From positions 1-62,872 of IMG/VR virus record IMGVR_UViG_3300008107_007316: a stretch of DNA of 62,872 nt, one strand, 5' to 3'. The position numbers and the translations under genes are program-made. The notes under the pieces were generated by a model. It saw nothing but the letters and a program-made list of their open reading frames with translations, made no database searches and had not been told where the DNA came from. Source of the stretch: a virus. Of this stretch, positions 1 to 62,872 are shown piece after piece (the stretch's first letter is position 1; each line of letters begins with the position of its first letter).

Positions 1-2427
1 CCCCACTTATCAACAGGGGGGATGCCTCAGTTTGTATTAAAAAGAATTCAATTATTACAAAACTTTAAAGATAAAGTTGAAATATTCTTGGTTGAATATT
101 CTCAATTTAGTAACACATACGTAGTACAACGAAATCAAATAATTGATCTTTTAGGTGAAGATCATTTTTTTACTCTTGGTGGTACCGATGAGGTTAATAG
201 AAAATATGAATTAATTAATATTATTAAAAACAATAATATTGATATTATTCATTCGGAAGAAATGTTGGATGGATTTGAGTCGTTTAATAAAATTCCAATT
301 GATTTATTAAATCAAATTTATTCAAATGATAGAACTTGGAGAATTATTGAAACGTGTCATAACATTTGGTTTAATCCCCCATCAGATAAAAAATTACATC
401 CAGACGCATATTGTCTTGTTACACCATATCATATGGAAGTTTCTTTTAAGAATGTTGATCCAATTAAATATCTATGGTTATACCCTTATGAAAATAAAGT
501 AAAACCTATTTTAGAAGAAAATGAAATTTACGGAGATTTTAAACAACTTCCTCTTATACATAAAATAAAATTAAGAGATGAACTTGGTTTAGATATGTTT
601 AAAACACACGTATTAAATGTGGGGTTGTGGACAAGTGGTAAAAATCAAAACGAAGGGGTTGAGGTTGCGAGAACTTTGGTAGAATCAAATCCTAATATTG
701 AATTCCACTTTATTGGAAATCAGGCCCCAAACTTTGAAAATTATTGGGGTCCAATCATAGAAAATCTTCCATCAAATGTTAAAGTATGGGGAGAAAGAAA
801 TGATGTTGATAAATTTATGCAAGCTTGTGATGTTTTAATGTTTAATTCAACTTGGGAATGTAATCCATTGGTTATCAGAGAAGCGATTAATTATGGTATG
901 AAAATATTAACAAGAAATTTACCACAATATATGGGAATGTTTGATTCGTTTATTACCCCAATTGATGGAGATAATAATAATATATCAAAACAATTAGTGG
1001 ATTTAATATCAGATAACAAAACATATGATATACCAAATGATGAGAATTTTGGGGAAAATTTATTTCAAATTTATAACTCAACTAAATCATTACCCATAAG
1101 ACAACAAGATCCAATTAAAAACGATTATATTTTTACACAACACTATGTGTGTCAACCATTTTTTGAAATAAAAGGACAAAGCGAAAATAAGTTTGATATA
1201 AAAATGTATGATGGTAATGATAAATTAGTTTATAGTACCACAGTACCGATTAATAGTTGGGTTAAATTAAATAGAGGGTATTACACAGATTGGAAAACAA
1301 AGGTTTGGGAAAATGGTGAATTAATTTATGATAATGTAATTAATTTAGAGGGTAAAAGAGTTTATATATCATTTGGATCTAAATCGTTGGGAGATACTAT
1401 GGCTTGGATGCCATATGTTGAAGAATTTAGAAAAAAACATAATTGTACGTTAATTGTGTCAACATTTATGAATTTCTTATTTAAAGATCAATACCCTGAT
1501 ATTGAATTTGTAGAGCCCGGAAATGTTGTGATGAATATTCATGCTCAATACAGATTGGGTTGGTTCTATAAAGAAGATGGTTCGGTGGATTATGATATGA
1601 CACCTAATGATTATAAAAAACAACCATTACAAAAAACGGCAACAGATATCTTGGGTCTTGAATATACGGAGATTAGACCAAAACTTAAATTACCAAATGT
1701 ATCAAAAAAGAAAAAAGTTGGAATTGGTTTCCACTCAACAGCACAATCAAAGTATTGGAATAACCCCGATGGTTGGCAAAAAGTTGTTGATTACCTTAAC
1801 AGTTTGGGTTATGAATGTATGATCTACTCCAAAGAAGGTGATGGGTATATGAATAACAATTATCCTAAAGGTGTAACAATATATGAAGGTGGTAATTTAC
1901 AAGAAGTAATTGATGATCTTGTAACTTGCAAATTTTTCATTGGTTTAGGATCAGGACTGTCTTGGTTGGCTTGGGCTTGTAAATTACCTGTTGTTTTAAT
2001 ATCAGGGTTTAGTGAGAAGTGGGCTGAAACAAAATTAGATACATACCGAGTTATAAACGAGAACGTATGTCACGGATGTTTTAATTCAGAAAGATTAGAT
2101 GCCGGAGATTGGAACTGGTGCCCACTACATAAAAATACCGACAGAATGTTTGAGTGTACCAAAAGAATAAGTTCAGATATGGTTGTTAAAGAAATAAATA
2201 AAATAATATATAAAGAAGAAACCATGGAAAAAATTGAAGATAAGATATTTGATTGGGGAGGAAGAAGTGAATGGTATGTTAAACAAGCTGAAGAAGAAAT
2301 ATTTGAAGGTAATACTTATGAAAGATTTTTTGAGGTTGAGGAAGGTGATGTTGTTGTTGATTTAGGGGCATCTTTGGGTCCATTCACATATAAAATATCA
2401 AAGAATTCTTGGAAGAAAATAATATAA
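1..2427 (+). CDS. Multidomain glycosyltransferase: GT-B domain, BAHT-like heptosyltransferase, start of FkbM methyltransferase (5' partial)
   Basis: The frame is open from base 1 and reads PHLSTGGMPQF across the ATG at 22, a typical N-terminal glycosyltransferase motif, so that ATG is internal and the true start lies outside the window. Numbering from that Met, residues about 1-350 are a GT-B glycosyltransferase (NVGLWTSGKNQNEG, then STWECNPLVIREAINYG). Residues about 380-730 resemble bacterial autotransporter O-heptosyltransferases (AAH/TibC): a strand-rich linker, SLGDTMAWMPYVEEF, then GDWNWCPLHKNTDRMFECT. Cys683, Cys686, Cys700 and Cys712 match the four-Cys iron finger known in TibC. From about residue 760 an FkbM methyltransferase begins (VVVDLGASLGPFTYKI) but the frame closes after a few residues. 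Known BAHT enzymes transfer ADP-heptose to Ser/Thr of repetitive adhesins. The gene is convergent with the repeat-rich virion genes. The donor sugar and target here are inferred. Confidence 0.85.
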   Translation, partial: PHLSTGGMPQFVLKRIQLLQNFKDKVEIFLVEYSQFSNTYVVQRNQIIDLLGEDHFFTLGGTDEVNRKYELINIIKNNNIDIIHSEEMLDGFESFNKIPIDLLNQIYSNDRTWRIIETCHNIWFNPPSDKKLHPDAYCLVTPYHMEVSFKNVDPIKYLWLYPYENKVKPILEENEIYGDFKQLPLIHKIKLRDELGLDMFKTHVLNVGLWTSGKNQNEGVEVARTLVESNPNIEFHFIGNQAPNFENYWGPIIENLPSNVKVWGERNDVDKFMQACDVLMFNSTWECNPLVIREAINYGMKILTRNLPQYMGMFDSFITPIDGDNNNISKQLVDLISDNKTYDIPNDENFGENLFQIYNSTKSLPIRQQDPIKNDYIFTQHYVCQPFFEIKGQSENKFDIKMYDGNDKLVYSTTVPINSWVKLNRGYYTDWKTKVWENGELIYDNVINLEGKRVYISFGSKSLGDTMAWMPYVEEFRKKHNCTLIVSTFMNFLFKDQYPDIEFVEPGNVVMNIHAQYRLGWFYKEDGSVDYDMTPNDYKKQPLQKTATDILGLEYTEIRPKLKLPNVSKKKKVGIGFHSTAQSKYWNNPDGWQKVVDYLNSLGYECMIYSKEGDGYMNNNYPKGVTIYEGGNLQEVIDDLVTCKFFIGLGSGLSWLAWACKLPVVLISGFSEKWAETKLDTYRVINENVCHGCFNSERLDAGDWNWCPLHKNTDRMFECTKRISSDMVVKEINKIIYKEETMEKIEDKIFDWGGRSEWYVKQAEEEIFEGNTYERFFEVEEGDVVVDLGASLGPFTYKISKNSWKKII

Positions 2428-2720
2428 GTAAAATTGATTTTTTAAAGTGTGATTGTGAAGGTGGTGAATACGACGTGTTTCAACCAACTAATATTAAATT
2501 CCTTAAAACAATTCCAAAGATTGTCACAGAATTTCACTTGAGAGATGATGAAAGTTTTAATAAATGTAAGTTTAAATGGTTTAGAGATAATATTCTACCT
2601 CAATTTGATAACATACAAGTTTACTCAGTAGATGGTGTTGATATAAAATGGGATTTATGGAATGATCACTTTATAGAATATTATAATGAAATAATAATTT
2701 ACATGGATAACAGAAAATAA
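2409..2720 (+). pseudogene. Out-of-frame C-terminal half of the FkbM-family methyltransferase domain
   Basis: This frame carries the second half of an FkbM methyltransferase: EENNISKIDFLKCDCEGGEYDVF is the family's KxDxEGxE region, followed by the usual C-terminal strands (PKIVTEFHLRDDESF). Its only available start is a TTG at 2409 inside the preceding frame, so it is best read as the tail of the upstream gene displaced by a frame change. Between motif I (DLGASLGPF, about 2356-2385) and this part only a few residues remain, whereas the family usually has some 60-80 residues there. An internal deletion that also shifted the frame is the simplest explanation. A ribosomal frameshift would restore the frame but not the missing core, and an assembly error is possible. 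Confidence 0.75.
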
Positions 2721-2752
2721 AAAAACCCTCACTTAACGGTGGGGGTTTTTTA
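2719..2752. terminator. Bidirectional intrinsic terminator between convergent genes
   Basis: CCCTCAC and GTGGGGG form a seven-pair stem (one T-G pair) around a short loop. The stem is flanked by an A-run on the left and a T-run on the right, so it can end transcription from both sides. It lies directly after the FkbM fragment and before the end of the minus-strand virion gene. Confidence 0.8.
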
Positions 2753-2769
2753 TGTCTTTTAATTTGTTA

Positions 2770-3441
2770 TTAACAATCTGCACTAAAAATAAGTGAGGAT
2801 CCATCCCAATAATAACATCCTGAAGCATCAACATAGTAACCTTGAGCAGAAGGTGTTGTACAATCTTTATCGTCAAATATTCCAAATGCACCCTCCAAAC
2901 GACAAGCGGCGCCAACACATATGTGAAGGTAAACTTGTCTTACATCATTACATTGACAAGCAGTTACACAGTCATCTTGACTATAACATAATTCCACAAG
3001 ACAACAATCAAGTGCACATGGAGAAGGTGTTGGTGTCATTGTTGGTGTTGGTGTTGGTGTTGGACTTACTCCCCCACCTGATGAAGGTGTTGGTGTTGGT
3101 GTTTTAGTTGGATCCGGAGTAATAGGTGGAGTATTAGGTGGTGTTGACGTAGGTGTTGGAGTTGTGGTTGGAGTATTAGTTGGTGTATTTGGAGGTGTTC
3201 TTGTTGGTGTTGCAGTATTAGTTGGTGTATTTGGAGGTGTTCTTGTTGGTGTTACTGTTCTTGTTGGTGTCATTGTTTGAGTTGGAACAGGGCTACCACC
3301 TGGAGTTCTTGTTGGAGTTACAGTTGGAGTTGGAGAACAAAAATCAATGTCATCCATTTTACTTGCATTTGCCTTAAGTATATCGTCTACTTTACTGATA
3401 TTTGCACATAAAACGTCATTAACTTTACTTACTGTTGGCAT
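2770..3441 (-). CDS. Virion surface protein with Thr-Pro mucin-like linker and Cys-rich C-terminus
   Basis: The 223-residue product has three parts. Residues 1-35 hold a near-repeat (SKVNDVLCANISKVDDILKA then NASKMDDID). Residues about 37-140 are a low-complexity TPTPT/TPTRTPPNTPTNT linker. The last 80 residues are a compact domain with about ten cysteines (CALDCCLVELC, CVTACQC) and aromatic residues at the end. No family is recognised by name. The linker type recurs in three other genes of this window (56330, 14820, 17175), and the gene is the last of the minus-strand fibre cluster, so a tail-fibre or decoration role is likely. Thr/Pro-rich linkers are classic O-glycosylation substrates, and a glycosyltransferase gene ends just 50 bases away. 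Confidence 0.7.
   Translation of the reverse strand: MPTVSKVNDVLCANISKVDDILKANASKMDDIDFCSPTPTVTPTRTPGGSPVPTQTMTPTRTVTPTRTPPNTPTNTATPTRTPPNTPTNTPTTTPTPTSTPPNTPPITPDPTKTPTPTPSSGGGVSPTPTPTPTMTPTPSPCALDCCLVELCYSQDDCVTACQCNDVRQVYLHICVGAACRLEGAFGIFDDKDCTTPSAQGYYVDASGCYYWDGSSLIFSADC
3173..3256 (-). repeat. Two tandem 42-base units in the Thr-Pro linker
   Basis: A 42-base unit beginning GTATTAGTTGGTG on the plus strand occurs twice in tandem and codes for a 14-residue TPTRTPPNTPTNTA unit. It suggests growth of the linker by unit duplication. Confidence 0.8.
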
Positions 3442-3451
3442 ATTAAATAAA

Positions 3452-6400
3452 TTATACTAACTCAATCCAATCTTGTGAAGGATTAAAATAAATTTCATCT
3501 GCGGCGATAGCGTATCCAACAACTCTAACTATATCTGCTGATCCGGTTGGTTGTGTTGAGGTTAATGCTCCTGGTGTTGTTGATAAATAAACAGGTGATC
3601 CAACAGTAAATGACCAACTCGTGTTTTTCATATAACCTCTAATCATAACACCAATTTCAAATCCATCACTACTAACAGCAATCCCTAAAAGGTTTCTTGA
3701 GTTTGCAGCAAAATCCGCATCTGTAAGAATCCATGTTGTTGATGAACTCAAATAATACACTGAACCTCTTGTTGACGTACCAGTTACTATTGAAATCGCC
3801 TCACCGTACCAATCACCATTATTAACCAATCTATTTATTGGGTTAGTATTTAAAATGTATGTACCAGAACCTGATGTAACTGAAAGTTGAGTACTAATCG
3901 TAACACTACCATTAACATTTAATAAAGACCCATTAAAAGTTAAGTTAGGTTCTGAGTTTGCAGAGTTTGCAGTCCCGTTAGCGGTTAATACATTATTATC
4001 GGTTGTTGGTGATATAGTAGAGAATCCTGTACCTGAAGTACCATTTGTACCAGAAGTACCGTTAGTTCCCGATGTTCCGTTGGCTCCCGATGTACCATTT
4101 GTTCCTGAAGTTCCGTTTGTACCATTTGTTCCTGAGGTTCCATTTGTACCATTAGTTCCTGAAGTTCCATTGGCTCCGCTGGTTCCATTAGTTCCCGAAG
4201 TACCATTTGTTCCATTAGTTCCTGAAGTTCCGTTGGCTCCCGATGTACCATTTGTTCCTGAGGTTCCATTAGTACCATTAGTTCCTGAAGTTCCGTTCGT
4301 ACCATTTGTACCTGATGTTCCATTGGTTCCGTTGGTTCCCGAAGTACCTGACGCACCGCTTACACCGCTAGTTCCATTAGTTCCTGAAGTACCATTTGTT
4401 CCATTAGTTCCGCTAGTACCATTTGTACCGTTGGTTCCGTTAGTACCTGATGTTCCATTAGTGCCGTTTGTTCCTGAAGTTCCATTTACACCTGAAGTAC
4501 CATTTGTACCACTAGTTCCATTAGTCCCATTTGTCCCCGAAGTTCCATTTACTCCACTAGTACCATTAGTTCCCGATGTTCCATTTGCTCCGCTGGTTCC
4601 GTTAGTTCCTGAGGTTCCATTCGTACCATTAGTTCCCGATGTTCCATTTGCTCCGCTAGTACCATTAGTTCCTGATGTTCCATTCGTACCATTCGTTCCT
4701 GATGTACCGTTTGCACCGCTAGTACCATTTGTTCCTGAAGTTCCATTCGTACCGTTTGTTCCTGAAGTTCCGTTTGCACCGCTAGTACCATTTGTTCCTG
4801 AAGTTCCATTCGTACCGTTTGTTCCTGAAGTTCCGTTTGCACCGCTAGTACCATTTGTACCTGAGGTTCCATTAGTACCGTTTGTTCCTGAAGTTCCGTT
4901 TGCACCGCTAGTACCATTTGTACCTGAGGTTCCATTAGTACCGTTAGTACCTGAAGTTCCGTTGGCTCCCGATGTACCATTTGTTCCTGAAGTTCCATTC
5001 GTACCGTTTGTTCCTGAAGTTCCGTTGGCTCCCGATGTACCATTTGTTCCTGAAGTTCCATTAGTTCCGCTAGTCCCATTCGTACCATTAGTACCTGATG
5101 TTCCGTTGGTTCCATTAGTCCCTGATGTTCCGTTGGCTCCGCTCGTACCATTAGTTCCACTTGAACCATTTGTTCCGTTAGTACCTGATGTCCCATTAGT
5201 TCCAGATGTACCATTAGTTCCGTTTGTGCCTGATGTTCCATTTGTACCATTAGTACCTGAGGTTCCATTTACACCACTTGTTCCATTTGTACCTGAAGTT
5301 CCATTTGTTCCGTTTGTACCAGAAGTCCCATTAGTACCATTTGTCCCACTAGTTCCATTAGTACCGCTAGTGCCGTTAGTTCCATTTGTTCCGTTAGTTC
5401 CGTTGGTACCTGAAGTTCCATTTGTCCCGTTAGTTCCGTTAGTACCATTTGTACCTGAAGTTCCGTTGGTTCCACTAGTTCCATTTGTACCGTTTGTGCC
5501 ACTTGAACCATTCGTACCATTAGTTCCGCTTGTGCCATTTGTACCATTTGTTCCTGAAGTTCCATTCGTCCCTGAAGTACCATTAGTACCATTCGTTCCA
5601 CTTGTACCATTAGTACCTGAAGTTCCATTCGTTCCGCTAGTTCCATTCGTACCATTTGTACCTGATGTACCATTAGTTCCTGAAGTTCCGTTAGTACCAC
5701 TGGTGCCATTTGTTCCATTTGTACCTGAAGTTCCGTTGGTTCCACTAGTTCCATTTGTACCATTAGTTCCTGATGTTCCGTTTGTACCTGAAGTCCCGTT
5801 TGTTCCGTTAGTACCACTTGAACCATTTGTTCCATTAGTCCCTGATGTTCCGTTGGTACCATTTGTTCCTGAAGTTCCATTAGTACCATTTGTTCCGTTT
5901 GTACCATTAGTTCCTGAAGTTCCATTAGTTCCTGATGTTCCGTTAGTACCTGACGTTCCATTTGTTCCGTTAGTACCACTCGAACCATTCGTCCCATTAG
6001 TTCCCGATGTACCATTCGTTCCGCTAGTTCCATTAGTACCATTGGTTCCTGATGTACCGTTAGTCCCACTTGTTCCATTAGTACCGTTTGTACCTGATGT
6101 GCCGTTTGTTCCATTTGTCCCCGATGTTCCATTTGTACCGCTAGTACCATTCGTACCTGACGTTCCATTTGTACCATTTGTTCCGCTTGTACCATTAGTA
6201 CCTGATGTACCGTTTGTTCCACTAGTTCCGTTTGTACCATTTGTTCCACTTGTACCATTAGTTCCTGACGTTCCATTCGTCCCACTAGTTCCATTTGTAC
6301 CGTTAGTTCCTGAAGTACCGTTAGTTCCTGAAGTACCATTTGTTCCTGATGTTCCGTTAGTCCCATTTGTTCCCGAAGTTCCATTAGTACCTGATGTACC

Positions 6401-9400
6401 ATTTGTACCGCTAGTTCCATTAGTACCATTAGTCCCTGAAGTTCCATTTGTTCCCGATGATCCATTAGTACCATTTGTACCTGATGTTCCGTTTGTTCCC
6501 GATGTCCCATTAGTTCCGTTAGTCCCATTTGTTCCGCTAGTACCATTTGTTCCATTCGTTCCACTTGTACCATTAGTTCCTGAAGTCCCATTTGTACCAT
6601 TAGTTCCGTTGGTTCCTGACGTTCCATTTGTTCCATTCGTACCGCTAGTCCCGTTGGTTCCTGATGTTCCATTAGTGCCAGATGTTCCGTTAGTACCATT
6701 TGTACCACTAGTACCATTTGTTCCATTAGTTCCCGATGTACCATTTGTACCTGAGGTTCCGTTAGTTCCATTCGTACCGCTAGTTCCATTAGTACCATTA
6801 GTACCCGAAGTTCCATTTGTTCCGCTAGTCCCATTAGTACCGTTTGTTCCCGATGTTCCATTAGTGCCAGAAGTTCCATTCGTACCTGATGTACCGTTTG
6901 TACCTGAAGTACCATTTGTTCCGTTTGTACCACTAGTTCCATTAGTTCCGTTAGTTCCATTTGTACCCGACGTACCATTTGTTCCTGAAGTACCGTTGGT
7001 ACCACTTGAACCATTTGTTCCATTAGTCCCTGATGTACCGTTTGTTCCATTTGTACCGTTAGTTCCCGAAGTTCCATTAGTCCCTGATGTACCATTCGTT
7101 CCATTGGTTCCACTTGTACCATTTGTTCCTGACGTTCCATTAGTTCCTGAAGTTCCGTTTGTACCTGAGGTTCCATTTGTTCCGTTCGTTCCTGAAGTAC
7201 CATTTGTCCCTGAAGTACCATTTGTTCCATTTGTACCTGAGGTTCCGTTCGTACCTGAAGTACCGTTTGTTCCATTGGTCCCGCTCGTACCATTGGTTCC
7301 TGAAGTTCCATTCGTACCGTTAGTTCCATTAGTCCCTGATGTACCGTTTGTTCCATTTGTACCGTTAGTTCCTGATGTACCATTTGTACCGCTAGTTCCA
7401 TTTGTACCCGATGTTCCATTAGTTCCATTTGTCCCGTTAGTTCCCGATGTTCCATTTGTACCTGATGTTCCATTAGTTCCATTAGTACCATTCGTTCCAC
7501 TTGAACCATTTGTTCCATTAGTTCCCGACGTACCGTTAGTTCCTGAAGTTCCATTGGTTCCATTGGTTCCGTTCGTTCCTGAAGTACCATTTGTACCGTT
7601 AGTTCCATTTGTTCCATTAGTCCCTGATGTTCCATTTGTCCCGTTAGTTCCGTTAGTACCATTTGTACCTGAGGTTCCATTTGTTCCGTTCGTTCCTGAA
7701 GTACCATTGGTTCCATTGGTTCCGTTCGTTCCTGAAGTACCATTTGTACCATTAGTACCGTTAGTTCCATTTGTTCCTGAAGTACCATTTGTTCCGTTCG
7801 TACCATTGGTTCCTGATGTCCCGTTTGTACCTGAGGTTCCGTTTGTTCCATTTGTACCAGAAGTTCCATTTGTACCATTGGTTCCTGATGATCCATTAGT
7901 TCCATTAGTACCTGAAGTTCCATTCGTTCCGCTAGTTCCATTAGTACCTGAAGTCCCATTAGTTCCATTAGTTCCTGATGTCCCATTTGTTCCATTAGTT
8001 CCATTAGTACCCGAAGTCCCATTTGTTCCTGAAGTTCCATTTGTCCCATTGGTTCCTGATGTCCCATTAGTTCCATTAGTACCCGAAGTCCCATTTGTTC
8101 CTGAAGATCCATTCGTACCGTTGGTACCACTTGAACCGTTTGTTCCGTCAGTTCCTGAAGTACCATTGGTACCTGAAGTCCCGTTTGTACCATTTGTACC
8201 TGAAGTTCCATTAGTTCCATTAGTTCCTGATGTTCCGTTGGTTCCATTAGTTCCTGATGTTCCGTTGGTTCCGTTTGTCCCATTTGTACCATTGGTTCCT
8301 GAAGTTCCATTAGTACCTGACGTTCCATTGGTACCGTTTGTTCCGTTAGTACCACTAGTTCCGTTTGTACCCGACGTTCCATTCGTTCCATTTGTACCGT
8401 TAGTACCATTTGTTCCACTTGTACCATTGGTTCCTGAAGTTCCATTTGTACCATTGGTTCCTGAAGTGCCATTTGTTCCACTAGTTCCATCCGTTCCGTT
8501 AGTTCCATTTGTACCTGAAGTACCATTGGTTCCATTGGTTCCTGAAGTACCATTCGTTCCGTTAGTTCCATTCGTTCCGTTAGTTCCGCTAGTACCGTTG
8601 GTACCACTTGAACCATTTGTTCCCGACGTACCGTTAGTTCCTGAAGTTCCATTAGTCCCGCTCGTACCGTTAGTTCCATTTGTACCTGAAGTACCATTGG
8701 TTCCATTCGTTCCTGAAGTACCATTCGTTCCTGAAGTTCCATTAGTCCCGCTCGTACCGTTGGTTCCATTTGTACCGCTAGTACCATTTGTTCCTGATGT
8801 CCCATTAGTGCCATTAGTTCCACTTGAACCATTTGTTCCGTTAGTTCCTGATGTTCCGTTTGTTCCTGATGTGCCATTAGTACCGTTTGTACCTGATGTT
8901 CCGTTTGTACCATTAGTTCCTGAAGTTCCATTCGTACCGTTAGTTCCATTTGTTCCGCTAGTACCATTGGTTCCGTTAGTTCCCGATGTACCATTAGTTC
9001 CATTTGTACCGTTTGTACCCGAAGTTCCATTAGTGCCTGACGTTCCATTGGTTCCGTTTGTTCCATTAGTACCTGAAGTTCCATTAGTACCATTTGTACC
9101 TGACGTTCCGTCGGCACCACTTGTTTGATAGAACGTATTTCCATTTGAATCAACAACAACAAATCTTGTTAAACTTGATCCACTTGTTATTCCTGTAATA
9201 GTTAAATTTGTTGTTGTGGTTCTACCTGAACCATCAAAAGATATTTTGTTAACACCAGCACCATTTTGAATTTGGAATACCGCATCAGCATCAGAAGCAC
9301 TTCCTCGTCTAAATGTTACCCCATCCAAAATTGAATTTGTAATAATCTCAGGGTCCGCTGAGTTATTATATGCTTGTTGTAAGTTTGTTGTTGGTGAACC

Positions 9401-10624
9401 ACCAGCTGCTCCCGTTGAATCTCCAAATTTAGAAACATTGAAAAATACCGCCTTATCTGTATCTGATAAATCGGTGGCACTACTTAAAACAGATAACACA
9501 CCAATTAATACAGCATTAGTTGTGAAATTAGAAAACTCAACGTATTGTTCTGTTGCAATGCCGGCAATTGCCTGTGATAATGTTTGATATTCTGTTTGTC
9601 CATATTGAATTCTAAAAACCCCGTTTTGTACTACATAAATTCTTTGGTTGGTCGCTTTTGTTCCCGATATATTTGTAATTACACCCCCCACATCATACTT
9701 AGTTGGATCAATAACTGTTGTGTTTGATGAAGTTCCACCTGTTTGTGTTCTATATTGGAATGTACATGGGGCTGTTCCCGAAACATAAAGAGCATCAGGA
9801 TTTGAGGTATCGTTAGTAAAATTAATACCTAACCCATATATGTATCCTGCACTTGTATTAAAATTTAAATTAACTCCGTTAGGTGATGGTTTTATGCCAC
9901 CATTTATTAAACCAATTGGATAAAACATATCACGTAGTTGTGATAACGGTGATAAAACAAAATCAGGTTGGCTAAATGCATTAATAATGTTTGTTTTATT
10001 GGCGTGACCTAATTTACCTAAAAATAAATTTTGTCTTCTTTGTTGTTCAGTTAAAGGAGTATTTGATTGAGATATTGTACCACCACTTGTTAAATAAATC
10101 CAAGTTTCAGTATCTGTGTTAACATAAGTCGCAGTAAACGTACCCCCAGTATATTGAAGATAATAAAGTTGTGGTGATAAAGGATTTGTTGTGTCATCAA
10201 CTATCCAACCTTTAACAGGTGCAACAGTAAATGTTGTTGGGGATGCGATAGTAATTCCTGTAAATTCAAATACACCAGTTGATGAGTTAACTGTTGAAAT
10301 ATTATATCCCACAGCAACCCACTCACTTCCGTTACTCGATAATTGTATACTATTTGTTTCACCTAAAATTATAAAGGATTTTCCATCAATGGTTTCACTT
10401 CCGAATGGGTCTACTGTTACCGCACCTCCACCATTATTTTTAATGACGTATAAACGACCTTTTTTGCCAACTGCCGTCGGTAATGATACATTAAATGTAC
10501 CACCGGTAATGTCGATCATATAATCGTCTGTGGTTGCGGTGTAAGCACCATTGATTGTTACTTGTGGAAATGTTATTCCACCCAAAGATATTATACCACG
10601 CCTTGCGACGAATTCATTTGCCAT
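3452..10624 (-). CDS. Giant collagen-like virion fibre protein (Gly-Thr-Asn/Ser triplets)
   Basis: At 2390 residues this is the largest gene in the window. Residues 1-500 are a non-repetitive head: MANEFVARRGIISLGGITFP and a beta-rich region with GGGAVTVDPFGSETIDG, typical of phage fibre attachment parts. Residues about 502-2200 are uninterrupted Gly-X-Y triplets, nearly always Gly-Thr-Asn or Gly-Thr-Ser with rare Gly-Ala-Asn, Gly-Val-Asn and Gly-Thr-Asp. The last 190 residues are a folded tip (GFSTISPTTDNNVLTANGT to DWIELV) with a repeat seen in pyocin/phage-fibre-like tips. The triplet tract predicts a collagen-like trimeric stalk without proline, so stability must come from Thr, as reported for Thr-rich bacterial collagens. 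Each Asn-Gly-Thr is also an N-X-T sequon. Likely a long tail or head fibre, late expressed. Confidence 0.85.
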   Translation of the reverse strand: MANEFVARRGIISLGGITFPQVTINGAYTATTDDYMIDITGGTFNVSLPTAVGKKGRLYVIKNNGGGAVTVDPFGSETIDGKSFIILGETNSIQLSSNGSEWVAVGYNISTVNSSTGVFEFTGITIASPTTFTVAPVKGWIVDDTTNPLSPQLYYLQYTGGTFTATYVNTDTETWIYLTSGGTISQSNTPLTEQQRRQNLFLGKLGHANKTNIINAFSQPDFVLSPLSQLRDMFYPIGLINGGIKPSPNGVNLNFNTSAGYIYGLGINFTNDTSNPDALYVSGTAPCTFQYRTQTGGTSSNTTVIDPTKYDVGGVITNISGTKATNQRIYVVQNGVFRIQYGQTEYQTLSQAIAGIATEQYVEFSNFTTNAVLIGVLSVLSSATDLSDTDKAVFFNVSKFGDSTGAAGGSPTTNLQQAYNNSADPEIITNSILDGVTFRRGSASDADAVFQIQNGAGVNKISFDGSGRTTTTNLTITGITSGSSLTRFVVVDSNGNTFYQTSGADGTSGTNGTNGTSGTNGTNGTNGTSGTNGTSGTNGTNGTNGTSGTNGTNGTSGTNGTNGTNGTSGTNGTNGTSGTNGTNGTSGTNGTSGTNGTNGSSGTNGTNGTSGTNGTSGTNGTNGTSGTNGTSGTNGTSGTNGTNGTSGTNGTNGTSGTNGTSGTNGTSGTNGSSGTNGTSGTNGTNGTNGTNGTSGTNGTNGTSGTNGTNGTDGTSGTNGTSGTNGTNGTSGTNGTSGTNGTNGTNGTNGTSGTNGTSGTNGTNGTNGTSGTNGTSGTNGTNGTNGTNGTSGTNGTNGTSGTNGTNGTSGTNGTNGTSGTNGTSGTDGTNGSSGTNGTNGSSGTNGTSGTNGTNGTSGTNGTNGTSGTNGTSGTNGTNGTNGTSGTNGTNGTSGTNGTSGTNGTSGTNGTNGSSGTNGTNGTSGTNGTNGTSGTNGTSGTNGTNGTNGTSGTNGTNGTNGTNGTSGTNGTNGTNGTSGTNGTNGTSGTNGTNGTNGTNGTSGTNGTNGTNGTNGTSGTNGTNGTNGTSGTNGTSGTNGTNGSSGTNGTNGTNGTSGTNGTSGTNGTNGTNGTSGTNGTSGTNGTSGTNGTNGTNGTSGTNGTNGTNGTSGTNGTSGTNGTNGTSGTNGTSGTNGTNGTSGTNGTSGTNGTNGTSGTNGTSGTNGTSGTNGTSGTNGTNGTSGTNGTSGTNGTNGTNGTSGTNGTNGSSGTNGTSGTNGTSGTNGTNGTNGTSGTNGTNGTSGTNGTSGTNGTSGTNGTSGTNGTNGTSGTNGTSGTNGTNGTSGTNGTNGTSGTNGTSGTNGTNGTSGTNGTNGTSGTNGTSGTNGTSGTNGTNGTSGTNGTNGTNGTSGTNGTSGTNGTNGTSGTNGTNGTNGTSGTNGTSGTNGTNGSSGTNGTSGTNGTNGTSGTNGTSGTNGTSGTNGTNGTSGTNGTSGTNGTSGTNGTNGTSGTNGTSGTNGTSGTNGTNGTSGTNGTSGTNGTSGTNGTNGTSGTNGTSGTNGTSGTNGTNGTSGTNGTNGTSGTNGTSGTNGTNGTSGTNGTSGTNGTNGSSGTNGTNGTSGTNGTSGTNGTSGTNGTNGTNGTNGTSGTNGTNGTSGTNGTNGSSGTNGTNGTSGTNGTSGTNGTNGTSGTNGTSGTNGTNGTSGTNGTSGTNGTSGTNGTNGTSGTNGTSGTNGTSGTNGTNGTSGTNGTSGTNGTNGTSGTNGTNGSSGTNGTNGTSGTNGTSGTNGTNGTNGTNGTSGTNGTNGTNGTNGTSGTNGTSGTNGTNGTSGTNGTNGTSGTNGTSGVNGTSGTNGTNGTSGTNGTNGTSGTNGTSGTNGTNGSSGTNGTSGANGTSGTNGTNGTSGTNGTNGTSGTNGTSGTNGTSGANGTSGTNGTNGTSGTNGTSGANGTSGTNGTNGTSGTNGTSGANGTSGTNGTNGTSGTNGTSGANGTSGTNGTNGTSGTNGTSGANGTSGTNGTNGTSGTNGTSGANGTSGTNGTNGTSGTNGTSGANGTSGTNGTNGTSGTNGTSGANGTSGTNGTSGVNGTSGTNGTNGTSGTNGTSGVNGTSGTNGTNGTSGTNGTNGTNGTSGTNGTNGTSGTNGTSGVSGASGTSGTNGTNGTSGTNGTNGTSGTNGTNGTSGTNGTSGANGTSGTNGTNGTSGTNGTSGANGTSGTNGTNGTSGTNGTNGTSGTNGTSGANGTSGTNGTSGTNGTSGTGFSTISPTTDNNVLTANGTANSANSEPNLTFNGSLLNVNGSVTISTQLSVTSGSGTYILNTNPINRLVNNGDWYGEAISIVTGTSTRGSVYYLSSSTTWILTDADFAANSRNLLGIAVSSDGFEIGVMIRGYMKNTSWSFTVGSPVYLSTTPGALTSTQPTGSADIVRVVGYAIAADEIYFNPSQDWIELV
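4028..9118 (-). repeat. Nine-base Gly-X-Y coding repeat tract, about 5.1 kb
   Basis: About 565 consecutive triplets (5.09 kb divided by 9). Codons for Gly, Thr, Asn and Ser are mixed synonymously along most of the tract, so the protein is far more regular than the DNA. The tract leaves an open frame on the opposite strand (about 4080-9128) that reads as VPLVPEVPF units; this is a coding shadow, not a gene. Confidence 0.95.
4552..5045 (-). repeat. Higher-order 63-base repeat within the collagen tract
   Basis: An Ala-containing triplet (GAN) recurs every 21 residues, for example at plus-strand positions 4587 and 4650 and onward at 63-base steps. Neighbouring units are almost identical in DNA (TTTGCACCGCTAGTACC and flanks), unlike the rest of the tract. 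This points to recent unit duplication or gene conversion near the C-terminal end. Confidence 0.8.
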
Positions 10625-10679
10625 ATTCTTTTTCTTTTTTCCCTATCCAAAAGAAAATCCTTTGATTTATTTGTTATTC

Positions 10680-10687
10680 AATAAATA
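10680..10687 (-). promoter_or_regulatory. Candidate late promoter element TATTTATT
   Basis: Read on the minus strand this is TATTTATT, the element shared by late genes here. It lies 55 bases before the giant fibre gene, farther than usual, in the 116-base gap between the two collagen-like genes. Confidence 0.4.
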
Positions 10688-10740
10688 TTCATTAAGTAAA
10701 CTTTATCACCTAAAAAGAAAAATTAAATAAAAGATTGTTT

Positions 10741-13700
10741 TTAGAAAACGATTCTTGTTGCAACTAAGATGTCCCAAGTATCAACACTAATTGTTGCAAT
10801 TAATTCAACACTTCCTGAATTTACTTGAACTTTCCAAACAAGATCTGCGGTTGATCCATTTAAATCGGGGGATGAAATATCAGTAAATACTGCACTTGCG
10901 TTGTCCCAAGTTGAAAATACTTGACCCATACGTTTGTAACCATTTGTATTAGTAATACAATATTCAAATATTGCCGAACAACCAAAGTCGGTACCAAATG
11001 TGTCAATAATTGTTGTTGTTGAAATGTTTGTTGATGTTTTAGTGTTAACTTTATCGTAACTTGCATTTAAAGTTAGTACTCCGTCAGGTCCATTATATGT
11101 GAAATTGGCTTCAGCAACAATTCCTCCTGATCCATCCGAAGTTAAAACTTCATTATCTAATCCCGGTACTAAAGGTGATGATCCGCTAGTCCCGTTTGTC
11201 CCATTAGTACCGCTAGTTCCATTTGTTCCCGAAGTCCCATTAGTTCCGCTTGTTCCATTAGTTCCGCTTGTTCCATTGGTTCCGCTAGTACCGTTAGTTC
11301 CACTTGTACCATTTGTTCCATTTGTGCCTGATGTACCATCCGTACCATTAGTCCCGTTAGTTCCATTAGTTCCGCTAGTCCCATTTGTTCCGCTAGTCCC
11401 ATTTGTTCCGTTAGTACCATTCGTACCTGATGTGCCACTTGAACCATTTGTTCCATTTGTGCCTGAAGTTCCGTTAGTTCCTGAAGTTCCGTTAGTTCCT
11501 GAAGTACCATCTGTTCCGTTAGTTCCTGAAGTACCATCTGTTCCGTTAGTTCCTGAAGTACCGTTAGTTCCTGAAGTACCGTTTGTTCCATTCGTACCGC
11601 TTGTTCCATTGGTTCCTGATGTTCCATTAGTACCGTTGGTTCCACTTGAACCATTTGTTCCATTTGTACCCGATGTACCATTTGTTCCTGAAGTTCCGTT
11701 AGTTCCGTTAGTCCCTGACGTTCCGTTTGTTCCATTCGTACCGCTAGTACCATTAGTTCCTGATGTTCCATCCGTACCATTTGTTCCCGAAGTCCCATTA
11801 GTTCCGTTAGTTCCTGATGTTCCATCAGTGCCACTTGAGCCATTAGTACCATTAGTTCCTGATGTTCCGTTCGTACCATTTGTTCCATTGGTACCGTTGG
11901 TTCCTGATGTACCATTAGTCCCGTTTGTACCACTAGTCCCATTAGTTCCAGATGTCCCATCAGTACCGTTTGTTCCCGAAGTCCCATTAGTTCCGTTAGT
12001 ACCACTAGTACCATTGGTTCCATTTGTTCCCGAAGTCCCATTAGTTCCGTTTGTTCCGCTAGTACCATTAGTTCCGTTTGTTCCTGAAGTCCCATTTGTA
12101 CCATTGGTACCTGATGTCCCGTTTGTTCCTGATGTCCCATTTGTTCCATTTGTTCCATTAGTTCCGCTAGTCCCATTTGTTCCATTTGTCCCATTCGTAC
12201 CATTAGTTCCAGACGTCCCATCAGTCCCGTTTGTCCCTGAGGTTCCATTGGTTCCGTTTGTACCGTTGGTACCTGATGTTCCATTTGTCCCGTTGGTTCC
12301 ACTAGACCCATCAGTCCCATTAGTTCCTGATGTCCCATTAGTTCCCGAAGTTCCATTTGTTCCTGATGTCCCATTTGTACCATTAGTCCCGTTAGTACCG
12401 TTGGTTCCACTTGAACCATTTGTTCCATTCGTTCCCGAAGTCCCGTTAGTACCATTTGTTCCCGAAGTTCCATCCGTACCATTAGTCCCGTTAGTACCAT
12501 TTGTTCCCGAAGTACCGTTGGTTCCGTTTGTACCTGAAGTTCCATCCGTTCCGTTTGTACCTGAAGTTCCGTTAGTTCCATTGGTACCTGAAGTTCCATT
12601 TGTCCCATTAGTTCCGGATGTTCCACTTGATCCGTTAGTTCCGTTTGTACCTGATGTTCCATTTGTACCGTTAGTTCCTGAAGTCCCATTAGTACCACTA
12701 GTTCCATCCGTACCATTTGTCCCACTAGACCCGTTAGTACCGTTTGTTCCTGAAGTTCCATTAGTACCGTTAGTTCCACTTGTTCCATTAGTACCATCAG
12801 TTCCTGATGTACCATTGGTTCCTGATGTTCCATCGGTTCCATCTACACCAGATAATCCACTTGTGCCGTTTGTGCCTGAGGTCCCATCTGTACCATTAGT
12901 TCCGCTTGTTCCATCCGTACCATTAGTTCCGCTTGTTCCATCCGTACCATTAGTTCCGCTTGTTCCATCCGTACCATTAGTTCCGCTAGTACCATCTGTT
13001 CCATTAGTTCCGCTTGTTCCATCCGTACCATTAGTTCCGCTAGTACCATCTGTTCCATTTGTTCCTGAAGTTCCACTTGTACCATCTGTTCCTGAAGTTC
13101 CGCTTGTACCATCTGTTCCTGAGGTTCCGCTTGTACCATCTGTTCCTGAAGTTCCGCTTGTACCATCTGTTCCTGAGGTTCCATCCGTACCATTAGTTCC
13201 GCTTGTACCATCTGTACCATTTGTTCCGCTTGTACCATCTGTTCCTGAGGTTCCATCCGTACCATTAGTTCCGCTTGTACCATCTGTTCCTGAGGTTCCC
13301 GATGTACCGTCTGTTCCGTTAGTCCCTGAAGTCCCATCTGTTCCATTAGTACCACTAGTGCCGTCCGTTCCATTTGTTCCGGAAGTTCCATCTGTTCCAC
13401 TAGTACCATCTGTTCCATTTGTACCTGAAGTTCCGCTTGTACCATCTGTACCTGAAGTGCCACTAGTACCATCTGTACCTGAAGTTCCCGAAGTTCCATC
13501 CGTACCATTTGTTCCACTAGTGCCATCTGTTCCATTTGTTCCGCTTGTTCCATCAGTACCCGATGTTCCGCTTGTTCCATCAGTACCCGATGTTCCATCA
13601 GTTCCTGAAGTTCCATCTGTTCCGTTAGTTCCTGAAGTTCCATCTGTTCCGTTAGTTCCTGAAGTGCCTGAAGTTCCATCCGTACCACTTGAACCATTTG

Positions 13701-14436
13701 TTCCATCTGTACCGCTTGAACCATTTGTTCCATCTGTTCCTGAGGTTCCATTAGTCCCTGAAGTTCCATTTGTACCAGAAGTTCCCGAAGTCCCATCAGT
13801 ACCATTTGTTCCGTTTGTACCACTTGTTCCATCAGTACCACTTGTTCCATTTGTGCCTGAAGTTCCGTTAGTTCCGCTTGTACCATTTGTTCCTGAAGTT
13901 CCACTTGTTCCATCAGTACCGGAAGTTCCACTTGACCCATCTGTTCCATTAGTTCCGCTAGTACCATTTGTACCGTTTGTTCCCGATGTCCCGTTTGTAC
14001 CGTTTGTTCCAGATGTACCATTTGTACCTGAAGTTCCGTCAGTTCCGCTAGTACCATTTGTTCCTGATGAACCGCTAGAACCTGAAGATCCTGATGAACC
14101 ACTAGTTCCGCTTGACCCATTTGTTCCATTAGTTCCCGATGTTCCATTCGTACCATTAGTACCTGATGTTCCATTCAAACCTGAAGTTCCATCTGTACCT
14201 GAAGTTCCATTTGTGCCTGAAATACCATCATTTCCACTCGTACCATTAGTACCTGAAGTACCGTCAGTACCTGAAGTACCTACACTACCAATTACAGATG
14301 CAAGTTGAGCGATTGTTGCTTTATATGAAGAACCTGCCGGATTTTGAGACGTATCTCCGGTTATAACTATATGAAATAAATCAGTAAGTGTTACACCAGT
14401 TGCTAATACTCTGTCCGTCAGTCGTTGTAAACCCAT
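10741..14436 (-). CDS. Second large collagen-like virion fibre protein (Gly-Thr-Asp/Asn/Ser triplets)
   Basis: The product has 1231 residues. Residues 1-51 are a head domain (MGLQRLTDRVLATGVTLTDL, a short form of a motif found at the N-terminus of many phage fibre proteins, including YKATIAQLASVIG). Residues about 52-1085 are Gly-X-Y triplets, mainly Gly-Thr-Asp, Gly-Thr-Asn and Gly-Thr-Ser. The final 145 residues form a tip that starts SSPLVPGLDNEVLTSDGSGG and ends in a beta-rich domain. Compared with the neighbouring giant fibre it uses far more Asp, especially in its N-terminal half, giving an acidic stalk. The two genes are adjacent, same strand and clearly related by stalk type but not by end domains. 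Likely fibre or head decoration; the exact place in the virion is unknown. Confidence 0.85.
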   Translation of the reverse strand: MGLQRLTDRVLATGVTLTDLFHIVITGDTSQNPAGSSYKATIAQLASVIGSVGTSGTDGTSGTNGTSGNDGISGTNGTSGTDGTSGLNGTSGTNGTNGTSGTNGTNGSSGTSGSSGSSGSSGSSGTNGTSGTDGTSGTNGTSGTNGTNGTSGTNGTNGTSGTNGTDGSSGTSGTDGTSGTSGTNGTSGTNGTSGTNGTSGTDGTSGTNGTNGTDGTSGTSGTNGTSGTNGTSGTDGTNGSSGTDGTNGSSGTDGTSGTSGTNGTDGTSGTNGTDGTSGTDGTSGTDGTSGTSGTDGTSGTNGTDGTSGTNGTDGTSGTSGTDGTSGTSGTDGTSGTSGTNGTDGTSGTDGTSGTNGTDGTSGTNGTDGTSGTNGTDGTSGTSGTDGTSGTNGTDGTSGTDGTSGTNGTDGTSGTNGTDGTSGTDGTSGTSGTDGTSGTSGTDGTSGTSGTDGTSGTSGTNGTDGTSGTNGTDGTSGTNGTDGTSGTNGTDGTSGTNGTDGTSGTNGTDGTSGTNGTDGTSGTNGTSGLSGVDGTDGTSGTNGTSGTDGTNGTSGTNGTNGTSGTNGTNGSSGTNGTDGTSGTNGTSGTNGTNGTSGTNGTNGSSGTSGTNGTNGTSGTNGTNGTSGTNGTDGTSGTNGTNGTSGTNGTNGTNGTDGTSGTNGTNGTSGTNGTNGSSGTNGTNGTNGTNGTSGTNGTSGTNGTSGTNGTDGSSGTNGTNGTSGTNGTNGTNGTSGTNGTDGTSGTNGTNGTNGTNGTSGTNGTNGTNGTSGTNGTSGTNGTNGTSGTNGTNGTSGTNGTNGTSGTNGTNGTSGTNGTNGTSGTNGTDGTSGTNGTSGTNGTNGTSGTNGTNGTNGTNGTSGTNGTNGSSGTDGTSGTNGTNGTSGTNGTDGTSGTNGTSGTNGTNGTSGTNGTNGTSGTNGTSGTNGTNGSSGTNGTNGTSGTNGTSGTNGTNGTSGTNGTSGTNGTDGTSGTNGTDGTSGTNGTSGTNGTSGTNGTNGSSGTSGTNGTNGTNGTSGTNGTSGTNGTNGTNGTDGTSGTNGTNGTSGTNGTSGTNGTSGTNGTSGTNGTSGTNGTSGTNGTNGTSGSSPLVPGLDNEVLTSDGSGGIVAEANFTYNGPDGVLTLNASYDKVNTKTSTNISTTTIIDTFGTDFGCSAIFEYCITNTNGYKRMGQVFSTWDNASAVFTDISSPDLNGSTADLVWKVQVNSGSVELIATISVDTWDILVATRIVF
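11185..14285 (-). repeat. Collagen-like nine-base repeat tract, about 3.1 kb
   Basis: Continuous Gly-X-Y coding repeats of about 345 triplets. Asp-containing triplets dominate from about 12.8 to 14.0 kb and Asn-containing ones from 11.2 to 12.8 kb, so the stalk has two compositional halves. An antisense open frame (11099-14308) is a shadow of the repeats. Confidence 0.95.
12880..13075 (-). repeat. 27-base higher-order repeat (GTDGTSGTN units)
   Basis: The plus-strand unit TCCGTACCATTAGTTCCGCT recurs with a 27-base step about six times with few changes, coding for GTDGTSGTN. It is a locally homogenised part of the second collagen tract. Confidence 0.8.
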
Positions 14437-14450
14437 TATATATTTTTATT

Positions 14451-14458
14451 AATAAATA
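14451..14458 (-). promoter_or_regulatory. Candidate late promoter element TATTTATT
   Basis: On the minus strand TATTTATT ends 14 bases before the start codon of the second collagen-like gene. The spacing and sequence match the other late starts. Confidence 0.6.
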
Positions 14459-14470
14459 TTCTAAAAATGA

Positions 14471-14779
14471 TTATTGATCTTGGAAAATGAAAATCTCCGC
14501 ATCCATAAATAAGAATATTTCACCATCCTCAAATATTTTAGCCGTATTAATACCTCCACAATAAAGAACCCCAAATAATTCACATCCAACATTATCTATC
14601 ATTTTTAACCCAACTGCTGGTGAACCATTAAATTGTGGTGGTAATGTTATTGTTAACGGAAAGGTTGCTGTTGATGGTATTGTTGCAATTAACACACATT
14701 GATTTCCATAAACATCACAAGCATATAATGTATATGGATATGCTGAACCTGTAATGGAATTTATTTGAATTTGTGTCAT
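14471..14779 (-). CDS. Small virion-cluster protein of unknown function
   Basis: A 102-residue protein with no recognised family. The sequence is beta-prone: MTQIQINSITGSAYPYTLYACD, then a proline-rich turn TITLPPQFNGSPAVGLK and a C-terminal stretch FEDGEIFLFMDAEIFIFQDQ rich in Phe and acidic residues. Three cysteines are spread over the chain. There is no signal peptide or membrane segment. It sits between two large virion genes on the same strand with its own promoter element four bases before the start, so it is probably a small structural or decoration protein. The location is the only argument for that role. Confidence 0.65.
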   Translation of the reverse strand: MTQIQINSITGSAYPYTLYACDVYGNQCVLIATIPSTATFPLTITLPPQFNGSPAVGLKMIDNVGCELFGVLYCGGINTAKIFEDGEIFLFMDAEIFIFQDQ

Positions 14780-14783
14780 ACCT

Positions 14784-14791
14784 TATAAATA
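14784..14791 (-). promoter_or_regulatory. Candidate late promoter element TATTTATA
   Basis: TATTTATA on the minus strand ends only four bases before the ATG at 14779. If it acts as a -10-type element the transcript would be leaderless or nearly so. Confidence 0.6.
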
Positions 14792-14819
14792 GTTTAAATA
14801 AGGAATTACAAATAAAATT

Positions 14820-17141
14820 TTATTTAATTGATGATGATGTTGGTGTATTTGTTGGGGTTTCCGTAACTGTAGGTGTACTCGTAATAGTGTTTGTTGGGCT
14901 GTTGGTTGGGGTGGTAGTTACTGTTGGTGTTTCTGTCACGGTTGATGTCGGAGTATTTGTTGGAGTTACAGTTGGTGTTATTGTGTTAGTTGGTGTTGGT
15001 GTCGGACTAAATGGTAAATCTTCAAACGTGGTAAAAGTATTTACCGTATAATATACTTCCTCATTATATGTAACGCTAAAATTATCAAATTGTGACTCAA
15101 ATGTTAATAGTTCGTAATCAATATCGCTATAATAAAAAGCAGAACCATAAAGATTACCACTTGGTATATTTATAGCTGATTTAATCTCAATTGTATCTCC
15201 CGAAACAACATAAAGGTAATTTGTGAAATAAAGTAAAATATCATAATCTAAAGGTTCTTCAATTGATAAATTATAAAAACAATTTACAGATCCAGGAACA
15301 TAAGATGCAAATAATTCAAAATTCACAACACTTGATTGGAATGAATCAGAACATATAGAAAGTAATGATCCATTAGTTCCACCGTTACCACTAATATTAA
15401 GTGATGTAAAAGGTAATGAATTTTGTATTAGGAATTTACCCCCACCTCCCGTTATTGGTGCTCCCGCACCTGAAAGAATAGTATTACCAACTATAGTGGT
15501 AAAACAATTTACAGATGATAAAATTAATGGTATACCAGTACCTGTGTTAGTGGTTAAAATAAAATCTTCATTTGTCATCATTCCTGTTGCACTAATAAAA
15601 ATAATGATGTTATTAACAGGAGAACTAAAATTCATTGTATACAAAAATGATCCGCTTGATCCTAACCATTTTGAGTTAATAGGTGTTGTTACACTACCAC
15701 AACTTGTAAATGGACCAACAGTATATGTTGAAACACTACCCGTAAATGATTCCGTTATTGTTATACCATTTAATGTTGTTGGAGGTACTACACTTGTAAG
15801 ACAATTTAAAACTGGTAATGGAGTAAAAGTTGGAGTTGGCGTTGGGGTTGGGGTTAATAATGCAGGAATAATAGAATCTGTACAAATATCCATTATAGTA
15901 CCATTTATTCCGCCCGGACCTGCAACAGTTAATGTTGTAAATGGTGATGAATTACTTATTGTAAAAATACCGTTACCGTGTGAGTAATTACTTAAATATG
16001 GGGGGATTGTACCATCACATAAAGGTGATGATGTGTTTGCTGCTGTTATAGTATTCGCATTAATGGTTGCACAACAATACTGACAAGATGAAATCACTGG
16101 TGTCCCACTTCCCATATTTGTTGTAAACGTAAATGATTCTGCTTGAGGGGTTGCACCTGGGTTACTAGCGTTATATCCATATAATCTTATTACAATATCA
16201 TTAACGGGTACACTAAAAGTTAATGTGTAGGTAAATGGTTGACTCGGCATTCCGATATTACCCAACCAAACAGTTGATGTCGAACCAATTGGTGATGGAA
16301 GCGGACATAAATATCCGAAACCAAAATATGGAGTTATACCAATACTTCCGGTACTGGTTGCAGATATTGTTATACCATTATATAATACAGAATTACCTGA
16401 TTGAGGTAACAATCCTGCGGTTGTACAAGAAGCACAAATCGGTGTTGATGTTGGAGTTGGTGGAATATTTGTTGATGTTATAGTTGGTGTTGGAGTTTGA
16501 GTTGATGTTATAGTTGGTGTTGGAGTTTGAGTTGATGTTATAGTTGGTGTAATTGTATTCGTTGGTGTTGGAGGTGGGTCAGTTGAGGTCATTGTTGGAG
16601 TTACTGTTGGGGTTACCGTTGGGGTATTACTTGGTGGACAATAATTTTTAGTGTTACTTGGTGTTACTCTTGGTGTTTTTGTTGGTCTTGGTGTTTTACT
16701 TGGTTCAGGACAACCACATGGATTTGTACAAGTTGTACTTGGAGTTGGGGTATTTGTTGGAGTTATTGTTGGGGTTGATGTGGTTGTTGGTGTTGGAGTT
16801 GGTACCTTACAAGGATCTAAACTTGGAGTTGGTGTCATTGTAGGTGTTACGGTTGGTGTTTGAGTTCTTGTTATTGTTGGTGTTGGAGTTGGGGTAGGTG
16901 TTGGTCTTGGTACTTGTAAAATATTTGGACAATCTGTATTACAATTTCCATCATCACCTAAAACTAAAATTGTATATGTACCATATATTTCTCTTGGTGG
17001 AATTAATAATGATGCATCAAATAAATAAGGCAAGACAACATTACCTAAATTAATAACAACATTATCGTTATCAGGTTTAAATAATACCGTTGCAATTTCA
17101 CCGTTATAATTAATACTCCCTATTAATATAGTTTGACTCAT
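14820..17141 (-). CDS. Large virion protein with several Thr-Pro mucin-like linkers
   Basis: The product has 773 residues. Residues 1-80 are a small folded start (MSQTILIGSINYNGEIATVLF). A long TPTPT-type linker follows to about residue 235, with a Cys-containing piece (CTNPCGCPEPSKTPRPTKTP). Two related beta-rich repeats follow, about 236-415 and 430-590, each with a C-T-T or C-L-T start, an ITISAT/ITITES strand and an INGTIMDICTDS or TNGSLLSICSDS end; these look like two copies of one domain. After a further folded region a C-terminal TPTPTNTITPT linker of about 60 residues closes the protein. No named family. The gene is part of the minus-strand fibre cluster and is probably a receptor-binding or decoration protein. 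Confidence 0.7.
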   Translation of the reverse strand: MSQTILIGSINYNGEIATVLFKPDNDNVVINLGNVVLPYLFDASLLIPPREIYGTYTILVLGDDGNCNTDCPNILQVPRPTPTPTPTPTITRTQTPTVTPTMTPTPSLDPCKVPTPTPTTTSTPTITPTNTPTPSTTCTNPCGCPEPSKTPRPTKTPRVTPSNTKNYCPPSNTPTVTPTVTPTMTSTDPPPTPTNTITPTITSTQTPTPTITSTQTPTPTITSTNIPPTPTSTPICASCTTAGLLPQSGNSVLYNGITISATSTGSIGITPYFGFGYLCPLPSPIGSTSTVWLGNIGMPSQPFTYTLTFSVPVNDIVIRLYGYNASNPGATPQAESFTFTTNMGSGTPVISSCQYCCATINANTITAANTSSPLCDGTIPPYLSNYSHGNGIFTISNSSPFTTLTVAGPGGINGTIMDICTDSIIPALLTPTPTPTPTFTPLPVLNCLTSVVPPTTLNGITITESFTGSVSTYTVGPFTSCGSVTTPINSKWLGSSGSFLYTMNFSSPVNNIIIFISATGMMTNEDFILTTNTGTGIPLILSSVNCFTTIVGNTILSGAGAPITGGGGKFLIQNSLPFTSLNISGNGGTNGSLLSICSDSFQSSVVNFELFASYVPGSVNCFYNLSIEEPLDYDILLYFTNYLYVVSGDTIEIKSAINIPSGNLYGSAFYYSDIDYELLTFESQFDNFSVTYNEEVYYTVNTFTTFEDLPFSPTPTPTNTITPTVTPTNTPTSTVTETPTVTTTPTNSPTNTITSTPTVTETPTNTPTSSSIK
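16471..16550 (-). repeat. 30-base tandem repeat, 2.7 copies
   Basis: GTTGATGTTATAGTTGGTGT is repeated at a 30-base step with identical flanks, coding for ITSTQTPTPT units in the linker. Confidence 0.85.
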
Positions 17142-17151
17142 CTTGTTTAAC

Positions 17152-17159
17152 TATAAATA
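17152..17159 (-). promoter_or_regulatory. Candidate late promoter element TATTTATA
   Basis: TATTTATA on the minus strand ends 10 bases before the ATG at 17141, followed by an A-rich leader with no Shine-Dalgarno. Confidence 0.65.
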
Positions 17160-17174
17160 CAATCTGAAATTATT

Positions 17175-20100
17175 TTATACAAAATAAGTTGGGTCAATTA
17201 TTACACCAGGGTTTGTACCTATTTTTTGATATATTACTGCTCCAGTTGTTACAAGTCGAATTTCAAAACTATTTGGATTATTAATGTCTGTCATATAAAC
17301 TCTGTAAGGTGTAAAGTCATATTCCCACCATTGAGATTCATTACCATTATTTGGGTCTATATTGTTATTAAAGGTCATCCATGGGAAATCACAAGTGGTT
17401 GCCGATAAACTTGGAATTATAGTTAATGGGGAACCAGAATATGGTAACGTTCTAGTTGAATAATAAGGTATATATAAAGACGCAGATCCAAATGGACCAT
17501 TTGGTGTTGTTGGGGTAGTTGCAAACATATATGATCTTGAATGGAAAGGATAATCATATCTTAATCCATTATTTGACACATCGTTAACGTTTGGTGCTGC
17601 AACCGAACCATTTATTGTATTAACATAATAATCCGCCATACCGTAACAACCATTACATGAGCTATTAGGATATTGATTTGTTATTGTTGCCATATTAATA
17701 GTCATTGTATACGCCCCAACACCTCCACCTATGGTTACAACTGAAGATGGGTGTATTGGGTAATTCACGACGGTATATTGGTTATCACCACAACTACTAC
17801 TAATCGATAATGGTTTTAAATGTCTTAATTCAATATATTGATAGTAATTTATGTTACTAGGTGTCGGAGGAGTTGGTACCCACCCTACAATAATATTATT
17901 TAAAGTGTAAATATATGAATTATAATAAGTGTCTCTATCAATAATTGACGAACAAGTTATTGTTATTATAGACCCTGTTTTATTAAGTGTAATTGTGTTA
18001 TTAGGTGTTGTTTGGCAAGAAGTCGTCCACGCATTACCTCCACCATAACAAGTACCATTAAACGATAGTCCTATATTCCATGGATAATGACCCGCTAAAT
18101 TATAATAAGTTGATCTTGTAAAACTACCATTGGAGTTTGGCCATATGAATGTTGGTAAATTTGGATTAATCACAGAATGCATATATTTGAATATGTCTTC
18201 ATTTGTATATGTTGGGCATCCAATAATATTGGCCTGTATCTGTAATTCATTACAAGCATTAACAGATGAAGATAACGTTGATGCCGAAATTTTAAAAGGT
18301 GTGTAATTTTCCAAACAAGAAACACAATCAAAATTTTCAAGACAAGTAAAATATAAATCCCAACTTGTGTTATTTGTTGACGTATTTGGTATAACCTCTA
18401 AAATTAAATAATCACCACTATTGATAATAAAGTTTGTTAAATTAATTGGTTTTGCATAATATGTTGTATTATAAGAACTTGGTATTCTTTTAGGTACTGT
18501 TGTATCTCTAAAATCATTTCCGTTTGGAACGTTAACACCCGTCTCTAAATATTCAACAACAATAGGTGAGTTATAGTTTGATCCATCCGCATTAACAAAT
18601 GTTATTTTTAATGTGTCAAATATTGCCTCACCTTTCATTGCAAACGCAAAATAAGGTTGGGTTGGGTCTAAAGCAAATGTTGTTGACAATGTTCCAGGTG
18701 TTACTATAGATCCCGGTGCCGTTGTATAAGTTTTTCTACATTTATAATGTCCAACTTCAGTACAGTTTTGACAACTAAATGACTCAACATTAATATCAAG
18801 ATTAGTAAAGCAATTTAAATTTGCTGCGGTTGTCCCACTTAACCCTGTTGATGTGTAAGTTGTTCCAGCAATTACAATCGCTTGTAAAATAGGCGTGTAT
18901 TGACCGGCTGGCAATGGAGGTGATGATGGTCCTGTTAATGGATGGGTAACTGTATATGTTGTATATCCAGCAATTGGAGGCCCGAACCCTGAAACTAATT
19001 GAATAACCGAATTTGAATCGTACCAATAAATAACATAAGACGTAATAGATCCACATCCACCTGTTATACTACCAACAACTAATTGACCAACTGTGTTTGA
19101 ACTAAATGTATCAAATCCTAAACCACAAGGAGGTCCACATAAATTTTCACCAAATACTTGAGATGCTGTTGGGGTTGGTGTGTTTGTTGGTGTTACGGTA
19201 GGGGTTAATGTGTTTGTTGGTGTTACGGTAGGGGTTATTGTATTGGTTGGAGTTGGAGTTGGGGTTGTGTCAATAACATTATATTCAAAATCATTCACAT
19301 CGCAAACAACAGGATTACAATCGGGACAATCAGGATCAAACATACTAAATCTATCTTTTAAGATTTTAAAATTATGTTTTATCTCAGGTGCGGTTAGAGG
19401 GTCCACGTACATTCTAAATTGTGAAATTCCTCCCTCAAATGTCCCACCAAAATTTTGTTCTAATAGTATATTTGTTTTCATTCCTGCAAATGTTGTTCCG
19501 CTTAGAACATTAACAGGGAATGATTCGGGATCTTGAATATAATCTGTATAAGGTAAAGTACAAGAAGAGAAAATTAAATTTTCGTGTAGTCCTTGTGTAC
19601 CTCCACCCCAAGAAATATTAAATGGAACACCAATCTGCCTTTCTTTATCTGTGTCTAATGGTCTTGGAATAATTTCTTCAAAATTCTCAATAGTAAAGAA
19701 CGGTTTTCCATTTACGTAGATTTTTAATCTACCCATTCTAAATTCTAAATCATTTAACCATTTTTGGTTAAGTTTAACTAATTCTATTGTTTCAGGATCA
19801 ATACTACAATTTTCGTGAGTGTATGGAGGTTTTATTAATTTAGTGGTATCATTTACTAACGAATCTAAATATTTAATTTCGGTGATATCACCTAAACCAC
19901 CCCTCCATTGTAAATCACAAGTATCTAACCAAGTATACCTTCTCCATACAACATCTACCATCAACCATTTTTCTAAATCAAAAAATGTATCGCATTTTGT
20001 TAAACAATAATCATAAATTCCGTTTGGAGAGCAATACGTATCAAATGTATAACCTGTCATCTGAGTTACTCCTGTTGTTGAACAACTTCCTGTTGTTACA

Positions 20101-21482
20101 CAATCTCCCGTAAATCTTAAAACTTTAACACATATTTTTGGATTTCTTGGATCTCCTGAAAATTTAACAGAAAACGCATTAGAAAGTGAATCCCATAATG
20201 GGTCTTTTTCACACGTATCTTCTATTGAAGTATATCCTGTGGTTGCACAAGTAATACAATCAATACATTCATCACACGTATCACAATCAGGACATTCATG
20301 TTCACATACCGGTGTGGTTTCACAATACACAGGTGAAGGTGTTGGAGTTGGAGTTGGTGTGGGGGTTGGTTCACAAGGTTTACATAATAATGGTACAATT
20401 GGCATTGGTGTTGGGGTAACTCCCGTTATTAATGCACATGGGTGAGTTTTACATTCCCATCCACAAGTACCACAAGGTTCTTCTCCACAATCACAACCAC
20501 AATAACGTTTTTGTTCTTTACAAACATCACAACCATAATTTAGATGGTAATCGTGAATTCCATCAACCGACCTTGGTGGGTACACAAAAATACATCTACT
20601 ATTTGTTACACCTGTATTACAACAAGCACAAGTCACTAAACAATCCGCCAATCCCGAAGTTACTCTTGTGTAACCTGTAAAGCATTTTGGGTGTCCATCT
20701 GCGTGATGATAAAATTTATTTTCGGCTCTTGTCCCTAAATAAAAGAATGTATTTTTATTATCAGGATAAATTTCATTTAATGTTGTATCTCCCGAACCAG
20801 GAATTCTATCATTAACAATTCTTGGTTTTAATAACATTTCTACCGACCAACCTTTGTTGGTTCTTTCTGGTAAAGCCTCGTAATCATATCCAAATAATTT
20901 ATAAAATCCTTGATAAAACCCACCATATAACTTATGGTATTTACCAACGTTAGGTTCCACAGCACTTTCAATTTCATATAAAGTATTTTTTGGAATCCCT
21001 GAAAATCTATTATATTGTGAAGTATATCCCGTAACTTGGAACATCTTCATTCTTCTATCAAAATATGTTCTTTGGAATTTTTCGGTTTGATTAAATAATC
21101 CATTTGTAAATGTGATTGTTTGACCCACCAATGATGTGACTAAACCATTATCCATTCCGACTAATCCTATATCACAAGCACTCTGAGCACTAAAACAAGT
21201 CAAATCCAAATTATCGGGGTTATAATAATTTTCTGATACAACTAAATTTCTATAATCATATTGACCATATGTTAGTGTTAAATTTTGTGTGGTATTTGAA
21301 CTATTAAGGTCATAATAAACAGGTAATCTATTTCCGTATGTTTGGGCAATAAGATATGGTGAGAACACAACCTCTTGGTTGTAATCCACCTCATCAGACG
21401 ATAAGGACATATCTGAAGTATCTAAAGCGAAACTTATTTTTAGTTTCGGATACACATATTGATTAATGTTCTGTTGTGCCAT
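17175..21482 (-). CDS. Very large Cys-rich virion protein with lectin-like region
   Basis: The start is set at 21482 (MAQQNINQYVYPKLK). An in-frame ATG at 21503 exists, but the promoter-like TATTTATT lies between the two, so the longer form is unlikely. The protein has about 1435 residues. Residues 1-280 are folded and aromatic-rich. Residues about 280-430 are packed with CxxC-type pairs (CGCDCGEEPCGTCGWEC, CEHECPDCDTCDECIDC) broken by a TPTPTP linker. Residues about 430-740 resemble a concanavalin/LamG-like sandwich (RLKIYVNGKPFFTIENFEE, FNISWGGGTQGLHEN, GGISQFRMYVDP). A second Thr-Pro linker near 760-800 leads to a long C-terminal part with further Cys pairs. Related proteins are frequent in environmental phages as predicted tail fibres; the role is inferred from that and the neighbours. 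Confidence 0.75.
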   Translation of the reverse strand: MAQQNINQYVYPKLKISFALDTSDMSLSSDEVDYNQEVVFSPYLIAQTYGNRLPVYYDLNSSNTTQNLTLTYGQYDYRNLVVSENYYNPDNLDLTCFSAQSACDIGLVGMDNGLVTSLVGQTITFTNGLFNQTEKFQRTYFDRRMKMFQVTGYTSQYNRFSGIPKNTLYEIESAVEPNVGKYHKLYGGFYQGFYKLFGYDYEALPERTNKGWSVEMLLKPRIVNDRIPGSGDTTLNEIYPDNKNTFFYLGTRAENKFYHHADGHPKCFTGYTRVTSGLADCLVTCACCNTGVTNSRCIFVYPPRSVDGIHDYHLNYGCDVCKEQKRYCGCDCGEEPCGTCGWECKTHPCALITGVTPTPMPIVPLLCKPCEPTPTPTPTPTPSPVYCETTPVCEHECPDCDTCDECIDCITCATTGYTSIEDTCEKDPLWDSLSNAFSVKFSGDPRNPKICVKVLRFTGDCVTTGSCSTTGVTQMTGYTFDTYCSPNGIYDYCLTKCDTFFDLEKWLMVDVVWRRYTWLDTCDLQWRGGLGDITEIKYLDSLVNDTTKLIKPPYTHENCSIDPETIELVKLNQKWLNDLEFRMGRLKIYVNGKPFFTIENFEEIIPRPLDTDKERQIGVPFNISWGGGTQGLHENLIFSSCTLPYTDYIQDPESFPVNVLSGTTFAGMKTNILLEQNFGGTFEGGISQFRMYVDPLTAPEIKHNFKILKDRFSMFDPDCPDCNPVVCDVNDFEYNVIDTTPTPTPTNTITPTVTPTNTLTPTVTPTNTPTPTASQVFGENLCGPPCGLGFDTFSSNTVGQLVVGSITGGCGSITSYVIYWYDSNSVIQLVSGFGPPIAGYTTYTVTHPLTGPSSPPLPAGQYTPILQAIVIAGTTYTSTGLSGTTAANLNCFTNLDINVESFSCQNCTEVGHYKCRKTYTTAPGSIVTPGTLSTTFALDPTQPYFAFAMKGEAIFDTLKITFVNADGSNYNSPIVVEYLETGVNVPNGNDFRDTTVPKRIPSSYNTTYYAKPINLTNFIINSGDYLILEVIPNTSTNNTSWDLYFTCLENFDCVSCLENYTPFKISASTLSSSVNACNELQIQANIIGCPTYTNEDIFKYMHSVINPNLPTFIWPNSNGSFTRSTYYNLAGHYPWNIGLSFNGTCYGGGNAWTTSCQTTPNNTITLNKTGSIITITCSSIIDRDTYYNSYIYTLNNIIVGWVPTPPTPSNINYYQYIELRHLKPLSISSSCGDNQYTVVNYPIHPSSVVTIGGGVGAYTMTINMATITNQYPNSSCNGCYGMADYYVNTINGSVAAPNVNDVSNNGLRYDYPFHSRSYMFATTPTTPNGPFGSASLYIPYYSTRTLPYSGSPLTIIPSLSATTCDFPWMTFNNNIDPNNGNESQWWEYDFTPYRVYMTDINNPNSFEIRLVTTGAVIYQKIGTNPGVIIDPTYFV

Positions 21483-21491
21483 CTTTTTTTT

Positions 21492-21499
21492 AATAAATA
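21492..21499 (-). promoter_or_regulatory. Candidate late promoter element TATTTATT (leftward)
   Basis: TATTTATT on the minus strand, nine bases before the ATG at 21482. It is one half of a back-to-back pair with the element at 21512. Confidence 0.65.
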
Positions 21500-21511
21500 C
21501 CACTAACGAAG

Positions 21512-21519
21512 TATTTATT
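21512..21519 (+). promoter_or_regulatory. Candidate late promoter element TATTTATT (rightward)
   Basis: TATTTATT on the plus strand, 13 bases before the ATG at 21533. Only 12 bases separate it from the leftward element, giving a compact divergent promoter. Confidence 0.65.
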
Positions 21520-21532
21520 GTAAAAAATACTT

Positions 21533-22492
21533 ATGATGAGTAAAATAACTGACGAACTTAAAAAATATAAGAATGCCGCAACTAGCGAGGCAAAAGAAAC
21601 TAGATTGTTGGTAAAAATATTAATGTCGGCTGCAAAAGATTATAAAAAAGACAAGAAGTTTAAATTAGATGATGAGGACATACAATTTATTAAAGATCAA
21701 TCACAAGATCTTTTAAAATTAATTCCATTAATTGTTATTCAAATTTTACCCGGATCTACAATTGCAACTCCATTTATTGTTGAATTAAGTAAAAAATTAG
21801 GGATTAAACTGAATAGTAAAATACCTGAAAAACATAAAGAAAAAAAATCGGGAGGTGAGATTGATGAATTAGTGAATTCTGATGGGTCTATGATTGGTAA
21901 ATCAACTCCAATGTTAGATTTAGGTATGCACCCAAGAAAAACAATGGACCAAACGGTTATTGCCACAAGACAAACAAATAATCCTGCGGTAAGAGGTTAT
22001 AGAGTTTATTGGGGAGAATCTGAAGAAAAAGATGATGAAAAAATGTTAGATGAATATAATTTGAAGCCTACGTTTGCTTATGATGAAACAGAAGATGTTT
22101 CAACATATGACGAAGCGGATGAAGTATTAATTGATTTAGGAATAGAAGATGATTGTGAAAGACACGAAAGATTGGAAGTTTTAGGATTTGACCCCAATTT
22201 AGACAATCAATTAAAACAGGAAAAGAAAAGAGGAGAATGTAAAAAATGTTTTACTAAAAGAAGATTATCGGAATTAGAAAAACAAAAAATGAACAAAATG
22301 ATTGATGAAATTTTGATTGGTAAAAAAAATAATAATAATGATTTTGTAACAAAAACAAAAGAAGATGAGGATGAAGATAAATCTCCAATTAGTAAAATAT
22401 TAATGAGAAACATTGAATCTATAAAAAGAATTGCGGAAAAAGAAGGTATATCATTAAATAAACTATTGAAACATTTTAAAGAAAGTGAATAA
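21533..22492 (+). CDS. Conserved-type phage protein with possible LETM1-like segment
   Basis: The 319-residue protein starts MMSKITDELKKYKNAATSEAKE; the second ATG at 21536 is an equally good start. Residues about 50-90 contain a hydrophobic stretch, LLKLIPLIVIQILPGSTIA, followed by PFIVELSKKLGIKL. This arrangement is reminiscent of the LETM1 core (a Lys-Leu-Ile/Val-Pro segment), but the resemblance is weak and no ribosome-binding or channel role is claimed. The rest is highly charged, with a central acidic region and a Cys pair (GECKKCF) near residue 240. It leads a five-gene plus-strand operon and its end overlaps the next gene by eight bases. The promoter is the late-type element in front of it. 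Confidence 0.6.
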   Translation: MMSKITDELKKYKNAATSEAKETRLLVKILMSAAKDYKKDKKFKLDDEDIQFIKDQSQDLLKLIPLIVIQILPGSTIATPFIVELSKKLGIKLNSKIPEKHKEKKSGGEIDELVNSDGSMIGKSTPMLDLGMHPRKTMDQTVIATRQTNNPAVRGYRVYWGESEEKDDEKMLDEYNLKPTFAYDETEDVSTYDEADEVLIDLGIEDDCERHERLEVLGFDPNLDNQLKQEKKRGECKKCFTKRRLSELEKQKMNKMIDEILIGKKNNNNDFVTKTKEDEDEDKSPISKILMRNIESIKRIAEKEGISLNKLLKHFKESE

Positions 22493-22952
22493 AGAACTAT
22501 ATGGTAAGGTAATACCATTACCTAAAGAACTATTAGAATACCTACAACAATGTTTTGATCAGGTTCCTAATTCTGATGCTTCAGTAGAAGGACACAAAAG
22601 AAATGAGTTTTTAAGAGATAGAAAACAAGCAACTTTTCAACAGTTAGAAAGAATTGAAAATTGGTTTAACTATTATGACGGGGAAAAAGAATCCGCACCA
22701 TATATTTTAAATGGTGGTGACTATATGAGAAGTTGGGTAACTCAAACAATTGACGGATTAAGAAGAGGTACAACAACACCTGAAATCACAAATGATGTTA
22801 TGCCTGATGATGTTAATGATGATCTTATTGATGACATGGGATGGTTATCAAATATGAACAGAGATGTAAAATCACACAAAGATGTAAATGATGATATAAA
22901 AATCACAGAAGCCTTAAAAAGGATAAACGACATAATGAAAAAAATAATTTAA
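22485..22952 (+). CDS. Hypothetical phage protein
   Basis: A 155-residue protein that starts with GTG, overlapping the end of the preceding gene by eight bases, which implies translational coupling. It begins NKELYGKVIPLPKELLEYLQQCF and contains a helical, charged core (ERIENWFNYYDGEKESAPYILNGGDYMRSWV) and an Asp-rich stretch DVMPDDVNDDLIDDMGW. The final 40 residues are amphipathic. I recognise no named domain. The ILNGG-D-MRSWV segment is similar in style to small proteins in other T4-like phages of Bacteroidota, as far as memory goes. It could be a virion-associated or assembly factor; nothing in the sequence decides this. Confidence 0.6.
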   Translation: MNKELYGKVIPLPKELLEYLQQCFDQVPNSDASVEGHKRNEFLRDRKQATFQQLERIENWFNYYDGEKESAPYILNGGDYMRSWVTQTIDGLRRGTTTPEITNDVMPDDVNDDLIDDMGWLSNMNRDVKSHKDVNDDIKITEALKRINDIMKKII

Positions 22953-22953
22953 T

Positions 22954-23241
22954 ATGCCAGTTACAGAACCACTTAATTTTAGTCAACCGGATAATGAGTT
23001 GTCTCAAATTGCCGCACAACAAAGAGGGAAATTATTTCCAAAGAACGATTATAAAGATACGAATAAATACTCAGCAACTAACCCTGACGCAATTTCCGAT
23101 GGTGATGAGTTAGGAAAAGGTACTGGTGTATTTTTAGATACCGTTAATGGAGGATCCTCAGTAGATGTTCTTGAAAGAAAGAACGAAATAAAAATAAATG
23201 AATATCAACCAAATAAGCCTTACACAACTCCTTCGGCATAA
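22954..23241 (+). CDS. Hypothetical small phage protein
   Basis: A 95-residue protein (MPVTEPLNFSQPDNELSQIA) with no recognised domain. The composition is polar, with Gly, Asn, Asp and Lys and few hydrophobics (KGTGVFLDTVNGGSSVDVL), so it is probably extended or partly disordered and not membrane-bound. It is one base downstream of the previous gene, and its stop codon overlaps the ATG of the next gene by one base. This tight packing means it is translated as part of the operon. Confidence 0.6.
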   Translation: MPVTEPLNFSQPDNELSQIAAQQRGKLFPKNDYKDTNKYSATNPDAISDGDELGKGTGVFLDTVNGGSSVDVLERKNEIKINEYQPNKPYTTPSA

Positions 23242-23894
23242 TGAAACTTTACAATACTTTAAAAGATATTATTCTTGAGGTAGTTGCCGTTAATTCAGTT
23301 ACAGACACAATTAAAAAGAAACAAAAAATTGTGATATACTATGATGGCGATGAACCAGGAGGTAAAGGTTTGCGTTTAATTGAACCTGTATGTTTTGGGT
23401 ATAGTAAAGCAGATAACCCTGTTTTAAGGGCTTGGGATTTAGAAGGAGCATCTCACACCGCATATAAAGGGGAACAACCTTTACCAGGGTGGAGATTATT
23501 TAGGTTAGATAAAATATCAACTTATAAACCTTCGGGAGAAAACTTTGACACTCCTCGTCCGGGGTATAACCCAAGAGGGGATAGAAGTATGAACAGAGTT
23601 ATAATTAACGCTGTTTTTGATGAGGGGGTAGAACCAACAATAGAGAGTTCAATAAACGATATTGTAACTACTGTTGTAACCTCAATGATAAATAACATAA
23701 TTGAAAAAGAAGGTGAGGATTATTTGGTAAATGTTGATCTATCTAAAGCGGCAGAATCTTATAGACAAATTTATCAAGAATTAGAAAGAAGATTAAATAG
23801 AACATTAACACCTGAAGATAAAGAAAACTTCAGAAGTCAAATACAAGATTTAATTCGTCAATCACAAGATTTAGTAATAAATAATTTAAAATAA
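23241..23894 (+). CDS. WYL-domain-like protein
   Basis: A 217-residue protein. Residues about 20-100 read like a WYL domain: IVIYYDGDEPGGKGLRLIEP (an Ile-x-Tyr-Tyr strand and Arg-Leu-Ile-Glu-Pro), then AWDLEGASHTAYKGEQPLP, and GWRLFRLDKIS (the Arg-Leu-Phe-Arg-Leu-Asp-Lys-Ile signature). WYL domains are ligand- or nucleic-acid-sensing folds in transcription regulators and phage defence proteins. No helix-turn-helix precedes it. The second half (about 115-217) is a helical, charged tail with EDYLVNVDLSKAAESYRQ and a C-terminal coiled segment. In an operon with unknown small proteins it could be a regulator or a virion protein; many myoviruses carry such WYL proteins without known function. Confidence 0.7.
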   Translation: MKLYNTLKDIILEVVAVNSVTDTIKKKQKIVIYYDGDEPGGKGLRLIEPVCFGYSKADNPVLRAWDLEGASHTAYKGEQPLPGWRLFRLDKISTYKPSGENFDTPRPGYNPRGDRSMNRVIINAVFDEGVEPTIESSINDIVTTVVTSMINNIIEKEGEDYLVNVDLSKAAESYRQIYQELERRLNRTLTPEDKENFRSQIQDLIRQSQDLVINNLK

Positions 23895-23897
23895 AAT

Positions 23898-24494
23898 ATG
23901 GGAGCAGAACAAGATTTAATACAAAAATTAATGATCTCTAAACAAATTATGGACAAACATAATGGTATGAGTAGAAATCAATCTCAAGGTAATGTTTTAT
24001 CTTCACCTATGGTGGAAGAGTTTTCACCGGTACAAGGTACGTATAATATACCATCTGATGTATTATCTGAAACAAGTGCCGTACCAACTAAAATTAATAC
24101 AGAGTTACCAACATCAGATAGAATTCTTAATTCAAGATTACCTGATGAAATTAAAAAATTAATGATGGAACACCCAATACAACAACCTACAATGGGAGTT
24201 TCTACCGGTTCTGTTTTATCTAATGAACTAGTTGAGAAAGCTTCAAGATTAATGAATACAAATGCAAAAGGAGATTTACTACAACAACCAAATAGACCAC
24301 AACAACAAATAAATGAAAGTGTTCCAAATAGTAATAATTTAAAAAATATTATTAGAGAAACAATGGAAGAAGTTTTAAAAGAAAATGGTTTACTTGTTGA
24401 GTCGGAATCAAAAAGTAATGATCTTTTTAAATTTAGAGTTGGTGATCATATCTTTGAGGGTAAGATTGTTAGAGTTAAAAAAGTCGCAAAGTAA
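23898..24494 (+). CDS. Hypothetical phage protein, last gene of the operon
   Basis: A 198-residue protein without a named family. The N-terminal 150 residues are Gln-, Asn-, Ser- and Met-rich and look disordered (KHNGMSRNQSQGNVL). A helix with the pattern LKNIIRETMEEVLKENGLL follows near residue 150, and a short beta-rich domain closes the chain (DLFKFRVGDHIFEGKIVRVKKVAK). The segment IIRETMEEVLKE resembles the Ile/Leu-x-Glu helices seen at the start of the probable capsid-targeted proteins further right, but here it is internal. It ends 25 bases before an intrinsic terminator, so it closes the transcription unit. Confidence 0.55.
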   Translation: MGAEQDLIQKLMISKQIMDKHNGMSRNQSQGNVLSSPMVEEFSPVQGTYNIPSDVLSETSAVPTKINTELPTSDRILNSRLPDEIKKLMMEHPIQQPTMGVSTGSVLSNELVEKASRLMNTNAKGDLLQQPNRPQQQINESVPNSNNLKNIIRETMEEVLKENGLLVESESKSNDLFKFRVGDHIFEGKIVRVKKVAK

Positions 24495-24518
24495 CAGAAT
24501 CTATAATTTAATTTATTT

Positions 24519-24556
24519 CCCCATTCTCTTTGAGTTTGGGGTTTTTTATTTTTGGG
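24519..24556 (+). terminator. Intrinsic terminator
   Basis: CCCCA pairs with TGGGG and, inside a 2x2 mismatch, CTC pairs with GAG around a TTT loop. A T-rich run (GTTTTTTATTTTT) follows. It ends the plus-strand operon 21533-24494 before the glycosyltransferase island. Confidence 0.8.
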
Positions 24557-24608
24557 GTTGATATTAATTCATTAAATGATTATATTTCTAATAAATTTAT
24601 ATTTTATT

Positions 24609-25823
24609 ATGACAAAAATTAATGTATTAGTTCTCCCAAGTGACAAATCTGGTGTGGGAAAGTTTAGGTCAGTTGACCCTCACGTAATGTTACAGAATAT
24701 GTATCCTAACGATTTCCATATAGATATTGATTACGAACCAAAAGTTATGGATCAAAACTATTGGAAAAAATATCAGATTGTACACGTACACAGAAACATT
24801 GGTCAAACCTATGAAGAAACACCTAAATTAATTGAGTGGTTAAAATCAAATGGTATTATCGTTATTGTGGACATAGATGATTATTGGTTACCAACAAAAG
24901 AACACCCTATTCACCAATTAATTATCCAAAATAAAATACACCAAAAGATTATGGATAATTTAAAAGTTGCATCTTATGTGACAACAACAACGAAATTATT
25001 TGCCGAAGAAATTAAAAAATATAATAAAAACGTTGAGGTATTCGCAAATGCAATTAACCCTAAAGATCCACAATTTAATGAGCCAACATTACCATCTAAT
25101 AAAATTAGAGTGGGTTGGTTAGGAGGATCATCACACCTTCACGATTTAAAATTAATGAATGGATTTGTTTCAAAATTATCTCCATTACAAGATAAATTAC
25201 AATATTACGTTTGTGGTTTTGATACAAGAGGTACGGTAACTGAAATTAATAAGGAAACGGGACAACAAACTCAAAGAGCAATTAAACCCGAAGAAACGGT
25301 TTGGGCAAGATATGAAGAAATATTTACTGACAATTATAAAATAGTAACTCCTAAGTACAAAGAGTTTTTAAATAAATTCGAAGAGAGTGAATTTTTTGGT
25401 TGGGAAAATGAAAACTATGTTAGAGTGTGGACAAGACCAGTTACCACCTACGCTAAAAATTATTCCAAATTCGATATTTCGTTAGCACCAATTCAAAATC
25501 ATATCTTTAATAGAATGAAATCACAATTAAAAGTTATTGAAGCGGGATTTTACAAAAAAGCATTAATTGCTTCTAACGTGGGACCATATACAATTGATTT
25601 GAAACACGCATTACACCAAGGTCAATTTACTGATGGAAATGCTTTATTAGTTAATGAATCAAATAACCATAGTGATTGGTCAAAAAATATTAAAAAATTA
25701 GTAGAGAATCCAAATATGATTGTTGATTTAGGTGAACGATTATACGAAACAGTTAAAGATAAATACGACCTTAATAACGTAACAAAAGAAAGAGCAGAAT
25801 TTTACAAATCCTTAATAAAATAA
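24609..25823 (+). CDS. Glycosyltransferase, GT-B fold
   Basis: The start is placed at 24609 (MTKINVLVLPSDKSGVGKFR) because the 11 codons before it, from 24576, are a hydrophobic run lacking in relatives and would begin inside the AT-rich leader. The 404-residue protein has a GT-B layout: an N-terminal domain with VLPSDKSGVGKFRSVDPHV and VHVHRNIGQTYEE, a linker with VIVDIDDYWLPTKEHP, and a C-terminal domain with RVGWLGGSSHLHDLKLM and SLAPIQNHIFNRMKSQLKVIEAGFY, the donor-binding Glu-x-Gly region of GT4-type enzymes. Sugar donor and acceptor are unknown. It opens the plus-strand sugar island, 52 bases after a terminator, and is followed after three bases by the exonuclease gene. Similar proteins are common in environmental T4-like phages. 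Confidence 0.85.
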   Translation: MTKINVLVLPSDKSGVGKFRSVDPHVMLQNMYPNDFHIDIDYEPKVMDQNYWKKYQIVHVHRNIGQTYEETPKLIEWLKSNGIIVIVDIDDYWLPTKEHPIHQLIIQNKIHQKIMDNLKVASYVTTTTKLFAEEIKKYNKNVEVFANAINPKDPQFNEPTLPSNKIRVGWLGGSSHLHDLKLMNGFVSKLSPLQDKLQYYVCGFDTRGTVTEINKETGQQTQRAIKPEETVWARYEEIFTDNYKIVTPKYKEFLNKFEESEFFGWENENYVRVWTRPVTTYAKNYSKFDISLAPIQNHIFNRMKSQLKVIEAGFYKKALIASNVGPYTIDLKHALHQGQFTDGNALLVNESNNHSDWSKNIKKLVENPNMIVDLGERLYETVKDKYDLNNVTKERAEFYKSLIK

Positions 25824-25826
25824 AAA

Positions 25827-26546
25827 ATGATTAACGTCCCAATTACAAAAATTTTATTCCTTGATATTGAAACAGTAGGAATATCAAAAGATTATGATAC
25901 TTGTGTAAAAGAATACCCAAGATTAGGTGAACAATTTGATAAGTATTTCGATTGGTTTTTAAAAAGATTTCCTGAAGATCAATTGATTGGTAAGAATGAA
26001 AATGAACGAAAAAATCTAATCTTCTCAACAAGAACGGCATTAGTTCCTGAATTTGCAAAGATTGTTTGTGTAAGTGTTGCCTTTGTAACAGATAAGAATG
26101 AAGTTAAAAAACAAACATTCTCAAATGATAATGAAGAAAAACTTTTAACTGAACTCCAAATATTGTTAAATCGTTGTGGAAAATTAGATTTTCATTTATG
26201 TGGGCACAACTTAAAGAATTTCGATATTCCAATGATAGCCAAACGTATGATTATTAATGGATTAAAACCATCATCAATACTACCATCATACGATACTAAA
26301 CCTTGGGAAGTTAAAGCCATTGACACTAAAGACGTGTGGCAATATGGTGCTTACACAGCAATTGGTTCTTTAGATTTAATGTGTTCCGCATTAGATATAC
26401 CAACACCAAAAGGTGGTGAAGTAACAGGAGATAAAGTTCACGATTGTTATTGGAATAAAGGTATGTTAAAAGAAATTGGTGAGTACTGTGAACGAGATGT
26501 TGAGGTTCTAATTGATGCTATCATAAAATTAAAACAATTAAAGTAA
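25827..26546 (+). CDS. DnaQ/PolB-type 3'-5' exonuclease
   Basis: A 239-residue protein of the DEDD exonuclease superfamily. ExoI is ILFLDIETVG with Asp13 and Glu15. ExoII is LCGHNLKNFDIPMIAKRM, with the Asp of NFDIP. ExoIII is EYCERDVEVLIDA with the last catalytic Asp near residue 224. The overall pattern fits the predicted exonucleases related to the PolB proofreading domain (DNA_pol_B_exo2 family). The enzyme should remove nucleotides from 3' ends of DNA or RNA; a role in genome replication, repair or RNA processing cannot be told apart. Its ATG is three bases after the glycosyltransferase, and its last base is the first base of the dUTPase start codon. Confidence 0.85.
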   Translation: MINVPITKILFLDIETVGISKDYDTCVKEYPRLGEQFDKYFDWFLKRFPEDQLIGKNENERKNLIFSTRTALVPEFAKIVCVSVAFVTDKNEVKKQTFSNDNEEKLLTELQILLNRCGKLDFHLCGHNLKNFDIPMIAKRMIINGLKPSSILPSYDTKPWEVKAIDTKDVWQYGAYTAIGSLDLMCSALDIPTPKGGEVTGDKVHDCYWNKGMLKEIGEYCERDVEVLIDAIIKLKQLK

Positions 26547-27172
26547 TGGATAATAATAAATCGGAACATAATATGTCTGTTGACGAATTTGAGGAAATGC
26601 TTAAACGAGTTAGTACTCTTGAATCCGCCTTTGATGAAGATGGGGAAATTGAAATTGATTACGATTCAATTATCGAAGAATTTGGTTTGGATGTTGAGGA
26701 ATTAGAGAGAGCCATGGAATCTATGCAACCCACAATTAAATTACATTATAGTAAATCGAATGTAGATGCAATATCTCCATCTTATGCTTATCCTACGGAT
26801 TCAGGTATGGATTTATTTTCAACCGAAAAAATCATTATTGAACCTTTTGGAAGAGAATTAGTTCCAACAGGAATTCATTTTGATATTCCTGAAAACTATG
26901 AGATACAAATTAGATCAAAAAGTGGATTGGCTCTAAAACAAGGATTGATGGTATTAAATTCTCCCGGAACTATTGATCAAGGATACACGGGAGAAATTAA
27001 AGTTATAATTTTTAACACAACTAATAAAAGTGTAGAAATTACAAAAGGTCAAAAAATTGCTCAAGCCGTTATGACACCGGTTGTTTGTGGTAAATGGATT
27101 GATTTAACAGAAGTTGAAAATGTTACCTCAAAAGATAGAGAGGATAATGGATTTGGAAGTACCGGAATATGA
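26546..27172 (+). CDS. dut: Deoxyuridine 5'-triphosphate nucleotidohydrolase (dUTPase)
   Basis: The 208-residue protein hydrolyses dUTP to dUMP and pyrophosphate, keeping uracil out of phage DNA and feeding dTMP synthesis. All five motifs of trimeric dUTPases are present: DSGMDL (85-90), RSKSGLA (123-129), PGTIDQGYTGE (140-150), KIAQAVMTPV (170-179) and NGFGSTG (201-207), the last being the P-loop-like C-terminal arm. Residues 1-60 are an extra, strongly acidic extension (FEEMLKRVSTLESAFDEDGE) absent from typical dUTPases of about 145 residues. It may be a regulatory or interaction arm. It is the only nucleotide enzyme inside the sugar island, joined by overlaps to the exonuclease before it and the glycosyltransferase after it. 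Confidence 0.95.
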   Translation: MDNNKSEHNMSVDEFEEMLKRVSTLESAFDEDGEIEIDYDSIIEEFGLDVEELERAMESMQPTIKLHYSKSNVDAISPSYAYPTDSGMDLFSTEKIIIEPFGRELVPTGIHFDIPENYEIQIRSKSGLALKQGLMVLNSPGTIDQGYTGEIKVIIFNTTNKSVEITKGQKIAQAVMTPVVCGKWIDLTEVENVTSKDREDNGFGSTGI

Positions 27173-28560
27173 TAACAATTGGATATAGTACAAAATCAAC
27201 AAAACCAAATTTTATTGCCCACATAAAAGAAACTTGTGGGTTAGAAAATTTTCAAATAATTGAAAAGATAAACAACGGCGAAAAATCATTATCGGTAACA
27301 TACAATGAAATTTTATCAGAGAGTTTACATGACATTGTTGTATTATGTCACGATGATATTATTTTTGAAAAACCTTATTGGGCAAAAAGAGTTGTTGAAC
27401 ACTTTACAAAAAGACCTGAGTACGGAATCCTTGGTGTTGCCGGTACAAGATATTATCCATCATCAGGTATGTGGTGGGAAATAAGTTCTGAAATGGTTGG
27501 TCAAGTTTACCATAAACATAATGGAAAAAAGTGGTTATCTTCATATAATGAACCATTTGGTAATAAGGTAATTGATACTGTTATCATTGATGGTGTTTTA
27601 ATGATGGTAAATAAGAAAAAAATATTTACAAAATTTAATGAAGAAGTGGAAGGATTCCATTTTTATGATACAACATTTTCATTTGAGAACCATATCAATG
27701 GTGTGAAAGTTGGTGTAATATCAAACATACCAATTACTCATTTATCAATAGGAATGACAAATGATCAATGGAATAAAAATAGAGAAAAATTTATAGAAAA
27801 ATATAAAGAACATTTACCAAATATTTTAGAAAATAATTTACCAATTATTGAACAAAATAAAAAACTTCCTTTAGTATCTATAATAATGCCGGTTTACAAT
27901 TATGGTAAAATGTTTCATAAATCTATTGAATCGGTATTTAACTCAACATATAAAAACTTTGAACTTATTATTATAAATGACGGATCAACCGATGAATATG
28001 TTTTAAACAAATTAAAATCATTATCTAACCACCCGAATATAAAAATTATACATCAAGAAAATGGTGGTCCGGCTAAAGCAAGAAATAATGGAATTAAAAA
28101 CTCAAATGGGGTTTATATATTACCATTAGATTCAGATGATATGATATCTACCGAATACATTCAATCATGTGTGAATATCATAAGAAAGGATAAAAATATT
28201 AGCCCTGTCTATTGTGATACAAATCATATTGGTCAAATGTCTGGTGTGGAAAATAGACCTGAATGGTCAAAAGAACGATTAATTCAAGGACCATTTATTG
28301 TTAATTGTTCAATGTTTACAAAAGAATCTTTTGATCTATGTGGTGGTTACGATGAAGAAATGAAAGGGTGGGAAGATTATGATTTATGGGTTAGAATGAT
28401 GAATAACGGTTTTGTAGGTAAAAGAATACCAAAACCATTGTTCACATATTATCACCACGAAAAAGACGGTACCGTATCAACAGAGGCAAATAAAAACACA
28501 AAAGAATTATATGATTATATAATGATTAAAAACAATATAATTAAAAATGAAAATAACTGA
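27169..28560 (+). CDS. Two-domain glycosyltransferase (GT-A type)
   Basis: A 463-residue protein with two glycosyltransferase domains. The first, about 1-220, starts MITIGYSTKSTKPNFIAHIK and has LHDIVVLCHDDIIFEKPYWAK, resembling the Glyco_tranf_2_5 family with its HDD motif. The second, about 240-450, is a classic GT2 domain: LVSIIMPVYNYGKMFHKSIE, IIINDGSTDEY, AKARNNGIKNSNGVYILPLDSDD with the metal-binding Asp-x-Asp, and WEDYDLWVRM near the C-terminus. Such tandem enzymes usually extend a glycan by two sugars. The ATG overlaps the dUTPase stop by four bases. Substrates are not readable from the sequence. Confidence 0.85.
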   Translation: MITIGYSTKSTKPNFIAHIKETCGLENFQIIEKINNGEKSLSVTYNEILSESLHDIVVLCHDDIIFEKPYWAKRVVEHFTKRPEYGILGVAGTRYYPSSGMWWEISSEMVGQVYHKHNGKKWLSSYNEPFGNKVIDTVIIDGVLMMVNKKKIFTKFNEEVEGFHFYDTTFSFENHINGVKVGVISNIPITHLSIGMTNDQWNKNREKFIEKYKEHLPNILENNLPIIEQNKKLPLVSIIMPVYNYGKMFHKSIESVFNSTYKNFELIIINDGSTDEYVLNKLKSLSNHPNIKIIHQENGGPAKARNNGIKNSNGVYILPLDSDDMISTEYIQSCVNIIRKDKNISPVYCDTNHIGQMSGVENRPEWSKERLIQGPFIVNCSMFTKESFDLCGGYDEEMKGWEDYDLWVRMMNNGFVGKRIPKPLFTYYHHEKDGTVSTEANKNTKELYDYIMIKNNIIKNENN

Positions 28561-29176
28561 TTTTTTTGATAAAACATTTTGCATAAATTTAGAAAGAAGA
28601 TCTGATAGATGGGAAGAATGTGTTGTTGAATTTAATAAATATAATTTATCTAACATTAATCGTTTTATTGCGGTGGATGGTAAACAATTACCACAGGTGA
28701 CTTCGGGGTTTGTTACCCCATCAAGATTAGCCTTGGTATTAACTAATATAAAAATATTGGAGGAATCAATTTCAAATAACTATAATACTATATTAATTTT
28801 AGAAGATGATGTTGAATTTAATGACCAAGTCCTAAACATGAATGAATACTTTAAAGTGTTACCTAAAGATTGGGATATGTTATATTTTGGTGGTAATCAT
28901 AATACTCATATGGGCATTAATCCCCCATCTATAATTAATGAAAAAGTTTGTAAATTACATAACACATATAGCACTCATTGTGTGGCAATTAATGGTAAAG
29001 CAATAACAAAAGTATATGATAGGATAAAAAAATGTGATAACGCCCTTGATGTTATATATGTTGATTTACAAAAATCACTAAATGTATATTCATTTTACCC
29101 AATGATTGCAACACAAAGAGTGAGTTTTAGTGATATAGAAAATAAAGTTACCGATTATAAATGGTTAATTAAATAA
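28547..29176 (+). CDS. Glycosyltransferase family 25-like protein
   Basis: The 209-residue protein begins KITDFFDKTFCINLERRSDRW, the signature opening of GT25 (LOS/LPS galactosyltransferase-like) enzymes. ILILEDDVEFND holds the acidic Asp-Asp motif, and LPKDWDMLYFGGNH is another family hallmark. THCVAINGKAITKVYDRI matches the usual end of the domain. The length is at the short side for GT25. The start overlaps the previous gene by 14 bases, so the two are probably translationally coupled. In bacteria GT25 enzymes add galactose or glucose to lipooligosaccharide; the phage target could be a virion glycan or host surface, which is inference. Confidence 0.85.
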   Translation: MKITDFFDKTFCINLERRSDRWEECVVEFNKYNLSNINRFIAVDGKQLPQVTSGFVTPSRLALVLTNIKILEESISNNYNTILILEDDVEFNDQVLNMNEYFKVLPKDWDMLYFGGNHNTHMGINPPSIINEKVCKLHNTYSTHCVAINGKAITKVYDRIKKCDNALDVIYVDLQKSLNVYSFYPMIATQRVSFSDIENKVTDYKWLIK

Positions 29177-29178
29177 TT

Positions 29179-29874
29179 ATGAGAGTTTCAATTTGCATTC
29201 CATCATATGATAGTGATGGTAGTAATTTACATTTACTAAGTAAAAACATACAATCTTGTTTATCTCAAGATTATAATGATTATGAAATTATTGTATCAGA
29301 CCATTCTCCAGGTGACAATGTAAAAAATTTAATCTATAATTTTAAAAGTGATAAAATAAAATATATTAAAAATACAAACAATATTGGATACCCCGCACAT
29401 AATACAAATAATGCAATTTTAAATTCAAGTGGGGAGTTTATTAAAATAATGAATCAAGATGATTATTTTAATAGTAATTCAGTATTAACAAATATGATGT
29501 TATTAACTAAAACACATAAGTGGGTTCTTAATGGATTTACACATTTAAAATCGGGAACTAATATATTTTATAATCCAAAAATACCAAGAATAAATGGTAA
29601 CGGAATCCATTTATTAGACGGTATAAATACGATAGGTTGCCCTAGCGTTGGATTAATTCCAAAGGGGGAATTAATTGATGTGGATGTAACTTATATGATT
29701 GATTGTGAATTATGGTATCGGTTATTTATCAAATTTGGATATCCGGGAGTTGTTAATGATCATAATATTATTATTGTTATGGGGGACCATAATTTAAGCA
29801 CTAAACTAATAAATGATAGTAAATCTATGATTTTAAAAGATAAAGATTATTGTTATAAAAAATATAAACTATGA
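29179..29874 (+). CDS. Family 2 glycosyltransferase
   Basis: A 231-residue GT2 (GT-A) enzyme. The N-terminus RVSICIPSYDSDG is the nucleotide-binding strand; CLSQDYNDYEIIVSDHSPGD is the standard GT2 second strand, with the Asp of VSD. ILNSSGEFIKIMNQDDYF carries the Asp-Asp metal-binding motif. The C-terminal part is short (IDCELWYRLFIKFGYPG), so this is a single-domain form. It starts two bases after the GT25 gene and overlaps the aminotransferase ATG by four bases, inside a continuous sugar operon. The donor and acceptor are unknown. Confidence 0.85.
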   Translation: MRVSICIPSYDSDGSNLHLLSKNIQSCLSQDYNDYEIIVSDHSPGDNVKNLIYNFKSDKIKYIKNTNNIGYPAHNTNNAILNSSGEFIKIMNQDDYFNSNSVLTNMMLLTKTHKWVLNGFTHLKSGTNIFYNPKIPRINGNGIHLLDGINTIGCPSVGLIPKGELIDVDVTYMIDCELWYRLFIKFGYPGVVNDHNIIIVMGDHNLSTKLINDSKSMILKDKDYCYKKYKL

Positions 29875-31022
29875 AAAATTTAAATTTATTTGTTCCTAAA
29901 TTCAGAAATGATGAAATTATTGAACACATTACAGAATGTTTAGATAAAGGATGGACAGGTCTTGGATTTAAAACCGTTGAGATTGAAAACAAATGGAAAG
30001 AATACACCGAATTACCTCACGCTCATTTTATAAACTCAAATACGTCTGGTCTTCATTTGGCAATTAAAATACTTAAAGATTCAAACAAATGGAATGATGG
30101 AGATGAAATTATTACAACACCTATGACATTTGTGTCTACAAATCATGCAATAAATTATGAAAATTTAAATCCTATTTTTGCCGACGTTGACGATAACCTA
30201 TGTTTAGATCCAAAATCGGTTGAAGGTTTGATTACTAAAAAAACAAGGGCAATTATTTTTGTTGGTATAGGAGGTAATACAGGTCAATTAAATGAAATCA
30301 TTAATTTATGTAAAAGAAAAAAACTTAAACTAATACTTGATGGGGCTCACATGGCTGGAACATTTATGAATATAGATGGAGAAATAAAACACGTAGGTCA
30401 TAATGTTGACGTATCCGTTTTTAGTTTTCAATCAGTAAAAAATTTACCTACGGCAGATTCAGGAATGATTTGTTTTAAAAATGAAGATTATGATACATTA
30501 GTAAGAAAATTATCATGGTTAGGAATAGATAAAGATACATATCAAAGATCTAATGATAAAGGAACATATAAATGGGAATATGATTTAGTTGATGTTGGAT
30601 TTAAATATCATGGTAATTCTATTATGGCATCAATGGCATTGGTAGGTTTAAAATATTTGGAAGAGGATAATTCACGTAGACGAGAAATTTGTGAAATGTA
30701 TGAAGAGGGATTTAAAAATACGGACATTAAATTTATTTCTATTCACAAAGATTGTGTTAAGCCATCAAGACATTTATTTCAAATTGTAGTTAACAATAGA
30801 AATAAAATGATGGAACTTCTAAATGGTTATGGGATTTACCCTGGAGTACATTATAGAGACAATATGTTATATAAAATGTATAAAAGTAATTATGGTTCTT
30901 GCCCAAACTCACATAAATTATCCGAACAAGTAATATCATTACCATTACATATGTTTTTAACAAATGATGATATTAAATATATTATTGAGATGGTAATATT
31001 ATCAAATAAAAATTTAAATTAA
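29871..31022 (+). CDS. DegT/DnrJ/EryC1-family sugar aminotransferase
   Basis: A 383-residue PLP enzyme of the DegT family, which transfers an amino group from glutamate to a keto-sugar nucleotide. Visible are LPHAHFINSNTSGLHLA (phosphate-binding region), TTPMTFVSTNHAI, LILDGAHMAGTF with Asp157 that contacts the PLP ring, and FSFQSVKNLPTADSGM with Lys190 as the Schiff-base lysine. It is followed after one base by a NeuD/PglD-like acyltransferase, and GDP-mannose 4,6-dehydratase is encoded downstream. One reading is a perosamine-synthase-like step (GDP-4-keto-6-deoxymannose to GDP-perosamine) followed by N-acylation. A UDP-linked 4-amino sugar, as in the PglE/PglD pair, is equally possible. Confidence 0.88.
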   Translation: MKNLNLFVPKFRNDEIIEHITECLDKGWTGLGFKTVEIENKWKEYTELPHAHFINSNTSGLHLAIKILKDSNKWNDGDEIITTPMTFVSTNHAINYENLNPIFADVDDNLCLDPKSVEGLITKKTRAIIFVGIGGNTGQLNEIINLCKRKKLKLILDGAHMAGTFMNIDGEIKHVGHNVDVSVFSFQSVKNLPTADSGMICFKNEDYDTLVRKLSWLGIDKDTYQRSNDKGTYKWEYDLVDVGFKYHGNSIMASMALVGLKYLEEDNSRRREICEMYEEGFKNTDIKFISIHKDCVKPSRHLFQIVVNNRNKMMELLNGYGIYPGVHYRDNMLYKMYKSNYGSCPNSHKLSEQVISLPLHMFLTNDDIKYIIEMVILSNKNLN

Positions 31023-31023
31023 T

Positions 31024-31665
31024 ATGGAAACTTTAGTTATTTTAGGATCGGCCGGTTTGGCAAAAGAGTTTTTTTTATATATAAAAAGATCCCAACCTCA
31101 GATTAAAAATTTTATTTTTGTTAATGATCTTGATGATGGTCAAAATGAAATTGTAATATCGGGAATTTCATATCCTGTTGTCAAAGATTGGAAATTCGAT
31201 TCAAGTTATTATTTTACTGTGGCGGTGGGAAGTCCTAAAATAAAAACTATTTTAGTTCAAAAAGCATTAGATAGTGGGTTAATTCCCGCACCAACTTTTG
31301 TTGATATAGACGCAAAAGTATTAGACAAAACTATTAAGTTAGGTGTTGGAGGAGTTATATCACCAGGATGTATTTTAACAACAAATATAACCATCGGAAA
31401 TTATACCACATTAAATTTAAATACAACGGTAGGTCATGACACAATTATTGGTGATTTTGTAACAACTAACCCTGGTGTTCATATTTCAGGACATTGTAAC
31501 ATTGGTGATATGAATGAATTTGGTACAGGATCAATAGTAAGAGATAGATTAACAATTGGTAGTAATAAAATGTTCGGAGCTCAAAGTGCGGTTGTAAAAT
31601 CTTTAGTAGACGATAACCCTGAAATTTTTGTTGGCGTCCCAATTAAACTTTTAAATAAAAAATAA
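31024..31665 (+). CDS. NeuD/PglD-like sugar O/N-acyltransferase
   Basis: A 213-residue protein. Residues 1-80 form a Rossmann-like start (TLVILGSAGLAKEFFLYIK) and residues about 95-200 a left-handed beta-helix of hexapeptide repeats: LGVGGVISPGCILTTNITIG, NYTTLNLNTTVGHDTIIGD with the conserved catalytic His, and EFGTGSIVRDRLTIGSN. The ending FVGVPIKLLNKK is typical. Family members use acetyl-CoA to acetylate sialic acid (NeuD) or 4-amino sugar nucleotides (PglD, PerB). Directly following the aminotransferase gene, it most likely acylates the new amino group. It overlaps the next ATG by one base. Confidence 0.87.
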   Translation: METLVILGSAGLAKEFFLYIKRSQPQIKNFIFVNDLDDGQNEIVISGISYPVVKDWKFDSSYYFTVAVGSPKIKTILVQKALDSGLIPAPTFVDIDAKVLDKTIKLGVGGVISPGCILTTNITIGNYTTLNLNTTVGHDTIIGDFVTTNPGVHISGHCNIGDMNEFGTGSIVRDRLTIGSNKMFGAQSAVVKSLVDDNPEIFVGVPIKLLNKK

Positions 31666-32447
31666 TGGGATTTGTAAGTGTTAAACTTATGGGTGGATTA
31701 GGAAATTATTTATTTCAAATTGCATCAGCATATTCTAAATCAATTGACGATAATTTAAGTTTTATTTTAGACATAAATGATATCACAATTGTTCATTCAA
31801 ATCCAAATAATTACAAAAATAATATTTTTAGGAAATTAAATTTCCAACCATTAAATGAATCTTATTCACATTATAAAGAACCATCTTTTAATTATAATAT
31901 TATATCAAAATTTAATAGTAACACAAAAATGGTTGGGTATTTTCAAAGCGAAAAATATTTTTTAAATAACCAAGAAAAAGTATTTGACATTTTTTCTATT
32001 GATGACCTAACCAATAATTTACTCAAAAAAAAATATGGTGATATATTAAGTCACGATACTTGTTCTATACACGTAAGAAGAGGTGATTATGTTAGATTAA
32101 ATCAATATCACCCACCACAATCAATTGAATATTATAAAGAATCAATTAAAATTATTGGTGAAGATTCTTATTATTTAATTTTTTCGGATGATATAAATTG
32201 GTGTAAAGAAAATTTATCATTTATAAAAAATAAAACTTTTATTGAGGGTAATGATGATTACCAAGATTTATATTTAATGTCTATGTGTAAAAATAATATT
32301 ATCGCAAATTCTTCATTTTCTTGGTGGGGAGCTTGGTTAAATAAAAATAACGATAAAAAAGTCATATCACCAAAAATATGGTTTGGAGAAAAAAATAAAC
32401 ATTTGAACACTAATGACGTGTACTGTAAAAATTGGATAAAATTATGA
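31665..32447 (+). CDS. GT11 alpha-1,2-fucosyltransferase-like enzyme
   Basis: A 260-residue protein with the three signatures of family GT11: VKLMGGLGNYLFQIASAYS at the N-terminus (Gly-Gly-Leu-Gly-Asn-x-x-Phe-Gln), CSIHVRRGDYV in the middle (the His-x-Arg-Arg-Gly-Asp motif that binds GDP-fucose), and NSSFSWWGAWLN near the C-terminus. These enzymes transfer L-fucose from GDP-fucose to a terminal galactose in alpha-1,2 linkage; some bacterial members also accept GDP-colitose. GDP-fucose synthase and GDP-mannose dehydratase are encoded in the same operon, so the donor can be made locally. It overlaps the next gene by four bases. Confidence 0.9.
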   Translation: MGFVSVKLMGGLGNYLFQIASAYSKSIDDNLSFILDINDITIVHSNPNNYKNNIFRKLNFQPLNESYSHYKEPSFNYNIISKFNSNTKMVGYFQSEKYFLNNQEKVFDIFSIDDLTNNLLKKKYGDILSHDTCSIHVRRGDYVRLNQYHPPQSIEYYKESIKIIGEDSYYLIFSDDINWCKENLSFIKNKTFIEGNDDYQDLYLMSMCKNNIIANSSFSWWGAWLNKNNDKKVISPKIWFGEKNKHLNTNDVYCKNWIKL

Positions 32448-33232
32448 ATAAAATAAAACCTACTTTAATAGGGGGGATCCCAAACAAATTAAGTGATTTT
32501 GAAAAAAAAGTTATTATGTATGTGGACCAATATGGTATTAATTTAAATCATTATAATCATAATGATTATGATTATAAAATTTACTGGCAGATTGAAGGTC
32601 AGGGTGTAATACGAAGAAGAGAAAATAATATAAGTTTCCCAATAAATTATAAAAATGAATTTGACCTCATTATTGCGAGTGACCCTACTATATTAAATGA
32701 GTGCCCAAACTCAGTTATTTTTCCATTTGGTGATTGTTGGGTTCCATTAGATGATCAAAAAATACATAGTAAAAATAAATTACTTTCAATTATAGCATCA
32801 TCAAAAAATGAATTACCTGGACATAAATTAAGACATTTAACAATAAATAATATTGGTAATAAAATGGATGTTTATGGTAAATGTTGTAATTACGTAGAGA
32901 ATAAGGCAGATGCATTAAAAGATTATATGTTCTCAATATGTACAGAAAATTTACAAATTGAAAATTGGTTTACTGAAAAATTAATAGATTGTCTTAGAAC
33001 TGGCACAATTCCAATTTATTGGGGATGTCCAAATATTGGGAAGTATTTTAATCTTAATGGATTTATAATTGTTAACTCATTAGAAGAAATTATTGATGTG
33101 GTTAATAATTTATCTGAAGACAAATATTTTTCTAAGTTAAAATATGTGGAGGAAAATTTTATTAAAGCTTCAGAATATGGTAGTAATTTATTTGAGAGAG
33201 TTGATAACGAAATAAAAAAAATTATAAAATGA
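32444..33232 (+). CDS. GT10 alpha-1,3-fucosyltransferase-like enzyme
   Basis: I take the ATG at 32444, which overlaps the previous stop in the common ATGA form; an in-frame ATG at 32432 would add four residues. The C-terminal half carries the GT10 signature: YMFSICTENLQIENWFTEKLIDC, then TGTIPIYWGCPNIGKYF and FII, matching the family's Phe-Ser-Ile-x-x-Glu-Asn, Thr-Glu-Lys and Pro-Ile-Tyr-Trp-Gly elements. The N-terminal half is divergent, as usual. GT10 enzymes add fucose in alpha-1,3 or alpha-1,4 linkage to N-acetylglucosamine or glucose. With the adjacent GT11 gene it could make doubly fucosylated, Lewis-like ends. Its stop overlaps the GDP-fucose synthase ATG by four bases. Confidence 0.85.
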   Translation: MNKIKPTLIGGIPNKLSDFEKKVIMYVDQYGINLNHYNHNDYDYKIYWQIEGQGVIRRRENNISFPINYKNEFDLIIASDPTILNECPNSVIFPFGDCWVPLDDQKIHSKNKLLSIIASSKNELPGHKLRHLTINNIGNKMDVYGKCCNYVENKADALKDYMFSICTENLQIENWFTEKLIDCLRTGTIPIYWGCPNIGKYFNLNGFIIVNSLEEIIDVVNNLSEDKYFSKLKYVEENFIKASEYGSNLFERVDNEIKKIIK

Positions 33233-34143
33233 GTAAAATAGTAGTAACAGGAGGATCTGGTTTAGTTGGTCAAAGTTTAAAAAAAATTATGCCAAACGCA
33301 ATTTATTTGTCATCAAAAGATTTTGATCTAACCACAGAAGTTGGTGTGAGAAATATGTACTTAAAACATAAACCAGACATTGTTGTACATTTAGCGGCAA
33401 AAGTTGGAGGTATTATTGATAACATTAATAAACCGGCAGAATATTATACCGAAAATGTAATTATGAATACACTGTTGGTTGATTACGCACAAAAACTTAA
33501 TGTTAAAAGATTTATAGGGATTTTAAGTACTTGTATTTTTCCTGACGTTATGGAGACATATCCAATGAAAGAAGAAGATTTACATTTAGGTCCCCCAACT
33601 TTAACCAACTTTTCGTATGGATACGCAAAAAGAAGTTTGGCCGTTCAAATTGATGCATATAATAAACAATATGGAACAAAATACCAATATTTAACTCCAT
33701 GTAATTTATATGGAGTTGGGGATAAAGATCATGAATCTAATAGTCATTTTATAACCGCATTAGTTAAAAAAATATTTGACGCCAAACAAAATAATGATAA
33801 ATCAATAACCTTATACGGTGATGGTTCTCCATTAAGACAATTTATGTTTGCGGATGATTTTGCTAAAATTATTTATTATGTTATTTCTAATGAAATTTAC
33901 GATAGTTTTAATGTTGCCGGAAACGAAAATTTAACAATTAAACAAATGGCAAATATTGCATTAAATTCTTGTGATGCTGATTTTTTAAAAATTAAGTGGG
34001 ATTTAAGTAAACCAAATGGTCAACACAGGAAAGACGTGTCTATTGAAAAATTAAAATCTTTACTACCCAATTTCAATCCCTTATCATTATCCGAAGGAAT
34101 AAAATTAGTATATAATAATTATTATGATAAAATTAGTAAGTGA
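33229..34143 (+). CDS. fcl: GDP-L-fucose synthase (or GDP-colitose synthase-like epimerase/reductase)
   Basis: A 304-residue extended short-chain dehydrogenase. The NADP-binding motif GGSGLVG is at residues 8-14. The catalytic set of GDP-fucose synthase is kept: Ser100 and Cys102 in STCIFP, and Tyr130/Lys134 in YGYAK. NLYGVGDKDHESNSHFITAL and GSPLRQFMFADDFA are further hallmarks. The enzyme epimerises GDP-4-keto-6-deoxymannose at C3 and C5 and reduces C4, giving GDP-L-fucose. Because ColC, which makes GDP-colitose, is a close relative and a ColD-like gene is next, the enzyme may use the 3-deoxy substrate instead or in addition. It overlaps the ColD-like gene by 20 bases. Confidence 0.9.
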   Translation: MSKIVVTGGSGLVGQSLKKIMPNAIYLSSKDFDLTTEVGVRNMYLKHKPDIVVHLAAKVGGIIDNINKPAEYYTENVIMNTLLVDYAQKLNVKRFIGILSTCIFPDVMETYPMKEEDLHLGPPTLTNFSYGYAKRSLAVQIDAYNKQYGTKYQYLTPCNLYGVGDKDHESNSHFITALVKKIFDAKQNNDKSITLYGDGSPLRQFMFADDFAKIIYYVISNEIYDSFNVAGNENLTIKQMANIALNSCDADFLKIKWDLSKPNGQHRKDVSIEKLKSLLPNFNPLSLSEGIKLVYNNYYDKISK

Positions 34144-35278
34144 TACAATTAATAAAGAAGATATAAACTCTTTAGTTGAATGGTTAAATCAAGATGAAAT
34201 ACCAAGATTAACGAAAGGTGATTTAACTTGGGAGTTAGAATCTAAATGGGCAAATAAAATTGGAACAAAATATTCCGTTTTTTTAAACTCAGGGTCGTCG
34301 GCAATTCTTTTAACCTTAGCAGCATTACAACATACTAATAGATTAAAAAATAATAAAATAGTTGTTCCCGGATTAAGTTGGGCAACTGACGTTAGTTCGC
34401 CAATGTTATTAGGTATGGATCCAATACTTTGTGACTGTAACTTAGAAGATCTTTCTTGTGATCTAAACCATTTGGAAGAATTATTTAAAGAACACTCTCC
34501 ATCAACATTTATTTTGGTTTCTCCATTAGGTTTAGTTCCTAATATGGAAAAAATTATTGAGTTGTGTAATAAGTATGATGTTATTTTATTGGAGGATGTC
34601 TGTGAAAGTATGGGATCAAAATACGACAATAAATATCTTGGGTCATTTGGTTTTGCATCTTTCTTTTCAATGTATTTCGGACATCACTTAAGTACTATTG
34701 AAGGGGGGTTTATTAATACTAATGATGAAGATTTTTATTATTCTTTACTTATGATGAGAAGTCACGGATGGGACAGAGATTTACCAAAAAGAATACAAAA
34801 TAAATTACGTAATCAGAATGATGTTAATGAATTTGATTCGTTGTACACTTTTTACTTACCTGGGTTTAATTTAAGATCAACAGATTTACAAGCGTTTATT
34901 GGATTACGAGCAATTAATAAACTTGATGAATATACCGAAAAAAGAAATAAAAATTTTAAGGAATACAAAAGTTTAATAAAAGATAATCAATTAGATATTG
35001 TTAATTATGATAAAAATTTTATTTCAAACTTCGCATACCCAATTGTCACCAAAAACAGAAATAAAATCATTCAAAAATTAATTGATAATAATATTGAGGT
35101 AAGACCTTTAATTGCTGGAGATATGTCAAAAAAACCTATGTGGATTAAAAAGTATGGTGAAGTAATATTACCAAATTGTCAACTTATTAATGAATATGGT
35201 TTTTATATACCAAATCATCAGGACTTAACCTCAGATAAAATAAATTTAATAATTAATATAATTAATAATGAACAATAA
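34124..35278 (+). CDS. DegT-fold enzyme with ColD-like His at the PLP lysine site (3-dehydratase candidate)
   Basis: A 384-residue DegT-fold protein. LNSGSSAILLTLAALQH and VPGLSWATDVSSPMLLG are normal for the family, and LLEDVCESMG keeps Asp158. In place of the Schiff-base lysine the sequence reads FSMYFGHHLSTIEGGF with His187-His188. In E. coli ColD (GDP-4-keto-6-deoxymannose 3-dehydratase) His188 replaces the lysine and acts as base while PLP is held non-covalently, and the surrounding YFG-HH-STIEGG pattern looks the same. The likely product is therefore GDP-4-keto-3,6-dideoxymannose, the precursor of GDP-colitose. Its neighbours are a ColC/Fcl-like gene upstream and Gmd downstream, the other two colitose steps. 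Function inferred, not proven. Confidence 0.85.
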   Translation: MIKLVSDTINKEDINSLVEWLNQDEIPRLTKGDLTWELESKWANKIGTKYSVFLNSGSSAILLTLAALQHTNRLKNNKIVVPGLSWATDVSSPMLLGMDPILCDCNLEDLSCDLNHLEELFKEHSPSTFILVSPLGLVPNMEKIIELCNKYDVILLEDVCESMGSKYDNKYLGSFGFASFFSMYFGHHLSTIEGGFINTNDEDFYYSLLMMRSHGWDRDLPKRIQNKLRNQNDVNEFDSLYTFYLPGFNLRSTDLQAFIGLRAINKLDEYTEKRNKNFKEYKSLIKDNQLDIVNYDKNFISNFAYPIVTKNRNKIIQKLIDNNIEVRPLIAGDMSKKPMWIKKYGEVILPNCQLINEYGFYIPNHQDLTSDKINLIINIINNEQ

Positions 35279-36248
35279 AAAAGTGGCATTAATTACTGGA
35301 ATAAATGGTCAAGATGGTTCATATTTATGTGAATTCTTATTGGAAAAAGGTTATGAAGTTCACGGAATGTTGAAAAGAAATTCAGTATCAGAAAATCAAA
35401 CATCTCGATTAGACAAAGTATTTAATAAATTAAATTTACATTATGCGGATCTAACAGATTTATCATCCCTTATAAGAGTTATTAGTGAAATAAAACCTGA
35501 TGAAATATACAACTTAGCCGCACAATCTCACGTTAGAATATCTTTTGATCAACCTATTTATACCGCAAATGTAACAGGACTTGGGACTTTAAATATTTTA
35601 GAATCCGTTAAACTAATCGACCCAAAAATAAAAATTTATCAAGCATCTTCTTCAGAAATGTTTGGTAATAACATTGACGAAGACGGGTTCCAAAGAGAAA
35701 CAACCCCAATGTCACCTGTATCGCCATATGGTTGTGCAAAAGTATTTAGTTATAATATATCTCGCAATTATAGAAATTCATATGGTATTTTTATTTCCAA
35801 TGGGATATTATTTAATCACGAATCACCAAGAAGAGGAACAAATTTTGTCACTAATAAGGTTTGTAAAGAAGCGGTTAAAATTAAATTGGGATTAACCAAT
35901 GAACTTAAATTAGGTAACTTAGACGCAACAAGAGATTGGGGACACGCAAAAGATTATGTTGAAGCCATGTGGATGATTTTACAATTAGAGAATGCGGATG
36001 ATTTTGTTTGCTCAACAGGTATATCACATTCGGTTAAAGATTTGGTAGAGTATGTATTCAACAAATTAGAATTAGATTGGAAACAATATGTTAAACAAGA
36101 CGAAAAATTTTATAGACCCGAAGAACTTAACGATCTTAAAGGGGACTCAAAAAAATTAAGAGAATTAACTAACTGGTCACCAAAATATACATTTGAAAGT
36201 ATGTTGGATGAGATGATTGAATATTGGTTAAATCTTTTAAATAAATAA
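35268..36248 (+). CDS. gmd: GDP-mannose 4,6-dehydratase
   Basis: A 326-residue extended short-chain dehydrogenase that converts GDP-mannose to GDP-4-keto-6-deoxymannose, the branch point for fucose, colitose and perosamine. The NADP-binding motif GINGQDG is at 11-17. IYQASSSEMFG (127-130 SSSE) and YGCAK (Tyr154, Lys158) carry the catalytic Thr/Ser-Glu-Tyr-Lys set. NHESPRRGTNFVTNKV is the substrate-binding signature of Gmd. LGNLDATRDWGHAKDYVEAM is another family hallmark. It overlaps the ColD-like gene by 11 bases and ends the run of sugar-nucleotide genes. No mannose-1-phosphate guanylyltransferase is present in the window, so GDP-mannose would come from the host or another part of the phage genome. 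Confidence 0.95.
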   Translation: MNNKKVALITGINGQDGSYLCEFLLEKGYEVHGMLKRNSVSENQTSRLDKVFNKLNLHYADLTDLSSLIRVISEIKPDEIYNLAAQSHVRISFDQPIYTANVTGLGTLNILESVKLIDPKIKIYQASSSEMFGNNIDEDGFQRETTPMSPVSPYGCAKVFSYNISRNYRNSYGIFISNGILFNHESPRRGTNFVTNKVCKEAVKIKLGLTNELKLGNLDATRDWGHAKDYVEAMWMILQLENADDFVCSTGISHSVKDLVEYVFNKLELDWKQYVKQDEKFYRPEELNDLKGDSKKLRELTNWSPKYTFESMLDEMIEYWLNLLNK

Positions 36249-36261
36249 TAAATAATAATAA

Positions 36262-36999
36262 ATGGCAACAAGAAAAAAAATTACTCAAACAACTGAAGAA
36301 ACGACAAACCCTTTAGTATCAAGAAAGGACTTTATTAATTCGGTTATTAAGAAAAAACAAAAAAATAAATTTTTGTCTGAACACCAAGAAGAGTATTATA
36401 ATATATTAAAAAATAATCAAATAACCGTGGCTTCAGGACCTGCTGGTGTGGGTAAAAGTTACATCGCAATGAAAGCGGCTGTAGATTTACTTATGGATCC
36501 AAATAATTCTTATGAGAAGATTATAATTGTAAGACCAGCTGTTGAAGCCGAAGAAAAATTAGGGTCATTACCGGGTAATCTTGAAGAAAAATTAGACCCG
36601 TATATTTTCCCATCTTATTATTTATTAAATAAAATAATTGGTAAAGAAGCAAGGGAAAAATTAAAAGAGGCGGAAATAATTGAGGTGTTCGCACTTGCAT
36701 TTATGAGGGGTATGAATATTGATAACTCAATATTAGTTTTTGAAGAAGCTCAAAACTCAACCCCCAATCAAATGAAACTTTTGTTAACAAGAATTGGATT
36801 TAATAGTAAATTTTTTATTTCGGGTGACCTTGAGCAAACTGATAGATATAAAGATAAAAAACAATCAGGTCTTTACGATGCAATTCAAAGATTTAAAGAT
36901 GTAAGAGACATCGGGGTATATGATTTTAGAGACGCTAAAAATGTAAGAAACCCATTAATTAGTAAAATACTAAGTAAGTATGATGAGAATAGGGATTGA
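36262..36999 (+). CDS. phoH: PhoH-like P-loop ATPase
   Basis: A 245-residue protein of the PhoH family, a P-loop ATPase of the helicase-like superfamily often carried by phages. Walker A is GPAGVGKS (residues 59-66), in the context TVASGPAGVGKSYIAMKAA. Walker B is ILVFEEAQNSTPNQMKLLLTR, and the following FFISGDLEQTD is sensor-like, all typical of PhoH. The N-terminal 55 residues are a basic extension (SRKDFINSVIKKKQKNKF). The role of phage PhoH is unsettled; suggestions include RNA metabolism and phosphate stress response. It follows gmd after 13 bases and overlaps the next gene by 20 bases. Confidence 0.95.
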   Translation: MATRKKITQTTEETTNPLVSRKDFINSVIKKKQKNKFLSEHQEEYYNILKNNQITVASGPAGVGKSYIAMKAAVDLLMDPNNSYEKIIIVRPAVEAEEKLGSLPGNLEEKLDPYIFPSYYLLNKIIGKEAREKLKEAEIIEVFALAFMRGMNIDNSILVFEEAQNSTPNQMKLLLTRIGFNSKFFISGDLEQTDRYKDKKQSGLYDAIQRFKDVRDIGVYDFRDAKNVRNPLISKILSKYDENRD

Positions 37000-37633
37000 G
37001 ATTAATGGTGTGTTAAGAGACACTATTGGTAAGTTCACACAACTTTATGAAAAACATTTGATTGATGAGGTAGAATCGAACAACACAACTTACTTAATGG
37101 ATCTTTCAGGTAATACTGAGGTGGCACTGTTAGAAGAACCATTTAAATATGAAAAATTAAGTGATGTTACATCTTTAAATTTGTTAGATCATTTTTCATT
37201 TCCATCAAAAGATGAATTATATAGTTTTATGTATGAAGATTACACAATGGAACTTTTTGGTCATGCCCCATCAACGGAAATGATGACTTTTAATATTTTA
37301 AATGATATTTATCACAACCTAAGAGACAAATATGATTTAATCATTGTATCTGATGAAATAGGTAGATCAAAACCATCTTCTTTATTTTTCTTATCTAAGT
37401 TTGGATGTTTACTTGAAAAAGTATTTTTTTATAGTGAAATTACAAAAAAAGATATGTGGAATAATGTAGACATTTTACTTACCGCTAATCCTGACCTATT
37501 ATTAAATAAACCTTCTAAAAAGGTAGTGATAAAATATGAGACCGAGTTTAATAAAAATATTGAATCCGAACACACAATTAAATCGTTATCAGAATTTGAA
37601 GATAAATTAACAAAAATTATTGAAAATGTTTAA
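36980..37633 (+). CDS. HAD-like protein with degenerate catalytic motif
   Basis: A 217-residue protein. The first strand reads RIGIEINGVLRDT, which has the shape of the HAD motif I (Asp-x-Asp-Gly-x-x) but with Glu and Asn at the two positions of the catalytic aspartates. Later, IIVSDEIGRSKPSSLFFLSK resembles motif II with its Ser, and VDILLTANPDLLLNKPSKK resembles the motif III/IV area (DxxxTxxPxL). If the fold is right, phosphatase activity is probably lost or changed. The start overlaps PhoH by 20 bases; a second ATG at 36983 is possible. The partner substrate is unknown. Confidence 0.6.
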   Translation: MMRIGIEINGVLRDTIGKFTQLYEKHLIDEVESNNTTYLMDLSGNTEVALLEEPFKYEKLSDVTSLNLLDHFSFPSKDELYSFMYEDYTMELFGHAPSTEMMTFNILNDIYHNLRDKYDLIIVSDEIGRSKPSSLFFLSKFGCLLEKVFFYSEITKKDMWNNVDILLTANPDLLLNKPSKKVVIKYETEFNKNIESEHTIKSLSEFEDKLTKIIENV

Positions 37634-37895
37634 AGTATTTGGAGAACACTACTATCTTGATTTAGATATAATAGAAGAATATACTAAAATTGTCCCTGAT
37701 ATGGGGGCAACAGGTGAAACTGAAAACCATATCCATATTGTTAAGTATGAAACAATTAAATACTTAATTGAAACTGTAATGTCAGAAAATGAAACAATAG
37801 ACGAAAAATTGGGTATGAATTCAACTGAAGCATCGTTACCATTTAAAATTGCGTTTAATACTCTACTTTTTAAAAAAATAATAAATAAATTATAA
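37626..37895 (+). CDS. Hypothetical small protein
   Basis: The ATG at 37626 is preferred over an in-frame TTG at 37620; the gene overlaps the HAD-like gene by eight bases. The product has 89 residues (MFKVFGEHYYLDLDIIEEYT) with a Tyr/Asp/Ile-rich start, a Gly-Ala-Thr-Gly-Glu turn, a central HIHIVKYETIKYLIETV helix and a hydrophobic end LPFKIAFNTLLFKKIINKL. It resembles the size and pattern of small conserved proteins seen beside PhoH in related phages, but I recognise no named family. Confidence 0.6.
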   Translation: MFKVFGEHYYLDLDIIEEYTKIVPDMGATGETENHIHIVKYETIKYLIETVMSENETIDEKLGMNSTEASLPFKIAFNTLLFKKIINKL

Positions 37896-37899
37896 ATAT

Positions 37900-38961
37900 A
37901 TGAATCAAGAACAAATATCAAAGTTAGAGAGGTCTATCCAAAATATGAAGGATAAAACCTCAAGAATTTACTTTGTGGTACAAGATACCAAAGGTAATGC
38001 TAAGGCATCCATTCGATACATTTATCAAATGGCTATGGCACTTAAATCAGATGGTTATAACCCAATTATCTTACACGAAAAACCTGAATACTTTGGAGTA
38101 TCAGATTGGTTAGGTGATACCTATATGACGGAATTACCTCATAAAGCAATTGAGGGTAGTAACTTGGAAATTTCACCAGATGATTTAATTGTTATTCCTG
38201 AGATTTTTGGTTTCGTTATGGATCAAATAACAAAATTACCGTGTGGAAAAGTTGTTTTATGTCAGGCTTACGACCACATCTTTGAAACTTTACAACCTGG
38301 TCAAACGTGGTCGCAATTAGGTTTTTACAAATGTATTACAACATCTGAAAAACAAAAAGAATATATTGGTTCAGTTATGAGAAATATTTCATCTAGTGTT
38401 ATTACACCTGTTATTTCTGATGTATTTGAAAAACAAGAATTTCCACCAAAAACAATTATCTCAATTCATACTAGAGAACATAGAGATACTGTTAATTTAA
38501 TCAAAACATTCTATTCAAAATTTCCACAATACAGATGGATTACTTTCCGTGATATGAGAGGTCTATCTGAAAGTGAATTTGCAAATGCAATGAAAGAAAG
38601 TTTTATTTCTGTTTGGGTAGACCCAACGAGTGGATTTGGAACATTTCCATTAGAGTCAATGAAAATGGGTATACCTGTTATTGGTTTAGTACCTAATTTA
38701 GTACCTGAATGGATGAATGAGGATAATGGTATTTGGATTAATAATCATAATATGTTAGCCGATGTAATTGCGGATGTTGTACAAAATTGGTTAGAAGATA
38801 ACATAAATCCTGAATTATATGTTGAGATGGGAAAAACAATTTCCAACTACACTGATTTAACAAAATTTAACGAAGAAGTTATCAAAACGTTTAGTGATAT
38901 GATAAACACTCGTCTTGGAAATTTTGAAGAACAATTATCTAAATTTATAACAATTGAATAA
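37900..38961 (+). CDS. GT-B glycosyltransferase
   Basis: A 353-residue GT-B type enzyme. The N-terminal part begins MNQEQISKLERSIQNMKDKT and has IYFVVQDTKGNAKASIRYIY, the usual first strand. The C-terminal part holds VDPTSGFGTFPLESMKMGIPVIG, the Glu-containing donor-site loop of GT4-like enzymes, and a conserved LVPEWMNEDNGIWINN. The remainder is helical. It is preceded by an AT-rich stretch and a TATAAATA one base before its ATG, which might be chance. Together with the next gene it forms the second part of the sugar island, after the PhoH group. Substrate unknown. Confidence 0.8.
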   Translation: MNQEQISKLERSIQNMKDKTSRIYFVVQDTKGNAKASIRYIYQMAMALKSDGYNPIILHEKPEYFGVSDWLGDTYMTELPHKAIEGSNLEISPDDLIVIPEIFGFVMDQITKLPCGKVVLCQAYDHIFETLQPGQTWSQLGFYKCITTSEKQKEYIGSVMRNISSSVITPVISDVFEKQEFPPKTIISIHTREHRDTVNLIKTFYSKFPQYRWITFRDMRGLSESEFANAMKESFISVWVDPTSGFGTFPLESMKMGIPVIGLVPNLVPEWMNEDNGIWINNHNMLADVIADVVQNWLEDNINPELYVEMGKTISNYTDLTKFNEEVIKTFSDMINTRLGNFEEQLSKFITIE

Positions 38962-38962
38962 T

Positions 38963-39769
38963 ATGAAAAATAAAAACACAATCTCAGTAATTTTACCAAT
39001 TAAATCAGCGGTTTCTGGTTTCTTTGAGGAATATTTAAAAAAAGCAATCGAATCAATTAAAGTTCAAAAAGAACAATTTGATGAATTAATTATTGTACAC
39101 ACAAATGAAAATCTATTAACTAAAGTTTTAACTGAATTTGATTTTGGTGACTTAAATGTTAAATTAGAATCTTGGACAAAAGAAGCAAATTTTGCGGATC
39201 AAGTTAATCACGGAGTTAGTTTGGCAACTTCTAATTGGATTTCAATTTTTGAATTTGATGATGAATACGCAAACATTTGGGTTAAAAATGTTAAAAACTA
39301 TATGGACATTTATCCAAACGTAGGGGCTTTTTTACCTATTGTTGTTGATGTTGACGATAAAGGTGTGTTTGTTGGGTTTACTAATGAGGCCACTTTTGCT
39401 GCAAACATATCTGAAGAAATGGGAATATTGACAAATGAAACATTACACACATATCAAAATTTCCAAATTTCCGGAATGGTTATTAGAAAGGATCTTTTTG
39501 TTGAAAATGGAATGATCAAAAGTAATTTTAAATTAACTTTTGGTTATGAATTCTTACTAAGAATGACTCAGAATTCAGTTAAATTTATGACCGTACCAAA
39601 AATTGGTTACAAACACAGTAATTTACGTGAAGGTTCTATTTTTTGGAATTACAAAAATGGTGAAGACCGTCTTAGTGAAGATGAGGTTAAATTTTGGATT
39701 GACTCAGCAAAAAAAGAATATTTCTTTAATACTCAAAGAGAAATAAATTATGAACCCCAAGAAATTTAA
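38963..39769 (+). CDS. Family 2-like glycosyltransferase
   Basis: The ATG at 38963 is chosen; an in-frame TTG at 38954 would overlap the gene before. The 268-residue protein starts MKNKNTISVILPIKSAVSGF, a GT2-type first strand, followed by ESIKVQKEQFDELIIVHTNE. The Asp-Asp motif is in SIFEFDDEYANIW. NFQISGMVIRKDLFVENGM and LTFGYEFLLRMTQNSV match the acceptor half of GT-A enzymes. The gene is one base from the end of the preceding glycosyltransferase and its last base is the first base of the late sigma start codon. It closes the sugar island. Confidence 0.82.
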   Translation: MKNKNTISVILPIKSAVSGFFEEYLKKAIESIKVQKEQFDELIIVHTNENLLTKVLTEFDFGDLNVKLESWTKEANFADQVNHGVSLATSNWISIFEFDDEYANIWVKNVKNYMDIYPNVGAFLPIVVDVDDKGVFVGFTNEATFAANISEEMGILTNETLHTYQNFQISGMVIRKDLFVENGMIKSNFKLTFGYEFLLRMTQNSVKFMTVPKIGYKHSNLREGSIFWNYKNGEDRLSEDEVKFWIDSAKKEYFFNTQREINYEPQEI

Positions 39770-40515
39770 TGTCTGAAAATGAAAACGTATTAGACAAAAC
39801 GGATGGATTGAAAAAGAAGGGTAGAAAACCAAAAACAAATAATTATTTTGATGAAGTCGAGGAAAATGCGGTTAGAGAATATCTAACCGCAACCACAATG
39901 GATGAGAAGAATAGAATTTATAACAATTATTTAAGAATACCCTTAGACAAAATGATATCGTCAATTATAAGACGATATAAGTTATATAGAAAAGATATGA
40001 ATTTTGAAGAGATTCATATAGATACACATTCATTTTTAATGACTAAAATAGATAAGTTTAAACCAGCCAAAGAAAAAAAGGCCTACTCTTATTTTGGTAC
40101 TATTTGTAAAAATTATCTGATGGGACAAATAATGAAAGATCAGAAAGAAACAAATAGAAAAATATCATATGAAGATATATCATCTGATTTACAACATAGT
40201 CCTGATATGATCTATCATATTGATGACGATACCTTAACAACCGAAGAAATAATTAAAAAATTCTTAATAAAGTTAAAGGATTCTATGGGGGAAAAAACCA
40301 TAAGTGAACAAGAAGTTAAATTAGGTCAGGCATTATATGATATATTTGAAAATTATAATGATATATTTTTAGATACAAGTAATAATAAATTTAATAAAAA
40401 TATAATTCTTTTTGAATTAAGGGAGATGACAAATTTAAGTACAAAAGAAATTAGAACCTCAATTAAAAGATATAAGAAAGTTTACTTTCAATTAGTTCAG
40501 GATTTACTAAAATGA
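39769..40515 (+). CDS. Late transcription sigma factor, T4 gp55-like
   Basis: A 248-residue protein related to T4 gp55, the phage sigma that directs host RNA polymerase to late promoters. Visible features are a basic start (LKKKGRKPKTNN), IIRRYKLYRKDMNFEEIHID, HSFLMTKIDKFKPAKEKKAYSYFG and TICKNYLMGQIMKDQKE, which correspond to sigma region 2 and its DNA-melting surface. The C-terminal part ends with NLSTKEIRTSIKRYKKVYFQ, a helix-turn-helix-like stretch. A sliding-clamp tail motif is not obvious. It lies between the sugar island and the baseplate genes, and the likely target element TATTTAT(A/T) is first seen 10 bases after its stop. Its identity is well supported; its target is inferred. Confidence 0.87.
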   Translation: MSENENVLDKTDGLKKKGRKPKTNNYFDEVEENAVREYLTATTMDEKNRIYNNYLRIPLDKMISSIIRRYKLYRKDMNFEEIHIDTHSFLMTKIDKFKPAKEKKAYSYFGTICKNYLMGQIMKDQKETNRKISYEDISSDLQHSPDMIYHIDDDTLTTEEIIKKFLIKLKDSMGEKTISEQEVKLGQALYDIFENYNDIFLDTSNNKFNKNIILFELREMTNLSTKEIRTSIKRYKKVYFQLVQDLLK

Positions 40516-40524
40516 AATAATTAA

Positions 40525-40532
40525 TATTTATT
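40525..40532 (+). promoter_or_regulatory. Candidate late promoter element TATTTATT
   Basis: TATTTATT ends three bases before the ATG at 40536, in a 20-base gap. The short spacing would give a leaderless or nearly leaderless transcript. Confidence 0.6.
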
Positions 40533-40535
40533 AGT

Positions 40536-40904
40536 ATGCCAAGACCAAGTAAAAAAACAATTAATTTAACAAAGGATTCAATGTTATCCTTAATGCAAGA
40601 AATCTATAATGAAATTGTAGAGCAAAGAGCCACCGCAATTAGAATCCAAAACAAAATGTTAACTATGATGAAGGAGCCTGAAGATATGACTCTTATTGGT
40701 CCTGTTATTGAAAAACAACAAAAAATTATCAACGAATGCGTTGAAAAAAAATTAACCCTTTCTAAGTTACAATCCACAATGTGGCAAAAATCAACAGAAA
40801 AAGAAGATGATTTTACACTATCTGATATGGATTTAGATGACGAAACAATCCAAAGTTTAATACACAAAGATATTTCTGATGATAAAAATTATAAAATGAA
40901 ATAA
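40536..40904 (+). CDS. Hypothetical phage protein, first of baseplate cluster
   Basis: A 122-residue, mostly helical and charged protein (MPRPSKKTINLTKDSMLSLM). A long helix with coiled-coil character spans about residues 15-90 (EIVEQRATAIRIQNKMLTMM, then EKQQKIINECVEKKLTLSK). The C-terminus is acidic (DLDDETIQSLIHKDISDDK). I recognise no named family. It has its own late-type promoter element and starts two bases before the following baseplate-region gene ends up in frame, so it is expressed with virion genes. It may be a scaffold or chaperone-like helper for the tail or baseplate. Confidence 0.6.
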   Translation: MPRPSKKTINLTKDSMLSLMQEIYNEIVEQRATAIRIQNKMLTMMKEPEDMTLIGPVIEKQQKIINECVEKKLTLSKLQSTMWQKSTEKEDDFTLSDMDLDDETIQSLIHKDISDDKNYKMK

Positions 40905-40906
40905 TA

Positions 40907-42841
40907 ATGCCATTAGATATTGACGACGGATATAAAAAAATAAAGAAAGAGGTAACCACAAAACAAAAATATAATCAAGTTAAAAAAGATATAAAACAAC
41001 TTGAGAAAAAGGCGGGTGATTCATTTGAAGATTGGGGTGGTGGTTTAGAAAGTAAATTTGGTAAATTTGCCAATAAACAATTAAGTTCTGCCGAAAAAGC
41101 AAAAGAAAAATTTCAAAAAGATTTTAAAACCCAATTTGATCAAATGTTAGAAATTAAATTTCTAACTCAAAAAAGTGGTGATAAAAAAACAACAAAATAT
41201 TTAAAAAAAACATTTGTTACCGCCATTGAACAAATAAAACCCCAAATATTTGATATTGTATCTGAATTAGGGGTTAAAGCGGTTGGGTGTGAATCTGAAC
41301 AGGAGTTTCCCGCAAATGCAACATTTTATATAAAGGTTGGGGCAATTGATTTTATGGGTCTTTTGAAAGAAGATCCAAATGAAACTATTGGTAAAATATC
41401 TTATGAACAAAATCCAATAGTATATAACACGGCACCATTTTCAATGAATAAAGAGTTGTACAGTAGGATACAAAATATTAACGTACCTTATTCCGCACCA
41501 ACGTTTGCCGGTGTGAACTATAAAGGACCATCTACTCAGGATTTATTTGATATAACATATGTTGAAAACTATAATGATCCTATTACAGGTAACTTAGTGG
41601 TTGGTAATTTTTTTAAAATAGATTTAAAACCTAGGTCTAATAACACAAATAAAGTTTCAGAATTTTTTAAAGATTATTATTCATCAATAGATATAATTGA
41701 TTACAAATACTTATTTACAAATTTAATAAATCAATTAACTGGATCCATCTCAATCGAAAAAAAAGATGGGGATAAAAAATTAATTGATTTCACTAAATTT
41801 TTAATGGTTATGAAACGGATATTTGGAATGTGTTTCGATGAAACTAAAGAAATAGATGTTTCAGGTATTGCCAAAGTATCACAAACAGATGTTGTTGATG
41901 ATGCCTTTTTTGAATTTAATGAGGTTGATTTAAGATATATTGATTCTGTGGTTTCTGACATTAAATTAGGTGTTGTTGAATTTGAAGATTGTGGTACCGT
42001 AAAATTACCCGTTGATGTTAATGCAGTTTTAGATACTTTAGATAGTTTAAAATTTAATCCGGGTACAAATAATAATAATGAAATTAACAATGCTGCGGAA
42101 AGTATAACAAAACCATTTGAAAGAAGAGGTCTTAATTTAGATCTTAGTTTTTTAAAAGAATACCCAAGAGCATTATTAATGACTATATTATCGCCTAAAA
42201 CAATTTTACCAATAATGATTATGGCAAAATCTTTAGGTCAAAGTACGGTAGATTCGGTTAACTCTTTAATGGAATTTGCTAAACAATTTAAATCATATAT
42301 TGTCCAATTAGCATCTAAAGTTATGGCTCTTTTTGTGAAAATATTATTTGACATAATTAAGGCAGATATTATTGCATTAACTAAATCAATATTGGCAGAT
42401 ATAAAAAATGAGTCGGTTGTTAAAAAATCGTTATTAGTATTGTCGTTAGTTGCTTTAATTACAAAGTTAGTGACAGATTTTAGACAATGTAAAAGTGTAA
42501 TAGATGATTTATTATCAATATTAAGTTTGGTAGAAAAATCAATGAAGGCACAGAAAAAACCATTACCTTATCCATTATTAGTTGCAAGTAGAGTATTAAC
42601 GGGGTTTTCAAAAACACGAGCAATGTTGAATGTAATCCAAAGGTTTGAGTCGTTAGGGTTACCAACGGGACCAATGCCAGATGGGAGTCCTAATTTATTC
42701 CTAGCTGCAGCAGATGCGATTATTGGTGCAATAGATGAAGAAGAAACAAAAAATGGTCAAGTACAAATTGCGGTAGATCCATTAAGTGTGTTACCTATCG
42801 GGACAACAATACCTCAAGTAGTTTACGGAAAAAAATTATAA
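40907..42841 (+). CDS. Large structural protein of the baseplate region
   Basis: A 644-residue protein with no name I can give. Residues 1-90 are a charged helical region with coiled-coil character (KKDIKQLEKKAGDSFEDWG). The central part is beta-rich with several Asn/Pro loops (YEQNPIVYNTAPFSMNKEL, NVPYSAPTFAGVNYKGPST). Residues about 430-540 contain long hydrophobic helices (TILPIMIMAKSLGQ, KVMALFVKILFDIIKADII, LLVLSLVALITKLV) that may be buried or membrane-interacting. The end (VDPLSVLPIGTTIPQVVYG) is apolar. It precedes the gp5-type baseplate gene after a small coiled-coil gene, so a baseplate hub or spike-associated role is likely. A tape-measure role is less likely because the length is modest. 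Confidence 0.6.
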   Translation: MPLDIDDGYKKIKKEVTTKQKYNQVKKDIKQLEKKAGDSFEDWGGGLESKFGKFANKQLSSAEKAKEKFQKDFKTQFDQMLEIKFLTQKSGDKKTTKYLKKTFVTAIEQIKPQIFDIVSELGVKAVGCESEQEFPANATFYIKVGAIDFMGLLKEDPNETIGKISYEQNPIVYNTAPFSMNKELYSRIQNINVPYSAPTFAGVNYKGPSTQDLFDITYVENYNDPITGNLVVGNFFKIDLKPRSNNTNKVSEFFKDYYSSIDIIDYKYLFTNLINQLTGSISIEKKDGDKKLIDFTKFLMVMKRIFGMCFDETKEIDVSGIAKVSQTDVVDDAFFEFNEVDLRYIDSVVSDIKLGVVEFEDCGTVKLPVDVNAVLDTLDSLKFNPGTNNNNEINNAAESITKPFERRGLNLDLSFLKEYPRALLMTILSPKTILPIMIMAKSLGQSTVDSVNSLMEFAKQFKSYIVQLASKVMALFVKILFDIIKADIIALTKSILADIKNESVVKKSLLVLSLVALITKLVTDFRQCKSVIDDLLSILSLVEKSMKAQKKPLPYPLLVASRVLTGFSKTRAMLNVIQRFESLGLPTGPMPDGSPNLFLAAADAIIGAIDEEETKNGQVQIAVDPLSVLPIGTTIPQVVYGKKL

Positions 42842-42844
42842 ATT

Positions 42845-43072
42845 ATGGAATATAGTAGTGAAAAAAATAGAGTTACCTCTAATGAAATTGCGGAAATCAT
42901 TAAAGAACATAAAACAAGATCAAATAAAGATTTAGTGGTTGCTTTAGAATTTGTTAAAAAAGATTTTGAACTTACTAAAGAAAGTGTAATTAAAATGACA
43001 GAACATTTAGATAAATTAGAAGTTGCTTATAATATTATTTTAAAAGAATATAATTCAAGAAATGGAAAATAA
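42845..43072 (+). CDS. Small helical protein before the baseplate gene
   Basis: A 75-residue protein (MEYSSEKNRVTSNEIAEIIK) dominated by charged residues and heptad-like hydrophobics (DFELTKESVIKMTEHLDKLE), so a short coiled coil is likely. No family is recognised. It overlaps the baseplate gene by 11 bases, implying translational coupling, and might be an assembly chaperone for it. Confidence 0.55.
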   Translation: MEYSSEKNRVTSNEIAEIIKEHKTRSNKDLVVALEFVKKDFELTKESVIKMTEHLDKLEVAYNIILKEYNSRNGK

Positions 43073-44600
43073 TAAAATGATATTTTTTGGTAGGGTTACC
43101 GATATTGATGACCCATTATTAATTGGTCGTATTAGGGTTGAACCCAAGGATGAGGTGCAAGCATTTATTTATCCTGAAAACTTTAATCCAAAAACAGATA
43201 AGTGGAAACAAAATGACCCGTTAATTTTTACACCATTAATACCTTATTATTTTAATCAAATCCCCCAAGTTGGTGAGTATGTTCACATATTTTATTCTAA
43301 TAAGGCAGAACCTATTGATGCCAACAAATTCTATATTCAAGGACCAATAAGTCGTCCATGGAATAATAAAAAAGAAGATTATAATAATGCTCAATCGGTA
43401 TTGGCGAGTGGTGAAAAACTACAACAAGCATTTTCACCTATAGATCCAACAACAGGTAAAGTAAATGTATCTTTAACCGGTGTTTATCCTTTGCCTGGCG
43501 ATAATGCTGTTTTAGGTAGAGGTACTGCTGATGTTGTGGTTAAAGAAAACGAAGTTTTAATACGTGCAGGAAAAACATTGTCTTCAGGAAATAATAATAT
43601 ACCTGTCGTTAGAAACGATTTAAGAAGTTTCTTACAAATATCAAGTTTTGAATTAGAAAACGTTAGTACAGGTACTGAAAATATTACTTCAGAAACTTTT
43701 GAGGACATCTCAACAAAAATGTATGTTCAATGGTCAATAACTAATTTAAGTTCTGTTTCACCAACATATGATGGTAAAGTTAGTGTTTATTCATTACCAG
43801 GTAATAATGATAATTATAAAGTATCAGTTATTAATCAAAGTATTGATCTTCTTGCGGGTCAAACAATCAGTCCAATATATGAAATAACATTTACGGGAAA
43901 AACTTTGTCCGACGCATCAACAATTATTAACAATTTAATTAGGGGGGTCAATGACGGAGAAATAACTTGGGATCCGGCATTAGGTTATCCAAATCAAACT
44001 ATTACCAATCAGTTCCCATTTTTTTACGGGGCGGACCAATCCACATATGAATACCTAATAACAGGATTCTCATCTTTAATAAATGCGTCATCAAATATTT
44101 TACAATCAAGTAAAGCAATGTTACTTAATAATAAAGTTTCTTTGAGTTATGCGTATGAAGAAAAAGGGTTTGGTTTAGTGTGGAAACAATCTCCCGAAAA
44201 ATTAGGGATATTACCTGAACTAAAAAGTATTGATGTTGAAAAAAGAGATTACTTGGTTCAACCAGTAACATACTCTGTTTTGGGTGGAGATAAGTTATAT
44301 TTACTTACAAATAAATCTAAAGGTAAATTCCAAATTGATTTAAAGGATACCTTATATGGGATACCTCAATCTAAACTAGCGATAGATATATATAAGAAAA
44401 CTAACTCAATGGTTAGGGGTGAAGAACTTATGAATTTATTAAATCAGATAGTTGATTTTATGTTAACCCACGTACATCCATTTCCTGGATTACCCCCAAT
44501 TAAAGAATATCCAAATGCCGGTGTTTCGGGAAGAAAAATTGAGGAAACTATTAATAATGCCGAAAATAACATTCTAAATCAAAATATCCGAATTAATTGA
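43062..44600 (+). CDS. Baseplate hub/spike protein with gp5-type OB-fold
   Basis: A 512-residue protein. Residues about 5-110 match the N-terminal OB-fold domain of T4 gp5 (VgrG-like): FFGRVTDIDDPLLIGRIRVE, PLIPYYFNQIPQVGEYVHIF and the loop KFYIQGPISRPWNN. The lysozyme domain of T4 gp5 is absent: no Glu-Asp-Thr lysozyme signature is visible. The middle is beta-rich and low in cysteines. Near the C-terminus, LMNLLNQIVDFMLTHVHPFP is the His-x-His-Pro motif seen in many baseplate proteins. It sits at the centre of the tail baseplate and pairs with the spike. A gene with an independent lysozyme is not in this window. Confidence 0.85.
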   Translation: MENNKMIFFGRVTDIDDPLLIGRIRVEPKDEVQAFIYPENFNPKTDKWKQNDPLIFTPLIPYYFNQIPQVGEYVHIFYSNKAEPIDANKFYIQGPISRPWNNKKEDYNNAQSVLASGEKLQQAFSPIDPTTGKVNVSLTGVYPLPGDNAVLGRGTADVVVKENEVLIRAGKTLSSGNNNIPVVRNDLRSFLQISSFELENVSTGTENITSETFEDISTKMYVQWSITNLSSVSPTYDGKVSVYSLPGNNDNYKVSVINQSIDLLAGQTISPIYEITFTGKTLSDASTIINNLIRGVNDGEITWDPALGYPNQTITNQFPFFYGADQSTYEYLITGFSSLINASSNILQSSKAMLLNNKVSLSYAYEEKGFGLVWKQSPEKLGILPELKSIDVEKRDYLVQPVTYSVLGGDKLYLLTNKSKGKFQIDLKDTLYGIPQSKLAIDIYKKTNSMVRGEELMNLLNQIVDFMLTHVHPFPGLPPIKEYPNAGVSGRKIEETINNAENNILNQNIRIN

Positions 44601-44608
44601 TATTTATA
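44601..44608 (+). promoter_or_regulatory. Candidate late promoter element TATTTATA
   Basis: TATTTATA lies immediately after the baseplate gene stop and 12 bases before the ATG at 44621. Confidence 0.65.
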
Positions 44609-44620
44609 TAAAAAAATGTA

Positions 44621-46084
44621 ATGTCAATAAATAATTCATATTTTAGTAGGAATAATACCATATTATATAATAATCTAACAAATACGGGTAGAAACCCTGT
44701 TATGGAATTATATTATGGTGAAGATGGAATTGTTAATCCAAGAGGATTTAGTCGTTTTATTTTTGACATTGATTTATCTTTACTTACTCAAAAAATAAAC
44801 GATGGGACTATATCAACGGGATGTACGTCAGCAATGACACACACCTTAAATATGACTAATACATCATATTTTGATAAAGATTTTTTGAACACGTCAACAT
44901 CTCAAGGTAGATATAGAGCAACATCATTTGATCTTTTCTTATTTAGAATTCCACTTAATAATAGTACAATACCCGGAACACCTCAAAATTGGGATGAGGG
45001 AGTTGGATATGATTATATACCAACAAGTACGGTGGTATTTGAAGATAAGAATTATTCTGACAGACCATCAAATTGGTCAGCAACCACAACAATAGATAGT
45101 TGGCAAGAACCTGGAATATATAGTAATACTAATACGGGAGCATTTAATTATAATCAATTACAAATTATAGATACCCAACACTTTGAGTTTGGGGATGAAA
45201 ATATTGAGTTTGATATGACAAATGAAATCAACTCAATATTAAACGGTTCTATTACCGATCCGGTTGGTTGGGGTATTGCTTATCTACCACAAGTAGAAAA
45301 CATCTCAGGGACCACCGGAACGTATTCTGTGGGATTTTTTACAAGACATACACAGACATTCTACGAACCATTCTTACAAACAAACTATAATGACTTAATT
45401 GAAGATGATCGAAATTTATTTACATTGGGTAAAGTTAATAAGTTATATCTTTATGTATATGAAGATGGAGATTTCCAAAATTTAGATTTTGATCCTGTTG
45501 TTGAAATTAGAGATACCACTTGTACGGCAATACCTGGTTTAACAGGTCTAACAACTTGTCGTAGAGCAAAAGGTGTATATGAAGTTGTTATTCCCCCACT
45601 TATTGGTTATAAAACACCTTGTATATTTAATGACGTTTGGAGTAATTTATATCTTAATGGTTTTCCATTACCTAATGTAACTAACGAATTTACCATATAC
45701 CCATTACAAAAATCTTTACAGATTGGTACCTTATCTCAGGAACCATCTATTTATGGTTTTGATTTCTATGGGATTAAACAAGATGAGAAAATATTAAACA
45801 CTGATGTTCGTAAAGTAGGGGTAGTTATTAAAAAGGCTTATACTGCAAATCAACTTTTACTTAAAGTAGATGCTTCCTATAGAGTTTATGTGAAAGAAGG
45901 TTCTACTGAAGTACAAGTACAGGATTGGACAAAAATAAATAGGACACCAAATGAATACTATTTCATATTTGATACAAGAGATAAAATACCAAACGAATAT
46001 TTTATTGATATAAAAGTGTTAAGTAGTGGTGAAGTTAATACTTATAAGAAACAGATTAAATTTCAAATCGTAAATAAAAAATAA
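44621..46084 (+). CDS. Virion structural protein, unknown class
   Basis: A 487-residue, beta-rich protein with many Asn, Thr and Gly residues. It starts MSINNSYFSRNNTILYNNLT; the middle has NFSRFIFDIDLS-like and FDLFLFRIPLNNSTIPG strands, in the manner of carbohydrate-binding-like jelly rolls (a DNRLRE-like layout is possible: SRFIFDIDLSLLTQ, DLFLFRIPL, WQEPGIYS). The second half (VEIRDTTCTAIPGLTG to KQIKFQIVNKK) is an array of short Ig-like strands. No name is certain. Its own promoter element and the position after the baseplate gene suggest a tail-tip or fibre-associated role. Confidence 0.65.
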   Translation: MSINNSYFSRNNTILYNNLTNTGRNPVMELYYGEDGIVNPRGFSRFIFDIDLSLLTQKINDGTISTGCTSAMTHTLNMTNTSYFDKDFLNTSTSQGRYRATSFDLFLFRIPLNNSTIPGTPQNWDEGVGYDYIPTSTVVFEDKNYSDRPSNWSATTTIDSWQEPGIYSNTNTGAFNYNQLQIIDTQHFEFGDENIEFDMTNEINSILNGSITDPVGWGIAYLPQVENISGTTGTYSVGFFTRHTQTFYEPFLQTNYNDLIEDDRNLFTLGKVNKLYLYVYEDGDFQNLDFDPVVEIRDTTCTAIPGLTGLTTCRRAKGVYEVVIPPLIGYKTPCIFNDVWSNLYLNGFPLPNVTNEFTIYPLQKSLQIGTLSQEPSIYGFDFYGIKQDEKILNTDVRKVGVVIKKAYTANQLLLKVDASYRVYVKEGSTEVQVQDWTKINRTPNEYYFIFDTRDKIPNEYFIDIKVLSSGEVNTYKKQIKFQIVNKK

Positions 46085-46098
46085 AAAAAACAAAAGTC

Positions 46099-46293
46099 AT
46101 GGGAGACGGAGAATTAACAACAACAAGCGCAAACACACCATCAACTGTTTGTGTACAAATATGTACAACAGGAGACACTGGGTCTACTGTGGTATCTGTA
46201 AACCCACCTCATCCAACTTGGAGTAGTCAAGATGGAGGTGATGTATTACAATTAAACATGGTACTCATTGGGGGTAACGGATTAAATGGATAA
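46099..46293 (+). CDS. Small Gly/Thr-rich protein
   Basis: A 64-residue protein (MGDGELTTTSANTPSTVCVQ) rich in Thr, Gly and Ser, with two cysteines and a PHPTWSSQDGGDVLQLNMV segment. The composition suggests a beta-structured virion part rather than an enzyme. A PAAR-like spike tip is a possibility given its place near the baseplate gene, but the required repeats are not clear. It starts 14 bases after the previous gene and ends three bases before the next ATG. Confidence 0.5.
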   Translation: MGDGELTTTSANTPSTVCVQICTTGDTGSTVVSVNPPHPTWSSQDGGDVLQLNMVLIGGNGLNG

Positions 46294-46296
46294 ATT

Positions 46297-46863
46297 ATGA
46301 AAAAAATAATTAAATTAAAAGAATCTGATCTTAGCATGATCATTAAAAAAATCCTTAGAGAAAATGAGGATAGAGGAAATAGATATATGTTTTTTTCTAA
46401 TTTAGAACAAATGAGAAGACAATGTGATTTACTTTTAGATTTGGACTCTGAAATGGTCGAATCTATTTTAGAAAATGGTCACGATTGGGCTCAAGATCAT
46501 ATTGCCGAAGCAAAAAATAACATGGATCAAGTTTTTGATTTTATTATGAATGAATCAAAAAAAGATGGTATGGAATTGTCTATGAATATTGACGATAAAG
46601 ATATGGTAATGTCAGAAGAAGATGATATTATTGATGATTTAGCAATGACAGAAAAAGATCCAGATAAAGCACTGGCTTTATATCAAATGAATGAGGGAAG
46701 AAAAAAAACAGGTACTAAACTTTGTGTTAGAGGAAAATCAGCGGCAAAAGCAAAGTTTGATGTATACCCTTCCGCATATGCCAATGGATATGCTATCCAA
46801 GTATGTAAAGGAAAAATTAAAGGTCTTGACGGTAAAAAACAATGTTCAGGAACTTATTGCTAA
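46297..46863 (+). CDS. Probable internal capsid protein with capsid-targeting N-terminus and Cys/basic tail
   Basis: A 188-residue protein. Residues 1-22 (KKIIKLKESDLSMIIKKILRE) are an amphipathic helix ending in Ile-Leu-Arg-Glu22, the pattern of T4 capsid-targeting sequences cut by the gp21 protease at (Ile/Leu)-x-Glu. Similar starts are seen in the genes at 48078 and 59942. The middle is acidic. The last 45 residues are basic and Cys-containing: GTKLCVRGKSAAKAKFDVYP, SAYANGYAIQVCKGKIKG and CSGTYC, a module I associate from memory with phage and large-virus proteins of unknown function. It may bind packaged DNA. The nearby head genes fit a head-internal protein. Confidence 0.65.
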   Translation: MKKIIKLKESDLSMIIKKILRENEDRGNRYMFFSNLEQMRRQCDLLLDLDSEMVESILENGHDWAQDHIAEAKNNMDQVFDFIMNESKKDGMELSMNIDDKDMVMSEEDDIIDDLAMTEKDPDKALALYQMNEGRKKTGTKLCVRGKSAAKAKFDVYPSAYANGYAIQVCKGKIKGLDGKKQCSGTYC

Positions 46864-46900
46864 TAATTTAATAAAAATTTTTTTATTTAATTTTTTTATA

Positions 46901-46908
46901 TATCTTTG
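46901..46908 (+). promoter_or_regulatory. Host-type promoter element (Bacteroidota -7, TATCTTTG)
   Basis: TATCTTTG matches the Bacteroidota consensus TAnnTTTG and lies 18 bases before the ATG at 46927 in an AT-rich gap. A -33 TTTG is not clear. It suggests expression of the next gene by host RNA polymerase, unlike the late genes around it. Confidence 0.55.
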
Positions 46909-46926
46909 TAACATAAATTAAAAAAT

Positions 46927-47346
46927 ATGTGGTTAAAAAGATTAATGAAAAGAATAAAAGTTAGATGGATTCTTTGGACAAAAAGATCATCTATGATGAA
47001 AACATATCAAGAAGAAGTAGTTTCTTATGAAAAAACTTGTTTTAAGATATGTTTAAAATTAATATCAAATCCTAATTCTGATTTTATGATTGCTCCAATG
47101 TCTCAAAAAAGATACATTGTTAATAATGAATTTGGGATTTTTATTATGATGGATTATGGAAGAGTTGAGATAACTAATCACGTTTTTAATTATAATGTAA
47201 AATTATCAGATAGGGATTGGCAAAGATTGATTTATATATTTGATATTGAAACAGAAAAAAGACGTACTCAAACAGAAAGTGAGGTTAACTCAAGGATAAC
47301 ACATTCATTAGATATGGTTTTAGAACGTATTTCTAATCTCAGTTAA
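46927..47346 (+). CDS. Hypothetical protein with host-type promoter
   Basis: A 139-residue protein of unknown function. The first 25 residues are strongly basic (WLKRLMKRIKVRWILWTKRS), the middle has two beta strands (YIVNNEFGIFIMMDYGRVEI), and the end is helical and charged (RTQTESEVNSRITHSLDMVL). There is no signal peptide; the Trp/Arg-rich start could contact membranes or nucleic acid. It is surrounded by late genes but preceded by a host-type promoter, so it may be an early protein, for instance a host-takeover factor. That is inference from context. Its last 27 bases overlap the convergent gene on the other strand. Confidence 0.6.
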   Translation: MWLKRLMKRIKVRWILWTKRSSMMKTYQEEVVSYEKTCFKICLKLISNPNSDFMIAPMSQKRYIVNNEFGIFIMMDYGRVEITNHVFNYNVKLSDRDWQRLIYIFDIETEKRRTQTESEVNSRITHSLDMVLERISNLS

Positions 47347-48078
47347 AATCTTTTCGACTAAGGAATCTACGGATTCCTTTTTTGTTTTATATGAAGTCAT
47401 AACTGGTTTTTGACCTTTTCCTGTTTGTGTGTCATTTTTTTCAGCCTTTCTTTTTTGTTGACAAGCGGCTCTTTTTTGTGAATCACTCATTTTACCCGCA
47501 ACACCTGCAGCTCTACATTTTGGATATGCACCTTTAGACGTATCTTGTCTACCACATGGTGGATGTTTACCATCAACTTTACGACAAATATCAACCCAAG
47601 GTCCTTTAGGTTGTTTAGAACCTTTTGGTTTCTTTTTTGTTCCAAACCAAACAGCTAAATCTTCAGAAATAAGATCATCATTTAACTCATCCCATTCATC
47701 TAATTTAGTTACAGTTTTTTTTGGATTAAAATTTTTAATTGGTTTTGCATCAGTATTTTTTCCCGGTAATGAATTCATAATACCCGCATCATCGGCCCAA
47801 GCAAACGCATCAGGATTATTTTTCATAAATTTTGCAATCTTTTCCGCTCTTTTTTCTTTCTTTTTAATTGTTTTTGGGTCGGTAGACATTTTACCATCTA
47901 AACTATCGTGATCTAATGATGCATCATCCCAATCGGTAACATATTCAGTAAATGGAGCCATTTGATTTTTATCAAATTCTCTATACCCAGGTAATAAAGG
48001 AGAAACATATGAACCTCTTGTTGACTTTTCAGACGTTGCCTCTCTTAATATTTTCTTTATAAAATTATCGGTTATCAT
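47320..48078 (-). CDS. Probable internal capsid protein with DUF5872-like module
   Basis: A 252-residue protein. The start MITDNFIKKILRE13 then ATSEK looks like a capsid-targeting helix with an Ile/Leu-x-Glu cleavage site; the sequence E-A-T-S-E following the site is the same as at the predicted major capsid cleavage site. The middle is charged, with DPKTIKKKEKRAEKIAKF and a Gly/Asn turn. The C-terminal part (about 165-225) holds WVDICRKVDGKHPPCGR, AYPKCRAAGVAGKM and AACQQKRKA, which match the Cys/basic DUF5872-like module known in phages and large DNA viruses. The final 25 residues form another helix, VDSLVEKILTEI. Probably packaged in the head. It has a late promoter element of its own. Confidence 0.7.
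   Translation of the reverse strand: MITDNFIKKILREATSEKSTRGSYVSPLLPGYREFDKNQMAPFTEYVTDWDDASLDHDSLDGKMSTDPKTIKKKEKRAEKIAKFMKNNPDAFAWADDAGIMNSLPGKNTDAKPIKNFNPKKTVTKLDEWDELNDDLISEDLAVWFGTKKKPKGSKQPKGPWVDICRKVDGKHPPCGRQDTSKGAYPKCRAAGVAGKMSDSQKRAACQQKRKAEKNDTQTGKGQKPVMTSYKTKKESVDSLVEKILTEIRNTF
47360..47383 (+). terminator. Intrinsic terminator lying inside the convergent gene
   Basis: AAGGAATC pairs with GATTCCTT over a short loop and is followed by a T-run. It stops plus-strand transcription of the gene ending at 47346, but is also part of the coding sequence of the minus-strand gene 47320-48078. Confidence 0.65.
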
Positions 48079-48084
48079 TACTAT

Positions 48085-48092
48085 AATAAATA
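48085..48092 (-). promoter_or_regulatory. Candidate late promoter element TATTTATT
   Basis: On the minus strand TATTTATT ends six bases before the ATG at 48078. It lies in the 22-base divergent gap shared with the plus-strand gene at 48101. Confidence 0.6.
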
Positions 48093-48100
48093 TTGGGAAT

Positions 48101-48325
48101 ATGGAAAAAAATGAAGAATCTGATAAAATATATGGTAATTTATTTGGGTCAATAAATTTATTAAATGAAAGTCATTTAGATGCAATATTATTGACTATGG
48201 ATAGAGATCACGCAATACATTATTTGGTTGAATCTGTTAAATCCGCACATCAAAGAGGTGCTTTCACTATAGGTGAATCCGAAGTTATTTCTAAAGCCAT
48301 ACGAACATTATCAAAAAATGATTAA
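48101..48325 (+). CDS. Hypothetical small protein
   Basis: A 74-residue, helical, acidic protein (MEKNEESDKIYGNLFGSINL) with ILLTMDRDHAIHYLVESVKS and a Gly-rich turn RGAFTIGESEVISKAIRTL. No domain is recognised. It is the only plus-strand gene between the convergent internal-protein gene and the capsid gene. A terminator follows right after its stop. No promoter element in its own direction was found. Confidence 0.5.
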   Translation: MEKNEESDKIYGNLFGSINLLNESHLDAILLTMDRDHAIHYLVESVKSAHQRGAFTIGESEVISKAIRTLSKND

Positions 48326-48328
48326 ATA

Positions 48329-48357
48329 AAAAAAGGTCAGATTTCTCTGACCTTTTT
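48329..48357. terminator. Bidirectional intrinsic terminator
   Basis: AAAAGGTCAGA pairs with TCTGACCTTTT over a short TTC loop, with an A-run on the left and a T-run on the right. It can end both the plus-strand small gene and the minus-strand capsid operon. Confidence 0.9.
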
Positions 48358-48377
48358 CGTATTCGGTTTTTAATTGA

Positions 48378-50252
48378 TTATCTCAATTCTCTCAAGTCGA
48401 ATGTTCTAACTCCATCAACTGTGATACGTCCGTAGAAACGGTTGTTAACCATTTTCTTAGCGTATCTTGTCATAATACCTTTGATAGGTGTGAAGTTGAA
48501 TGGGTTGTACATTGTAGGTGTCAATTGTAGAGGTACATACGGTGCGTAGATGTAACCTGTGTCTAACAATGATGTTCCTTTGTGTCCAATCAAAACTTGG
48601 TTTGGTGGGAAGTAAGGATCACGGTACACTTGGTAACGTCCTGCTAAAGTACCAACTCTTTCGATACCCATGTTATACTGATCTTGCTCAGGAGATGCGT
48701 TAGATACGTGGAAGTATTCTAAATCATCAAAGATTGCTGAAACCTCAGAAGATACAACGATCCAGTTAGCACCACCTCTCAAAGTAGATTTGTGGATTTG
48801 TGCTGACAATTGGTTGATTGCTGTAATTAAAGTTTGGTTCCAATCTTTCTGAGTGTAAGATGTAGTTTGAGAAATTCTTCTCCATCCGTTGTAGTCCCAA
48901 CGTAAGTTCCAAGCCGCTCCTTTTCTCAAGTCACGTAAGATCTCACGGTCAATCTCTGCTGCAACTTGCTCAGATAACAATGCTGTTAACTCAGCCTCAG
49001 CGTCGATGTTATGGAATGCTGCAACGTCTTGAGCTAACTCAGGAGACCATTGTGCTCTTAATTTTCTTTCAGTTACGGAAACAGTTACTGAATCCAAGTC
49101 GAAAGAAACCTCTCCGATTTTGTCTTCAAATTCCATTTCTTCGTATCTTCTAAATACCGCTACGAAAGAAGTACCAGAAGTTGCCGAGAAAATTGTTGTA
49201 CCTGTGTAACCGTCTAATGAATCAGAACTACAGTCAGCACATATTGGACAAGATAGATCAACTTCTAAGTAGATACATCCATCTGCAGAACAGATATTTT
49301 TGAATGAACCACCGTTACCATCTGTTGGCCAAGTTGTAGTTACAGTGTTACCATATTGTACGATACCTTTACCGTATTGTTGAGTAACAACTCTAAATAA
49401 CAATGGAACAGCCACGTTGTTTGAATCTTTAATAACATTACAAGGAGTTGTAGATGAAGAGAATACACTTAAATTAGTAAAGATTTTAAGGTCAGAAAGG
49501 AAAGTTTCAGAATCCATTTCGTTTCCATCAGGTCCGATTAATTTACCTGCTCCTGTATCTGCGAAACCACACATTTTAATGATTAATTTTCTTTGGTTAC
49601 CCGCTGCGATTTGAACACCACCTGCTGGTACACCACCTGCTACAGTTGCATCAACTAATGAACCACTTGACCACGCTTGAAGTGTGGTTGAAGCTGTTAC
49701 GGCTGACCAACGACCTTTAGAATAGTCAAATAATCCTGGAGGATCTAATCCTGCTTCAGCACCTTCGTAGAATAAATCATAAAGATTCTTTCCGAATGCT
49801 CCTGCATTGTCAGGATATCCTGCTCCTGGTCCTGAGTTACCTGTACCACCTGCTGTAGGTCCGTTAGGTGCTCCGATTGGTGCGTAGTGCTCATTTCCAG
49901 TACCTGCTGGATTATATCCTTGGATACGAGGTACAAAGTAAAACAATTTACCGATAGGTAAGTTCATTGCTTGTACAGATACGATATCGTTAGCCAACAA
50001 TTTAGAGAAAACTCTTCTTACGATAGGGAAAACAACTGTTTCGAACGCTCCGTTAGAACCTTCAGAAGTTGCCTCGTTAATTAAGAAAGAAGCTTGGTTT
50101 TCATATAACTGTGCTACGTTTTCTTTTAGGTGGCCTCTAAGACCTTCAAGGAATCCTAATTTATCCCATTTGTTAATAGTATCTTCTTTGATAACTTTAA
50201 GGTGTTTTAAACCGATGTTACCAACAAGACCTGATTCTAATAATGCTCCCAT
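48378..50252 (-). CDS. Major capsid protein, T4 gp23-like
   Basis: A 624-residue protein. The first 60 residues are a prohead delta-domain: LLESGLVGNIGLKHLKVIKE, then LYENQASFLINE60 followed by ATSEG, a likely gp21-type cleavage site (T4 cuts after Glu65). GAFETVVFPIVRRVFSKLLANDIVSVQAM and LPIGKLFYFVPRIQ begin the HK97-fold core. EFEDKIGEVSFDLDSVTVSV and KLRAQWSPELAQDVAAFHNI are conserved in gp23 proteins, and GRITVDGVRTFDLRELR ends the chain. An insertion with CSADGCIYLEVDLSCPICADCSS and a Gly/Asn-rich stretch make it about 100 residues longer than T4 gp23. The codon use is unlike neighbours: TTC, GAC and TTG are frequent where other genes use TTT, GAT and TTA, as in highly expressed genes. 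Confidence 0.92.
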   Translation of the reverse strand: MGALLESGLVGNIGLKHLKVIKEDTINKWDKLGFLEGLRGHLKENVAQLYENQASFLINEATSEGSNGAFETVVFPIVRRVFSKLLANDIVSVQAMNLPIGKLFYFVPRIQGYNPAGTGNEHYAPIGAPNGPTAGGTGNSGPGAGYPDNAGAFGKNLYDLFYEGAEAGLDPPGLFDYSKGRWSAVTASTTLQAWSSGSLVDATVAGGVPAGGVQIAAGNQRKLIIKMCGFADTGAGKLIGPDGNEMDSETFLSDLKIFTNLSVFSSSTTPCNVIKDSNNVAVPLLFRVVTQQYGKGIVQYGNTVTTTWPTDGNGGSFKNICSADGCIYLEVDLSCPICADCSSDSLDGYTGTTIFSATSGTSFVAVFRRYEEMEFEDKIGEVSFDLDSVTVSVTERKLRAQWSPELAQDVAAFHNIDAEAELTALLSEQVAAEIDREILRDLRKGAAWNLRWDYNGWRRISQTTSYTQKDWNQTLITAINQLSAQIHKSTLRGGANWIVVSSEVSAIFDDLEYFHVSNASPEQDQYNMGIERVGTLAGRYQVYRDPYFPPNQVLIGHKGTSLLDTGYIYAPYVPLQLTPTMYNPFNFTPIKGIMTRYAKKMVNNRFYGRITVDGVRTFDLRELR

Positions 50253-50284
50253 TTTTTTGGTTTTTTATTTTATTTGTTTATTTT

Positions 50285-51751
50285 TTATTTTATTTTTGAC
50301 ATTAAATCTTTCATTCTCAAGAATTGAGGATTTTCATACGTTTTAGATTCAATTAAATTAACTGCTGATCCAGATGTTGGTGTTTTTTCAACAGTTCTTT
50401 CAAATGATTCTGTAATCGTATTACTATCCTTACTTACCGTATCTGAAAGTTCGTCTTTTATTGATCTATACAAATTTTTAGATTCTTTAAGAGTTTCAAC
50501 ACTATCAAATCTTTTCAAGATATTAATTTTCTCTTGTTTTGTTGTTGAGTGTTCAGTAAATAAACGAGTAGCGTATGCTAAGTTTGAATTGAATACCGCA
50601 ACTTCGTTTAATTTATCTCTAAATACATTTAATGCATTTCTATACTCTTCATTTTTTTCTCTAAGAATTTGTAATTCTCTTGCGTCCACACTTTCTTTTT
50701 TAATTGCTGTATTCGCTTTTGAGTGTGCTCTTGGTTTAGGTAAACCACCTTTTCTAAAATTAGAACCATTCCCTAACGTACGAGACGCTTCTTTGGTTTC
50801 CATTTTTTTAACGGTAGTGTTTTTACCTTTTTCCATGTTTTCACCTTCTTTGTATTCAAATTTGGCTTTACCCATACCAACTCCTCTGGTTCCTTGTTTC
50901 ATTTTTGTTTTGAAACCTTGTCCTTGATTTGGTTTTTTGTCATATTTGAATTTAGACGCATTACCCATACCAACTCCTTTTGCTTTGAAATTAGATTTTG
51001 ATTCAATAACAAATTCTTCCTCTTCATCTTCTTCTAATTGAGACCAATCTGTCTCATCATCAATGTCAAGTTCAAAATCGTCATCGTCATCTTCATCATC
51101 GTCTTGTGTATGTTTTTTACGTCCCATATGATAACGTTCTTCCATTTCACCACTCATGTGTTTAGAAAATTCGTCCTCATCACCATCTTCTTCGTCTAAT
51201 ACGATTTCATAAATGGTTTCAGTAACATCCTCTTCCTCATCCATCCAAGCTTCATCAAGTTCATCGTTTTTCATCATTTCGATTTCATCTTGTTCTTGTT
51301 CGGATTCACTTAATTGGATAAAATAGTCAACATCGTTATTCTCATCAGATAAATGTATCATATCGTCTTCTTTTTTAACAATTACACCGTCTTCAGGTCC
51401 CATGGCTTTAAAAACTTTTAATACGTCTGTAGCCGATGCTCCTCTTAAATCAAGTGTATCGTCATCGTCCATTTCGTCTCCCATGTCAACGCCTAAATTT
51501 AGTTCGTCATCATCTTCGTCACCAATGTCCGCATTATCAGCATCATCATCAGATACGTCAGTATCGTCAAACTCAGCATCTACATCAATCTCCTCATCGT
51601 CATCTTGTTCGTTAAGGGACTCTTTTACTAATGATCTGATTTCTTCCTTCATTGTAGAAGCAAGTATTCCTTTTGCATTTTCGTTGATAACTTCTTCCAA
51701 ATTTTTCATTTGTAAGAAAGTATCTTCAACCAATGATTTTTCTTTGCTCAT
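50285..51751 (-). CDS. Prohead scaffold/core protein, T4 gp22-like position
   Basis: A 488-residue, extremely acidic protein located between the capsid gene and the protease, the place of the T4 scaffold gene 22. Residues 1-50 have helix-forming charges with LVKESLNEQ, an Ile/Leu-x-Glu site. Residues about 50-240 are acidic blocks (DDTDVSDDDADNADIGDEDD). Residues about 255-340 are basic repeats in which NFKAKGVGMGNASKFKYDKK is echoed by MKQGTRGVGMGKAKFEYKEG. The C-terminal 150 residues are helical with coiled-coil features (LREKNEEYRNALNVFRDKL). Scaffold proteins form the prohead core and are degraded during maturation. The call rests on composition and place, and it has a late-type element before its start. 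Confidence 0.8.
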   Translation of the reverse strand: MSKEKSLVEDTFLQMKNLEEVINENAKGILASTMKEEIRSLVKESLNEQDDDEEIDVDAEFDDTDVSDDDADNADIGDEDDDELNLGVDMGDEMDDDDTLDLRGASATDVLKVFKAMGPEDGVIVKKEDDMIHLSDENNDVDYFIQLSESEQEQDEIEMMKNDELDEAWMDEEEDVTETIYEIVLDEEDGDEDEFSKHMSGEMEERYHMGRKKHTQDDDEDDDDDFELDIDDETDWSQLEEDEEEEFVIESKSNFKAKGVGMGNASKFKYDKKPNQGQGFKTKMKQGTRGVGMGKAKFEYKEGENMEKGKNTTVKKMETKEASRTLGNGSNFRKGGLPKPRAHSKANTAIKKESVDARELQILREKNEEYRNALNVFRDKLNEVAVFNSNLAYATRLFTEHSTTKQEKINILKRFDSVETLKESKNLYRSIKDELSDTVSKDSNTITESFERTVEKTPTSGSAVNLIESKTYENPQFLRMKDLMSKIK

Positions 51752-51773
51752 TATAGTTTTGTTGTTTTTACAA

Positions 51774-51781
51774 TATAAATA
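51774..51781 (-). promoter_or_regulatory. Candidate late promoter element TATTTATA
   Basis: On the minus strand TATTTATA ends 22 bases before the scaffold ATG at 51751. Confidence 0.65.
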
Positions 51782-51821
51782 GTATCTAAATTGAAAAAAT
51801 TCACATTTTTATAACATTGAG

Positions 51822-51862
51822 ACAAAAAAAAATGGAGATATTAAAAATACCCCCATTTTATT
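51822..51862 (-). terminator. Intrinsic terminator after the DUF4494-like gene
   Basis: On the minus strand AAAATGGGGG pairs with CTCCATTTT (one mismatch) and is followed by a run of T. It ends transcription from the minus-strand genes at 51884 and beyond. Confidence 0.65.
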
Positions 51863-51883
51863 AAAATGTAATTAAATTAAAAT

Positions 51884-52099
51884 TTAGTCGATAACCTCAT
51901 CAATTTTACTTTCTGTGATTGATGTAATTCTCCAATCCATTGTGTAGTGTTCATAAACTTTGGTTACTTTTGCCTCAACATCAGTAGGGGTATAACCCAA
52001 TACTAATTTTTCCTCTCTAACTTTTCTAACCTTTCCTGATTCACTGTCTAATAAATCAGATGTGATTTTAGCCACAAAATACTTTTCTCCTTGTTCCAT
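51884..52099 (-). CDS. DUF4494-like small protein
   Basis: A 71-residue protein (MEQGEKYFVAKITSDLLDSE). The pattern Phe-x-Ala-Lys-Ile-x-x-Asp-Leu-Leu-Asp, Gly-Lys-Val-Arg-Lys-Val-Arg-Glu-Glu-Lys-Leu-Val, and Asp-Val-Glu-Ala-Lys-Val resembles the small Bacteroidota/phage family DUF4494, whose role is unknown. It is intact and sits between the scaffold and protease genes. Confidence 0.7.
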   Translation of the reverse strand: MEQGEKYFVAKITSDLLDSESGKVRKVREEKLVLGYTPTDVEAKVTKVYEHYTMDWRITSITESKIDEVID

Positions 52100-52135
52100 A
52101 ATTTTTATTTTTATTAAATCATAGAACTTATTTTT

Positions 52136-52873
52136 TTATTTGTCAAGAAATGATGTTAATTTATCCATTAAACTTTTTGTTTTTTCAACAGACGAAGATT
52201 CCATTCCGGTTGCTCTTTCAATATTCATCTTTCTATCCTCATCTAAATTTTCCTCATATTTTAAACGATCGTTTTTATCTAAGAATAAATAAGCCCCCGG
52301 TGTAGACGGAGAAGATACGAGGTCAAAACAGATTAATTCAAAATCATCTTGTACTTCATTTTGATCCCCCACTTTTTTAAGTGATCCAACACCACGAGAA
52401 GAAATACCTAATGTAACCCCTTGACGTAAATAGTTTGCCGCTAGATCTCCTTTTGTGGAAACAATGCCCCTTTCGTGAAATCCTGGGCTTGTAAGTAATT
52501 TTATTTTACCTAATAGTACAGGACCTTCCCACCACACATCAGTGATAATATGAGAAACACGATCCAAATCAATCAACGATGATTCAGGGTGATTTAATTC
52601 AGAGAGAGCGGTCCCTTTTTCAATCATCTTTTTGTAGTTTTCCGACTCTCTCTTTAATATCTTTTCAGGATAAACTCTACCATTTCTATTTGGGGTATCA
52701 TATTTTTGTAATACCGCATAAAACTCAAATGGTTTAGAGTGGTCAAGCATATTTCTTGACTCTTTTATAATATCTAAATTACGACCCTCATTAGGATTAA
52801 CATATCCTGCATCGTATTCAATAAGAATTCCCTTACCCGAATCTTGGGGTCCTAAAATTTTATAACCGCTCAT
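52136..52873 (-). CDS. Prohead maturation protease, T4 gp21-like
   Basis: A 245-residue serine protease of the phage prohead family. FEFYAVLQKYDTPNRNGRVY begins the fold. ALSELNHPESS places the catalytic His at 95, and GVTLGISSRGVGS places the nucleophile serine at 158 or 159. ELICFDLVSSPSTPGAYLF is the conserved loop following it. The enzyme removes scaffold and trims the capsid and internal proteins at (Ile/Leu)-x-Glu sites before DNA packaging. The C-terminal 45 residues are a charged tail (ENLDEDRKMNIERATGMESS) that may be removed by self-cleavage. The gene stands between the scaffold-side small gene and the 52895 gene, with a promoter element of its own. Confidence 0.9.
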   Translation of the reverse strand: MSGYKILGPQDSGKGILIEYDAGYVNPNEGRNLDIIKESRNMLDHSKPFEFYAVLQKYDTPNRNGRVYPEKILKRESENYKKMIEKGTALSELNHPESSLIDLDRVSHIITDVWWEGPVLLGKIKLLTSPGFHERGIVSTKGDLAANYLRQGVTLGISSRGVGSLKKVGDQNEVQDDFELICFDLVSSPSTPGAYLFLDKNDRLKYEENLDEDRKMNIERATGMESSSVEKTKSLMDKLTSFLDK

Positions 52874-52886
52874 AGTATTTTTTTAT

Positions 52887-52894
52887 TATAAATA
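52887..52894 (-). promoter_or_regulatory. Candidate late promoter element TATTTATA
   Basis: On the minus strand TATTTATA ends 13 bases before the protease ATG at 52873 and abuts the stop of the gene upstream at 52895. Confidence 0.65.
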
Positions 52895-53362
52895 CTAAAC
52901 TTTTTCGGTTTTTACTTTAATTGGTTTAACATTCCCGTTTTTTGTTAAGTAAAATTTAAAATTATCGTTCTTATGTAATACGTCATTATATAATCCCTTA
53001 ACAATTTCTTTTAATTTACGTTTAAGTTTTAAATCTTTGAAATCCACCTCATCAATAAGATAAAGATTGATTTCTAAATTCATAAATGATTTCTTTTTTA
53101 ATGCTAATCCGCTTGTTCTTAAATCCATATCTACGATGAATTTTTCATCAAACATTTGTTTATCTATGTTATTGAATATTGAGTGTTTAATTGATCGGTT
53201 CATATTTAATACAACCCTTGTCCAATTTTCCACATCTTTTTTTGGTTCTACCCAAGTTTGGAGGTTCAAGTACAATGACTTGAAATTTTTTGAATCTACT
53301 GTTCCATAGGTTATTTTTGAGTTTCTAAATCCACTCAGTTTTGAGGTTTTCCCTTTTTTCAT
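52895..53362 (-). CDS. Hypothetical phage protein
   Basis: A 155-residue protein, basic overall (MKKGKTSKLSGFRNSKITYG), with ENWTRVVLNMNRSIKHSIFN and a central alternating pattern SFMNLEINLYLIDEVDFKDL that suggests a beta sheet, then a charged helical end. It resembles conserved small proteins near the protease genes of related environmental phages, but no name applies. It could be a head-associated factor. It is divergent from the bS21 gene, with 91 bases between their starts. Confidence 0.6.
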   Translation of the reverse strand: MKKGKTSKLSGFRNSKITYGTVDSKNFKSLYLNLQTWVEPKKDVENWTRVVLNMNRSIKHSIFNNIDKQMFDEKFIVDMDLRTSGLALKKKSFMNLEINLYLIDEVDFKDLKLKRKLKEIVKGLYNDVLHKNDNFKFYLTKNGNVKPIKVKTEKV

Positions 53363-53405
53363 TTGATATTTTCATAATACAATGTTTATTTTATTGAAAA
53401 ATAGT

Positions 53406-53413
53406 TAATTTTG
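53406..53413 (+). promoter_or_regulatory. Possible host-type promoter element TAATTTTG before bS21
   Basis: TAATTTTG fits TAnnTTTG and lies 40 bases before the bS21 ATG. A -33 element is not convincing, so this is a weak candidate. Confidence 0.35.
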
Positions 53414-53453
53414 TGATATATATCAAATATAAAATAAAATATTAAAACATAAT

Positions 53454-53642
53454 ATGCTAATAGTACACGTAACAAAAAATGGGGGGATCGAGAGAGCTCT
53501 CAAAGAATTAAAAAGTAAGGTAATCAAAACGAGACAAAACTCTCATTTAAATGATAGAAAAGAGTTTGTTAAAAAGTCAGTTAAAAATAGAGAAATCCTT
53601 AATAAAGCTATTTATCGTCAAAAAATTAAAAGTAACGATTAA
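53454..53642 (+). CDS. rpsU: Ribosomal protein bS21, phage-encoded
   Basis: A 62-residue protein that matches bS21 along its whole length: LIVHVTKNGGIERALKELKS, then VIKTRQNSHLNDRKEFVKKS and VKNREILNKAIYRQK, with the usual basic residues and the start Met-Leu-Ile-Val. bS21 sits on the 30S subunit near the 3' end of 16S rRNA and the anti-Shine-Dalgarno. In Flavobacteriia, bS21 together with bS18 and bS6 is reported to cover the anti-Shine-Dalgarno. A phage copy may replace the host's protein and favour phage mRNAs. The gene has no Shine-Dalgarno, consistent with its neighbours. Its stop overlaps the end of the convergent gene by four bases. Confidence 0.9.
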   Translation: MLIVHVTKNGGIERALKELKSKVIKTRQNSHLNDRKEFVKKSVKNREILNKAIYRQKIKSND

Positions 53643-54355
53643 AGATTATTATTTAATTCTTGTAGTTTTAAATACCCCAACTTATCAAATGATTCTTGAT
53701 TAATTTTTTCAATTGTTTCGTTGATTGTTTTTTCTACTTCTTTATCTTGCTCTTTTTCTTGGATTTTCTCTAATTTAGAGATTACGCTCTCTTTTAAAGA
53801 ATTATATTTTTCTATTAACTCATCTTCTTTAGATGATAATAAAGTTTTTAATTTTTTTTGGTCTGATTCGTTAAGATTACTTATGTAACTACTAATTGTT
53901 TTATTTGCAATGTTAACCATAGTTTTTAATGGGACCGCAACAACTTCTTTGTTCTCTTTAGGTAGTTTTGTAATTGTTTCTAAAATTGTTTTTTTACTTG
54001 TAATTTTTTCTTCTAATTTTGTTATACCTGTAGAAAACAAATCATCGACAACATCATATTCGTTATTATATTCACTACCTTCTAACCAAATATTTAAATT
54101 TTTTAAATCATCGGTTTTAATTTTGTTAATAATGTTTTCGTATGCGGTAATACTTTCATTAATAAATTCGTTTGCAATAGATTCGTTCAAACCTTTATTA
54201 GATGTCAATTCATCGTACAAATAGAAAAGTTTAGAAATATTTTTATTCTTTAACACCAATGAGTTAAATTTAGACATATCAGTTTTAATTGTACCATTTT
54301 TGTATGATTCAACTAATTTGTTTTCTATTTTTGATTTTAATTTACCGAATTTCAT
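53639..54355 (-). CDS. Hypothetical helical protein between bS21 and portal
   Basis: The ATG at 54355 is chosen (MKFGKLKSKIENKLVESYK). An in-frame ATG at 54379 would place the promoter-like TATTTATA inside the coding region, so the longer form is unlikely. The 238-residue protein is helical and charged throughout (EELTSNKGLNESIANEFINE-like start; later ESVISKLEKIQEKEQDKEVE), with long coiled-coil-prone stretches and no enzyme motif. In T4 the genes around 20-22 include small prohead core proteins; this could be one, which is inference from position alone. It has a late-type element of its own. Confidence 0.6.
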   Translation of the reverse strand: MKFGKLKSKIENKLVESYKNGTIKTDMSKFNSLVLKNKNISKLFYLYDELTSNKGLNESIANEFINESITAYENIINKIKTDDLKNLNIWLEGSEYNNEYDVVDDLFSTGITKLEEKITSKKTILETITKLPKENKEVVAVPLKTMVNIANKTISSYISNLNESDQKKLKTLLSSKEDELIEKYNSLKESVISKLEKIQEKEQDKEVEKTINETIEKINQESFDKLGYLKLQELNNNL

Positions 54356-54367
54356 AATCTTTTTTAT

Positions 54368-54375
54368 TATAAATA
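54368..54375 (-). promoter_or_regulatory. Candidate late promoter element TATTTATA
   Basis: On the minus strand TATTTATA ends 12 bases before the ATG at 54355 and overlaps the region just after the portal stop codon. It decides the start of the gene downstream. Confidence 0.65.
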
Positions 54376-56283
54376 TCAATCTCTTAATAATTTGCTCAAT
54401 TCACTTTCAATTGACCCTAAAGAATTTTTACCTTTTGATAAGTCAATGTACTTATCACCATAAATATCATCACTTTCAAGTAAGATATTTAAGTTATCAT
54501 TTTTCTTTCCTTCAGGTAGTGTTTCTTCTTCTTCAGGTGCTGGAGGTGCTCCCGGTGCTTCAGGTGCCCCACCTATTTCACCCCCACCTAATGGTGGTTC
54601 TGGTGCCGGTGAAGATTCTCCACCTCCACCACCAAAGTCAGGTAATGATCCTCCCCCAAATGAAGAACCTCCTCCACCTCCTCCACCTGAAGGTGCTGCC
54701 CCTCCTGCCGGTGGATTTTCTGTGGATCCTGATTTAGTTTTATATAATCTATCAACAACATCAAACATACCTGTATGTGTGATAACTGTTGCGGTATTTG
54801 CTAGTTCGGCGGCAACCGCTCTTTCTAATCTTTGTTGTTGAGTATCTAATTTAATATCTTCATCTGAGAACCCAAAAATATGTTTCTTAGCCCAAGTTGC
54901 GGATGTAGGTGCCAGTGAATTAGGTATTTCAGAAACTAAATCTTTGTATAGTAATACTTTTTCTTTCCACACATCAATCATTAATAAATCCGCTTGTTTT
55001 GATGGATTAGTTAATCCTAATGTAAAGTTTTGTAACTCATCTTCAAACCCTAAGATAAATAAGTGTATGATTGCAATTTTATTCATTTCTGAAATCATTG
55101 CTTTTTGTATTTTGTTAATAGTCCTTGCAAAACGAATGTCCTGTAGAGATAAATTTTTACCATCACCAACAACCTCTTCAAATCCTAAGTACGCTTTCGG
55201 CACACGTAATGCTGTAACCAATTTCTTTTGGATGTATTCAATGTCCGCAATTTCAGATAAATTTTGTGCTCCCGGTAATGTCTCAATTGGCATTGTTTGT
55301 GTAACATCACGTACAGGAACAAAATAATCTTGATCAACCGCCATCTGATTAAAACGTAAATCAACATTACCTGTTTTATTATCCACAACTTGATCTCTCT
55401 TAAATTTGTTTGCAACACGTTGCACATATGGTTCAACATCTTTATCGTCCATATTACCAACAAATACTTTAAACACCCTTCTCTCAGGTGCCCTTGAAGT
55501 TCTATAAATTAACATTGCATCTTCTGACAGTAATAACTGTTTCCAAATTCTTCTCGCTTTTTCTAACATTGAGGTACCATAAGGAAGTTTTCTATCGTCA
55601 CCAAGTAATCTAAAGTGAGCAACTTCCCAACTATTAAATTCCATGTCTTTTATTTTCCAGTGGAATCTTAAACCTTTTTGTTTTGGGTCCACTTCAGCAT
55701 TTATTGATTTTGCTGCCATACCACGTTCTAAACGTTCAATCTCAATGTTTGGTAATTGCATACAACCAACAACACCTTTTTCCGGATCCAATTTTAGGTA
55801 CACAAAGTTATCACCATATTTACAAGTATTTCTTGTCCACATTTGTAAGTTTGTGTTAATATCTAAAACATTATTAAATAAATCTGTTAATATACCTTTT
55901 ACTCTTTTTGATTCTGAATAAATTTGTAGAATATAACCATCTTGATTTGGTGTGGTAGATTCTTCAGCGTATATATCTAATGCAGTTGAAATCTCAGGAG
56001 TAAATTCCATTGATTCATAGTCATAAAATGCAGCCAATCTTGTTGGTTCGTAATAAACCGCCTGAGTATAAAGGTTATTCTCAATTTTAGCCCATTGTCC
56101 TGACAAATACATGGATTGTTGAGCCTGTAATTTTTCTCTTTCATACTCTTGCTTATCGGTGGTTTTGAGTAGTTCTTTTTTATCTAACGAATATGTTGGG
56201 TAATCTTGGTTCAGCAAAGAATTAGGACCAAAAGTTTTTGATAATTTTTGCCAAATTGTTAGATTTTGATTATTATTTTCCAT
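54376..56283 (-). CDS. Portal protein, T4 gp20-like
   Basis: A 635-residue protein that forms the dodecameric DNA gate of the head. Conserved gp20-type stretches are AAFYDYESMEFTPEISTALD, IYAEESTTPNQDGYILQIYS, LFNNVLDINTNLQMWTRNTC, KYGDNFVYLKLDPEKGVVGC, RMAVDQDYFVP-like FNQMAVDQDYFVPVRD, and LPGAQNLSEIADIEYIQKKL, all in order. The C-terminal 110 residues are unusual: PPAGGAAPSGGGGGGGSSFG, PDFGGGGGESSPAPEPPLGG and APEAPGAPPAPEEEE, a disordered Gly/Pro-rich extension absent from T4 gp20 (524 residues), followed by a short acidic helical end. The gene lies between the terminase side and the scaffold/protease side, as in T4. Confidence 0.92.
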   Translation of the reverse strand: MENNNQNLTIWQKLSKTFGPNSLLNQDYPTYSLDKKELLKTTDKQEYEREKLQAQQSMYLSGQWAKIENNLYTQAVYYEPTRLAAFYDYESMEFTPEISTALDIYAEESTTPNQDGYILQIYSESKRVKGILTDLFNNVLDINTNLQMWTRNTCKYGDNFVYLKLDPEKGVVGCMQLPNIEIERLERGMAAKSINAEVDPKQKGLRFHWKIKDMEFNSWEVAHFRLLGDDRKLPYGTSMLEKARRIWKQLLLSEDAMLIYRTSRAPERRVFKVFVGNMDDKDVEPYVQRVANKFKRDQVVDNKTGNVDLRFNQMAVDQDYFVPVRDVTQTMPIETLPGAQNLSEIADIEYIQKKLVTALRVPKAYLGFEEVVGDGKNLSLQDIRFARTINKIQKAMISEMNKIAIIHLFILGFEDELQNFTLGLTNPSKQADLLMIDVWKEKVLLYKDLVSEIPNSLAPTSATWAKKHIFGFSDEDIKLDTQQQRLERAVAAELANTATVITHTGMFDVVDRLYKTKSGSTENPPAGGAAPSGGGGGGGSSFGGGSLPDFGGGGGESSPAPEPPLGGGEIGGAPEAPGAPPAPEEEETLPEGKKNDNLNILLESDDIYGDKYIDLSKGKNSLGSIESELSKLLRD

Positions 56284-56303
56284 ATTAAAAAATTAAGTAT
56301 AAC

Positions 56304-56319
56304 AATAAATATATAAATA
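56304..56319 (-). promoter_or_regulatory. Double late promoter element (TATTTATA followed by TATTTATT)
   Basis: On the minus strand TATTTATA (56312-56319) is followed directly by TATTTATT (56304-56311), ending 20 bases before the portal ATG. A tandem copy occurs nowhere else in the window. Confidence 0.65.
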
Positions 56320-56329
56320 GTTTAATAAC

Positions 56330-56710
56330 TCATTTAGAAGATGTTGGTGTTGGTGTATTTGTTGGTGTTGGAGTCACACTCGAATTTGGTGTTCTTGTAA
56401 TTGTGGGTGTTGGAGTATTAGTTGGATCCGGTTCTCTAGTTATACTTGGTGTTGGAGTATTAGTTGGATCCGGTTCTCTAGTTATACTTGGTGTTGGTGT
56501 TATAGTTGGTGTTGGAGAAATTGTGGTTGTTGTGGTTGTAGTTGGTGTTATTGTGGTAGTTGGGGATTCTCTGTGTTCATTAGGTAAAGATCCTATTTTA
56601 CCATCAAAACCCGGTTCAAATACTTTAGCAGTTAATATATCCTGACCTTCAACAATCAATCTTGATCCCGCAAATATTTTTCCCGACCTTTTTCTTAAAC
56701 TTAATCCCAT
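56330..56710 (-). CDS. Small virion protein with Thr-Pro mucin-like tail
   Basis: A 126-residue protein. Residues 1-50 are a short folded part (MGLSLRKRSGKIFAGSRLIV). Residues about 51-126 are Thr/Pro/Ser only: TTTITPTTTTTTTISPTPTI, then two identical blocks SITREPDPTNTPTP, ending TNTPTPTSSK. The gene is in the head module between terminase and portal, unlike the other Thr-Pro proteins, which are in the fibre cluster. It may be a head decoration or neck protein whose tail is exposed and possibly glycosylated. The role is inferred. Confidence 0.65.
   Translation of the reverse strand: MGLSLRKRSGKIFAGSRLIVEGQDILTAKVFEPGFDGKIGSLPNEHRESPTTTITPTTTTTTTISPTPTITPTPSITREPDPTNTPTPSITREPDPTNTPTPTITRTPNSSVTPTPTNTPTPTSSK
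56406..56497 (-). repeat. Exact 42-base tandem duplication in the Thr-Pro tail
   Basis: A 42-base unit containing GTTGGATCCGGTTCTCTAG occurs twice at a 42-base step without visible change. It codes for the block PSITREPDPTNTPT. The identity in DNA indicates recent duplication. Confidence 0.85.
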
Positions 56711-56721
56711 TTTATTTTAAT

Positions 56722-56729
56722 AATAAATA
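56722..56729 (-). promoter_or_regulatory. Candidate late promoter element TATTTATT
   Basis: On the minus strand TATTTATT ends 11 bases before the ATG at 56710 and abuts the stop of the terminase gene. Confidence 0.65.
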
Positions 56730-58493
56730 TTATCTTCCACCAAATAACCATCCGTATTTAGCATAATCACTTCTACTTGGGGCACTACTATCTCTCCTTG
56801 AATCATAAGTGATATTTGGCATAACAGGATTAAAACTAATAATATCTTTTACAGATTCATTATTAGTTACAGTCCAAGATTCAATCATTGATTTGGTATG
56901 TTCCGTAACTTTCTCTAAACTTGAAAAAGATGACTCCCCAACATATAATGCCATGGCAATAGACATAATTAAATCATCGTGGTGTCCTTTTTGGTGATCG
57001 GGTCTACCGTTTATGTAAACGAAAGTATTCATCTCGTTATACAATCTAGAACTATACATTCTAAATCCGTGTCTCATTCCTTCCTCAAACGCCGCAATAA
57101 TTTGTACTCTTTTAGAGTTAAAATTAATACCCGGTATTTTATCTACCGTTCTTGATGCCGACCTCCATATATTATTTTGATCAACCCCATCAATATACAA
57201 ATTCTTGTAATCAAATTCTTGTAATTTACGTACAGTTGTTATACCCATACCTCCTGTTATATCCACCACAACAAACGCAGAATACATATTTGCCCATTTA
57301 AAAGCAACTTCCGCCAACGTATCGGGTGGTATTTTACCAATATATTCTAATACTTGTTCCCTTTCATCAAAATCAATAATTTGGATTGTACTAAAGTCCT
57401 CACTATCTCCACGAGAAACGTCAACCCCCATTATGTATTTGTGTCCCACAACAGGTTCTTTCCAAATCCATAGTGAATTACCCATCATTTTATTTTGGGG
57501 GTCTTTTAACATATTCTCACGGATTTTTTGTAACATATTAGAATCAAAGACATTATCCCCCGATCCTAAGAAGTTACACTCCAACTCCTGAGATACCTTT
57601 CTCTTGTCGTATTTAAGTTTTTTTACCATCCCCTCAAACCAAACGGAACAAGGTTTATAACCTGTATCCATAATTGCTTTAAGATCATTGTAATTCCTAT
57701 CTTTAAATGGGATATTTTCCCAACTTAAAATATCGTCATCGGTATATTCCTCTTTATTTAATAAATAATGAATAATATCCTGTGTTTTGACTAAATATAA
57801 ATCTTTGGTATACCTTGGATCTCTAAACCAATACATCTCAGAAATTTTGAAGTCATTCATATTTCTTAATGCTTGATCATATATCTCATAATAAATTGGG
57901 TCATAACCATTCGGTGTTGAAACCACAATTACCTTACCCCCTGTGGATAAGGATGCCATACAAGCCGCCCAGAAATCACTGTCGGCTTCAATAAACGCCG
58001 CCTCATCAAATATAAGTATTGTAGGGGTAAAACCACGTAAGGCATCTTTTGATGTTGCCACGGCTTTTACTTCAGATCCATTATTTAATTTATAATGTTT
58101 TTGTGAGTTTTTTTCCGCTGCGAAATCAACACCTACCCATTTTGGCCATTGACCAATAAATGCTCTTACCTTATTCGCCATCTCTAATGATGTATCAAGT
58201 TTGTTGGCAATAATAAGGATTTTTTCGGGTTTGTTTTTCTTAGCAAATGCTAATCGTTTTGATGCCCAAGCGGCTGTAACCGTAGATACACCCGCCTGAC
58301 GATATTTTAATGCAATATTTTCATTGTAATTTTCGTAATCTTGTAGTAAAGATATTTGATCGGGAAATAACTCTAACGGCACGTATTGAGATACCGTATT
58401 ATCATATGTCTGTAAATAAGTTTTTAATGCGTAAGTTGTGTCCTTCATACACTTCACATACTCAAGCATTACTTGTTCTTTAGATAAACCCAT
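56730..58493 (-). CDS. Terminase large subunit, T4 gp17-like
   Basis: A 587-residue packaging motor. The ATPase half shows LELFPDQISLLQDYENYNEN, the Walker A-like RQAGVST (residues 65-71) with the usual Arg-Gln start, and Walker B IFDEAA (161-166) with the following FIEADSDFW. SGGKVIVVSTPNG is the coupling motif. The nuclease half has IMGVDVSRGDSEDFSTIQII with the first catalytic Asp, VVVDITGGMGIT, and HHDDLIMSIAMALY with the last one. The length is close to T4 gp17 (610 residues). No separate small subunit is seen next to it. The gene is transcribed leftward ahead of the portal cluster, with its own late-type element. Confidence 0.95.
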   Translation of the reverse strand: MGLSKEQVMLEYVKCMKDTTYALKTYLQTYDNTVSQYVPLELFPDQISLLQDYENYNENIALKYRQAGVSTVTAAWASKRLAFAKKNKPEKILIIANKLDTSLEMANKVRAFIGQWPKWVGVDFAAEKNSQKHYKLNNGSEVKAVATSKDALRGFTPTILIFDEAAFIEADSDFWAACMASLSTGGKVIVVSTPNGYDPIYYEIYDQALRNMNDFKISEMYWFRDPRYTKDLYLVKTQDIIHYLLNKEEYTDDDILSWENIPFKDRNYNDLKAIMDTGYKPCSVWFEGMVKKLKYDKRKVSQELECNFLGSGDNVFDSNMLQKIRENMLKDPQNKMMGNSLWIWKEPVVGHKYIMGVDVSRGDSEDFSTIQIIDFDEREQVLEYIGKIPPDTLAEVAFKWANMYSAFVVVDITGGMGITTVRKLQEFDYKNLYIDGVDQNNIWRSASRTVDKIPGINFNSKRVQIIAAFEEGMRHGFRMYSSRLYNEMNTFVYINGRPDHQKGHHDDLIMSIAMALYVGESSFSSLEKVTEHTKSMIESWTVTNNESVKDIISFNPVMPNITYDSRRDSSAPSRSDYAKYGWLFGGR

Positions 58494-58506
58494 AAAAGTA
58501 TTTATC

Positions 58507-58514
58507 TATAAATA
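58507..58514 (-). promoter_or_regulatory. Candidate late promoter element TATTTATA
   Basis: On the minus strand TATTTATA ends 13 bases before the terminase ATG at 58493, just after the terminator of the gene upstream. Confidence 0.65.
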
Positions 58515-58517
58515 TAG

Positions 58518-58552
58518 AAACCCCCAGTTATTTTCATAAAAGGGGGTTTTTA
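58518..58552. terminator. Intrinsic terminator between the right-end genes and terminase
   Basis: AAACCCCC pairs with GGGGGTTT across a 15-base loop. The T-run is stronger in plus orientation; on the minus strand, where the upstream gene ends at 58569, the T-tail is short (GTTTCTATATTT), so termination may be partial. Confidence 0.55.
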
Positions 58553-58568
58553 GTTATTTTAAGGATTT

Positions 58569-59942
58569 TTAAAGACCTAATTCTGAAAGGATATCATCAT
58601 CTTCTTCCTCATCCTCTTCATCATCGTTATGATATCTATCATATTCTCGTTTTGCTTGTTGTAAAATTTCCTCAAATTTACGTCTTGCTTTGTCATTATC
58701 AGCATTATCTTCAGAAACAACATTTGCCATAATGTCTCTTAAAAATTCTTCAGCTGGTATACCATAAAGTATTTTTGAGAAATAAAATTTATACTTTTTA
58801 CCATACTCATCAATTGTTAATTCATCAGGTAAAAGAGATCTTAATTTTCTCACTAATTCTCCCCCAACTCTAAATTGCATTGGTTCGTTTGAAAAGACAT
58901 CAGTTTGACCCATTACATCTTGAGCAATGGATGGATCTACGTTTCTCCATTGTTCTCTTGATGGGATCATTTCAAATGTTTTCCCTAATTCGTGTAATAA
59001 AATTGGAAATATTAATCCATTTCCATAAAAAGTTTCAACATCATCTTCTTGACCATTTTCTTGACCACCTTCATCCTCATCCTCATCTCCATCATCATAA
59101 GATTGACCTGATGATCCTGCGGCATTCCCACCTAACATTTCAATCAATTGTTCATCGGTGAAATACATTAAATCGTTTGCTGACATTATCTTATTATAGA
59201 TTGAATATAATCTTGGATCAATTTGTTCTAATCTATCTCTAAATTCTTCAATTTGATATGCAAACTGAATTCTTTTACCCGTTCCTTGAATTAGAGCGTT
59301 AATAACATTTCGTTTTTCAATTTCAAGTTGTCTCATTTCATCTGGAGTTAATTCATCAACGTCAAATGAAAAATTTGGAGGTAATTCTAATTTTTTCATT
59401 TCTTTCGGTTGCATTCTAAACACACTTGGATCAATTGGTTGTTCACCTAAGAAAGTCAAAAGATTAAAAAAATCATACTCGTATACTACTCCACCATTTT
59501 CACCTTCTCTTTTAGTGATTATTCCATTTTTTAATGCTTCTTCCATGGTCATATCGGGTGACATCCATCCTGATTCTTTAGACGCAATCTCAACTGCCAA
59601 ATCTCTTAACTCTTCTCTATGTGCAGGTTCAATTGACATTGCTTGTCTTACAGCATTCATTTGTTCCATTTGAATGGATCTTTTTACTGACGGTTCAGTA
59701 ATATTACCTTCAGCTCCGTAATATCTCTTTACATAATCAACTATTTCTTTAAATCGTGTTCCTGCAATTCTTTCTACATCACTTGCCCCTTTTCTAAATG
59801 CTCTATTTTTAGCGTATAAACCTTCAGGGTCTTCAATTTTTGCTTGAGATCTTGGATCCATCCTTTCAGGATAATCACCATAATCAACAGGGGCTTCTTT
59901 AACGATTCTTCTAATTAATCTTTCTAAATCTTTATTTCCCAT
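58569..59942 (-). CDS. Probable head-associated protein with capsid-targeting-like N-terminus
   Basis: A 457-residue protein without a named family. The start MGNKDLERLIRRIVKE16 followed by APVDYGDYP has the amphipathic helix and Val-x-Glu site seen in the probable internal capsid proteins. The middle is helical and mildly acidic (LEQIDPRLYSIYNKIMSAND, LLHELGKTFEMIPSREQWRN). An acidic, Gly/Ser-rich loop near residue 280 (SSGQSYDDGDEDEDEGGQEN) and a strongly acidic end (NDDEEDEEEDDDIL) frame it. The LLHELGK stretch has a His-Glu pair but no second metal motif, so no protease is claimed. Similar genes are placed near terminase in related environmental phages. Confidence 0.6.
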   Translation of the reverse strand: MGNKDLERLIRRIVKEAPVDYGDYPERMDPRSQAKIEDPEGLYAKNRAFRKGASDVERIAGTRFKEIVDYVKRYYGAEGNITEPSVKRSIQMEQMNAVRQAMSIEPAHREELRDLAVEIASKESGWMSPDMTMEEALKNGIITKREGENGGVVYEYDFFNLLTFLGEQPIDPSVFRMQPKEMKKLELPPNFSFDVDELTPDEMRQLEIEKRNVINALIQGTGKRIQFAYQIEEFRDRLEQIDPRLYSIYNKIMSANDLMYFTDEQLIEMLGGNAAGSSGQSYDDGDEDEDEGGQENGQEDDVETFYGNGLIFPILLHELGKTFEMIPSREQWRNVDPSIAQDVMGQTDVFSNEPMQFRVGGELVRKLRSLLPDELTIDEYGKKYKFYFSKILYGIPAEEFLRDIMANVVSEDNADNDKARRKFEEILQQAKREYDRYHNDDEEDEEEDDDILSELGL

Positions 59943-59946
59943 TTTG

Positions 59947-61065
59947 TTAAATTGCTTGGTTAATTAATCCAATGAAATCTTGTTTCATTTTTTCTTTATT
60001 TTTCTTTTGACCTCTTGGATCTTCTTTAACCCCAGGATTAGGATTTTTAACAGGATTTCCCCTTCTTTTAGGTGTAGTGCCCGGTTTAGTAGGTGCATCC
60101 TTCTCCTTAGTTCTTTCTTTTTCTTTAGTTTCGTTTTCTTCCATTGTTCCCATAATTGGCATCATTTGAGTAGGTTTTTTCATTCTTTTACTTTCAATTC
60201 CTGATTCTTTAGCAAACATACTCATTTTTTTTGGATTTCTCAAAATCATAGAATTACTTTTTTCCATTTTTTCTGAAATTGTTTTTAAAATATCCGCCTT
60301 GGTCATTTTAGGTTCAATGTGTTTCTCAATCATTTCAACAATACGATCCTCCAAAAGTTTTTCGTATTCTTCATTGGTTTTTTCTTTTTTCTTCTCAAAT
60401 AATTTACTATAAAGTTCTTTGGCTCTTTTATTATGAGTACTTCCGTGTTTTGACATATCGGCATAACCCTTAATTTGATCAATTATTTTTTTGTCGGTCC
60501 AATCTTCAATATTTGATTCAATATCTTTTATTTTTGAATATCTAACAATGAACTTTTTAAAGTCATCTTTTAATTTAGAATCACTAATTTGATTTGGTGT
60601 TTTTTTCTTAAATAAATCATAAAAACCTTCGGTAACGTGATCCGGCATTTTTTCATAATCTTTTTTTGTGGTTTTGTCTGAAAATTCTTTTGCTAATTCA
60701 CACCACTTCTTTTTCTTAACTCCCTTACTTGTATTACATTTTGCCCAAAAGAATCCTTGTTGTGCCTTTGATTCAAATTTCTCAGTCATTTCATTTTTTT
60801 CTTTTAATGGGGTTACAACAGTTTTACCTCCAGTTGTATCTACCTCAACGCCATTAACCATAGTTTTAGAATTAGGGTTAACTTGATATGATGGTTGTGC
60901 CGGTTTTGTTACCACCGTTGTGTTTTGAGGTATTGATTGTTCTTCAATAACATTCTTACTAAATCTATTTACTAACGACTTTATTTGAGTGTCATTTAAT
61001 TTAGCAACAAAAGCGGATGATAGTCCGCTTTCTAATAACATTTGTATGTCTTTTTTAGTTCTCAT
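59947..61065 (-). CDS. Basic Cys-containing protein, probably head-associated
   Basis: A 372-residue, strongly basic protein. The start RTKKDIQMLLESGLSSAFVA shares the string LLESGL with the first residues of the major capsid protein. Residues about 98-135 contain KAQQGFFWAKCNTSKGVKKK, KWCELAKEFSDKTTKKDYEK and MPDHV, another Cys/Lys module of the kind found in the two probable internal proteins at 46297 and 47320. The central part is helical with coiled-coil stretches (KIKDIESNIEDWTDKKIIDQ). The C-terminus is a Lys/Pro-rich tail (TKPGTTPKRRGNPVKNPNPG). DNA binding inside the head is plausible from charge. It overlaps the next gene by 11 bases. Confidence 0.6.
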   Translation of the reverse strand: MRTKKDIQMLLESGLSSAFVAKLNDTQIKSLVNRFSKNVIEEQSIPQNTTVVTKPAQPSYQVNPNSKTMVNGVEVDTTGGKTVVTPLKEKNEMTEKFESKAQQGFFWAKCNTSKGVKKKKWCELAKEFSDKTTKKDYEKMPDHVTEGFYDLFKKKTPNQISDSKLKDDFKKFIVRYSKIKDIESNIEDWTDKKIIDQIKGYADMSKHGSTHNKRAKELYSKLFEKKKEKTNEEYEKLLEDRIVEMIEKHIEPKMTKADILKTISEKMEKSNSMILRNPKKMSMFAKESGIESKRMKKPTQMMPIMGTMEENETKEKERTKEKDAPTKPGTTPKRRGNPVKNPNPGVKEDPRGQKKNKEKMKQDFIGLINQAI

Positions 61066-61462
61066 ATATCATTTTTTTTTCAAACTCAAGAACAATATCT
61101 CGTTCATATAATTTATCTTTTACTTCTTGTTCTGTTTCTCCAAACCTAAAAACAAGTCGTTTTGTAACGGAAAAATCAATTTCATCATTTTCTTTTTCCC
61201 ACCCCAATGAAATTACACCATCCATTGAGTCCAACATTGAGAATACGTCCGAATCTTGAATTAACTCCAAACCTATTTCTCCATTTATTAATACACCAAC
61301 TTTCTTAATGTATTCAACATCTGGTGGATTTGGATATCCATTTGATGGTTTTGATTCCCAATTGTCTCCCCAAACTTCTAACGTATCCGAAAAAATAAAT
61401 TCATAAATGTTGTCACCCTTATAGTTGGGTCCCATTCCATTTATGTAAATTAATTTATTCAC
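61055..61462 (-). CDS. Hypothetical conserved-type phage protein
   Basis: A 135-residue protein (MNKLIYINGMGPNYKGDNIY) with an alternating strand pattern: YEFIFSDTLEVWGDNWES, then PDVEYIKKVGVLINGEIGLE and GVISLGWEKENDEIDFSVTK. The sequence is well ordered and enzymatic motifs are lacking. Proteins with the same start (Tyr-Ile-Asn-Gly-x-Gly-Pro-Asn-Tyr-Lys-Gly) are, to my memory, recurrent in environmental T4-like phages, always unnamed. It is tightly coupled, overlapping both neighbours by 4 to 11 bases, so it is expressed with them. A virion or head-assembly role is the best guess. Confidence 0.65.
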   Translation of the reverse strand: MNKLIYINGMGPNYKGDNIYEFIFSDTLEVWGDNWESKPSNGYPNPPDVEYIKKVGVLINGEIGLELIQDSDVFSMLDSMDGVISLGWEKENDEIDFSVTKRLVFRFGETEQEVKDKLYERDIVLEFEKKMIYEN

Positions 61463-62835
61463 AGAATAGATCCGTTTGGTGTAATTTTAGTTTCAGTGAT
61501 ACCGTCTTTAAAAATTAAATTCTTTTTGTTTGTAATACCAACTAAAGAAGAATTAGGATTTTTTTCCATATAACTTAATGCCGATCTTTCTTGTCTGATA
61601 GTTTCTGATAATCTTTTAATTTCTGATTTATCAAATTCTCTCATTTCACGTAATCTCATTTTATTTTTTTCTTTTCTTAATTCGTCTTCTTCATTAATGT
61701 TAAAATATTTTGAAATTATTTTATCTATTGTTGATTCACCGAATGTTCCATGCGACAAATGTGGGTAAGATCTTTGTTTTAATTTTGCTCCATGTCTTGG
61801 ATATTCATCTCCAAAATCATCTCCCATTGAATCGTATCCCATATTTAATTCTTTTTTCATACCTGAAGCATAAGCCGATGGAATTTTTTCATTAAGAGCG
61901 TCTTCTAAACTCATAACTTCTTTCATCTCTCCTCCTTCTGCCGGTGGTAGAGGTAATTCTTCTCCCATTCCAGGTTCTTCTTCTCCCATTCCTGGCTCTT
62001 CTTCCCCCATTCCAGGTTCTTCTTCTCCCATTCCTTTTTCGTCTTCTTCAACACCCTCTAAACGATCAATAATTTCATCAATATCATCATCATTTAATGT
62101 TGTTAAATCCAATGCCGATAAAATTGAATTAATAACGTATTTAACGTCATCCCCAATCATTTCTTCATCTTCATTATTAAAGTTTCTAATTTTTTGTGCT
62201 AATTTACCTGTTAATTTTTGGATTACCTTCATTGTTACAGGTTCGTTGTCGTCATCGTCTTCTTCATCCCCACCCATTTCATCAAAATTAGGTTCATCCT
62301 CAGGTGCCGGTTCAGGTAATGCCTCAGGTTCTGGTGATGGTACAGCAACAGGAGCCGGAGCGGGTGCCGCTGCAGGCGCAGGTGCCGCCGCAGGTGCCGG
62401 AGCGGGAGCCGATTGTTCATCAAGTTCAATGTCATTAGTCATCATCTCATTAGTTGGTTTTCTTTTAAGAATATATTTTTTATTCTCATTAAACAATGAC
62501 GTACCTTCTTCATTTTCAAATAATGTATTTAATTCTTTTGCCATTAAATTCATTCTTTTAAACGCTTGAGAATAAGAGTTGAAATATTGTCTATTTTTCA
62601 TAGGTGCAATATATTCACTCTCAGATTCGTTAATAGTTTTCTTTATAATATATCCCGCCTTTTCTTTTACGATTTGGTATCTATTACCATCCGCTAAATC
62701 AATAGAATATTCTGTAGATTTAGATTCGTTAACAGGATTTGGTGTATTTTCGTTGTAACGAGAAATTTCAATAATTCTTCTAATTTTATCCATTCCCTGT
62801 AGTTTTTCACTACCAATTGGTCTTAAGTTTCCCAT
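61459..62835 (-). CDS. Acidic, Ala-Pro-rich protein, first of the right-end operon
   Basis: A 458-residue protein. The start MGNLRPIGSEKLQGMDKIRR, followed by IIEISRYNE, again has a short basic-hydrophobic helix ending in an Ile-x-Glu-like site. Residues about 140-175 are Ala-Pro repeats (APAPAAAPAPAAAPAPAPVA), followed by acidic Glu/Asp and a fourfold GMGEEEP repeat near residues 268-292. The C-terminal part is charged and helical (LRKEKNKMRLREMREFDKSE) and ends TETKITPNGSIL. No catalytic motif is visible. Composition suggests a disordered scaffold-like or head-core protein. The leader is A-rich; a promoter element may lie at the window edge (TTTATAAT). Confidence 0.6.
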   Translation of the reverse strand: MGNLRPIGSEKLQGMDKIRRIIEISRYNENTPNPVNESKSTEYSIDLADGNRYQIVKEKAGYIIKKTINESESEYIAPMKNRQYFNSYSQAFKRMNLMAKELNTLFENEEGTSLFNENKKYILKRKPTNEMMTNDIELDEQSAPAPAPAAAPAPAAAPAPAPVAVPSPEPEALPEPAPEDEPNFDEMGGDEEDDDDNEPVTMKVIQKLTGKLAQKIRNFNNEDEEMIGDDVKYVINSILSALDLTTLNDDDIDEIIDRLEGVEEDEKGMGEEEPGMGEEEPGMGEEEPGMGEELPLPPAEGGEMKEVMSLEDALNEKIPSAYASGMKKELNMGYDSMGDDFGDEYPRHGAKLKQRSYPHLSHGTFGESTIDKIISKYFNINEEDELRKEKNKMRLREMREFDKSEIKRLSETIRQERSALSYMEKNPNSSLVGITNKKNLIFKDGITETKITPNGSIL

Positions 62836-62872
62836 TTTTTTGTTTTTTTAAAAATATTATTTTTATTATAAA

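What the first reader, a model, noticed from the sequence alone, without database searches (positions are those of the whole stretch)
3452..14436. Two adjacent giant proline-free collagens dense in N-X-T sequons
Stalks of about 565 and 345 Gly-X-Y triplets use Thr at X and Asn, Ser or Asp at Y. Every Asn-Gly-Thr is formally an N-glycosylation sequon and every Thr a possible O-site. Proline is absent, so triple-helix stability would need another source, such as glycosylated Thr. The second stalk has an acidic Asp-rich half and an Asn-rich half.
Basis: partly seen in the sequence, partly recalled or inferred. Interest (0 to 1): 0.75.

Follow-up and report, generated by a model that had tools for sequence, protein, structure and literature searches.

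The report
Proline-free collagen fibre pair in phage
An uncultured bacterial virus carries two neighbouring genes for very long collagen-type fibre rods that contain no proline and instead repeat Gly-Thr-Asn, Gly-Thr-Ser and Gly-Thr-Asp; many environmental viruses share such rods, and a strict rule about which residues may sit together suggests that collagen can be built without proline.

Summary
ORF A (3452-10624, -) has 566 uninterrupted Gly-X-Y triplets and ORF B (10741-14436, -) has 346. Neither stalk contains Pro, Lys or Arg. X is Thr in 94-95% of triplets; Y is Asn, Ser or Asp. Pfam Collagen matches strongly. Both are modular virion-fibre genes of an uncultured Caudoviricetes phage; one relative fuses the same two rods into a single 3723-aa ORF.

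The N-glycosylation reading is not supported: close relatives keep the end domains but use almost Asn-free G-(S/T)-S rods, no oligosaccharyltransferase was found, and the stalks hold no bacterial-type sequons. Thr O-glycosylation stays open: the window encodes a large glycan cluster, but such genes are as common in relatives without collagen.

New result: across 57 distinct arrays (12,221 triplets, 38 loci) the rods obey a grammar. Asn or Asp at Y occurs beside Thr, Val or Ile at X but almost never beside Ser (fewer GSN/GSD than expected in 49 of 50 arrays), and Asn is followed by Gly-(Thr/Ser) 99% of the time. Synonymous sites are far less coupled. I read this as selection on a proline-free triple helix in which beta-branched Thr takes over proline's stiffening role; that mechanism is inferred, not shown.

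The parts
3452..10624 (-). ORF A, 2390 aa collagen-type fibre protein
9119..10624 (-). A N-terminal part (502 aa), tail-fibre family phrog_16641 / phrog_5668; relatives in Streptomyces phage tailspike-annotated proteins and 23 IMG/VR loci (up to 79% identity), with and without stalk
4025..9118 (-). A stalk, 566 Gly-X-Y triplets, X=Thr, Y=Asn/Ser, no Pro; contour about 486 nm if a triple helix
3455..4024 (-). A C-terminal domain (190 aa) ending in the YFNPSQDW motif; model resembles phage capsid-decoration (cement) proteins
10741..14436 (-). ORF B, 1231 aa collagen-type fibre protein
14290..14436 (-). B N-terminal adaptor (49 aa), shared by 162 IMG/VR stretches; long GXY rod in 16 of 53 distinct ORFs examined
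12734..14289 (-). B stalk, N-terminal half, rich in Asp
11176..12733 (-). B stalk, C-terminal half, rich in Asn
10744..11175 (-). B C-terminal domain, 144 aa, no family match
14471..14779 (-). 102-aa ORF directly upstream of B; an ORF of the same length sits at the same place before the fused gene in relative L008/L240 (sequences not compared)
2770..3441 (-). 223-aa TPT-rich ORF downstream of A; a 232-aa ORF sits at the same place in L240 (sequences not compared)
24576..39769 (+). glycan gene cluster: GT4-type, double GT2, GT25, GT2, two DegT aminotransferases, hexapeptide transferase, GT11, GT10, epimerase, GDP-mannose dehydratase, GT1-type, GT2 (dUTPase, exonuclease and PhoH genes interspersed); candidate but unlinked modifier

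Best explanation
A and B are two consecutive subunits of a long virion fibre of an uncultured tailed phage. Each chain has an end adaptor, a strict Gly-X-Y rod and a C-terminal cap, and three chains are expected to be brought together by the caps and wound into a collagen-type triple helix. The rod contains no proline. Thr at X, a beta-branched residue, is proposed to hold the backbone in the extended polyproline-II form, while Asn, Asp or Ser at Y and Thr/Ser at the next X line the outside and hydrogen-bond between chains or through water. The rods would be about 490 and 300 nm long, acidic near the N-terminal end and neutral further out, and would carry attachment domains far from the particle. 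Shown: sequence, modularity, a selection-like residue grammar, conservation of the rod type. Inferred: trimer, triple helix, hydrogen bonding, attachment role, orientation on the virion.
For: Gly 912/912 with variable synonymous bases. Pfam Collagen match. Tail-fibre family match of A's N-terminus. A's cap model resembles phage capsid-decoration proteins, Z up to 8.4; several of these are known trimers (own knowledge). Relative L008 carries B-type adaptor, Asp-rich rod, 165-aa knob, Asn-rich rod and A-type cap in one 3723-aa ORF. Pro 15 in 24,442 X/Y positions over 57 distinct arrays. Grammar: Y is Asn/Asp beside Thr 50%, Val 78%, Ile 68%, Ser 2.6%; GSN+GSD fewer than expected in 49 of 50 arrays; both Ser codon families obey and GSS uses 31 codon pairs. 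Neighbouring Y residues share 0.278 bits against 0.018 for synonymous Gly bases. The same preference appears in other phage and bacterial arrays. Asp falls from the N- to the C-terminus in most long arrays.
Against: No structure, melting or virion data exist for this phage. In host-guest peptides Thr at X and Asn at Y are, from memory, among the weaker triplets, so an unmodified rod might melt at low temperature. The strongest coupling, between neighbouring Y residues (Ser isolated, Asp followed by Ser), is not a direct contact in a collagen triple helix and is unexplained. Ala at X (52% N/D) breaks the simple beta-branching rule. N-terminal attachment to the virion is assumed; the cement-like C-terminal cap could instead anchor to the head.
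Confidence: 0.55

Rival explanations
1. The Thr residues of the rod are O-glycosylated by the phage's own glycosyltransferases, and the sugars rather than the peptide stabilise or shield the fibre (as proposed for galactosyl-Thr in tube-worm collagen, from memory; loosely as in mimivirus fibrils).
For: 536 + 324 Thr at X; window glycan cluster with GT4, GT2, GT25, GT10, GT11, DegT and GDP-mannose dehydratase genes. GT25 is found in 11 of 22 collagen-bearing and 2 of 10 collagen-free records. Thr is preferred over Ser beside Asn/Asp.
Against: GT2 genes are as common without collagen (15/22 against 8/10). The stalk-bearing records G008 (147 kb) and G019 (79 kb) show no GT2. EPclA phage collagen, expressed in E. 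coli, is stable without glycans (PMC3368898). Records are fragments, so absence is weak.
Confidence: 0.2
2. The dense N-x-S/T sequons are used for N-glycosylation.
For: All 498 stalk Asn lie in N-G-T/S; across arrays Asn is followed by Gly-(Thr/Ser) in 4017 of 4052 cases.
Against: Phage virion proteins fold in the cytoplasm (established knowledge); no STT3 in 15 records; no extended bacterial sequon in the stalks; relatives with the same end domains lack sequons. Conservation of T/S after Asn is equally explained by side-chain contact along the axial Y-X' pair.
Confidence: 0.03
3. The rod is not a collagen triple helix but another Gly-rich fold (polyglycine-II or polyproline-II bundle, beta-solenoid) or a flexible hydrated chain.
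For: Composition unlike any collagen whose structure I know; no proline; Y-Y coupling not predicted by collagen contacts.
Against: Strict Gly at exactly every third residue over 566 and 346 triplets and no longer repeat period shared between arrays; no hydrophobic core residues for a solenoid; Gly fraction only one third.
Confidence: 0.22
4. The arrays are by-products of repeat expansion with no selection on residue choice beyond Gly.
For: Period-9 DNA arrays with exact repeats up to 89 nt; a 7-triplet block carrying GAN is visibly duplicated in A.
Against: Residue rules hold in 49 of 50 arrays, across both Ser codon families and 31 GSS codon pairs, while synonymous bases are almost uncoupled. 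Ser-Ser avoidance in A remains after collapsing identical 18-mers (3 observed, 55 expected).
Confidence: 0.05

Closest known systems
Prophage collagen-like side-tail proteins EPclA/EPclB of E. coli O157:H7 (PMC3368898)
   Same: Phage fibre with a Gly-X-Y rod between N- and C-terminal domains; shown to be trimeric and collagen-like by CD and EM, unglycosylated.
   Different: EPcl rods are rich in Pro at X and in charged residues (GPK, GPQ, GPA, GER, GET). The rods here have no Pro, Lys or Arg, use GTN/GTS/GTD/GSS and are very much longer.
Bacterial collagen-like proteins such as Scl (PMC8968730)
   Same: Polar residues thought to build a hydration network in place of hydroxyproline.
   Different: Bacterial rods average 19% Pro at X and 31.6% Thr at Y (PMC8968730); here Thr is at X and Pro is absent.
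Mimivirus collagens with L230 (PMC9614988)
   Same: Viral, proline-poor collagens in a genome with its own sugar-nucleotide and glycosyltransferase genes.
   Different: Mimivirus modifies Lys; these stalks contain no Lys, and no link between the glycan genes and the rods was found.
Phage capsid decoration (cement) proteins, e.g. Pam3, TW1, phi29 gp8.5 base
   Same: Fold resemblance of A's C-terminal cap.
   Different: Z of 8.4 or less and low sequence identity; Pfam Phage_cement_2 below its cut-off. Membership not claimed.

Membership tests
Collagen-like proteins (Pfam PF01391) | Gly at every third residue over many triplets | tested here: met
   566 and 346 uninterrupted triplets
Collagen-like proteins (Pfam PF01391) | Profile match above the curated cut-off | tested here: met
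   151 and 155 bits, cut-off 27.2
Collagen-like proteins (Pfam PF01391) | Right-handed triple helix of three chains | not testable with these tools
   needs CD, melting, EM
Imino-acid-stabilised (classical) collagen | Pro or Hyp at X/Y | tested here: not met
   0 Pro in 912 triplets; 15 in 24,442 positions over 57 arrays
Phage tail-fibre protein (phrog_16641, phrog_5668) | Profile match of A's N-terminal part | tested here: met
   E 1.1e-21 and 2e-17
N-glycoprotein made by STT3/PglB | Oligosaccharyltransferase encoded by the phage | tested here: not met
   0 of 15 records, including the window; the host is unknown and the records may be fragments
N-glycoprotein made by STT3/PglB | Extended bacterial sequon [DE]xNx[ST] | tested here: not met
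   0 in both stalks
Glycosylated-Thr collagen | Sugars on rod Thr | not testable with these tools
   needs mass spectrometry; genomic co-occurrence gives no clear support
Mimivirus-type Lys-modified collagen | Lys in the rod | tested here: not met
   0 Lys in both stalks
Phage_cement_2 (PF09956) | Score above gathering cut-off for A's cap | tested here: not met
   17.9 bits, cut-off 24; fold resemblance only

The most novel reading that the evidence does not exclude
A widespread class of phage fibres uses a proline-independent triple helix with its own triplet code: GTN, GTD, GTS and GSS are allowed, GSN and GSD are nearly forbidden, Asn is followed by Gly-(Thr/Ser), and beta-branched X residues replace proline. 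This yields fibres up to about 0.5-1 micrometre long from unmodified residues.
Probability: 0.35. Interest if true: 0.78.

Novelty: new variant of a known kind. Interest (0 to 1): 0.55.

Why it matters
Collagen stability is usually credited to proline and hydroxyproline, or in bacteria to proline plus charged residues. Hundreds to a thousand triplets without either, repeated across many environmental phages and under a strict residue rule, make the question of how a triple helix can be stable without proline directly testable, and could give a simple genetically encoded recipe for long collagen rods. The rule also predicts which single residue changes should break a rod. I found no description of such a rule in the papers searched, but that library is partial.

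Tried and rejected
N-glycosylation sequons as a selected feature: rejected because they vanish in relatives with the same end domains and no OST was found. Glycan cluster as a dedicated rod modifier: co-occurrence shows no clear link; left open. Long antisense ORFs on the + strand (1682 aa at 4080-9128, 1069 aa at 11099-14308): explained entirely by composition, since synonymous shuffles also give 0 stops in that frame. Helical-twist stripe (Ser quasi-period near 2.3-2.6 triplets): the pooled peak is near 2.4 triplets, but individual arrays peak at 2.3-3.1 and A's peak coincides with a duplicated 7-triplet block, so inconclusive. Off-register minimisation of the Y pattern: no consistent effect. 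Frameshift artefact splitting one gene into A and B: rejected, since a 116-nt gap with stop and start separates them and A's N-terminus has its own relatives. Model of A's N-terminal part: pLDDT 34, not used. Foldseek on A's cap gave no significant PDB match; only the realignment by VIA-align gave Z about 8, which is suggestive. A residue-wise melting prediction was not made because published propensity numbers were not found in the searchable papers.

Full report
What is there. The window is an IMG/VR virus record of 62,872 bases with terminase, portal, protease and major head protein genes on the minus strand. ORF B (10741-14436) and ORF A (3452-10624) follow each other on the minus strand, separated by 116 nt. 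Both contain uninterrupted Gly-X-Y rods, 346 and 566 triplets, without Pro, Lys or Arg. Pfam Collagen matches both strongly.

More than chance. All 912 Gly codons are kept while their third bases are mixed (A: GGA 301, GGT 211, GGG 42, GGC 13), and Thr uses all four codons. Most of the DNA is not recently duplicated: only 192 of 5050 45-mers recur in A, and the longest exact repeat is 89 nt. Proline absence is specific to the rods: the proteins around them have 3-16% Pro.

Architecture and relatives. A has a tail-fibre-type N-terminal part and a C-terminal cap ending in YFNPSQDW, with relatives in 33 IMG/VR loci. B has a 49-aa adaptor found in 162 IMG/VR stretches. Each end module occurs with and without a rod, so the rod is an exchangeable insert. 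In relative L008 the B-type adaptor (80% identity), an Asp-rich rod of 409 triplets, a 165-aa knob, an Asn-rich rod of 695 triplets and the A-type cap (66%) form one 3723-aa ORF, so A and B look like a split version of one long fibre. Ten records of terminase relatives (45-150 kb contigs, some fragmentary) had no collagen match at all, so the rods appear to be gained and lost quickly. The cap model (mean pLDDT 77) resembles capsid decoration proteins from several phages (Z 5-8.4). That would suit a trimer, but the Z values are middling and Pfam Phage_cement_2 stays below its cut-off.

Relatives with the same end domains use different Y residues. L006/L007 (66% identical cap) have Y = Ser 298 and Asn 10 of 342; L366 (74% identical N-terminal part) has Y = Ser 284 and Asn 2 of 288; L008, L009 and L140 are Asn-rich like A. 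Formal sequons are therefore a by-product of choosing Asn at Y. No STT3 was found in 15 stalk-bearing records, and the stalks contain neither extended bacterial sequons nor Bacteroidetes O-sequons.

Glycosylation of Thr. The window has an impressive glycan cluster, which keeps O-glycosylation possible. But GT2 genes occur in 15 of 22 collagen-bearing and 8 of 10 collagen-free records, DegT in 9 of 22 and 3 of 10, and GT25 in 11 of 22 and 2 of 10. Only GT25 leans towards collagen, and these fragmentary records cannot settle it. The cluster may equally act on host surface sugars or DNA.

A residue grammar. Over 57 distinct arrays (12,221 triplets, 38 loci): X is Thr 9210, Ser 2526; Y is almost only Ser, Asn, Asp. 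Beside Thr, Y is Asn or Asp in 50%; beside Val 78%, Ile 68%, Leu 32%, Asn 8%, Ser 2.6%. GSN plus GSD are below expectation in 49 of 50 arrays, and arrays found by domain search rather than by the GTN pattern obey it too (e.g. L390 0 against 12, L394 1 against 16, L392 7 against 36). After Asn the next X is Thr or Ser in 4017 of 4052 cases, after Ser in 6678 of 7067. In the window's family Ser at Y is isolated (A: 3 Ser-Ser neighbours, 79 expected) and Asp is followed by Ser (51 of 55 in B, 95 of 109 in L008). Both Ser codon families obey. Coupling between synonymous sites is about a tenth or less of that between neighbouring Y residues (0.008-0.025 against 0.278 bits in the window's family), so common descent of repeat units alone does not explain it. 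The Thr-not-Ser preference also appears in other phage arrays (51% against 7%) and bacterial arrays (85% against 36%), and Pro at X goes with Asn/Asp at Y in 0-1%; the bacterial sample was picked by a GTN pattern, which inflates the Thr figure.

Interpretation. The X-Y and Y-X' couplings coincide with the two classes of side-chain contact in a triple helix (lateral and axial; established collagen literature, own knowledge). Beta-branched residues favour extended backbone, and Asn-Gly or Asp-Gly favour turns, so a beta-branched X beside Asn/Asp would keep the chain in polyproline-II form. This makes a proline-free triple helix the best reading, but the neighbouring-Y rule is unexplained and Ala at X is an exception. 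Asp declines from the N- to the C-terminus in most long arrays, an unexplained but recurrent feature. If helical, the rods are about 486 and 297 nm long.

Compared with what is known. Phage collagens of E. coli O157:H7 are proven trimers but Pro- and charge-rich (PMC3368898). Bacterial collagens average 19% Pro at X and 31.6% Thr at Y (PMC8968730). Mimivirus collagens are proline-poor but Lys-modified (PMC9614988). The present rods are a distinct, widespread variant: hence 'new variant of a known kind'.

Noticed in passing
window 21533-47346 (+) between minus-strand head genes and minus-strand fibre genes: A large glycan gene block (GT2, GT10, GT11, GT25, DegT, GDP-mannose dehydratase, epimerase) lies on the opposite strand between the two virion modules; relative L008's contig carries DegT, GT2 and GT25 matches in a matching (mirrored) order.
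   Followed up: partly
window 2770-3441, 14820-17141, 17175-21503, 56330-56710 (-): Several virion-region proteins with TPT/PTPT tandem repeats (12-20% Thr and 7-16% Pro in the first three), the opposite composition to the proline-free rods next to them.
   Followed up: no
window 4080-9128 (+) and 11099-14308 (+): Very long antisense ORFs (1682 and 1069 aa) over the stalks; composition artefact, as synonymous shuffles also give no stops.
   Followed up: yes
L392 (ORF 3339 aa) and L240 (ORF 3723 aa): Even longer proline-free rods: 926 triplets in one array, and 409 + 695 in one protein (about 0.8-0.95 micrometre if helical).
   Followed up: partly
L423 near 10001 compared with L420: The B-type ORF stops after 16 triplets (95 aa) in L423, while close relative L420 reads 40 triplets and 980 aa; possible frameshift inside the repeat.
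   Followed up: no
[quoted passage not shown] L390, L394 and L092 are exceptions or truncated.
   Followed up: partly
spacers in L240, L243, L098, L066: Non-collagen knobs of similar length (163-171 aa) interrupt rods in several phages.
   Followed up: no
LR756501 413825-413992 and 39 more places: A 735-kb uncultured phage genome shares stalk-type DNA with B at 73% identity.
   Followed up: no
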